DNA of 37,376 nucleotides from Arcobacteraceae bacterium. Lineage in GTDB: Bacteria; Campylobacterota; Campylobacteria; Campylobacterales; Arcobacteraceae. The stretch is taken from positions 1-37,376 of the forward strand of contig JAOZMC010000014.1 in NCBI GenBank assembly GCA_029934475.1, written 5' to 3'. Of this stretch, positions 1-37,376 are shown piece by piece. The number at the start of each line of letters is the position of its first letter. Position 1 is the stretch's first letter. The notes under the pieces are model-generated. The model saw nothing but the letters and a program-made list of their open reading frames with translations. It did no database searches and was not told the DNA's origin. Made by a program: the position numbers and the translations under genes.

Positions 1-43
1 TTTGCTTGTCATCTATATCATCATACAATAAACAATCTGTTGC

Positions 44-1474
44 CTATACATAACTAGGTGCATCGTTTGCAAACAGTATCAGCTCTCCTGTGTTTGTTTT
101 GTGTGTCAGTGTATCTACTAGCTGTGTTTTGTCTCTCAATATCAACAGTTTGTCATCGCTTATAATCTTTTTAAACACTTTTTCATTTAAGCTACTTGTG
201 AGTATCACTAGATCAAACACCTGCTCTATGGCATGGCACAATCTTTTGTTTGCTTGTGTGGTGGATTCTACTAGACCACATGTCACTATAGTTTTGACAC
301 CATCGAAACCGCGACTTATATCTATTGCTTCTAGCATACCATCTATGTTGCCGTTGAAACTGTCATCTAGTATCGTCTTGCCGTTTGCTTTGATTAGCTC
401 CAGCCTATGTGAGACTGGTTTTAGCTTAGCGAAACTTTTTTGTATCTGGTCTATACTTATACCTAGTTTCAAACTCATCAAACACACGGCATATAGATTT
501 ACAGCATTGAACTTGCCTAAAAGTGGGGCAGATATATCTATGGTCTTGCCATCTATCGTGAAACTAAACATTAACCTCTCTTTTATACTACATGTTATAT
601 CTTTTTTGTCTAAACCAAACTTTTGTATATTGTCGTATTTTAACAGTGGCACAGAGTCGTGAACCATAGCAAACTCCAGCCTGCCACTTTGCAAGGCTTC
701 AGTTTTTGTTAATATGATATTGTCTATAGTTTTGAAGTATTCTATATGTGCTGGTCCTATCTGTCCTATGATCACATATTGTGGCTGCAAAAGTTGAGTT
801 ATCTGCAATATATCGCCCTTTTGTCGTGCACCTGCTTCTGCTATATAAAACTGGTGTGTTTGCTGTAGATTATCGTTGATATCTTGGATTATGCCATTTA
901 TAGTATTTACACTTCGTGGGGTCATATGACAGCTGTATTTTGTAGATAAAGTTTCATACAGATAGTTTTTGATAGATGTCTTGCCATATGATGCGGTTAT
1001 TAGCACTATCTTTAGATTTGGCATATCTTTTAGCTTGTGTTTAGCTTGGTGCTTGAACTTTAGCATGATGACACTCTCCCACATATTTGACACAAACACC
1101 ACTGCCATGAGCGGCAGCAACACAGGATAAAACTCACAACCACTAGCGAAACACAGAGTATAGACTACAGCAAACACCACTACAAATAGCACACAAAACC
1201 GCTTGGCACGAGCAGTCCAAACTAGCTTTTTATCAAGGCGACTATACCACCACATAAACCAAGGCAGATATAGGATGAGAAGGATAAAATAGAACCTATT
1301 TTGAAAATAATACAATCCCAAAGGTAATACAAAATAATATAGATGCCACAACTTTTTGTGATGAAAAAACACCACACGAACTAAACTATAGTTGGACCAC
1401 TGTAAAGTAGTCAAGAGATACAGTCCTGTAGCCATAGCTAGTGTAGTGACATTTAGTATACTTATAGTTTCCAT
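44..1474 (-). CDS. murF: UDP-N-acetylmuramoyl-tripeptide--D-alanyl-D-alanine ligase (MurF)
   Basis: Cytoplasmic Mur ligase that adds D-Ala-D-Ala to the UDP-MurNAc tripeptide, the last soluble step of peptidoglycan precursor synthesis. The protein has 476 residues. The N-terminal ~130 residues are hydrophobic, as in MurF of Campylobacterota. The ATP loop reads ITASYGKTSIKN, where most MurF proteins have TGSxGKT. It is followed by MTPRSVNTINGI and the central AEAGARQKGDI motif, and the C-terminal Mur-ligase domain has DDSFNGN (binding domain) and ends with LILFANDAPSYV. The ATG is preceded by AAAGGACA. It is the last gene of the minus-strand run, 120 bases after the nickel permease gene, and may have its own promoter. 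The family call is secure; membrane association through the N-terminus is inferred from hydrophobicity only. Confidence 0.93.
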   Translation of the reverse strand: METISILNVTTLAMATGLYLLTTLQWSNYSLVRVVFFHHKKLWHLYYFVLPLGLYYFQNRFYFILLILYLPWFMWWYSRLDKKLVWTARAKRFCVLFVVVFAVVYTLCFASGCEFYPVLLPLMAVVFVSNMWESVIMLKFKHQAKHKLKDMPNLKIVLITASYGKTSIKNYLYETLSTKYSCHMTPRSVNTINGIIQDINDNLQQTHQFYIAEAGARQKGDILQITQLLQPQYVIIGQIGPAHIEYFKTIDNIILTKTEALQSGRLEFAMVHDSVPLLKYDNIQKFGLDKKDITCSIKERLMFSFTIDGKTIDISAPLLGKFNAVNLYAVCLMSLKLGISIDQIQKSFAKLKPVSHRLELIKANGKTILDDSFNGNIDGMLEAIDISRGFDGVKTIVTCGLVESTTQANKRLCHAIEQVFDLVILTSSLNEKVFKKIISDDKLLILRDKTQLVDTLTHKTNTGELILFANDAPSYV

Positions 1475-1594
1475 ATATTTTGTCCTTTTTGATTTTATTT
1501 TTGTATTATATCATAATAATATGAAAACTATCGGTAAATTTATATTGTTGCAAACCAATATAAAATCTATAAATGAAAAACAAACAAGAAGTCC

Positions 1595-2230
1595 CTATAT
1601 CAACATACCAACACCCACTGCGACACTCACTGCTCCAGTAGTTGCAAGCACTAACTTTATGTTTCTTTTGTTTTTGAGCAAGTTTTGGTTTATATATAGC
1701 ATCACAGCACCAAATACCAAAAACACTACAGATACACCCAGCACAAACATCAGCACTATATCAAGTCCCACTTCACCACCACTTATAGCTCCTAGAGATA
1801 TGATAGCCCCTCGCACACCGCCTATACCCATAAGCACACCTATACCAAAAGCACCTCTCTCGCCTTGTTTGTCATGTGTATGGTCTTTGCCATACCATAT
1901 ATGCACATGCTCTTTGCCTTTGTGCATATGTCTCTTTAGCTGTATCCGGTCTGTCATGACCATATACAGTAGATACAAACCCAAACTAAATATCACAGCT
2001 CCCGATATAGTATCGCCCCAGCTTAATATATGGTCGCCTATATCTACAGATGACAACAAAACAGCCAGCAAAAATATAGCCACACCATGCCCAACTGCAA
2101 ACAACACCGTGACAAATATGGTTTTAAGCTTTGATTTACCTATAGAGAAGTTCGCTATAGCTACTAGGTGGTCTGGACTTATAGCATGAAGCAACCCATA
2201 CCAAAACAGGATATATAGTCCATACTCCAC
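1595..2230 (-). CDS. NicO/UreH-type nickel permease linked to hydrogenase
   Basis: Integral membrane protein of 211 residues and about six helices, likely importing Ni2+ for the hydrogenase. Helix I carries HAISPDH, matching the HX4DH nickel/cobalt signature of NiCoT/NicO transporters; helix II carries FAVGHGVAI. A central cytoplasmic or periplasmic loop is histidine-rich (KRHMHKGKEHVHIWYGKDHTH), as is common in NicO/RcnA-type proteins. The start is GTG at 2230, chosen because AGGAG sits 7 bases upstream; the nearby ATG is out of frame. It lies 12 bases after hydE, so it is probably the sixth gene of the hyd operon. The import direction is inferred from this context; RcnA-like members export metal. 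Specificity (Ni against Co) cannot be decided from sequence. Confidence 0.82.
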   Translation of the reverse strand: MEYGLYILFWYGLLHAISPDHLVAIANFSIGKSKLKTIFVTVLFAVGHGVAIFLLAVLLSSVDIGDHILSWGDTISGAVIFSLGLYLLYMVMTDRIQLKRHMHKGKEHVHIWYGKDHTHDKQGERGAFGIGVLMGIGGVRGAIISLGAISGGEVGLDIVLMFVLGVSVVFLVFGAVMLYINQNLLKNKRNIKLVLATTGAVSVAVGVGMLI

Positions 2231-2242
2231 TACTATCTCCTA

Positions 2243-3841
2243 CTATTTTTTGGGGAAATATATCTTCTGTTTTTTTGACATATTTTCACTCATATTTATA
2301 AATAGCGGCTTAACTTCTAGCATATCACCCATAGCCACGACACTAGATACGCCCATAGTCTGTGCTATATCGTCTAGGTATAGCGACAAAAAATCACAAA
2401 AACTCTCAAGCACCCCGTAGCTCAAGGTCAAGCTCTCTATACCAGCGAGCCTAAAGCTCATGGCGGTCCGCACTAGCATTACTGTGTCTATAGTCTTGGT
2501 ATCGTTTGCTATCTTATAATCCACTCTAGGACCTTTTTCTCCTTGGAAGTTGAGAATATTTTCTATCAACACCTCTCCAGCTTGTGCTAGGTTTGAGTTG
2601 GTTGTATAGCCTAACACTATAGCTACTATGCCCCATATTCGCACCAAGTTACCTATATCTGTGTCCTGGGGGTCAAACTTTATCTGTATAATATCTTTGC
2701 ATATATCTTTGAAGTTATTTTGATAATTTTGCACTAGTTTTGCTCCGCTTTCATCAGTTGTGGCGATAGTATCAAACATATCAGCTATGCTATTTTGCTC
2801 TATTTTGAAGCTCAAGCTCTCCACTATGCCAAACTTTTCACCATACAACAGCACAGCGTTTTGACTATGTTTTGACAAGCACACACCTGCTATTGTCTGC
2901 TTTTGTAGTCGATGGTTTTTCAACATATTGTCAAAATATTCTACATAGTTTTTATCTGTTTTTAGCTCATCTGTTATCAAAATATCATTTCTACTCACTA
3001 CACACTGTGGTGGCGATATCTCTTTTGGTGGTTTGATATCATCAAATAGCAGTTCATATTCTATGTTTTCTTTGGTGATAAATATCATCTCTATATCAAG
3101 AGCATACAACTCTTTTGATAGCAGATATAGTAGCAGATCGTCGCTTAACTTAAATCGCACAAGTTCTTTGACTGTCCCTTCAAACTCTATCTTAAATTTT
3201 AGATTTGTTTTTAGCTTGATAGATGGCTTCTCTATAGCACCCATAGCTAGCATTTCATGTGAGGTTATGTTTGTATATTTTTCACAAACTACTAGATCGT
3301 GTGCGACTATATCATACTCAAAGTTGTTACATTTTGGAGTTATCGCCCCTACCGTATATCTGCCGTAACCTGTGTTTAGTCTGATATATTTACCATCTTT
3401 TATATCTCGTGCTAGGTTTTGTATCTGTGACAGATAGTTTTTGCCAGTTGTGTTTAGACCATATCCACAACAGCTACACTCTTTGAATATATTGGCATAG
3501 TCACGGTGTTGGGGGTTGTTTATATCTGCTAGACACTGCGGACAAAATCCCACAGGTGGCTTGGATTTCATATCCATAAGCGGTTCGCCTATATCATCTG
3601 GTATAGTTGCCACTGCTTGGACTTGTGTGTTTGTCAAGTATATAGATAGTGGCAAACTGCTTGACAACTTTGTAGCGAACTCTTTCAATATCTGTCTGTC
3701 ATTGCTACTTACATATAGACACAATTTGCCTGGTGATTTTATAAGTTTAGAGTTGATATTGGTTTGGGCTTGTAGTTTTTGAAGTATATTTTCATATACA
3801 AAGCAATCCGCACTAAACTCAAATCTAAACTCCAGTATCAC
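2243..3841 (-). CDS. hydE: Hydrogenase maturation protein HydE (HypF-like, epsilon type)
   Basis: HydE is the fifth gene of the hydABCDE operon known from Wolinella succinogenes and Helicobacter pylori, where it is needed for a functional membrane hydrogenase; its chemistry is unresolved. This copy has 532 residues. A HypF-like zinc segment is visible: CPQC at residues 100-103, then INNPQHRDY, then CSCCGYG at 122-128, resembling one HypF zinc finger. Beyond it the sequence does not show the HypF acylphosphatase or HHxxH catalytic motifs, so it looks like a HypF relative with a changed job. The GTG start overlaps the hydD stop (GTGA), indicating translational coupling. The call rests on the zinc segment, length and operon position. 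Confidence 0.85.
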   Translation of the reverse strand: MILEFRFEFSADCFVYENILQKLQAQTNINSKLIKSPGKLCLYVSSNDRQILKEFATKLSSSLPLSIYLTNTQVQAVATIPDDIGEPLMDMKSKPPVGFCPQCLADINNPQHRDYANIFKECSCCGYGLNTTGKNYLSQIQNLARDIKDGKYIRLNTGYGRYTVGAITPKCNNFEYDIVAHDLVVCEKYTNITSHEMLAMGAIEKPSIKLKTNLKFKIEFEGTVKELVRFKLSDDLLLYLLSKELYALDIEMIFITKENIEYELLFDDIKPPKEISPPQCVVSRNDILITDELKTDKNYVEYFDNMLKNHRLQKQTIAGVCLSKHSQNAVLLYGEKFGIVESLSFKIEQNSIADMFDTIATTDESGAKLVQNYQNNFKDICKDIIQIKFDPQDTDIGNLVRIWGIVAIVLGYTTNSNLAQAGEVLIENILNFQGEKGPRVDYKIANDTKTIDTVMLVRTAMSFRLAGIESLTLSYGVLESFCDFLSLYLDDIAQTMGVSSVVAMGDMLEVKPLFINMSENMSKKQKIYFPKK

Positions 3842-4383
3842 ATAACACCTTTTAGATACGATGTTTTCGATATTGCAACCAAGTCGGCTTCGCTTTTGAT
3901 AGATACCTCTATATCAAAACTTTTTATATATTTGATTATCTCACTTTCCATCAGTTTCGAAGCATTTAGCACAGCTGGTGTCATAGTAAATGTGCTGTTT
4001 TCACCTATGACATGTGGTATCACGCCTATTATCTTGATAGGCGGTAAGTCACCCATAAGTTCGATCATCTGCAATGTTTGCAACATCTCGACCTCATGTG
4101 CACTACCGCTCCATGTTATATACTCCGGCATATCTTGAAAGTCAAAGCTATACACCTCGCCTATACTGGCATCTAGCACTTTGACACAATCTATCACGAC
4201 TACTTTGTCATATTCGGTTATGATAGGTATGAGCCGTTGGGCTAGGGTGCCACCATCTAAGATATCTACAGTATGCTCATTTGAGACAAAACTGTATTTC
4301 TCTTTGATATAATGTGCTAGATGAACCCCTATGCCCTCATCTCCAAATAGTATGTTGCCTATACCTAATATAAGTATTTTCAA
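3838..4383 (-). CDS. hydD: Hydrogenase large-subunit C-terminal protease (HydD, peptidase M52)
   Basis: Endopeptidase that clips the HydB C-terminal tail after nickel insertion, allowing the mature large subunit to fold and join HydA. The 181-residue sequence begins directly with KILILGIGN followed by FGDEG. Glu16, Asp65 (VIDC) and His96 (GSAHE) sit where the HybD nickel-binding residues Glu16, Asp62 and His93 are expected. The start codon is TTG at 4383, the only one that keeps the conserved N-terminus; the ribosome site before it is weak. It lies 13 bases after hydC and overlaps hydE by 4 bases. Its substrate is almost certainly the neighbouring HydB. Confidence 0.93.
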   Translation of the reverse strand: MKILILGIGNILFGDEGIGVHLAHYIKEKYSFVSNEHTVDILDGGTLAQRLIPIITEYDKVVVIDCVKVLDASIGEVYSFDFQDMPEYITWSGSAHEVEMLQTLQMIELMGDLPPIKIIGVIPHVIGENSTFTMTPAVLNASKLMESEIIKYIKSFDIEVSIKSEADLVAISKTSYLKGVM

Positions 4384-4396
4384 GTTTTATGTTCTA

Positions 4397-5074
4397 CTAT
4401 TTTTTTTTGTGCCATTTTAAGCCACTAAACACAGCATCCATAGCACCCTCTTTTCTAAACACCGAGTTAAATATGGCCATATATATATGCACTACGACAA
4501 ATAGTATTACACCCCAAGTAGCTATATGATGAAGTTGTCTTACCCATGCAAGACCACCTAACATAACCTCTATGCTTCTCATGGGAGTATAAAGCAAAGC
4601 ACCTAATCCGTCGTGGTATGAGTGCACAAACAATATCAAACCAGTGATGATAAGTATAACCATCAGAATATAAAATATAAAATAAGCCATAAACTGTAGC
4701 GGATTGTAGTCCCCGCTTTGTTTTGGGTGTTTTGATACAAGTAGATAATACCCTATAGTCTGCGACCATACTTTTGGGTTGATCAGGTCCTTTATAGCTA
4801 GTCTTTCTCTCTCGTTGTCCTTTTCAAATATAAAAAAATATGTTTTGTATATTATAGCACCTATCAAAACAAAACCCAATATCATATGCCAACTTCGAAA
4901 AAGTGCGTTCATGAAGTTTGTGGGTTCTGCATTGACTGCTGGTGTCACAAAAGGCATCGCTAGATAAAATCCAGTGATAGTAAGCCCTACGATAGACACC
5001 GCTCTGATCCAGTGTTGCCATCTATAAGCAGCACCAAACTCAACTTCTCTTTTCATCTCTATATTTGCTTCCAT
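4397..5074 (-). CDS. hydC: [NiFe]-hydrogenase cytochrome b subunit HydC
   Basis: Membrane anchor of the uptake hydrogenase. It passes electrons from the HydA iron-sulfur clusters through two b hemes to menaquinone. The 225-residue protein has about four transmembrane helices. Histidines in expected places include the N-terminal WQHWIR, RSWHMILG on helix II, and RQLHHIATW plus VVHIYMA near the C-terminus, which fit heme ligation in the HyaC/HydC family. The gene is preceded by AGGAG and starts 9 bases after the hydB stop. Family and role are secure; exact ligand assignment is by eye. Confidence 0.93.
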   Translation of the reverse strand: MEANIEMKREVEFGAAYRWQHWIRAVSIVGLTITGFYLAMPFVTPAVNAEPTNFMNALFRSWHMILGFVLIGAIIYKTYFFIFEKDNERERLAIKDLINPKVWSQTIGYYLLVSKHPKQSGDYNPLQFMAYFIFYILMVILIITGLILFVHSYHDGLGALLYTPMRSIEVMLGGLAWVRQLHHIATWGVILFVVVHIYMAIFNSVFRKEGAMDAVFSGLKWHKKK

Positions 5075-5083
5075 CTTGAACTC

Positions 5084-6820
5084 CTATACACTACAACTAG
5101 TGTCATAAAGCGGATCAACTTTGTATTCACTAAGTTTGTTGCCTTTGGTATCCATCACATGCACAGCACAAGCTATACATGGGTCATATGAGTGTATAAT
5201 TCGTATTATCTCAAGAGGTTTAGACAAGTCAGCTATCTTTAGTCCTATCAAGTCTGCTTCATATGGTCCGTGCTGACCTTTGACATCTTTTGGACTTGCA
5301 TTCCAAGTAGATGGCACTACTGCTTGATAGTTTTCACACACACCGTTTTTGATACGAATCCAGTGACTAAGCATTCCACGAGGCACATCGCCCATACCTC
5401 TACCTTTGTACTCTTTGTCTTTGTCTATCGTGTATGTGGCACATGTCTCTTGATCTACTTTGAGATTTTGGATAAGATTGTTAAATGCTTTCATAGCATT
5501 GTCAGCTATTATCTGTGCCTGTAGCATACGAGCAGCCGTTCGTCCCAATGTTGTAAACAAAGCAGCTACTGGCAAGCCTGTCTCTTTGAGAAATTTATTT
5601 ACAGTCTCTTGGACTATCTTGTTGCCTCGCACATAGCTTACCAGCAAACATGCCAAAGGTCCTACTTCCATAGGTTTGCCATCGTATCGTGGCGATTTTA
5701 TCCAACTATATTTTGCATTTTCGTCTATGATCTTGCTATCTATCATCTGCCCGTCTGGTCCTACAGTTTGACTATCTTTAAATCCTGTGTATTTTGGTGT
5801 TGTTTCACCGTCATAAGGGTGCAAGGCTTTGTCGTTTTCATACCACGAGTGAGTAGCTTCTTCTGTGATAAGCTCTTCATCTATATCAAACACTTTTGTG
5901 ATGTCGCCATTTAGTATGTATCCACTATCAAACAGATACTCATCTCGTCCTACCATAAAATCTTTGTAAGCCATGAAGTTTTTGACTCCTACAGGTTTGA
6001 CTACAGAGCCCTCTGTAGCATAAACTTCTGCCGCCATCTTGATATCTGCATGGTATGCATTGGTCACAAAGTCTGCCATCTTTTGGAACTTAACCATATA
6101 CTCACCCATACGAGATGGGTCTAGTATGTCCATAACAGAAGTAATCCCACCTACGACCAAACTTTGTGGGTGTGGCTGTTTGCCGCCAAATATCGCCATC
6201 ATCTGTGCTGCCATTCTTTGCATCTCTAGTGCTTTTAGGTAGTGCGACAAGGCTATGAGATTTTGTTCTGGTGACATTTTGTATGTCGGGTGTCCCCAAT
6301 AAGCATTTGCAAATGGCCCAAGTCCTTGTGGGTGTTTGGCAAATTTGGTTATAGTTTCTTTGACTTTTTTCAACTCATTTTCACCAGTTCCTATAGGGTT
6401 TGGTGTGTATTTAAATGCCAGCTTACTAGCGGCCGCCTCATCTGCTTGGAGTGCTGAAGTTATATCAACCCAATCAACCCCGTGAAGATGATAAAAATGC
6501 ACTGTGTGGTCATGCAAAAACAAAGCTGCATTCATGAGAGTTCGCACTAGCTCGGCATTGTATGGTATCTTGATACCTAGTGCATCTTCTACTGCCATGG
6601 TGCTTTTGAGATAGTGCGAGTAGGTACATACTCCACATATTCGTTGCATCATCAGTGGCAAGTTTCTAGGGTCTCGTCCCTTTGCTATGACCTCTAATCC
6701 TCTCCATAAAGTAGATGATACAAATGCATCTTGAACTACTCCATCATCGCCTACTATTACCTCTGCTCTTAAGTGTCCCTCTATCCTAGTGATAGGATCT
6801 ACTACAATTCTTTTTGCCAT
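5084..6820 (-). CDS. hydB: [NiFe]-hydrogenase large subunit HydB
   Basis: Catalytic subunit of a membrane-bound, periplasm-facing H2-uptake hydrogenase (group 1 type). It has 578 residues. The N-terminal nickel motif RICGVC is at residues 60-65 and the C-terminal motif DPCIACAVH at 546-554, giving the four cysteines that bind Ni-Fe. The residues after His554 (VMDTKGNKL onward, 24 residues) are the extension expected to be removed by HydD, a little longer than the common 15 or so. There is no signal peptide; export would be with HydA through Tat. A strong AAGGAG precedes the ATG. It lies 15 bases after hydA in the operon. Confidence 0.97.
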   Translation of the reverse strand: MAKRIVVDPITRIEGHLRAEVIVGDDGVVQDAFVSSTLWRGLEVIAKGRDPRNLPLMMQRICGVCTYSHYLKSTMAVEDALGIKIPYNAELVRTLMNAALFLHDHTVHFYHLHGVDWVDITSALQADEAAASKLAFKYTPNPIGTGENELKKVKETITKFAKHPQGLGPFANAYWGHPTYKMSPEQNLIALSHYLKALEMQRMAAQMMAIFGGKQPHPQSLVVGGITSVMDILDPSRMGEYMVKFQKMADFVTNAYHADIKMAAEVYATEGSVVKPVGVKNFMAYKDFMVGRDEYLFDSGYILNGDITKVFDIDEELITEEATHSWYENDKALHPYDGETTPKYTGFKDSQTVGPDGQMIDSKIIDENAKYSWIKSPRYDGKPMEVGPLACLLVSYVRGNKIVQETVNKFLKETGLPVAALFTTLGRTAARMLQAQIIADNAMKAFNNLIQNLKVDQETCATYTIDKDKEYKGRGMGDVPRGMLSHWIRIKNGVCENYQAVVPSTWNASPKDVKGQHGPYEADLIGLKIADLSKPLEIIRIIHSYDPCIACAVHVMDTKGNKLSEYKVDPLYDTSCSV

Positions 6821-6835
6821 AATTTCTCCTTTTTC

Positions 6836-8059
6836 TTATTCTTTTGGCGGTTTTATGGCCGCAATTGTCGCATGCGCTGCTATACCTACTGCTGTAAGTG
6901 TCAGCAATCCTATACCTATCTTGTCGGCGGTCGCATCTGCTCCCAGCCCACCAAATGTAGTCTGATATAGTCTATCTTTGAGTGGTTCTCCGACTACTCC
7001 CATAGTATCCCAGAAGTCAGGCTCACTACAACCCATACACCCAAAACCAGCTTGCACCGGCCACGATGTGCCTTGGTTGAACTTGTTTTTTGAACAGTTG
7101 TTAAATGTATACGGACCTTTGCATCCTACTTTGTATAGACAGTATCCCTCTTTTGCTCCATCATCGCCAAATTGTTCTACAAACTCACCTGCATCAAAAT
7201 GCCCTCTTCTCTCACATAGGTCATGAACTCTTCTTTTATAAGCCCATAAAGGTCGGTTATAAGCATCTAAAGCTGGCAGCGTTCCATATAGCAAAAAGTG
7301 CAAAAGTGTTCCAACTATATTTTTCTCACTTGGAGGACAGCCAGGGACATTTATGACAGTTTTGCCAGTAGCTTCGCTCATAGATACAGCTCCTGTAGGG
7401 TTTGGTGATGCCGCTTGAACTCCACCAAATGACGAGCAAGTGCCTATAGCAAATATCGCCGCCGCGTCGGAGGCCGCTTCATTTGCTCTATCTACACCTT
7501 TTTTGCCATGTCCGCCTATGGTCAAAAACTCACCATGATTGTTCATAGGTATAGCACCCTCAACCATCAGCACATATCTACCCTTATATTTTTCCATAGC
7601 ATTTTCTAGATTTTGTTCTGCTTGCCAACCAGATGCCGTCATGAGTGTCTCATGATACTCTAGTGATATATGGTCAAATATCAAGCTATCTATAGATGGA
7701 TTTTCCGACCGCAAAAGTGACTCAGAACATCCAGTACATTCTGCCATATGTAGCCATATTATAGGCAACCTGTCTGCTAACTCGGCCGCTTTTGCTACTA
7801 GTGGTGTGAAGCTACCTGGAAGCGATAACATAGCACATGCCGCTGTCGCCCACTTCATGAAGTCTCGTCTGTCTATACCTTTTTCTTTTAAACTCTCTTT
7901 AAGTGATACATCATGCATGGCAGGAAGTTTTTCTAGCTGCTCTATTCTGTTGTCTAAATCAATTTTGAGTTGTTTGTAGTATTTGTCATCATTGTTTATG
8001 CCTGTATTGACACCGTTTGATTTGAACATCGATGTCAACAATTCTCTTCTTTTTTCCAT
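6836..8059 (-). CDS. hydA: [NiFe]-hydrogenase small subunit HydA (Tat substrate)
   Basis: Iron-sulfur electron-transfer subunit. The chosen start gives 407 residues beginning MEKRRELL, because a perfect TAGGAG lies 7 bases upstream; an in-frame ATG at 8095 would add 12 residues but lacks such a site. A Tat motif DRRDFMKW followed by a hydrophobic stretch occurs about 65 residues in, so the n-region is unusually long, as in other epsilon HydA proteins. Cluster motifs include ECTGCSES (proximal), then GCPPSE and later cysteine groups such as GFGCMGC. A C-terminal hydrophobic helix (about the last 30 residues, ending AIKPPKE) anchors it beside HydC. It shares a leader region with a TATAAT box. 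Confidence 0.95.
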   Translation of the reverse strand: MEKRRELLTSMFKSNGVNTGINNDDKYYKQLKIDLDNRIEQLEKLPAMHDVSLKESLKEKGIDRRDFMKWATAACAMLSLPGSFTPLVAKAAELADRLPIIWLHMAECTGCSESLLRSENPSIDSLIFDHISLEYHETLMTASGWQAEQNLENAMEKYKGRYVLMVEGAIPMNNHGEFLTIGGHGKKGVDRANEAASDAAAIFAIGTCSSFGGVQAASPNPTGAVSMSEATGKTVINVPGCPPSEKNIVGTLLHFLLYGTLPALDAYNRPLWAYKRRVHDLCERRGHFDAGEFVEQFGDDGAKEGYCLYKVGCKGPYTFNNCSKNKFNQGTSWPVQAGFGCMGCSEPDFWDTMGVVGEPLKDRLYQTTFGGLGADATADKIGIGLLTLTAVGIAAHATIAAIKPPKE

Positions 8060-8086
8060 ATTTTCTCCTATTTTATATTTATTAAA

Positions 8087-8103
8087 TTGAATCAAAGATT
8101 CAA
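8087..8103 (-). repeat. Hairpin TTGAATC-AAA-GATTCAA before hydA
   Basis: A perfect 7-base inverted repeat with a 3-base loop lies 28 bases upstream of the hydA start. The stop codon of the 12-codon leader ORF falls at its apex. It is too AT-rich and lacks a T tract to be a normal terminator; it may be an operator or a leader structure. Confidence 0.5.
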
Positions 8104-8130
8104 CTCCCCGCTATCATTGACTTTTGCCAT
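8092..8130 (-). CDS. Putative 12-residue leader peptide upstream of hydA
   Basis: A tiny ORF encoding MAKVNDSGELNL starts with ATG placed 5 bases after AAAGGAG, as good a ribosome site as any in the window. It ends at a TGA inside the hairpin at 8087-8103, 33 bases before hydA. It could be a translated leader that couples or controls hydA translation, or the remnant of a longer gene. No family is recognised. Existence as a translated peptide is inferred from signals only. Confidence 0.4.
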   Translation of the reverse strand: MAKVNDSGELNL

Positions 8131-8157
8131 TTTTCTCCTTTTTTTAAAAACTTTTGT

Positions 8158-8163
8158 ATTATA
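8158..8163 (-). promoter_or_regulatory. Likely -10 box (TATAAT) for hydA operon
   Basis: On the minus strand TATAAT occurs within the 155-base gap between hypF and hydA, about 28 bases before the leader ORF and about 100 bases before hydA. No good TTGACA lies at the proper distance; this is usual for Campylobacterota sigma-70 promoters, which rely on the -10 box and upstream AT-rich periodicity. Confidence 0.55.
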
Positions 8164-8214
8164 CAATTTTTTTGCTTAATTTAACCTAGAAATATCAATA
8201 TTTTGGAAAATTTG

Positions 8215-10410
8215 TCAAATTTGCCCCAAACATATTGCACCATCGTTGGGTGACAAAGTATTTGATATAGTTATATTTGCTATCTTTTCTTTGAGCAATC
8301 GCACCAAAACTGGACTCTGAAACACACCACCACCCAACACTATAGGCAAGCTCCCTTTTATATATATTTTATATATGATATCCACTAGAGTTCTATAAAA
8401 TTTTGATATTATCAAGATTTTATTTTCTTTGTCATCTATTATCTGTGTTATCATCTTTGAGATATCAATTTTATCTTTTTTTATATCATAGTTATAATTT
8501 TTTGTTATATTATCATCAAAATACTGCTCCATCATAGCTCCGCTTTGTCCTTCGTAAGTTATAGTATGTATCAAGCCACACAACGATGCCACAGCATCAA
8601 ACAGCCTACCCACAGAGGATGAAAGTGGAGTGTTGATATCTTTTTGCCACATGATATACATAGAGCTTAACTGTTGTGCCGAAAAATATCTCACAGAACC
8701 TATATCCATATCTATAGTTTGTTTGCCATATATATCAAAGAGCAACGACACAGCTACTCGGGAGGGTTCTTTTATAGCTTTGTGGCTACCTATGAGTTTA
8801 AACGGTTTGAAGCTACAGATTCTGTCATAATCATCGCCATCGCATACTATAAACTCACCACCCCAAGCAGTGCCATCCTCTCCATATCCTGTGCCGTCCC
8901 ACGATATACCTAGCACTTTTGTAGTGATATTTTGCTCTATCATCACTGACTTTATATGTGCATAGTGGTGCTGGACTTTTTTTGTCTTGATATTTTGCCT
9001 ACTTGCATATTTTGTTGTCTCATAGGCAGGATGTTTATCTGTAGATATAATATCTGGTTTGAAGTTATATATATTTTTCAAGTTGTTTGTGCTTGTTTCA
9101 AAGTGTTTTATAGACTTGACACTATCTATATCGCCAATATGTGGCGACACTATAGCTGTGTTTTCAAATGCTATACATACTGTTGATTTTTGATTTGCTC
9201 CTACACACAATACATTTTTTTCTAATTTTTTGTGTAACTTTATAGCAAGAGGTGCGAAGCCACGAGCCACCCTATAAAACAGTGGCTTATCTTTGACTAC
9301 ACACAGCACACTATCATCGCTACTGTTTATGATATCTCTGTTGTATTCTAGACAATAGTCCCATATATCTTTTAGCTCGTCTATATCGGCAGAGTTCATA
9401 CAAAGTGGCTCACCGCTTATATTTGCACTTGTGGCGACTATAGGTATATCTAGCAGATCCAAAAGCAACATATGCAAAGGACTATAACCCAAAAACAGCC
9501 CAACCTTATCTATATCCGGTGCTATATATTTAGACAATATGTTGTTTGGCTTTTTGCCTAGCACTACTATGGGTCGCTGATAACTTTGTAGATACTCTTG
9601 TTCTTTTGTGTTTATGTGGGCTAGCTTTTTTGCTGTGTCTATATCTCTTGTCATCACAGCAAATGGTTTGTGTGGTCTTCGCTTTCTTTGTCGTAGTAGC
9701 GACACAGCCCTGTCATCTGTGGCATCGCATACTAGATGGTATCCTCCTACACCTTTGATAGCGACTATCAAGCCAGCTTTGATCTGTTTTGCTGTTTGTG
9801 TTATCATATCTTGTTGTGAAGTTTTGACATCTTTGTCCCTGTCTCGTAAATTTAACACAGGACCACAATCGTGACAACCTATGGGCTGGGCATGATACCG
9901 TCTATCTGTAGGGTCGGTGTATTCTGTGGCACATTTTTCACACATAACAAACTTATCAAATGATGTATTCTCTCTATCATATGGCAACGACTTGATGATA
10001 CTCCATCTAGGACCACAAGAGACACAACTGATAAAAGCATAGCCATATCGCCTGTTGTTTGGGTTTGTTAGCTCATCTTCGCACTGCTTACATATAGATA
10101 TATCTGGCGATATTTTTGTGTGTTGTTGTTTGGTTGCTTTGGTTTTGATGATACTAAAATCGGCGAAACTTTTAGATGCTACTTGCATATACGATATTTT
10201 ATCTATCTTTGCTAGTGGCGGTTTGTCTCTGTTTATATCATTGACAAAATTTTCTATAGTTTTGTAGTCGCAGTTTATCTCTATCTTGACACCATACGAG
10301 TCGTTGTACACCACTCCACACAGACCATATCTTGTAGCTTGATTGTATATAAACGGGCGAAAGCCCACACCTTGGACTACACCACTGACTGCTATGTCGT
10401 AACTATTCAC
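8215..10410 (-). CDS. hypF: Carbamoyltransferase HypF ([NiFe]-hydrogenase CN ligand synthesis)
   Basis: HypF makes carbamoyl-AMP from carbamoyl phosphate and transfers the carbamoyl group to HypE, the first step in making the two cyanide ligands of the Fe atom. The 731-residue protein shows all domains: acylphosphatase with VQGVGFRPF (Arg18), two zinc fingers (CKQC 107-110 with CVSC 129-132; CEKC 157-160 with CHDC 179-182), a YrdC-like domain at about 200-390, and a Kae1-like domain with HHYAH at 481-485 and GGGVFQSP near the end. The start is GTG with a weak ribosome site, 21 bases after the DUF2147 gene. The other hyp genes are not in this window. Confidence 0.96.
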   Translation of the reverse strand: MNSYDIAVSGVVQGVGFRPFIYNQATRYGLCGVVYNDSYGVKIEINCDYKTIENFVNDINRDKPPLAKIDKISYMQVASKSFADFSIIKTKATKQQHTKISPDISICKQCEDELTNPNNRRYGYAFISCVSCGPRWSIIKSLPYDRENTSFDKFVMCEKCATEYTDPTDRRYHAQPIGCHDCGPVLNLRDRDKDVKTSQQDMITQTAKQIKAGLIVAIKGVGGYHLVCDATDDRAVSLLRQRKRRPHKPFAVMTRDIDTAKKLAHINTKEQEYLQSYQRPIVVLGKKPNNILSKYIAPDIDKVGLFLGYSPLHMLLLDLLDIPIVATSANISGEPLCMNSADIDELKDIWDYCLEYNRDIINSSDDSVLCVVKDKPLFYRVARGFAPLAIKLHKKLEKNVLCVGANQKSTVCIAFENTAIVSPHIGDIDSVKSIKHFETSTNNLKNIYNFKPDIISTDKHPAYETTKYASRQNIKTKKVQHHYAHIKSVMIEQNITTKVLGISWDGTGYGEDGTAWGGEFIVCDGDDYDRICSFKPFKLIGSHKAIKEPSRVAVSLLFDIYGKQTIDMDIGSVRYFSAQQLSSMYIMWQKDINTPLSSSVGRLFDAVASLCGLIHTITYEGQSGAMMEQYFDDNITKNYNYDIKKDKIDISKMITQIIDDKENKILIISKFYRTLVDIIYKIYIKGSLPIVLGGGVFQSPVLVRLLKEKIANITISNTLSPNDGAICLGQI

Positions 10411-10431
10411 TAGTAAATATAGTCAAAAAGA

Positions 10432-10857
10432 CTATTTTCTAAACCAAGTTTGTGTTCTATACAAAAACATGATATAGCCACGAACTTTGAGTTTGCCATC
10501 TTCTAGCCATATTTTGCAGTTGTATATCTTGCCATTTTCAGGGTCAAGTATAGTTCCCTTTTCCAAAGCACCGTCAACCATAGTCATATTTTCTATGATA
10601 TCCATACCTATGAGGCTTTTGTCTTTTCGCCCATCTTTGCATTTTAGGCATATTTGCTTTGGGTTGTCTGGGTTTTTTCTCAAAAGTTTTTCAATCTTGC
10701 CAAAATAGTTGCCATCTTTTTTATATATAGAGACTATTGACTTGGGCTTACCTGTCTTGTCATCTATCGTTTTCCAGCTACCTACTATGTTATCATTTGC
10801 CATCGATATTGTCGCCAATATCAAAACGCTTAAAATTCCTACTATCCATCTTTTCAT
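10432..10857 (-). CDS. DUF2147 family secreted protein
   Basis: A 141-residue protein with a clear signal peptide (MKRWIVGILSVLILATISMA, then NDN). The mature part begins with the typical DUF2147 stretch IVGSWKTIDDKTGKPKS, followed by KDGNYFGKIEKL, a CLKC pair near the middle, LIGMDIIENM and the closing GKLKVRGYIMF. The family is periplasmic, beta-rich and of unknown function. A good AAAGGAT precedes the ATG. It lies 26 bases after the NirN-like gene and 21 bases before hypF, so it may link the two sets on one transcript. No specific role in either pathway can be read from the sequence. Confidence 0.82.
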   Translation of the reverse strand: MKRWIVGILSVLILATISMANDNIVGSWKTIDDKTGKPKSIVSIYKKDGNYFGKIEKLLRKNPDNPKQICLKCKDGRKDKSLIGMDIIENMTMVDGALEKGTILDPENGKIYNCKIWLEDGKLKVRGYIMFLYRTQTWFRK

Positions 10858-10883
10858 ATTTTATCCTTTTATGTTTATAATTT

Positions 10884-12440
10884 TTACTTTTTGATACTCT
10901 CTTTGTATGCTTTTAGGCTTCGTTTTTCGTAGTTGTTTAACTTTTTTTTGTTTTTCATATTTTGTTTATATATCGTCTGACCAAAAAGTCGTGGATAAAA
11001 TCGTCTGTTTTTATTTACAAAGTTATATTTACCTACAGGTATATTTGCCTTATAAGTTGTCAGCTCTTTTTGTGTTTTGGTATCTAAAACGACTATCTCG
11101 CCATCGGCTTCATACAAGCTCAAGTATGCTAGCTTTCCATCGCCACTATATTCTGTGTGTATGTATTGCTTGCCTTTTCGTGGGACTATCACTCTTTTTT
11201 TGTATGTTTGTTTGTCTATCAGCACTAGCTCGTCGCTTCCGTTGTCTGCCCACAAATACGGAGTATATGGATGAGTTTTCACAAAAAACCCATCGCCCCC
11301 TGTATTTATCTGTCGGACCAACTTCCAGTCATACATCTGCCACACAGTCACATAGGGCTTTCGTATATGCGGAGTAGCAAAATAAAACTGCCCATCATTG
11401 TACCAATAAGTAGCACTAAAAAGATGCGGCATACCCTCCATACTTTGTTCGAACTTTACTTTAAAATCTTTTAAGCTGACTACTTTCATACTCTTGCCAC
11501 CACGAGAAGTAGCTATGATAAACTCCTCAAAAGGCTCTATGAAAAAATCCTCTATAGGCTCCTCTATTTTTATATATTTTATATCCAAAGTTTTGGTATC
11601 TAGCATACCGATGAGCGGTTTGTCTCTATAGGTCCACATAGCCCTATCTTTGCTATAGAACTCATACAAAGCACTCACCTTACCATCTAGTGGCACTATC
11701 TTTTGGGTTTTCATACTCTTGATATCGGATATCACTAGCTGTTTGGGTAGTAGGCATGTGGTCAGTAGATTTTTGCCATCTTTTGATATTGATAGATTTC
11801 GCAAGTTTATACATGCTCGTATCTTTGGCTCTCGCTTGCCTGTTTTGAGTGAATACTTTTGCACCCAGCCGTCTCTTGTCGGGACAAATATAAACTCACC
11901 ATAATTTTCTTTATTCATAGTATATTTGATACCGCCGTGCACATGGTCTAGATGAAACTTGCTCAAAATTTTCTCACCCTCCATGACCCATACTTTGTCA
12001 CCCTCTCGCTCCACTACTGGCAAAACTTGTTCTATATCTTGTATCTTTAGGGGATTTGCCCTGTCTTTAAAAGTAGTCAAGCTACCATCTATATCTTTTT
12101 TGTTCCATACTATGTTTTGGCTTAGTGGTTTTTTGATATAGCGGACTATCTGTAGCAGTTCATAAGGATTTAGAAACTCATATTTGGGCATGAGAGTTTG
12201 TGGGAAGCCATTTTTGATCTTTTGTGCTAAATTCATTCTTTTATATGCTCTCAAACTTTTTTTGTGTAGTGGTGGACCGTCTAATCCTACTCTATCTATG
12301 TGATGACACATAGCACAGTGGGTATCGTATAGCTTCTTGCCCATATCTACAGACGGCAAAGCCTCAACCATATGTCCAGCCGCACCATCTACGGCAAACA
12401 GCCTACCAACTACAATCAAACCAACCAACAAAACTCTCAT
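10884..12440 (-). CDS. NirN-like cytochrome c / cytochrome d1 domain protein
   Basis: A periplasmic protein of 518 residues: signal peptide (about 1-20), one cytochrome c domain with CAMCHH at 42-47, then a d1-type eight-bladed propeller running to about residue 480. Typical NirN/NirF-like stretches are HVHGGIKY, RDGWVQKYSL, NLRNLSISKDGKNLL, MPHLFSATYW, GGDGFF and a terminal PVGKYNF. NirN of Pseudomonas is the dihydro-heme d1 dehydrogenase that finishes heme d1 for NirS; NirF lacks the c-heme domain in most proteobacteria, so NirN is the better match. An extra lysine-rich tail of about 35 residues follows the propeller. ATG is preceded by AAAGGAT. The rest of the heme d1 pathway (nirJ and others) is outside the window. 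Confidence 0.8.
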   Translation of the reverse strand: MRVLLVGLIVVGRLFAVDGAAGHMVEALPSVDMGKKLYDTHCAMCHHIDRVGLDGPPLHKKSLRAYKRMNLAQKIKNGFPQTLMPKYEFLNPYELLQIVRYIKKPLSQNIVWNKKDIDGSLTTFKDRANPLKIQDIEQVLPVVEREGDKVWVMEGEKILSKFHLDHVHGGIKYTMNKENYGEFIFVPTRDGWVQKYSLKTGKREPKIRACINLRNLSISKDGKNLLTTCLLPKQLVISDIKSMKTQKIVPLDGKVSALYEFYSKDRAMWTYRDKPLIGMLDTKTLDIKYIKIEEPIEDFFIEPFEEFIIATSRGGKSMKVVSLKDFKVKFEQSMEGMPHLFSATYWYNDGQFYFATPHIRKPYVTVWQMYDWKLVRQINTGGDGFFVKTHPYTPYLWADNGSDELVLIDKQTYKKRVIVPRKGKQYIHTEYSGDGKLAYLSLYEADGEIVVLDTKTQKELTTYKANIPVGKYNFVNKNRRFYPRLFGQTIYKQNMKNKKKLNNYEKRSLKAYKESIKK

Positions 12441-12588
12441 ATAAAATCCTTTGGACTATTGTATCCAAATAAATATAAAAACACCTCTAAAAAGTCTATA
12501 TCTTGTAGTATTCAAATACACAAACAGGCAAATTGTCCATTGTATTTTTATATTATTGTTGAGATACTGTTCATTTTGTTTCAAGCCA

Positions 12589-13317
12589 TCATTTTATCTT
12601 TGGTAATTTTAATATCATATTGTTACCCAATGTCATGTTGTCACTATGACCTGATATTTTTTTGTCTTTTGTCATAAAATGAATATGCATACTGGTTGTA
12701 TGGTGTGTATAGATTCCACTATGATACATAGAAAAAAACCCCAACATTGACACGGCTTTATCTTTCATGGTGCCATATATGCCCGACTGGGCATGTTTTT
12801 TGTGAGTGTGAACTTTGTCGTTTGGGTCCCAATTTATGATGTGCCAACTGTTTGATTTGATAGTTCCGTCTATCAAAAATATAAAAGGTTTTTCAGTATC
12901 CAATCCATGTTGTTCTGCTTTTTCTTCCAAAAACTGCTCAAATTGTTCTCTTGATATGACACTATTTGGTATCGTGTATTCTACCCACTCTTTGACTTGT
13001 GCATATACAAGAAGCGAAGCATTTTTGTTGTATGTGTGGTCGTATTGTAGCTTATTGTCTTTGTCTACAAATGTCGTCATTACGAGACTATCAAAAATTT
13101 GCACTTCACCTTTCAAATATCCAACCGCACCTAAAGCATATAAATTTTTTTTGTCTTTTAAACTTGCCAGTTTAATTTTTGGTGTCAGGTCGCCTTTTTT
13201 CATCGCATTGTTCAAAGCACCTGCGTAGTTTATCTCTTTGTTCCATGTTGTTCTTGAACAACCACTGAAAAATAATATAACAGATACAAACAAGATAGTA
13301 TATATTGATTTTAGCAT
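12589..13317 (-). CDS. Lipoprotein with acetolactate-decarboxylase-like fold
   Basis: The 242-residue protein has a lipoprotein signal peptide ending FFSGCS (lipidated Cys20), so it should sit in the outer or inner membrane facing the periplasm. The body resembles alpha-acetolactate decarboxylase: AVGYLKGEVQIFDS corresponds to the conserved early Gly/Glu strand, IFLIDGTIKS to the middle strand, and MHIHF-(10 residues)-GH gives His211, His213 and His224, with the same 2 and 11 spacing as the zinc ligands His194, His196, His207 of the Bacillus brevis enzyme. The chain ends 18 residues after the last His, so the C-terminal catalytic Glu of true decarboxylases appears absent. It sits between nirS and the NirN-like gene with its own promoter. 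A metal-binding periplasmic role is inferred; enzyme activity is doubtful. Confidence 0.68.
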   Translation of the reverse strand: MLKSIYTILFVSVILFFSGCSRTTWNKEINYAGALNNAMKKGDLTPKIKLASLKDKKNLYALGAVGYLKGEVQIFDSLVMTTFVDKDNKLQYDHTYNKNASLLVYAQVKEWVEYTIPNSVISREQFEQFLEEKAEQHGLDTEKPFIFLIDGTIKSNSWHIINWDPNDKVHTHKKHAQSGIYGTMKDKAVSMLGFFSMYHSGIYTHHTTSMHIHFMTKDKKISGHSDNMTLGNNMILKLPKIK

Positions 13318-13342
13318 TTTAGATCCTTTTATAAATTGTCAT

Positions 13343-13348
13343 AGTATA
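13343..13348 (-). promoter_or_regulatory. Likely -10 box (TATACT, extended TG) for the ALDC-like lipoprotein gene
   Basis: The minus strand reads TGGTATACTATG about 25 bases upstream of the lipoprotein start, an extended -10 element. Because a strong terminator separates nirS from this gene, a separate promoter is expected here. Confidence 0.5.
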
Positions 13349-13433
13349 CCAGATATTTATAAAAGGTAGCTCTAACTAAAAAATAAATAACTTATTTTGT
13401 AAATGAATTGTTGTAGCTCAATATTTTTCTGTA

Positions 13434-13446
13434 GAACTTAAAGTTC
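13434..13446. repeat. 13-base palindrome GAACTTAAAGTTC
   Basis: A perfect inverted repeat (GAACTT-A-AAGTTC) lies about 85 bases upstream of the TATACT box and 27 bases beyond the nirS terminator stem. It does not match an FNR/CRP half-site pair. It could be an operator for the lipoprotein gene; no regulator is identified. Confidence 0.35.
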
Positions 13447-13461
13447 CACAAAAAAGCACTT

Positions 13462-13499
13462 AAAACAAAAAACCCCCAAGTCTCAAAGAGACTCGAGGG
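13462..13499 (-). terminator. Rho-independent terminator after nirS
   Basis: A 12-base-pair stem (arms 13473-13484 and 13488-13499) with a 3-base loop is followed on the minus strand by TTTTTTGTTTT. Two imperfect positions become G-U pairs only in the minus-strand RNA, which fixes the direction. It lies 28 bases past the nirS stop codon and ends the nirS transcript. Confidence 0.88.
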
Positions 13500-13526
13500 C
13501 TGGTAAAAAACTATGTGGATACTGTA

Positions 13527-15176
13527 TTAGTAAGTATCTGTCATAGTGTTTGTAACATTAAACTTACCTGTAGGAGTGACAAGTCTTTTGTCATCTATTA
13601 CATGTTTTAGCTTAAGTGTTTTTGAATCATATACAAGGATAGGTGTGTTAACCATCTTGTTACCCCATATACTTGTCCATACTTCGCTACCATCTGCATT
13701 GAACTCAAAGTGAACTGGTCCTCTTGAAATTATTTTTTTGCCTTTTTTACCTTTATATACTGGCAAATATTTTGCAGGTATTTTGATAGTTTTTACAATC
13801 TCTAAACTCTCTTTGTCCATAACATAGATTTGTGTTTGAAGTTTTCTATCTGGATTTACTGGTCTGTCTATAAATATATAAGGACTATTTGGATGACCTT
13901 TTATAAATAAGTTACCTCCACCTTTTCCAGGAAGTGATACTTTTTTCACAACTTTCCAAGCATTTTTCGCATGATCTTCTGGGTCTGTTCCTATAAATAC
14001 AATATCATTTGAACCTATATGTCCTGTTCCCCAGATTGGTCCATATTTTTTAGAATCAATATTGACACCACGACCAGGGTGAGGTTTTTTTCCTTGTGAT
14101 GGTATGTTTGCAACTAGTTTGCCTTTTTTAGTATCTATGACAGATATTATGTTTTTAGCATTTGCTGCAGTCAAGAAGTATCTTTTAGATAGATCCCAAC
14201 CACCATCGTGAAGAAATCTTTCAGCTTCTACCATAGTTATCTTTGGATTTTTAATATCGCTATAGTCATATAGCCATACTTGACCTGATTCTTTTACATT
14301 GATTACCCATTCTGGTTTGTGGTGCGATGCAATAATAGCAGCCGCTCTAGCTTCTCTTGTAAATACACCTTTGTCTATAGTATAACTAGCAGTTGATACT
14401 ATCTTGATAGGCGATAAAGTTTCAGCATCAAGTGTTACAATCGATGGTGGCCAATAACAACCAACAACTGCATATTTGTCCAAATAGTCTTTGTGTTTTG
14501 ATGTATCAATAGCTCTTGCATCGTTACATGGTCGAATCTCAGCTACATTTGCTGGTTTTTTCATCCACATATCTATCATAGATGCTTTTCCATCTCTACC
14601 GATGACATACATATATCTACCACTTGCACTTGTTCTAGTGATATGTGTAGCAAAGCCTGATTTAACTACAGAGAGTACTTTTTTTGTTTTACCATCTACG
14701 ATAGCTATCTTACCAATATCTCTCAAAATTACTGCAAAGTTGTCTTTCCAGTTTTTATTTTGTGGTGATTTTGGTCTTTTTGCCACAGGGATCAGAACCT
14801 TGTGGCTCTTTTTCATGTCAACTATAGACTTTTCTGGAGGCATAGGTGCTTTTATCTGCACATATTTTGCCATAAGCGAAGTTTCAGCTTTTGTTAGTTC
14901 TCCACTTTTGCCCCAACCTGGCATACCACCTGGTGTCCCGTTGTTGATGATATACTTCAATGTAGCAGTTCCCATCGCTTTTGTTTTCTTTGGTTCTAAG
15001 TTTGGTCCTAAAGCACCTTTTCTTAGCATTCCATGACAACCAGCACATCTATCGAAATAGACCTGTGTCGCTTTCTTCATCTGACTCTTTGAGAGCTTGA
15101 CGCTCTTCGCATTTGCCGATATAGTTAGTCCTAAGACTGCTACTAAACCAGCTATTATGATCTTGTTAAATTTCAT
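13527..15176 (-). CDS. nirS: Cytochrome cd1 nitrite reductase NirS
   Basis: Periplasmic enzyme reducing nitrite to nitric oxide. The 549-residue precursor has a Sec signal peptide (MKFNKIIIAGLV...SANAKS), a cytochrome c domain with CAGCHG at 44-49 and a d1 propeller. Conserved d1-site stretches are present, including the two active-site histidines in ASHHKPEW and PHPGRG, plus FLHDGGWD, GTDPEDH and the closing LVTPTGKFNVTNT. A strong AAAGGAG precedes the ATG. Codon use differs from the neighbours: many ATC/ATT isoleucines rather than ATA, as expected of a highly expressed gene. It appears monocistronic, with a TATAAT box upstream and a terminator downstream. Confidence 0.97.
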   Translation of the reverse strand: MKFNKIIIAGLVAVLGLTISANAKSVKLSKSQMKKATQVYFDRCAGCHGMLRKGALGPNLEPKKTKAMGTATLKYIINNGTPGGMPGWGKSGELTKAETSLMAKYVQIKAPMPPEKSIVDMKKSHKVLIPVAKRPKSPQNKNWKDNFAVILRDIGKIAIVDGKTKKVLSVVKSGFATHITRTSASGRYMYVIGRDGKASMIDMWMKKPANVAEIRPCNDARAIDTSKHKDYLDKYAVVGCYWPPSIVTLDAETLSPIKIVSTASYTIDKGVFTREARAAAIIASHHKPEWVINVKESGQVWLYDYSDIKNPKITMVEAERFLHDGGWDLSKRYFLTAANAKNIISVIDTKKGKLVANIPSQGKKPHPGRGVNIDSKKYGPIWGTGHIGSNDIVFIGTDPEDHAKNAWKVVKKVSLPGKGGGNLFIKGHPNSPYIFIDRPVNPDRKLQTQIYVMDKESLEIVKTIKIPAKYLPVYKGKKGKKIISRGPVHFEFNADGSEVWTSIWGNKMVNTPILVYDSKTLKLKHVIDDKRLVTPTGKFNVTNTMTDTY

Positions 15177-15216
15177 AATTATCTCCTTTTTTTGTTTTGG
15201 CTTTTAAACCTTTGTA

Positions 15217-15222
15217 ATTATA
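15217..15222 (-). promoter_or_regulatory. Likely nirS -10 box (TATAAT)
   Basis: The minus strand reads GTGTTATAATTAC about 40 bases upstream of the nirS start, between the nor-operon terminator and nirS. No clear FNR/NarL-type operator was found by eye around it. Confidence 0.6.
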
Positions 15223-15247
15223 ACACAAAATACTTAAATCTATTCTA

Positions 15248-15280
15248 AATATAGCGAAATTTGTAAAATTTCGCTATATT
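15248..15280 (-). terminator. Perfect 15-bp hairpin ending the nor operon
   Basis: A perfect inverted repeat (A + ATATAGCGAAATTT and its complement, 3-base loop) lies 9 bases past the stop of the last nor-operon gene. No long T tract follows on the minus strand, so it may act as a terminator or an RNA 3'-end stabiliser. Direction is assigned from position. Confidence 0.65.
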
Positions 15281-15289
15281 CTCATATTT

Positions 15290-15442
15290 TTAAGCCTCTG
15301 ATTCCAATCGACTCTTCTCTTGTTTGTATATCCATATCATCGGCAACACTATAATTGTATGCAAAAATAGTGTCAAGGCCATAGGGTATTGATTTAAAGT
15401 GCCAAAAAAACTCGGCACCATATCGGTAAACGGTTCAAACAT
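15290..15442 (-). CDS. 50-residue single-helix membrane protein downstream of norB
   Basis: The small protein starts MFEPFTDMVPSFFGTLNQ, has one transmembrane helix (about residues 19-38, MALTLFLHTIIVLPMIWIY) and a charged C-terminus KQEKSRLESEA. The ATG at 15442 was chosen because AAGGAG lies 7 bases upstream; a longer upstream reading would run inside norB. It begins 10 bases after norB and ends just before the operon hairpin, so it is the last nor gene. It could be a small accessory subunit of the NO reductase, comparable in size to CcoQ-type subunits of heme-copper oxidases. No family is recognised. Confidence 0.72.
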   Translation of the reverse strand: MFEPFTDMVPSFFGTLNQYPMALTLFLHTIIVLPMIWIYKQEKSRLESEA

Positions 15443-15452
15443 AATATTCTCC

Positions 15453-16889
15453 TTATTTTTCGTTTTGTGGATTTTTGCCAATAGACAATAAATCTTTGAC
15501 CAAATAGACAAATCCAGCTAAAATCACAACGCCAAGAACCAATCTCCATGCCATAGCTTGTGTATACCATAAAGTATCTTGAGCTATGAAAAATGCATCC
15601 CAAGTAGCGCCCATAGATGCTCTCTCAACCAATACTTGCTGATATCCAGCGATAGTGAGTGTTACACCCATTGCCAGCATACCGAAGTTTAGAAGAAAAA
15701 GTGCCATCTTGCTATCAAAAGTCATTTTCATCCTTGTGATACCATTTGTTCCTTGGACTGCTAAATAAAATATACCTATAAGTATAGTCGCATATGCTCC
15801 GAAAAATGCTAGATGCCCGTGAGCGCTTGTAAATTGTGTTCCGTGAGTATATATATTGACTTGTGGCAATGTATGGAAAAATCCCCAAACACCAGCACCA
15901 AGAAAGTTGCCAAATGCATTTGCAAAGAACCAAGTCAATGCAGGCGTATTTGCTATAGTAGACTCTTCGCCTCGCTCTTTTGCTGCTCCTTGTTGTTTGC
16001 CCCAGTCATATGTAACATGTATAAACATAGCAACCAGTGGTAGTGGCTCAAGTGAGCTAAACAAAGCTCCTATCTCCCACCAATACTCAGGTGTACCTAT
16101 CCAAAAGTAGTGATGGCCTAGTCCTAGTATACCAGAACCAAATAGCATGGCAACTTCTATCCATAGCCACATCTCGACTATCTGTCTTTTTGCACCGATG
16201 ATTTTGATCAAACCATATGCAGCAAATACACCGACTAGCACTTCCCAAGTAGCTTCAACCCACAAGTGGATTACCCACCACCACCAAAATTGATCCATAG
16301 ATATGTTATCTGTAAACCATATTCCAGCTAGGTATAAACCAACCAGAGCTATCATATCTGCCATTAGGACAGTTACGATACCAGTTCGTGTGCCTTTGAT
16401 AGCAGTCAAAAATACATGCAGCAAAAATCCTACAAGCACTACAGCTATACCTATATCAGCCCATCGTGGAGCTTCTATATACTCTCGTCCTTCGTTTATA
16501 AACCAAATACCTACATTTAGTCCCATGATCTCAGTCGTAGTATCGCCATATTGTATAAGAATATAAACCAACACAACTACAGTAACTGCAGCAGTAAGCA
16601 CAGCAAAACCAAGTTTAGCTAAGCCAACACCTACTACTTCTATGCCTGTCTCATCTGGCAGCATCCAATAAGCAGCACCGACCATAGCATAGACCATCCA
16701 TACTACTAGAGCATTGATATGCACCATTCTTGCTACTGAAAAATCAAAGATCTCAAAAAGAAAACTAGGATATACAAACTGTATTGCAGCTATAAGACCC
16801 ATGAGTAATTGAGCTCCGAAAAGCACCACTGCTACGGTAAAATACCAAGTCGCGAGCTTTTGTCCTTCCCATTTTAAACTATTTGTCAT
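15453..16889 (-). CDS. norB: Nitric oxide reductase catalytic subunit NorB (cNOR)
   Basis: Membrane subunit that reduces 2 NO to N2O. The 478-residue, about 12-helix protein keeps all metal ligands: low-spin heme b His57 (MVHIN) and His359, high-spin heme b3 His357 (SAHGHLAFFG), and the non-heme iron site His208 (VIHLWVE), His259 and His260 (GLGHHYF), with the NOR-specific Glu212 four residues after His208. This identifies it as a NOR rather than an oxidase. No long N-terminal quinol domain is present, so it is the cytochrome c-dependent type served by NorC. The start overlaps the norC stop by 4 bases. Confidence 0.96.
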   Translation of the reverse strand: MTNSLKWEGQKLATWYFTVAVVLFGAQLLMGLIAAIQFVYPSFLFEIFDFSVARMVHINALVVWMVYAMVGAAYWMLPDETGIEVVGVGLAKLGFAVLTAAVTVVVLVYILIQYGDTTTEIMGLNVGIWFINEGREYIEAPRWADIGIAVVLVGFLLHVFLTAIKGTRTGIVTVLMADMIALVGLYLAGIWFTDNISMDQFWWWWVIHLWVEATWEVLVGVFAAYGLIKIIGAKRQIVEMWLWIEVAMLFGSGILGLGHHYFWIGTPEYWWEIGALFSSLEPLPLVAMFIHVTYDWGKQQGAAKERGEESTIANTPALTWFFANAFGNFLGAGVWGFFHTLPQVNIYTHGTQFTSAHGHLAFFGAYATILIGIFYLAVQGTNGITRMKMTFDSKMALFLLNFGMLAMGVTLTIAGYQQVLVERASMGATWDAFFIAQDTLWYTQAMAWRLVLGVVILAGFVYLVKDLLSIGKNPQNEK

Positions 16890-17545
16890 TGGTTACCCCT
16901 TTTTTCATTTACTACTAAATTTTTCTTGCCAAAGTTTCGTGGGAAACCGTTGGTATCAATTGAACTCATATGTTTTAGAAATGCTACAAGACCTTTCGCT
17001 TCTTTTTCAGTAATACCAAGATTTGGCATCGCTTTTGAATGCATCACATTTCCTGAAGGATCCATCAAAAACTTTGCTATACCTTCTTCTTTTGTAGGAG
17101 CACCCAAAAACGCAACTTCGTCCCATTTTGGATCAAGCCAAGCTTTGGTCAAATCCGGAGCATAATATGCACCGTTTCCAAGCAATGTGTGGCAGTTCAT
17201 ACAGTTTTTGACCTGTGAAGCTAGTTTTCCTATGTGCAATAGTTTTCCTGCTTCCTCTTCGCTGTAGTCATCTCTACCAAAAAATTTCTCTTTCTCACCA
17301 ATGATTGGCACCTCATGACCTCTTTTTTCATTAAACTGATATTTAATGTTGTAGTTGATAACAGTAGGTCCTGGAACCCTTTTTGCTATACCACTTTTAA
17401 GGTCATTGTCATCTCCCATTTGGATTTGAGCAAGCGTATCAAATGTAAGCCATATTAGCAATACAGCTGAAAAGCCAGTTATCCAGCCTGCTGATCTCAT
17501 CCAAAATCGATTGTCTGTCCATACAGACACTGTTCGTTTTGACAT
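16886..17545 (-). CDS. norC: Nitric oxide reductase cytochrome c subunit NorC
   Basis: Membrane-anchored cytochrome c that feeds electrons to NorB. It has 219 residues: one N-terminal transmembrane helix (about 18-38) and a periplasmic domain with CMNCHT at 115-120, the following GNGAYYAPDLTKAW typical of NorC, and a likely axial Met in KAMPNLGI. The ATG follows a strong AAAGGAG. It overlaps norB by 4 bases (ATGA) and lies 20 bases after a small membrane protein gene. Longer than Pseudomonas NorC (about 146 residues) because of an insert between the helix and the heme domain. Confidence 0.95.
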   Translation of the reverse strand: MSKRTVSVWTDNRFWMRSAGWITGFSAVLLIWLTFDTLAQIQMGDDNDLKSGIAKRVPGPTVINYNIKYQFNEKRGHEVPIIGEKEKFFGRDDYSEEEAGKLLHIGKLASQVKNCMNCHTLLGNGAYYAPDLTKAWLDPKWDEVAFLGAPTKEEGIAKFLMDPSGNVMHSKAMPNLGITEKEAKGLVAFLKHMSSIDTNGFPRNFGKKNLVVNEKRGNQ

Positions 17546-17565
17546 CTATTTTCTCCTTTTTCTTT

Positions 17566-17937
17566 TTATTGTTCGTATCGTTGTTCTGATCTTTGATTGA
17601 GATAATAATATAGATGAGGCAGTATAAGATAGCCCACCATAGCTATCATAAGCACCTTAACTGTAAAACTATCGCCACCCAAAGCGTCAGCCACAAAATA
17701 CAAACAATACGTCTGAAGTATCCAAAAGATATATGCAAAAGGCATATATATGCTTTTTAGATACCCCATCTTAACCAATGTGTATATTGCCACATAAAAC
17801 AGCCCAAATAACAAAACGGCAGATGAAGATAAAAATATAGGAAGAAACATATCCAGAGGAATCTCCGGCAAGTTTAAAAATGGTGCATCCAGTATAATCA
17901 CTATCAATCCTTTCGCCTTGAAAAAAAGCTGAGCCAT
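17566..17937 (-). CDS. Small three-helix membrane protein heading the nor operon
   Basis: A 123-residue (ATG at 17937) or 111-residue (GTG at 17901) protein. The GTG is better supported because AAAGGA lies 6 bases before it, while the ATG has no visible ribosome site. About three transmembrane helices are seen: FLPIFLSSSAVLLFGLFYVA, YMPFAYIFWILQTYCLYFV and VLMIAMVGYLILPHLYYYL. The C-terminus is charged (NQRSEQRYEQ). It is the first gene after the divergent promoter region and 20 bases before norC, so it is probably co-expressed with NO reductase. I do not recognise the family; a NOR assembly or accessory role is inferred only from position. Confidence 0.68.
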   Translation of the reverse strand: MAQLFFKAKGLIVIILDAPFLNLPEIPLDMFLPIFLSSSAVLLFGLFYVAIYTLVKMGYLKSIYMPFAYIFWILQTYCLYFVADALGGDSFTVKVLMIAMVGYLILPHLYYYLNQRSEQRYEQ

Positions 17938-17969
17938 TTTATCTAAATAAACTTAATGAAACTCAAAAA

Positions 17970-17975
17970 ATTATA
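17970..17975 (-). promoter_or_regulatory. Likely -10 box (TATAAT) for the nor operon
   Basis: The minus strand reads AATAATATAATTTTTT about 32 bases before the first possible start of the nor operon. It lies in the 152-base divergent region shared with the ccoNOP-like operon. Confidence 0.5.
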
Positions 17976-18046
17976 TTATTTACAAAATTTTACAAATTGT
18001 TGGATTTTAATAAACGAATTTGGGGAAATTTATATTTTTATGATAT

Positions 18047-18052
18047 TATAAT
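18047..18052 (+). promoter_or_regulatory. Likely -10 box (TATAAT) for the ccoNOP-like operon
   Basis: TATAAT occurs 37 bases upstream of the chosen start of the CcoN-like gene, in an AT-rich stretch. It is divergent from, and about 70 bases from, the nor -10 box, so one regulator could act on both. Confidence 0.5.
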
Positions 18053-18089
18053 AATAAAATTTATATTTAAAATATTAAAGGATATGCTT

Positions 18090-19547
18090 ATGCCAAATAG
18101 CACGGCTATTAATTATGATTATAGTATCGCAAGAGCATTTGCTTTTGCTACTATATTGTTTGGTATCTTGGGTCTGCTTATGGGTGTCATCATAGCATGG
18201 CAGTTGGTGTATCCTGAGCTAAACAACCTAGCAGGACAATACGGAACTTATGGCAGATTGAAGCCATTATATACAAATATCATGATATATGGCTTCACTC
18301 TTAGTGCTGTGTTTGCTACTTGGTATTATATAGGACAAAGAGTTTTGAAAGTCTCTATGAGAGTGTCGCCGTTTTTGATGAAAGTCGCTAGGCTACACTT
18401 TGTGCTATATTTTATCACTATTTTTCTAGCAGTTGCTACATTGTCGGCTGGTATAACTACAGCAAAGGAGTATGCTTCACTGTCGTGGACTATTGATTTG
18501 TTGGTCATGATATGGTGGATACTATGGGGTGTATCTATCTTTGGTCTTATGCGTTTGAGAGGTGAAAATATTATCTCTGTGAGTGTTTGGTATTATATAG
18601 CTACATATATACTGTTTGGTATAGTATATATCTTTAGCAATATTGAGATACCTACTATGTTTTTTGCCGATGGAGCTTTTAGCAACAAAATGTATTCAAT
18701 ATCGGTATATATTGGCAGTAGCGATACCATGGCACAATGGTGGCAGAGCTATGATGTGGCAAAAGTTATAACTATTTTTCCTATTGTTGCTATGATATAC
18801 TATTTTTTGCCAAAGCAAAGCGGTCAAAATATATATTCACACAAGCTAGCATCGCTATCATTTTGGGGATTGGTATCTCTCTTTTTTTGGACTGGTGGTC
18901 AAAATCTAGCATATCTGCTTGTGCCAAATATGATGCAAACTATCAGCTTGACTGTGTCTGTGATATTTGTATCGTTGTTGTGGGGAGTTGCGATCAATCT
19001 GCTGTTGACCTTCAGAGGCGAGTGGAACACTCTTGTAGATAATAGTATCCTCAAATTTTTTGTTGCTGGAGTTCTGTTTTTTATGTTGTATACTATACAA
19101 TACATAAAACCAGTCCGCGATATAGCTAGCTTCACAGACTGGAACACACACTTCGCTATGATAGGCTGGGTAGGTTTCGTGGTTACAGGGGGGTTGTATC
19201 ATGTCTATTCTCATGTGTATAAAAGACAGATAGATTCAAAACGACTTGTGGCGATACACTTTTGGCTTCAGACAGTGGCTGTATTGATATATTTTTCATC
19301 TATGCTGATAGCTGATATCGTCCAAGATATTATGTGGAAAAGCTACGACGAGTATGGTTCTTTGACCTATTCGTTTGTAGATATTTTCAATATGCTTCTA
19401 CCATACCATATAGCAAAGGCAGTAGCTGTATCGCTATATCTTTTAGGATTTGTGATATTTGCTATAAATTTGTACAAAACTACTACATCTGGCAAAACAG
19501 TTAAACAAACACAGATGAAATCCACAAAGAAAAAAGGAGAAAAATAA
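18090..19547 (+). CDS. CcoN-like (cbb3 oxidase subunit I family) protein lacking active-site ligands
   Basis: A 485-residue, about 12-helix protein clearly of the CcoN family: TYGRLKPL, MIYYFLPKQS, AIHFWLQT and MWKSYDEYGSLTYSFVD align without gaps to typical CcoN. The functional residues are gone. By eye, low-spin heme His60 becomes Tyr61, CuB His207 becomes Tyr221, CuB His257/His258 become Gln271/Asn272, the cross-linked Tyr251 becomes Phe265, and the heme b3 ligand is Asn352; only His354, at the second low-spin position, remains. It therefore should not reduce O2 or NO. The ATG at 18090 was chosen because AAGGA lies 7 bases upstream; an earlier ATG at 18084 is too close. It is followed by CcoO- and CcoP-like genes and is divergent from norCB. 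Function unknown. Confidence 0.85.
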   Translation: MPNSTAINYDYSIARAFAFATILFGILGLLMGVIIAWQLVYPELNNLAGQYGTYGRLKPLYTNIMIYGFTLSAVFATWYYIGQRVLKVSMRVSPFLMKVARLHFVLYFITIFLAVATLSAGITTAKEYASLSWTIDLLVMIWWILWGVSIFGLMRLRGENIISVSVWYYIATYILFGIVYIFSNIEIPTMFFADGAFSNKMYSISVYIGSSDTMAQWWQSYDVAKVITIFPIVAMIYYFLPKQSGQNIYSHKLASLSFWGLVSLFFWTGGQNLAYLLVPNMMQTISLTVSVIFVSLLWGVAINLLLTFRGEWNTLVDNSILKFFVAGVLFFMLYTIQYIKPVRDIASFTDWNTHFAMIGWVGFVVTGGLYHVYSHVYKRQIDSKRLVAIHFWLQTVAVLIYFSSMLIADIVQDIMWKSYDEYGSLTYSFVDIFNMLLPYHIAKAVAVSLYLLGFVIFAINLYKTTTSGKTVKQTQMKSTKKKGEK

Positions 19548-20215
19548 TGTTTCATGGGCTAGAACAAAGAGCGTTTTTTTTTACTGCTGTGTTGGTATTG
19601 GTCGTGAGTCTCGCTGGAGTTATAGAGATGATACCTAGCCTTGCGATACAACCATCACAGCCGATAGTAGTTGCCAAACCATACACGGTGCTAGAGCTAG
19701 CAGGTCGTCAAGTATATATAAAAAATGGCTGTATCGCTTGTCATACACAGAAAATAGAACCAATCAAACATGAGACAGATAGGTATGGCACATATAGTGT
19801 CAGTGGTGAGTATGCTTATGACAGACCGCTTTTATGGGGTTCTAGTCGAACTGGACCTGACCTACTAAGAGTAGGCAACCGCAGGACTACGGATTGGCAT
19901 GAAATCCATATGAAAGACCCTACATCTGTAGTGCCGACTAGTGTTATGCCATCATATAAACATCTATTTGAAAACAGAGCAGACATAGCCACAGCTTATG
20001 CAGATGCAAATACACAAAAACAGGTTTTCGGTGTGCCTTATGACAAAGCAGATATGCCATCGCTTGGAAGTTGGTATGAAGCAAATGCTCAAGCTATAAA
20101 AGAAGCGACTTTGCTAGTAGCAGATATGAAAAACCCAAAAGTCAAAGAGATAGTAGCAGACGGACAGATACCGCAGATAGTAGCTCTCATAGCATATCTA
20201 AACACTAGAAGATAA
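19547..20215 (+). CDS. CcoO-like membrane cytochrome c (cbb3 oxidase subunit II family)
   Basis: A 222-residue protein with one N-terminal transmembrane helix (about 9-30) and a periplasmic mono-heme domain, CIACH at 62-66. The CcoO hallmarks remain: ETDRYGTYSVSGEYAYDRP, WGSSRTGPDL, DWHEIHMKDP and the axial Met in SVMPSY. Unlike the CcoN partner, nothing essential seems lost, so it should bind heme c and transfer electrons. The ATG overlaps the last base of the CcoN-like stop codon and has GGAG upstream. In cbb3 oxidases CcoO passes electrons to CcoN; here the acceptor is unknown. Confidence 0.9.
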   Translation: MFHGLEQRAFFFTAVLVLVVSLAGVIEMIPSLAIQPSQPIVVAKPYTVLELAGRQVYIKNGCIACHTQKIEPIKHETDRYGTYSVSGEYAYDRPLLWGSSRTGPDLLRVGNRRTTDWHEIHMKDPTSVVPTSVMPSYKHLFENRADIATAYADANTQKQVFGVPYDKADMPSLGSWYEANAQAIKEATLLVADMKNPKVKEIVADGQIPQIVALIAYLNTRR

Positions 20216-20230
20216 AAAAGGAATACAAAT

Positions 20231-20902
20231 ATGAAGTTTTTGATATTTTGTGGAGTGTTATTTGTCATAGCTATAGTTGCAGGCACATATTATGCTGTAA
20301 TTGATTTTTATATATTTAGTAGCGACAGCATAGACTATACGGCAGTGTTTGTGGTCCTATCTATAGTTGTGTTTATATTTTTGGGATACATAAATCAAAT
20401 CAAAAATGGCAAAACCATATCCAAATTGTCAGCACAGGACGATGATAGCACAGATGAAAATAAAAATCCCATACCTACAGGTTGGTGGCTACTATCTGCT
20501 GGTGCGATAGTATGGGCGATAGGGTATTGGATAGTGCTGTATCCTACAGATCAACCAACACAAACAGATAAATATGACGATACTATCGTCAAGCATATAG
20601 AAAAATACAAATACACTCTCAAAAATACAGACAAAAACAGTTTGGTCGCTATGGGACAGACTCTGTTTTCGGTGTATTGTGTCTCGTGCCACGGAGCAGA
20701 CAGTGAGGGCATGCAGGGTATAGCCAGAGACTTAACATTGCCAAAATATCAAGACTACGCAGTAGCTGGTTTGAGCGATGTCATACAGACAGGCAAAAAG
20801 GGCGAGATAGGACAGATGCCTAGTTTCGCAAAGATGATTACTGCCAAACAGACAGAAGCAGTGTCTGCTTATATATTGTCATTGGGAGCTAAAAATGACT
20901 GA
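20231..20902 (+). CDS. Mono-heme CcoP-like membrane cytochrome c
   Basis: A 223-residue protein with two N-terminal hydrophobic segments (about 5-27 and 37-55), then the CcoP signature NPIPTGWW (about 79-86) leading into a third helix that ends WIVLYP, and one cytochrome c domain with CVSCHG at 150-155 and a likely axial Met in GQMPSF. Normal CcoP (about 290-300 residues) carries two c hemes; this one has a single CxxCH and is shorter. AAAGGA precedes the ATG, 15 bases after the CcoO-like gene. No CcoQ gene is present in the operon. It probably forms a complex with the two upstream proteins. Confidence 0.85.
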   Translation: MKFLIFCGVLFVIAIVAGTYYAVIDFYIFSSDSIDYTAVFVVLSIVVFIFLGYINQIKNGKTISKLSAQDDDSTDENKNPIPTGWWLLSAGAIVWAIGYWIVLYPTDQPTQTDKYDDTIVKHIEKYKYTLKNTDKNSLVAMGQTLFSVYCVSCHGADSEGMQGIARDLTLPKYQDYAVAGLSDVIQTGKKGEIGQMPSFAKMITAKQTEAVSAYILSLGAKND

Positions 20903-21005
20903 TGACAATAATCAAGGCGACACTAGCTATATTTTTGTATTACAATCACAAATAAACCCACTGAATTAAACTCTCTTTAGATTGACCAGTTAAGTCCTAC
21001 AGGCT

Positions 21006-21071
21006 AAAACTCAAGAAAAATAAAAAGCAACCTAAAGCTATGAACATAGAGGCTTTTAGAGGCGAACTTTA
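21006..21071 (+). repeat. Inverted-repeat copy A flanking the Sel1 gene
   Basis: About 55 bases here (core AGCAACCTAAAGCTATGAAC, continuing ATAGAGG) recur in opposite orientation at about 22687-22748. Copy A has an 8-base insertion before the core. The two copies bracket the Sel1-repeat gene. Confidence 0.7.
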
Positions 21072-22475
21072 CTATCTATTTTGTATTTTTTCTAAGTTTT
21101 CACAGCCAGTTTGAAAGTTAAGGCGACATGCCTTTTCATAAAACCCAACTGCTTTGCTGTAGCTTTTTTTGACACCCTTGCCATATGTATATATAATTCC
21201 CAATGCAGAACAACTAGCACCATTGTTCAAGTTGCATGCTTTTTTATGAAATCTTAAAGCTTTAAAGTAGCTTTTTTTTACTCCTTTTGCATTTAAATAC
21301 ATTCGCCCAAGATTGCCACAACCAATACCACTATTCATATTGCATGCTTTTTTGTAAAGCTCTACAGCATTGCTATAGCTCTGATTGACTTCTTTTCCAT
21401 TTTCATACATATTTCCAAGATTACTGCAACCATGACCAATATTTAGATCACATGCTTTTTCATAAAACCCTATAGCTTTAAGATAGCTTTTCTCTGCCCC
21501 TGTACCTTTTTCATACACAATACCCAGACGAACACAACTGCGACCAATATTCATACCGCATGCTTTTTTGTAAAATTCTACAGCTTTTGTATAGCTTTTG
21601 CTGACTCCTCTGCCTTTTTCATACATAAGCCCAAGACTACCACAGCCGACACTACTATTCATGTCGCATGATTTTTCATAAAATTCTACAGCTTTTGTAT
21701 AGCTTTTTCTGACGCCTTTGCCTGTATCATATAGAAGCCCAATATTATAACAACTTGCTTTTATACTTTTGTCGCATGCTTTTTTGAAAAGTTCTATAGC
21801 TTTGGTGTGGCTTTTTTTGACACCCTTGCCTACACGATACATAGTTCCAAGACGAAAACAACCATTGCCATCGTCTAAATCGCATGCTTTTTTGTAAAAT
21901 TCCGCTGCTTTGGAGTAGCTTTTTTTGACTATTTTGCCATTTGCAAACATGTTCCCAATACTGTAACAGCCTGAGCCATCGTCTAAATCGCATGATTTTT
22001 TGTAAAATTTTGCTGCTTTTGTATAGCTTTTTCTGACGCCTTTGCCCACATGATACATGTATCCAAGGCGAAAACAACTATTGCCATCGTTTAAATAGCA
22101 TGCTTTTTTGTAAGATTGTTCTGCTTGATTGTAGTTTTTTTTGATACCTTCGCCGTATTGATACATAATCCCAAGACGACCACATCCGCGAGCATAGTTC
22201 ATATAACATGCTTTTTTGTAAAATCTTGACGCCTTTTTGTAGTCCTTTTTGATACCTTCGCCATCATTATACATAAGTCCAAGACCAAAACAACCACTTC
22301 CACTATTTGTATCGCATGCTTTTTTGTAAAATTTCACTGCTTTTTCGTAGTTGCCTTTTGCAAAAGCATCGTGTCCTTCTTTGACTGGAATATTGTTTTC
22401 GTATCCTATCGATTTGGCACAACTTATTATACCAAGCATGCCAACTATTATCAACAACTTTATAAATAGTTTCAT
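21072..22475 (-). CDS. Sel1-repeat (TPR-like) lipoprotein with paired cysteines, Hcp type
   Basis: A 467-residue protein. The ATG at 22475 was chosen because AAGGAT lies 6 bases upstream and it gives a proper lipoprotein signal (MKLFIKLLIIVGMLGIISCA). The body is a string of about 12 Sel1 units of 36 residues. Each has the pattern KA..FYKKAC.......C..LG.MY..G.GV.KSY, with twelve Cys pairs spaced as in the disulfide-linked helices of Helicobacter cysteine-rich (Hcp) proteins. Such solenoids bind peptides or partner proteins in the periplasm or outside. The repeats are also visible in the DNA as ~108-base tandem units, so unit number may vary between strains. It is isolated, with no operon partner, and flanked by an inverted repeat pair. 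Confidence 0.88.
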   Translation of the reverse strand: MKLFIKLLIIVGMLGIISCAKSIGYENNIPVKEGHDAFAKGNYEKAVKFYKKACDTNSGSGCFGLGLMYNDGEGIKKDYKKASRFYKKACYMNYARGCGRLGIMYQYGEGIKKNYNQAEQSYKKACYLNDGNSCFRLGYMYHVGKGVRKSYTKAAKFYKKSCDLDDGSGCYSIGNMFANGKIVKKSYSKAAEFYKKACDLDDGNGCFRLGTMYRVGKGVKKSHTKAIELFKKACDKSIKASCYNIGLLYDTGKGVRKSYTKAVEFYEKSCDMNSSVGCGSLGLMYEKGRGVSKSYTKAVEFYKKACGMNIGRSCVRLGIVYEKGTGAEKSYLKAIGFYEKACDLNIGHGCSNLGNMYENGKEVNQSYSNAVELYKKACNMNSGIGCGNLGRMYLNAKGVKKSYFKALRFHKKACNLNNGASCSALGIIYTYGKGVKKSYSKAVGFYEKACRLNFQTGCENLEKIQNR

Positions 22476-23117
22476 ATTTATCCTTTTTACGATCATACAA
22501 CTATGGTGTTCCATTTCAAAAGACCGATTTGAGGCAATTTTTTATCCCAATCATCTAAGCTAACTTTTGTCGTATACTTTTAACATTATAACATTTTTTT
22601 CTTAATCTTTTATAAAAACTTCATTTGGTGTCAAACAACAGAACCATCTGATTAAATAACAAGCTCCTAACATAGGATAGATTTGCATATAGTTGAGCTC
22701 ACCTCTAAAAACCTCTATGTTCATAGCTTTAGGTTGCTTTTCTTGAGTTCTGTTTTTACAGAAAATATTTTTGCTAAAACAAAAAGCGATTCTCTTGTTT
22801 TCGCTAAAGCGAAAATCGCCACGGCTTGTTTTAGGGTTCCCGGATGGATACCAAACATTCAAAATTCAAAATTAACCAGTCCGGGGTTCCGAAAGACAAT
22901 CAAGCCTTTCACAGAAAGTTTTTTTGTTATCACAAAAAATCGCCACGGCTACTTTTGCTAAAATACCAAAAAATAAAGAAAAAACTTAACACTTCCAACT
23001 TAGCACTTAACACTATTTTTCACACAAACAGCAAGCACACACTCCCAAGCTTAGCAGACTGTGAGACGATCTAAGATATTTAGATTGTCATGATACAAGC
23101 AGTCGTGTTTTCTGTCA
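22476..23117. other. About 640 bases without a supportable gene, rich in short repeats
   Basis: The stretch holds the second inverted-repeat copy (22687-22748), a 40-codon reading frame on the minus strand with no ribosome site (ending 22602), a perfect TTTTCGC/GCGAAAA hairpin near 22798-22815, two copies of AATCGCCACGGCT (near 22814 and 22939), repeated GGGTTCC / GGGGTTCC near 22834 and 22883, and a tract of ACTTAACACT-like repeats near 22984-23015. Composition is unlike the coding DNA. It looks like layered repeat debris rather than a gene. Confidence 0.6.
22687..22748 (-). repeat. Inverted-repeat copy B flanking the Sel1 gene
   Basis: Read on the minus strand this matches the copy at 21006-21071, including CTCAAGAAAA and CCTAAAGCTATGAACATAG. 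In both copies the reading MNIE-A/V-FRGEL is open, and some of the differences are synonymous, which hints that the repeat once derived from coding DNA. Confidence 0.7.
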
Positions 23118-23522
23118 CTATATCAACAAATAAGTAGTCAAAAAAGCAAAAGTAGATGCTACCATATGTGGCACACCATACAAAAATGCAGCAAATACCT
23201 TGACCAATATGCTTCTTTTGAACTTGATAGCAAAGATGATCACAGACCCTACAAATGTAGTGATAAATATATACAACAAAGCATGGATTAACCCATATGA
23301 TGGATCAAAAGAACTAAAAGCCAATATCAATGTGATGATATATGAGCCCAATCCAAACAGACCTGCATTGTTTGATGTGTTGTAGTTTTCTAGCTTTTGA
23401 CCAATATCATCTGTCTGTGCTTTTGAGGCTTTGTTTGCCTGTATTGCTCTGTGTTCAAAATACAAAAACAGACCCATAGTCAAAACCACACCCATAGGCA
23501 CCATCGTAAATAATATATCCAT
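23118..23522 (-). CDS. Small membrane protein of unknown function
   Basis: A 134-residue protein starting MDILFTMVPMG; this ATG has AAGGAG upstream, whereas an upstream in-frame start at 23561 has none. Four hydrophobic segments are visible: the N-terminal helix (about 3-20), GLFGLGSYIITLILAF, LIHALLYIFITTFVGSVIIFAI and a C-terminal segment with GVPHMVASTFAFL. A charged loop (EHRAIQANKASKAQTDDIGQ) follows helix I. It stands alone between repeat-rich DNA and glyQ, which is divergent. No family is recognised. Confidence 0.7.
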   Translation of the reverse strand: MDILFTMVPMGVVLTMGLFLYFEHRAIQANKASKAQTDDIGQKLENYNTSNNAGLFGLGSYIITLILAFSSFDPSYGLIHALLYIFITTFVGSVIIFAIKFKRSILVKVFAAFLYGVPHMVASTFAFLTTYLLI

Positions 23523-23611
23523 ATAGGACTCCTTGATTATAAATTTTGTTGATAATACCAAAATTTGCTTAATATAACTTTCGTCATAGCTTAAAAGGTA
23601 GCAAATTTATT

Positions 23612-23633
23612 TTAATACGATATAATATGTAAA
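23612..23633 (+). promoter_or_regulatory. Likely glyQ promoter -10 region
   Basis: The sequence ACGATATAATATG about 25-30 bases before the glyQ start contains TATAAT and is followed by AGGATAC as ribosome site. Positions are approximate. Confidence 0.5.
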
Positions 23634-23648
23634 AAATAGGATACAAAT

Positions 23649-24503
23649 ATGCTAACATTTAGCCAACTACTACTCAAGCTACAAACATATTGGAGCACAC
23701 AAGGTTGTAATATATTGCAGCCATACGATATACCCAGTGGAGCTGGCACTTTCCATCCAGCTACAGTGCTGCGAACTTTGGACGACAAGCCGTGGAATGT
23801 AGCCTATGTAGCACCATGTCGCCGACCGACAGATGGACGATACGGCGAAAATCCAAACAGACTAGGAAGTTATTATCAGTTTCAAGTAGTTATGAAGCCT
23901 AGTCCCTCCAATATACAAGACCTATATCTAAAGTCGCTACAATACATAGGGCTTGACACAAAAAAGCACGACATACGGTTTGTCGAGGACAACTGGGAGT
24001 CCCCTACTTTGGGTGCTTGGGGGCTAGGCTGGGAAGTGTGGCTAGATGGTATGGAGATCACTCAGTTTACATATTTTCAACAAGTAGGCGGTATAGCAGC
24101 CCAGCAAATACCAGCAGAGATAACCTATGGCACAGAGAGGTTGGCTATGTATCTACAAGGGGTTGACAATATATTTGATATAGTGTGGAGTACTCACGGC
24201 GATGTAAATACCACTTATGCCGATATTCATCTACAAGGAGAAAAGCAGTTTAGCAAATACAACTTTGAAGTAGCTTCTGTGGATATGTTGTTTTCTCATT
24301 TTGACGATGCGGTTAATGAGTGTGAAAACTGTATCAAACACGTCTTAGCTTTGCCGGCATATGACCAGTGTATGATAGCTTCACATATATTTAATACACT
24401 TGATGCCCGAAAAGCTATAAGCGTGACAAACCGCCAAAGCTACATACTAAAAATCCGTCAGCTATCAACAGCATGTGCCAAACTATACAAGGACGGTGTG
24501 TGA
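23649..24503 (+). CDS. glyQ: Glycyl-tRNA synthetase alpha subunit
   Basis: Catalytic alpha subunit of the bacterial heterotetrameric glycyl-tRNA synthetase. The 284-residue sequence carries the family's strongly conserved stretches: [63 protein letters not shown] and [12 protein letters not shown]. Length is normal. The beta subunit (glyS) is not adjacent, as is usual in Campylobacterota. It is followed at 1 base by ribA, so the two are probably coupled. Confidence 0.97.
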
Positions 24504-24504
24504 T

Positions 24505-25065
24505 ATGATATGTGAAGTATCAAACACTGCCAAGCTACCTACAACTCACGGCGAGTTTGTAGTCCAAGTGTTCAAACAAAAAAACAAAGAACACCTAGTC
24601 ATAAAGACAGCAAAGCTACCAAAAGTTCCAAATATAAGAATACATAGCGAGTGTCTCACAGGCGATGCCATATCTAGTATAAAATGCGACTGTCAAGCAC
24701 AGCTAAACTTTGCTTTGGACTATATAAACACTCACGGCGGAGCGGTAATATATTTGCGACAAGAGGGTAGAGGCATAGGACTGTTTAACAAAGTTCAAGC
24801 ATATGCTCTACAAGATGGCGGACTAGACACAGTCCAAGCAAACCACCAGCTGGGATTTGAGGACGATATGCGAGACTATAGTATAGTTGATTTTATATTG
24901 GATTATTATGATATAAAACAGATAAATTTACTGACCAACAATCCACGAAAAATATCAGCAGTCAAAGTAGATATAGCACTCACCGTGCCTATACAGATGA
25001 CTCCTACGGCACAAAACAGAGACTACCTAAACGTAAAAAAGACAAAACTAGGACACATCCTATAA
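24505..25065 (+). CDS. ribA: GTP cyclohydrolase II
   Basis: Opens GTP to the pyrimidine intermediate that begins riboflavin synthesis. The 186-residue protein shows the zinc motif ECLTGD...KCDCQAQL (three Cys), then RQEGRGIGL, the substrate-binding loop, and LLTNNPRKI. It is the stand-alone form without the DHBP synthase (RibB) domain. The ATG at 24505 was selected because AAGGA sits upstream inside the end of glyQ, and it gives MICEVSNTAKLPT, a normal N-terminus. Its stop overlaps the convergent rsmI gene by 6 bases. Confidence 0.95.
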   Translation: MICEVSNTAKLPTTHGEFVVQVFKQKNKEHLVIKTAKLPKVPNIRIHSECLTGDAISSIKCDCQAQLNFALDYINTHGGAVIYLRQEGRGIGLFNKVQAYALQDGGLDTVQANHQLGFEDDMRDYSIVDFILDYYDIKQINLLTNNPRKISAVKVDIALTVPIQMTPTAQNRDYLNVKKTKLGHIL

Positions 25066-25881
25066 CTCGTTTAAGTCATCATATATATCTTTTATAGGGC
25101 GACTGGTTAGTTTCGCTAGTAATTTCGCCTTTTGTTTGGGTGGCAAGCTCAAGCTACTTATATCATCTATAGTTATAGGCTCACCTGTGGATTTGGTAGC
25201 ACCGTCTATCACTACTACCCACTCGCCTTTTATGCTTCTCTTTTTCAATATCTCAAGCACTTCGCCAGCTTTGCCTACAAAAAACTGCTCGTGAAGTTTG
25301 CTCAGCTCCTTGGCTACAAATACCTCTACTGTAGGGTTTAGGCTGTGGATAATCTCTAGCAAATCCAACACTCTTTTGGGTGATTCGTACAAGATACTCA
25401 CGAAACCATCCTCTAGGATAGTTTGTAGTTGGGCTTTTCTAGCGGTGTGTTTGTGTGGCAAAAACCCTACAAACAAAAACCGCTCTATATCAAATCCACT
25501 AGCAGCCACGGCTACTATAGAGGCACTAGCTCCGGGTAAAACTTGATATTTTATATGGTGTTTTTGACAATACTTCACTAGCATTGCCCCCGGATCGCTG
25601 ATAGCAGGAGTGCCAGCATCGCTCATATATACGATATCTTGCTCAAAAAACTTGTCATCGAGACGGTCAATAATGGACTGTTCGTTGTGTGAGTGTAGGC
25701 TTATGAACTTTTTTTGCTGGATGTTTATGTTGGTCGAAAGTTTGTCGTTGAGCAGTGTTATCAATCTTTTGGCAACTCTCGTATCCTCGCACAGCACTAC
25801 TTCGCTACCTTGTAGTAGTTTGACAGTCCTGTATGTAATATCCTCGAGATTGCCTATAGGTGTGGGCAAGAAACTCAACAT
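25060..25881 (-). CDS. rsmI: 16S rRNA (cytidine1402-2'-O)-methyltransferase
   Basis: SAM-dependent tetrapyrrole-methylase-fold enzyme that methylates C1402 in the ribosomal P site. The 273-residue protein begins LSFLPTPIGNLEDITYR and includes CEDTRVAKRL, SDAGTPAISDPG and FVGFLPHK, all diagnostic of RsmI. It lies 57 bases after rpmE and is likely co-transcribed; convergent with ribA. Confidence 0.95.
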   Translation of the reverse strand: MLSFLPTPIGNLEDITYRTVKLLQGSEVVLCEDTRVAKRLITLLNDKLSTNINIQQKKFISLHSHNEQSIIDRLDDKFFEQDIVYMSDAGTPAISDPGAMLVKYCQKHHIKYQVLPGASASIVAVAASGFDIERFLFVGFLPHKHTARKAQLQTILEDGFVSILYESPKRVLDLLEIIHSLNPTVEVFVAKELSKLHEQFFVGKAGEVLEILKKRSIKGEWVVVIDGATKSTGEPITIDDISSLSLPPKQKAKLLAKLTSRPIKDIYDDLNEL

Positions 25882-25938
25882 ATGAAAAAACTCTCAATAT
25901 ATCTATAGCCCACAAAAAACCTATCAAAAAACCGAAGT

Positions 25939-26139
25939 TTATTTCATATTGTATTTTTGTTTGAACTTGTCGATACGACCTGTAGCATCTACCATAGTTC
26001 GCTCACCAGTGAAAAACGGATGACAAGACGAACATACATCTATGTTCATGATATCCGTGTTTGACTTGGTCTCAAAGCTGTTGCCACAGGCACATGTGAC
26101 CTTGCAAGCTACAAAGCTGGGGTGTATATCTTTTTTCAT
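25939..26139 (-). CDS. rpmE: 50S ribosomal protein L31
   Basis: A 66-residue L31 of the zinc-binding (C+) type: Cys at ACKVTCACG and [11 protein letters not shown], with the conserved start MKKDIHP and tail [18 protein letters not shown] precedes the ATG. It heads the rpmE-rsmI unit. Confidence 0.97.
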
Positions 26140-26277
26140 AATTGTCCTTTTTTGTTTATTTTATCGTTTTTTGCTTAAACTATCTCAAAAATACAAAAGT
26201 TAGATAAATATAGTCCAATATCGTGTCTGTGAAGTTTATCTAATAAATTTTAGATACAATAAACAAAAAGGATAAAA

Positions 26278-26307
26278 ATGTCAAACATACTTAACTTTCG
26301 CACCTAA
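26278..26307 (+). pseudogene. Truncated gene start (MSNILNFRT-stop) cut by the repeat element
   Basis: An AAAAAGGATAAAAATG start signal typical of this genome is followed by only nine codons before a stop supplied by the repeat element that begins about 26288. A TACAAT box lies just upstream. It looks like the 5' end of a gene destroyed by the insertion. The original product cannot be identified. Confidence 0.4.
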
Positions 26308-26360
26308 AACCAAGTAGATTTTCAGTAACACTCCTTAATACTCCTATAATATTAGTAAAA
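26289..26360 (-). repeat. Left inverted end of the decayed element
   Basis: Matches the right end in reverse complement over about 70 bases with a 4-5 base gap near the inner boundary. The minus strand remains open for about 40 codons from 26420 to 26289. Confidence 0.75.
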
Positions 26361-26566
26361 TCCTCATTTCTATTGACAACTTCATCAATTTTGGCTATCT
26401 CGTCAAGGATAGATCTTAACTTTCGCACCTAATTTTTTAAAATAATATCAAGCAATCCAATAAAACCAATTTTTTATCAAATATAAATAGAGTTCTTGAT
26501 AATAACTACAAATCTTATTCGAGTTAAAATAACATTTACAAAAAAGCTGCTTAAAGGCTTTTTAGG

Positions 26567-26605
26567 TATAATATAGATATAAAATAAGGAGTTTTGTCTA
26601 TGTAA
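26567..26605 (+). pseudogene. Start signals of a lost element gene: TATAAT, AAGGAG, ATG-TAA
   Basis: TATAAT (26567-26572), AAGGAG (26586-26591) and ATG (26600) are correctly spaced, but the second codon is TAA. A neighbouring frame then reads IINAKLRNPIYKVIQLLSRK before further stops. This is best explained as a decayed transposase-type gene whose end is at the right repeat. Confidence 0.45.
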
Positions 26606-26703
26606 ATTAACCTAAAATAATCAATATTATAAATGCCAAATTAAGAAACCCAATATACAAAGTTATCCAACTATTAAGTAGGAAATTATTTAAAAAAAAG
26701 TAA

Positions 26704-26780
26704 TTTTACCAAACTAGTATTATAGGAGCATTAAGGAGTGTTGCTGAAAATCTGCCAGGGTTTAGGTGCGAAAGTTAAGT
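26704..26780 (+). repeat. Right inverted end of the decayed element
   Basis: Plus-strand copy of the terminal repeat, ending GGTGCGAAAGTTAAGT at 26780. It holds the last ~20 codons of the former element gene. Confidence 0.75.
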
Positions 26781-26840
26781 AAATAGGATTGAAAAAGTAT
26801 CAAAAATATCATCTCACCTAAAAAATATTTTATTTTTTGC

Positions 26841-26846
26841 TATACT
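26841..26846 (+). promoter_or_regulatory. Likely lgt operon -10 box (TATACT, extended TG)
   Basis: TTTTTTGCTATACTTTAAAC lies 40 bases before the lgt start, with a T-rich stretch upstream. It probably drives the ten-gene housekeeping run. Confidence 0.55.
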
Positions 26847-26885
26847 TTAAACTTATTTAGATAAAATAACAAAATAAGGAAAAAT

Positions 26886-27749
26886 ATGAATTATTGGCAA
26901 AATATTTATAGTCATTTTGACCCTGTGGCATTTCACATAGGCTCTTTTGGGGTTCATTGGTATGGTATCATGTATGCTACTTCTTTGTTGGTAGCTATCA
27001 TGGTAGCACACTGGATAGTAAAAAAGGACAACATACCTATAAGCTCCGCCTTGCTAGATAGCTATATTATATGGGTAGAAGTGGGAGTGATACTAGGCGC
27101 CCGGCTAGGCTATGTGCTGTTTTATGACAGTCACACCGCCTACTACTTGACACACCCTTGGCAGATATTTAATCCGTTTATAAATGGAGTATATGCAGGT
27201 ATATCTGGTATGAGCTATCATGGAGCGGTGATAGGATTTATCATAGCATCGCTGTGGTGGGCAAAGCGAAACAAGGTGGCATTTTTGTTTATGGTTGACA
27301 TAGCGACATTAGCTATACCTGTAGGATATATATTTGGACGGATTGGCAACTTTTTCAACCAAGAGCTTGTAGGACGAGTGACAGATGTGCCGTGGGGTAT
27401 ATATGTAAACGATATTTTACGACACCCATCGCAACTATACGAGGCAGTGATCGAGGGACTTTTGGTATTTTTGGTGCTCTATTATTTTCGCAACAAAAAG
27501 AGGTTTGATGGTCAGATAGGATTGATGTATCTGGGACTATATTCGTTTGGTAGGATCGTAGCTGAGTTTTATAGACAGCCAGATGTCCAGCTTGGGTTTT
27601 TGTATGGCACACAGTGGTTGACTATGGGTATATTGATATCGTCTGTGTTTTTGGTGCTGACTATTGGGCTCTATTTTGTCATAGTGGCAAATCTACCGAC
27701 ACATATCAACCAACCACCGAAAACTAAAACCAAAAAGAGGAAAAGATAG
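26886..27749 (+). CDS. lgt: Prolipoprotein diacylglyceryl transferase
   Basis: Inner-membrane enzyme that transfers diacylglycerol from phosphatidylglycerol to the lipobox cysteine of prolipoproteins. The 287-residue, seven-helix protein has the Lgt signature GRIGNFFNQELVGR, the early HWYGIMYA motif, and the C-terminal HPSQLYEA and basic tail KTKTKKRKR. AAGGA precedes the ATG. It opens the housekeeping run and overlaps the next gene by one base (TAGTG). Substrates here would include the Sel1 and ALDC-like lipoproteins. Confidence 0.96.
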   Translation: MNYWQNIYSHFDPVAFHIGSFGVHWYGIMYATSLLVAIMVAHWIVKKDNIPISSALLDSYIIWVEVGVILGARLGYVLFYDSHTAYYLTHPWQIFNPFINGVYAGISGMSYHGAVIGFIIASLWWAKRNKVAFLFMVDIATLAIPVGYIFGRIGNFFNQELVGRVTDVPWGIYVNDILRHPSQLYEAVIEGLLVFLVLYYFRNKKRFDGQIGLMYLGLYSFGRIVAEFYRQPDVQLGFLYGTQWLTMGILISSVFLVLTIGLYFVIVANLPTHINQPPKTKTKKRKR

Positions 27750-28842
27750 TGCTACTGACCCCCGGACCTACTGCTGTGCCTGAGTTTGTGAGAAATGCTA
27801 TGTCCAAACAAACCATACACCACAGGACAAAAGAGTTTGAACTTCTGTTTAAAGATACAAAAGATATGTTGCTAAAACTACTAAATATGCCCGAGTGTGT
27901 CATATTTGCTAGTAGTGGCACTGGAGCTATGGAGGCATGTGTGGCAAGTTTTTGTCAAAGCAAAGCTCTTGTGATAAACTCTGGTAAGTTTGGCGAAAGG
28001 TTTGCCAAAATATGTGTAGCTTTGGACAAACCATATGTGGAGATAATAAACGACTGGGACACAGCAGTTTGTGTAGATGAGATAAAGCAAACGATACTAG
28101 CCCACAAAGATATAGACAGTGTGTTTGTGCAAGTTTGTGAGAGTGCCGGAGGCTTGAGACATCCTGCAGAAGGTATAGCAAAGGCGGTCAAGAATATAGA
28201 CAAAAATATAGTTGTAGTAGCAGATGGTATCACGGCAGTTGGAGTTGAGAGTATAGACACTACATATATAGATGCCTTGATAGCTGGAAGCCAAAAGGCG
28301 CTCATGTTGCCTCCTGGGTTGTCTGTCGTGGGACTAAGTCGGCAAGCAGTGAAAACTCTAGAAAGCTGTAGTGCTGGGTATTATTTAAACATAAAAGCCG
28401 AGCTAGACAAACAGCGACAAAACACCACAGCATATACCGCACCTACGACATTGATATTGGGACTTCAAGCGGTGCTTAGAGCTATGAGCGATATAGGGTT
28501 TGATACTATCTATAGGCAGACTAAAAATAGAGCCAAAGCTACCAGAGATAGCTTGAGTGCTTTGGGTTTGCAAATATATCCAAAAACTCCAGCAGATGCT
28601 ATGACTACGATATATCACGAAAGATCAAACGATATAAGAGCTATGCTCAAAAACAACTTTGATATAAACATAGCAGGAGGACAAGACCACTTAGCCGGAA
28701 AGATATTTCGTATAAATCACATGGGATTTGTCCGTGACTATGAAGCTGTGTGGGTAGTCAATGCTATAGAGATCTGCCTAGACAAGCTGGGGCTTAGGCA
28801 GTTTGACGGCACAGCAAACAAAATATATGCAAAGGGGTTGTT

Positions 28843-28846
<4 letters not shown>
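27749..28846 (+). CDS. Class V aminotransferase (alanine/serine-glyoxylate type)
   Basis: PLP enzyme of 365 residues with the family opening LLTPGPTAVPEFV, HHRTKEF, the cofactor-binding SSGTGAMEA, VADGITAVGVE (Asp) and the PLP lysine in AGSQKALMLPPG. This layout fits the serine-pyruvate / alanine-glyoxylate / small archaeal-type aspartate aminotransferase group; the exact substrate is not determinable. The start is GTG overlapping the lgt stop, with GAGGAAAAG upstream. Its GTG-linked overlap with hisZ indicates coupling. Confidence 0.88.
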
Positions 28847-30932
<2,086 letters not shown>

Positions 30933-30941
30933 GGACAAAAT

Positions 30942-31493
30942 ATGAAACTAAAACTGACACATTGTGATTTTATATCACGGAAGATAACAAATGACTTGAT
31001 AAAATCGCCCATACTACAAGTGCGAAAAACCAAAGATGAGATCAAGTCGGCAGTAGCCAAGATAATAGCCGATGACATAGACAAAGAGATGAAGCTAGAA
31101 CATGCGGTAACTGAGCTACTAGATAAAAACGAAGATGATATAGAGTTTTATCATGCTGACCCCAAACAGCTCTTTTGGATGACGAAAAAAAGGTTAGCAA
31201 ATGATTATGATGTGATACTAAATCACGATGAACGGTATAGCGATATAGCCCACAAGTTGCTAGATACTTTGTATGAAGAGGACTATATACACTTTGAAAT
31301 AGCAGACAACCAGATCAAAAATATCATTGTCTCAGCTATAGAGCAGTTTATGGCAGGGTTTGACGAGGCAGATACTCTAGCATACGAGAGACTTCAAGGG
31401 TTAAAAAGGTCAGTCGTACCCGGCACAGACGAATACCAAGAGATATTTATGCGGTTATACGAAGAGGAGCTTGTAAAAAAAGGTTTGATATGA
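30942..31493 (+). CDS. DUF507 family protein
   Basis: A 183-residue, charged, probably cytoplasmic protein. It begins MKLKLTHCDFISRKITNDL and is mainly helical; the family is found next to purA/carA in Campylobacterota and in some Aquificota, and its function is unknown. AAGGACAA precedes the ATG. It overlaps carA by 4 bases, so co-expression with purine/pyrimidine synthesis genes is expected. Confidence 0.85.
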   Translation: MKLKLTHCDFISRKITNDLIKSPILQVRKTKDEIKSAVAKIIADDIDKEMKLEHAVTELLDKNEDDIEFYHADPKQLFWMTKKRLANDYDVILNHDERYSDIAHKLLDTLYEEDYIHFEIADNQIKNIIVSAIEQFMAGFDEADTLAYERLQGLKRSVVPGTDEYQEIFMRLYEEELVKKGLI

Positions 31494-32617
31494 AAAAGAG
31501 AGTTTGGCTATATTTTGAAAACGGTTTGTACATAGAAGCACACAGCTTTGGAGCAGACAAAGAGATAGTAGGAGAAGTAGTATTTAACACATCTATGACA
31601 GGCTACCAAGAGATAGCCAGTGACCCTAGCTATGCAGGGCAGTTTGTGGTGTTTTCTATGCCAGAGATCGGTATAGTCGGCACAAATGACGACGACATGC
31701 AAAGCTCACAGCTATGGTGTAGTGGTATTATCGTGCGAAATTACACAGCCACCCCATCAAACTACAGAGCACAGAGATCCTTGCACGAGCTACTTTTGAA
31801 GCATGACTGCATGGGTATATGCGACATAGACACGAGACAGATAGTCCAACAAACCAGAGACCAAGGGTCCATGATGATGATAGCATCTACAAAGACTAGC
31901 GACAAAGAGAAGCTAAAAGATATACTGGCAAACTCAGATAAGATAGCCGATATGAACTTGATAGAAAAGGTCAGCACCAAAACCCCATACACTCACAACA
32001 GAGGTATATGGAACCATGAGACAAAAGCTTTTAATGACACAAAAAAAAGCAGCAAAAAGATAGTAGTAGTGGATTTTGGTGTGAAAACTGCCATACTAGA
32101 TGAACTAGCCCAAAGCGGACTAGATGTCAGTGTCGTGCCGTCCACATTTGTAGCTAGTGATATACTAGATGAGTTTCATAACGGTCGTATAGGTGGTGTG
32201 TTTTTGAGCAACGGTCCTGGCGATCCGTTGTCACTAAAAAAGGAACAAGAGCAGATAAGACAGCTGATAGATAGCGATATACCTATATTTGCAATATGTT
32301 TGGGTCATCAACTTTTGAGCATAGCTCACGGATATGACACATACAAGCTAAAGTTTGGACAACATGGAGGAAATCATCCAGTGCTAAGCGATGGCAAAGT
32401 AGAGATCACAGCACAAAATCACAACTACAATGTGCCATCATCTATACAAAAGATAGCTGATATAACTCACAGAAACCTGTTTGACGACACTATAGAAGGT
32501 GTTCAATACAAGGACAAAAATATATTTTCAGTCCAACATCACCCAGAAGCCTCGCCGGGACCAGCTGAAAGTCGATATATATTTGACAAGTTTGCCAATA
32601 TGGTCAGCTGCAACTAA
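31490..32617 (+). CDS. carA: Carbamoyl-phosphate synthase small (glutaminase) subunit
   Basis: Releases ammonia from glutamine for the CarB subunit; the product feeds arginine and pyrimidine synthesis, and also HypF. The 375-residue protein has FNTSMTGYQEI near the N-terminus and a class I amidotransferase domain with GVFLSNGPGDP, the nucleophile Cys in AICLGHQ and the His-Glu pair in QHHPEASPGP. Confidence 0.97.
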   Translation: MKKRVWLYFENGLYIEAHSFGADKEIVGEVVFNTSMTGYQEIASDPSYAGQFVVFSMPEIGIVGTNDDDMQSSQLWCSGIIVRNYTATPSNYRAQRSLHELLLKHDCMGICDIDTRQIVQQTRDQGSMMMIASTKTSDKEKLKDILANSDKIADMNLIEKVSTKTPYTHNRGIWNHETKAFNDTKKSSKKIVVVDFGVKTAILDELAQSGLDVSVVPSTFVASDILDEFHNGRIGGVFLSNGPGDPLSLKKEQEQIRQLIDSDIPIFAICLGHQLLSIAHGYDTYKLKFGQHGGNHPVLSDGKVEITAQNHNYNVPSSIQKIADITHRNLFDDTIEGVQYKDKNIFSVQHHPEASPGPAESRYIFDKFANMVSCN

Positions 32618-32621
32618 TATC

Positions 32622-33467
32622 GTGAGACTAAACATAGCAGGTGTGGTGCTAAAGCCAGATTCATCTCATCTAAAACCAAACTATAATAGTATTTTTGATA
32701 GATTGAAGCGAAACAATATCGACTATATATTGGAGCAAAAAAGTGCGAAACTTGTAGGCAAAAGTGGTGTAGAGTTTGACAAGCTGTGTAGCAAATGTGA
32801 CTTTTTGCTCTGTGTAGGTGGTGATGGGACTTTGATATCTACTGCAAGAAAAGCCTACAACTATGATATACCGATATTGGGTATAAACTTTGGCAAACTT
32901 GGATTTCTCATAGATCTAAATGAAGATGAATTTGAAAAGTTTTTGCAAAATATGCAAAAAGGCAACTGTAGAATAGACAAGCGACTTATGCTAAAGCTTA
33001 GCATAGATGGCAAGGAGTATTATAGTTTCAACGACATAGTCCTATGCAAAAAAACTATGCGAGGACTAGTCGATATAGAAGCGACCATAGATGGCAAACG
33101 GTTCAATCACTACAGAGGCGATGGTGTCATAGTCTCTACTCCTACTGGTTCAACTGCCTACAATCTATCGTGTGGCGGTCCTGTGGTCTATCCGCTCGGA
33201 CGAGGCATAGTGGTCACACCCATATCGCCACACTCTTTGACACAGCGACCAGTGGTGCTACCTGAAACTTTTGCTATAGAGTTTCAAAGTATAGGAGATG
33301 AGGATATAAAGATACTTATAGATGGACAAGAGAGTCTAAGTTTGCCAAAAAACTGCAAGATAACTATAGGTCAAGCTAGCAAAAAAGCACAGCTAATCCA
33401 CCGAGCAGAGTTTAACTATTTTGACATACTAAGCCAAAAGCTACGATGGGGTGAGTATGATAAATAG
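32622..33467 (+). CDS. nadK: NAD kinase
   Basis: Phosphorylates NAD to NADP. Starting at GTG 32622, 4 bases after carA, the protein has 281 residues, normal for the family; reading further upstream would run into carA. Motifs are VGGDGTLI (GGDG), FGKLGFL, the GDGVIVSTPTGSTAYNLS loop and GPVVYP. A strong ribosome site is not seen, so translation is probably coupled to carA. Confidence 0.93.
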   Translation: MRLNIAGVVLKPDSSHLKPNYNSIFDRLKRNNIDYILEQKSAKLVGKSGVEFDKLCSKCDFLLCVGGDGTLISTARKAYNYDIPILGINFGKLGFLIDLNEDEFEKFLQNMQKGNCRIDKRLMLKLSIDGKEYYSFNDIVLCKKTMRGLVDIEATIDGKRFNHYRGDGVIVSTPTGSTAYNLSCGGPVVYPLGRGIVVTPISPHSLTQRPVVLPETFAIEFQSIGDEDIKILIDGQESLSLPKNCKITIGQASKKAQLIHRAEFNYFDILSQKLRWGEYDK

Positions 33468-34989
33468 TCTGTATATCAAGGACTGTCTGTCGTTTGATGA
33501 GGTTAAACTAGAGTTTGACAACTCTCTGGTAGTATTTACAGGTCCCAGTGGTGCTGGCAAAAGTGTGCTACTTGATGCTATGCTAGGTATGTTTGCTATG
33601 AAAAAGACTCACTTTGACACAGGCGAAGTTTGTATATCGAACCACGGTATCCACTATGAGCCGTTTGATATAGATGATAGCGAATTTTGTATCAAAAAGC
33701 TACACAATCCTACTGCCAAACATCTTTTAAACTCTGCGAAAATATCCAAAAAAGAGCTCAAGGTATTTTCTAGTAAGTTTATACGATTTTTGGATCACAA
33801 AGATAAAGGCGAGTTTGACAACTCTACACTGCTAGAGTTTTTGGACAAGATAGTATCACATCACGATGAAACTCACAGCCAAACTTTAGATGAGTTTAGA
33901 CAGAGATATATAGAGCTAGCCAGCAAACAAAAGCAGCTAATAGCCCTGCAAAATGAGGAGCAAGATATAGCAGACAAGATAGAGTTTCTAAGATATGAGA
34001 TAGACCAAATAGGACAAAACGATATAAAATCTGGCGAACTAGAGAAGCTACGAGATATGAAAAAAAAGTTCCAACAAAAAGAGATTATAAACGAAGCTAT
34101 CACAGAGTCTTATGGTGTGATATCTGGATTTCACAAGATAGACACTATGCTAGCCCGGATGGGAGTAGATGGAGAGTTTTTTGCACAAACAACTTCCCAG
34201 CTACATACCCTGATGGAGAATTTCAAAGAGAAGTTTGAAAATCTAAATGAAAACGACATAGAAAAAATGATAGACCAGATAGAAACTTTGTCTAAACTAG
34301 AGAAAAAATACGGTTCCCTAGAAGAGGCAAAAACTCAGCAAAATATCAAAAGAGAAAAGCTAGAAACTCTAGAAAATATGAGTTTCAACATAGCCATACT
34401 AGACAAAAATATCAAAAAACTAGAACAACACACAGCAAAATTATCAAAAATAGTGAGCCAAAACAGAGCCAAATACACAAAACTATTTGCCACCGAGACA
34501 GACAAGTATCTTGTCAAGCTATATATGAAGCCACTAAACATAGCTATATGCGACAAGCCGTTGGATATAGATGGCGAGGACAAACTGGATATCACGATAG
34601 ATGGCACACAGTTGCGACATATAAGTAGTGGCGAACAAAACAGACTCAAGCTGTCGCTGTTGTCTGCCAAAGCAAACTGGGATATACAAGACAAAGTGTC
34701 GCTGTTTTTGGATGAAGTAGATGCCAACTTAAGTGGCAAAGAGAGTGAAGCTCTAGCAGTAGTGCTAAAGGAGCTATCAAAAACCTACCAGATATTTGCT
34801 ATATCTCACCAACCACAGCTAAGCTCGCTAGCAGATAGGCACATACTAGTATACAAGCAAGACAACATATCCAAAGCCAAACTACTAGACAAAGCTGGAC
34901 GGATAGAGGAGATAGCTAGGATCATAAGCGGACAAAATATCACCACACAGGCAAAGCAGTTTGCGAAAAAAATGTTGGAACAAGTTTGA
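33457..34989 (+). CDS. recN: DNA repair protein RecN
   Basis: SMC-like ATPase acting on double-strand breaks. The ATG at 33457 gives 510 residues; a GTG two codons earlier is also possible. Walker A is GPSGAGKS, followed by a long coiled coil (about residues 140-350), then the signature HISSGEQNRLKLSLL and Walker B SLFLDEVDANLSG, with the switch His in AISHQPQLSS. The start overlaps nadK by 11 bases. Sequence is shorter than E. coli RecN (553) as usual in this phylum. Confidence 0.93.
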   Translation: MINSLYIKDCLSFDEVKLEFDNSLVVFTGPSGAGKSVLLDAMLGMFAMKKTHFDTGEVCISNHGIHYEPFDIDDSEFCIKKLHNPTAKHLLNSAKISKKELKVFSSKFIRFLDHKDKGEFDNSTLLEFLDKIVSHHDETHSQTLDEFRQRYIELASKQKQLIALQNEEQDIADKIEFLRYEIDQIGQNDIKSGELEKLRDMKKKFQQKEIINEAITESYGVISGFHKIDTMLARMGVDGEFFAQTTSQLHTLMENFKEKFENLNENDIEKMIDQIETLSKLEKKYGSLEEAKTQQNIKREKLETLENMSFNIAILDKNIKKLEQHTAKLSKIVSQNRAKYTKLFATETDKYLVKLYMKPLNIAICDKPLDIDGEDKLDITIDGTQLRHISSGEQNRLKLSLLSAKANWDIQDKVSLFLDEVDANLSGKESEALAVVLKELSKTYQIFAISHQPQLSSLADRHILVYKQDNISKAKLLDKAGRIEEIARIISGQNITTQAKQFAKKMLEQV

Positions 34990-36143
34990 TATTTGCCTTT
35001 TTTTATTATCTATTTGCTGTCCTTTTGCATATATTGTTTTTGCCCTATTTGTGGTATCTTTCTACCAAATCCAAATACAAAGATGCCGTGCCAGATAGGT
35101 TTATGCTATCAAACAGACCTTTTAGCTCCAGCGGTCTGTGGTTTCATGGGTGTTCGCTAGGAGAGATAGTAGCTATACAACCTATAGTCAAAGAGTTTGA
35201 AGGCACTGTGGATATAAATATATCAACCATCACAGATACAGGATATGGCAAAGCTAAAGAACTATATAGAGACAGTAGATTTTTGCCGTTTGAGACTCTG
35301 TTGCCGTTTTGGATCATTAAACAAAAAGCACTCATAGTAGTAGAAGCGGAGCTTTGGTATATGCTGTTTTTTGTAGCAAGTTTGCGAAAAATACCCACGA
35401 TACTTATCAATGCCAGAATAAGCGACAAATCATATGCAAAATACCTACGACATAGGTGGTTTTACAAAAAGATATTTGCCAATATTGACAAAATCTTCGC
35501 CCAAAGCGACATAGACCAAGAGCGACTACAGATGCTAGGAGCTACAAATATAGAGGTGACAGGCAACATAAAGCTATCATCTAAACCCAAAGTTACGACA
35601 ATATATAAAAAACCAGCAAACATCTTTTTGATAGTAGCAGCTAGCACTCACGAGACAGAAGAGCAGCTAATACTAGATAGCTGGAACAAAGATACAGGTA
35701 GGCTAATCATAGTGCCACGACACCCCCAAAGATTTGACAAAGTAGACAAACTTATCCAAAATCATATAGCAAATACAGATATAACATATAGCAAATTTAG
35801 CAAAAATAAAACTTTTGACACAGATATATCACTGGTGGATTGTCTAGGTGAGCTGGTCAATATATATGCTATAAGCGATGCCGTGATACTAGGTGGGGCA
35901 TTTGCCAAAGTAGGCGGACACAACCCTGTAGAGCCTGCATATTTTCACAATATCTTGATAACTGGCAAATATATATTTAACCAGCTTTCGCTTTTTGAGT
36001 TTGTAGATGGCTACGAGATAGTCCAGCACGATAAGCTAAAAGAGAGCATGAAAAATATCAAGAGATACAAGAGGACAACACTGCTAAACCCCGGCGATAA
36101 CAAAGCCATAATAGAACAGATAAAGGAGACCATAGATGAGTAA
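34986..36143 (+). CDS. waaA: 3-deoxy-D-manno-octulosonic acid (Kdo) transferase WaaA
   Basis: Adds Kdo to lipid A precursor on the inner face of the inner membrane. The 385-residue protein starts with a hydrophobic anchor (FAFFYYLFAVLLHILFL), then WFHGCSLGEI, TTITDTGY-like segment, VVEAELWYM and the C-terminal GGAFAKVGGHNPVEP nucleotide-sugar-binding motif. The start is TTG overlapping the recN stop by 4 bases (TTGA). Presence shows an LPS outer membrane. Confidence 0.93.
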   Translation: MIFAFFYYLFAVLLHILFLPYLWYLSTKSKYKDAVPDRFMLSNRPFSSSGLWFHGCSLGEIVAIQPIVKEFEGTVDINISTITDTGYGKAKELYRDSRFLPFETLLPFWIIKQKALIVVEAELWYMLFFVASLRKIPTILINARISDKSYAKYLRHRWFYKKIFANIDKIFAQSDIDQERLQMLGATNIEVTGNIKLSSKPKVTTIYKKPANIFLIVAASTHETEEQLILDSWNKDTGRLIIVPRHPQRFDKVDKLIQNHIANTDITYSKFSKNKTFDTDISLVDCLGELVNIYAISDAVILGGAFAKVGGHNPVEPAYFHNILITGKYIFNQLSLFEFVDGYEIVQHDKLKESMKNIKRYKRTTLLNPGDNKAIIEQIKETIDE

Positions 36144-36885
36144 AGAGAAAGCATACAAGCTACTAGCAACACAAGAAAATATATCAGCTAACAAAGCCAA
36201 ACTATATATAGATAGTGGGCTAGTATCGATAAAAGGACAGAAGCTAACTATAGCGAGAGTTTTAGTAGATAGCAAAAGTGAGTTTGTGCTCAAGCCACTA
36301 CCACAGACCAAAGTGATATTTGAAGATGCCGATATACTAGCAGTAGATAAGCCAGCATATCAGACCGCTGAACAGACGGCAAAGCTGTTTTCAAACTTTA
36401 TATTGTTAAACAGGTTGGACAAAGAAACAAGCGGAGTGATGTTGTTTGCAAAGACAAAAGAGTTTCAAAAAAGAGCGATACAACAGTTCAAAAAAAAGGC
36501 AGTCTACAAAGAATACATAGCAGTAGTGCACGGCAAACTTGTGGAGAGCTTGACTATGGAGCAACCCATTAGCACCACCAAAGGCAACACCGCCAAAAGT
36601 CGTATAGATGATAAGTTTGGCAAACCTGCTACGACTATAGCTACACCTATGTTTGTAGAGGGCAAGATGTCCAAGATAAAAGTAGTCATACACGAGGGCA
36701 GGACACACCAGATACGAGTGCATCTATCAAGTGCAGGACACCCAATAGTAGGCGACAGCTTGTATGGCAAAAACAGCGCAAATGTGCGACGAGTTATGCT
36801 ACATAGCAAAAAGACAAAGATATTTGACTACGAGTTTGAAGCAAAAGAACCTAGAGAATTTAAGCTGTTTGGATTTGGTAGCTAG
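36136..36885 (+). CDS. RluA-family RNA pseudouridine synthase
   Basis: A 249-residue enzyme converting uridine to pseudouridine in rRNA or tRNA. It has an N-terminal S4-like segment (about 1-45, ISANKAKLYIDSGLVSIKG) and the catalytic motif LNRLDKETSGVMLFAK with its Asp, then VYKEYIAVVHG and HEGRTHQIRVHL. The ATG overlaps waaA by 8 bases. Which position it modifies (RluC/RluD-like) is not decidable from sequence. It closes the operon. Confidence 0.9.
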   Translation: MSKEKAYKLLATQENISANKAKLYIDSGLVSIKGQKLTIARVLVDSKSEFVLKPLPQTKVIFEDADILAVDKPAYQTAEQTAKLFSNFILLNRLDKETSGVMLFAKTKEFQKRAIQQFKKKAVYKEYIAVVHGKLVESLTMEQPISTTKGNTAKSRIDDKFGKPATTIATPMFVEGKMSKIKVVIHEGRTHQIRVHLSSAGHPIVGDSLYGKNSANVRRVMLHSKKTKIFDYEFEAKEPREFKLFGFGS

Positions 36886-36978
36886 ATATATTTTGTGTTC
36901 AAACTCTTTGGGTTACCTATAAAACTGCTCCTTTTATGAGTTGTAGAGGCTTTGGAGGTGACCTTAAATTTAAATAAA

Positions 36979-37363
36979 ATGGCAAAACATCAATTCAAGA
37001 CAGAAGTAGGTCAGCTACTTCATCTCATGGTACACTCGCTGTATTCGCACAAAGAGATATTTATACGAGAGTTAGTATCAAATGCTAGCGATGCTATAGA
37101 CAAGCTAAACTACTTGCAACTTATAGACGACAAACTCATAGAGGATAAATACAGCGGAGCTGCTAAGCTCTATAGGGATTATAGCTAAGTCAGGCATCAA
37201 GTTGCTTGTAGAGGTCATGAGCGGCGATACAAAAAAGGACAGCAACTTGATAGGACAGTTTGGTGTAGGGTTTTATAGTGTATTTATGGTAGCATCAAAA
37301 GTAGATACCATATCAAAAAAGGCAAGTCAGACAAGATACAGACCAAAAGTCTGGTCTGTATAG
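36979..37363 (+). pseudogene. htpG: Broken htpG (Hsp90 chaperone), internal deletion and frameshift
   Basis: The first frame starts [20 protein letters not shown] and continues [15 protein letters not shown], the N-terminal ATPase domain of HtpG, to about 37143. The homology then jumps to the +1 frame: [17 protein letters not shown], then [14 protein letters not shown], until about 37325, where it decays again and stops at 37363. Roughly 30-40 residues including the ATP-binding DxGxGM motif are missing at the junction. HtpG is normally about 620 residues; no further chaperone sequence is seen before the window ends. The product should be inactive. An assembly error is the alternative. Confidence 0.78.
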
Positions 37364-37376
37364 AAAGGAACTAAAG

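Follow-up and report, generated by a model that had tools for sequence, protein, structure and literature searches.

Within a stretch of 37,376 nucleotides (the window), which is contig 6 of a 97% complete genome of 1.52 Mb (G000) and has as its closest named relative an Arcobacteraceae MAG (JAOZTH010000017.1, GMC7.metabat2.111), lies a gene of the cbb3-type cytochrome c oxidase family whose product lacks nearly all metal ligands of an oxidase core subunit. The question raised by this locus is whether such a protein is an error, a pseudogene or a subunit kept for another purpose, and in the last case, what it could do. An earlier note, made from the sequence of the window, had argued for the last of these.

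Identity of the protein and loss of its metal ligands

The gene, here called ccoN' (P0001; 18090..19547, forward strand), starts with the ATG at 18090, with AAAGGA just upstream, and its frame of 485 codons is unbroken, as had been claimed earlier. Its product (485 aa, 12 predicted transmembrane helices) is a full-length CcoN homologue, with an aligned identity of 33-34% to CcoN proteins of solved structure. The nearest solved structures were all CcoN (9g6b_A, 1.7e-86; P. stutzeri CcoN, 3mk7_A, E=9.7e-84). The Pfam COX1 profile (PF00115) scored 183.7 bits on the protein, far over the cut-off of 34.8, and TIGR00780, the ccoN equivalog, 425.4 bits, below the curated cut-off of 583.15. The structure predicted by AlphaFold (pLDDT 78, pTM 0.83) reached a TM-score of 0.82-0.85 to 3mk7, with low confidence around the old active site (residues 208-216 and about 340-350). 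Search against solved structures, tree and model all place the protein with catalytic CcoN in its 12-helix fold and common descent, and the matches by profile, structure search and full-length alignment uphold the claim that the overall CcoN framework is retained. Intact CcoN proteins have 219 conserved columns, of which 125 are kept both here and in the copy found in another species of the genus (G001): 47 of the 98 that fall in the core segment (205-358) or the deletions flanking it, vs 78 of the 121 elsewhere (P=0.02).

The ligand columns were read, in P. stutzeri numbering, from an alignment of the two ligand-less proteins with 48 intact Campylobacterota CcoN, in all of which, apart from this pair, the seven ligand and cross-link residues are present. 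Across these 50 sequences the replacements in the window protein are H60Y, H207Y, H257Q, H258N, Y251F and H345N, each falling exactly on a ligand column, so that what the earlier note had read by eye holds under alignment. On the forward strand, Tyr61 (18270..18272) replaces the low-spin haem b ligand His60, Tyr221 (18750..18752) the CuB ligand His207, Phe265 (18882..18884) the cross-linked Tyr251, and Gln271-Asn272 (18900..18905; Gln-Asp in G001) the CuB ligands His257-His258. In Asn352-Thr-His354 (19143..19151) the haem b3 ligand His345 has become Asn, and the low-spin His347 is kept as His354, the sole ligand remaining, as had been noted, and one of the two of the low-spin haem b pair. The three residues reported missing at the helix X motif are a real gap in the alignment: IPG is absent from the loop directly upstream of Asn352. 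An addition to the earlier description is a deletion of about four residues, the conserved Glu among them, in the helix IX motif STxEGPxxAIK. Displaced ligands have no room in the protein because conserved flanks fix the motif spacing (DW---NTHFAMIGW); a shifted alignment is thus ruled out, the flanking motifs pinning each column in all 50 sequences. Nor does the protein qualify as a NorB by FeB His triad, Glu and haem ligands, its CuB/FeB positions carrying no His. Since the ligands of haem b3 and CuB are gone and just one of the two low-spin ligands is left, the sequence and the established chemistry of the family predict that no haem b3-CuB pair can be bound in CcoN' and that O2 or NO reduction there is excluded. 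Extra conservation of the remodelled ligand regions, as a mark of a new active site, was also tested for, and the difference between the two species' proteins was not significant (73% vs 69% in the rest of the protein).

One could still suppose that CcoN' binds a single haem b through Tyr61 and His354 and serves as an electron relay or as a redox sensor responsive to NO or O2. Haem ligation by Tyr and His is known from haemophores. The retained ligand and the change of His60 to Tyr are identical in both species, in which Arg56 is kept and Arg417 and Arg443 are Lys, all of which would suit such a site. However, neutral replacement by Tyr is common as well, and the b3 and CuB sites are left without any ligand, for which reasons we regard an altered haem site as unlikely.

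The operon and its neighbourhood

The gene heads a compact operon on the forward strand. The start of ccoO' (19547..20215) overlaps the stop of ccoN', and 15 bases separate it from ccoP' (20231..20902). CcoO' is a mono-haem protein that passes TIGR00781 (265.1 bits vs a cut-off of 200.65), has its haem motif (CIACH) and axial Met (PTSVMPSY), and retains 74 of 95 CcoO-conserved columns, these two features included. CcoP' combines a FixP_N domain with one c-haem domain (CVSCH, QMPSF) and, with one CxxCH and not two, fails TIGR00782 (74 bits vs 179.95). No ccoQ stands between ccoO' and ccoP', and it is gone from the operon. The earlier note had not described this content, with its two intact c-type cytochromes; a cytochrome inventory by PF00034 gave 17 domain matches. 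The second CcoP haem was already missing in the intact operon of two further species, G002 and G003, whose apparently sole cbb3 oxidase has a single-c-haem CcoP (L056:3793-4476; L057:2314-2997).

A divergent intergenic region (17938..18089) is common to ccoN'O'P' and to orf123, norC and norB on the reverse strand. A TATTATAATA box within it is kept in G001, and no clear shared palindrome that could be a regulator site was found in this nor-cco' region. The reverse-strand genes begin with a small hydrophobic ORF (orf123, 17566..17937) without family match, which sits between norC and ccoN in G000, G001 and G002 and is 96-99% identical over 111 aa in the latter two (99% conserved in G001). They continue with norC (16886..17545), a mono-haem cytochrome c, norB (15453..16889) and a gene for a nirS-type cytochrome cd1 (13527..15176) identified by its family profile. 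NorB, which the earlier note held to keep all its ligands, does so when aligned to 3o0r, where the haem His and the FeB His and Glu residues are all present. Between nirS and a nirF-like gene, an ORF on the same strand (12589-13317) encodes a protein that resembles acetolactate decarboxylase (PF03306, 31 bits) and begins like a lipoprotein; it is 93% conserved in G001 and an odd member for a nitrite reductase cluster. The nirF-like gene itself (10884-12440, reverse strand) encodes a NirF/NirN-like protein that has a cytochrome d1 domain and a CxxCH of its own, and adjoins the cd1 nitrite reductase. Also adjoining the denitrification genes, and judged from translations, is a [NiFe] hydrogenase-like cluster (4397-10410, reverse strand) with a cytochrome b subunit and a hypF-like gene. 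On the other side of the operon, about 1 kb (25886-26885) holds no ORF of 90 aa and no tRNA or Rfam match.

Distribution and origin

The genus is represented here by four genomes (G000, G001, G002 and G003). The G001 copy of ccoN' is 70% identical to that of the window and gap-free over 485 columns, and it has the same deletions and the same ligand losses except that His258 is Asp instead of Asn. It comes from an independent MAG of another species, in the same ligand-less state, which rules out an error of sequencing or assembly, as had been argued earlier. Both genomes share the gene order nirF-like, budA-like, nirS, norB, norC and small ORF, followed divergently by ccoN', ccoO' and ccoP', and the motif GAYTGGAAYACNCAYTTY... 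(encoding DWNTHF.M.GW) was present in these two of 104 genomes of the family. When 397 Campylobacterota were scanned with TIGR00780 (up to three candidates per genome), a full-length CcoN below the cut-off occurred, among the matches listed, only in G000; further low scorers (G418, G436 and G462) lay on short or broken contigs and matched in part only.

In G002 an intact ccoN-ccoO-ccoQ-ccoP occupies the orthologous site, adjoining norC and the small ORF; the orthologous ccoN of G003 is intact too, its contig ending at ccoN, and synteny is visible only for G002. Neither a further CcoN nor a cytochrome bd was found in these two genomes, and since it is the only terminal oxidase found there, this ccoN presumably works. 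G000 and G001, in which cytochrome bd was also not found, carry an ordinary ccoNOP of foreign appearance elsewhere (C8/C45), on which, to judge from their gene content, they would depend for O2. In the tree, the two ligand-less proteins share a long branch next to those of G002, G003 and G022, and the ordinary CcoN that G000 and G001 also encode (G000c, G001c), 99.8% identical to each other, fall among CcoN from other families. Both the catalytic orthologue in sister species and the second, ordinary cbb3 oxidase add to what the earlier note had described. The simplest history would be that of a nor-linked oxidase in a lineage that gained a second oxidase by transfer and then lost the catalytic centre and ccoQ of the first, the gain probably preceding the loss. 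The nor-linked oxidase was apparently stripped once the second made it redundant.

Selection on ccoN'O'P'

The dN/dS ratio, proposed earlier as a check on the pseudogene alternative, was 0.15-0.20 for ccoN' between the two species (dN 0.187, dS 0.944; omega 0.198 by NG86 and 0.146 by YN00). The corresponding values were 0.20-0.38 for ccoO' and 0.26-0.31 for ccoP', as compared with 0.08 for norB, 0.07-0.10 for nirS and 0.01-0.02 for the ordinary ccoN. A branch codon model of ten Arcobacteraceae ccoN put omega at 0.039 for catalytic branches, as against 0.175 for the pair of ligand-less tips, a constraint some 4-5 times weaker than on catalytic CcoN; on the ligand-less stem omega was about 0.30, a rough value with dS near saturation. 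An omega of 1 on the tips was rejected at a cost of 74.6 log units (lnL -7981.8 vs -7907.2), and against a neutral expectation, at the observed dS, of about 66 stops for ccoN', 14 for ccoO' and 23 for ccoP', none was seen. Decay of homologues, which would have spoken against maintenance, was looked for as well, and the G001 gene proved intact and without indel over 485 codons. A pseudogene is thus ruled out by the unbroken frame, the rejection of neutrality and the lack of nonsense changes. By these sequence measures the protein is under constraint, if a weaker one than that on a working oxidase, and the claim that ccoN' is held by selection for a non-catalytic role is supported.

Amino acid identity between the two species is 69-71% for ccoN'O'P' and 93-96% for NirS and NorB, and this much faster change of the operon than of its neighbours also fits a weakening constraint. 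Synonymous divergence is higher too (dS 0.5-1.2 vs 0.25-0.58 in the adjacent nor/nir genes, 10884-17937); the excess may mean that the two ccoN'O'P' copies split earlier than the species. A slow decay, in which the arrival of a second ccoNOP made the nor-linked oxidase dispensable and its operon is drifting to loss, would agree with the fast evolution on stem and tips, with the loss of ccoQ and with the ordinary cbb3 oxidase that makes the operon redundant. Nevertheless, neutrality is rejected by 75 log units, the expected stops are absent from all three genes, the two CcoN' proteins differ by no indel, and the c-haem motifs and axial Met are retained. Decay as the main account is rejected on dN/dS, the codon model and the missing stops, and we consider drift toward loss quite improbable.

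A possible scaffold for c-type cytochromes

Sequence places CcoN' as a descendant of the cbb3 oxidase family (C-family haem-copper oxidases, CcoNOQP) that fails the defining catalytic features of that family. It shares with cbb3 oxidase the fold, the N-O-P order, the CcoO and CcoP cytochromes and full-length homology by direct descent, whereas the CuB and b3 ligands, the cross-linked Tyr, one low-spin ligand and ccoQ are missing, and CcoP has one haem. With cytochrome c-dependent NO reductase (NorCB), a chromosomal neighbour of the same superfamily, the resemblance is weaker: NorB of the window has its ligands, and CcoN' has no FeB site of the NorB kind and is much closer to CcoN in alignment. 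The orphan CcoN3 and CcoN4 of P. aeruginosa are likewise extra CcoN paralogs alongside a main cbb3 oxidase, and ccoN3Q3 is induced under denitrification; however, they are described as catalytic, working isoforms encoded without O and P (PMC5697931), while the sequence of CcoN' rules catalysis out, and O' and P' are encoded alongside it.

We hypothesize, with moderate confidence, that the stripped CcoN' is a membrane scaffold that holds CcoO' and CcoP' and lets electrons pass to denitrification enzymes. The ancestral nor-linked ccoNOQP would have lost its catalytic centre once a second cbb3 oxidase was present in the lineage, whether already there or newly gained; CcoN' would retain the 12-helix body, with no functional haem b3-CuB centre and probably no haem b, and would assemble with two membrane-anchored c-type cytochromes. 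The bc1 complex or a soluble cytochrome c could deliver electrons to CcoP', from which they would move on to CcoO'; with no haem b as acceptor, they could then exit laterally, either to NirS or to NorC at its periplasmic face. Previous studies, as cited in PMC8267372, indicate that a metal-less CcoN can act as scaffold, because R. capsulatus without CcoS, which is required for haem b, b3 and CuB, still has a CcoNOQP complex, and both cytochromes usually disappear with CcoN, which is needed for stable CcoO and CcoP. As cited there, that complex resembles the one proposed here in pairing a CcoN free of haem b, b3 and CuB with c-type subunits, and differs in being a laboratory mutant with normal ligands, whereas here the state is fixed in nature. 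Because a membrane body and intact cytochromes remain, and with this precedent, the reading that assumes least is a scaffold carrying a c-type relay of two haems. The place of the operon next to norCB and nirS suggests denitrification enzymes as the recipients of its electrons; this link is one of gene position, which is older than the ligand loss, and an inherited position proves little. The ligand loss, the intact cytochromes, the selection, the intact sister orthologue and the second oxidase can be read directly from the genomes, and the evolutionary part of the account is well supported by them; the electron-relay role we infer, and with it the assembly of N'O'P', the absence of haem b and the electron acceptor. 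It is very unlikely that CcoN' (or CcoO'/CcoP') instead mixes with subunits of the C8 oxidase to damp or redirect O2 respiration under denitrification, for although subunit mixing is documented in P. aeruginosa (PMC5697931) and both operons lie in one genome, CcoO' and CcoP' co-travel with CcoN' at a like rate, suggesting a separate complex, and the ordinary CcoN shows no matching acceleration.

The literature searched gave no report of a haem-copper oxidase core subunit that lacks nearly all metal ligands and is still under selection; that search for a ligand-less CcoN covered open-access full text and is a weak indication of absence. Members that have lost catalysis are familiar from many enzyme families. 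One practical consequence is that, as Pfam COX1 scores the ligand-less protein well over its cut-off, counts of ccoN in genome surveys do not equal counts of oxygen reductases. Returning to the scaffold, the genus offers a natural before-and-after pair, an intact nor-linked sole oxidase and a stripped version with a second oxidase beside it. The species pair makes the non-catalytic roles of CcoN (scaffolding, assembly of CcoO and CcoP, docking of partners) testable, and bears on how a proton-pumping oxidase converts to another role. More tentatively, an oxidase without catalytic metal centres may work through its c-type cytochromes alone, as an electron hub from the bc1 complex to the periplasmic and NorC-linked denitrification enzymes; if true, this would be a respiratory complex of a new sort.
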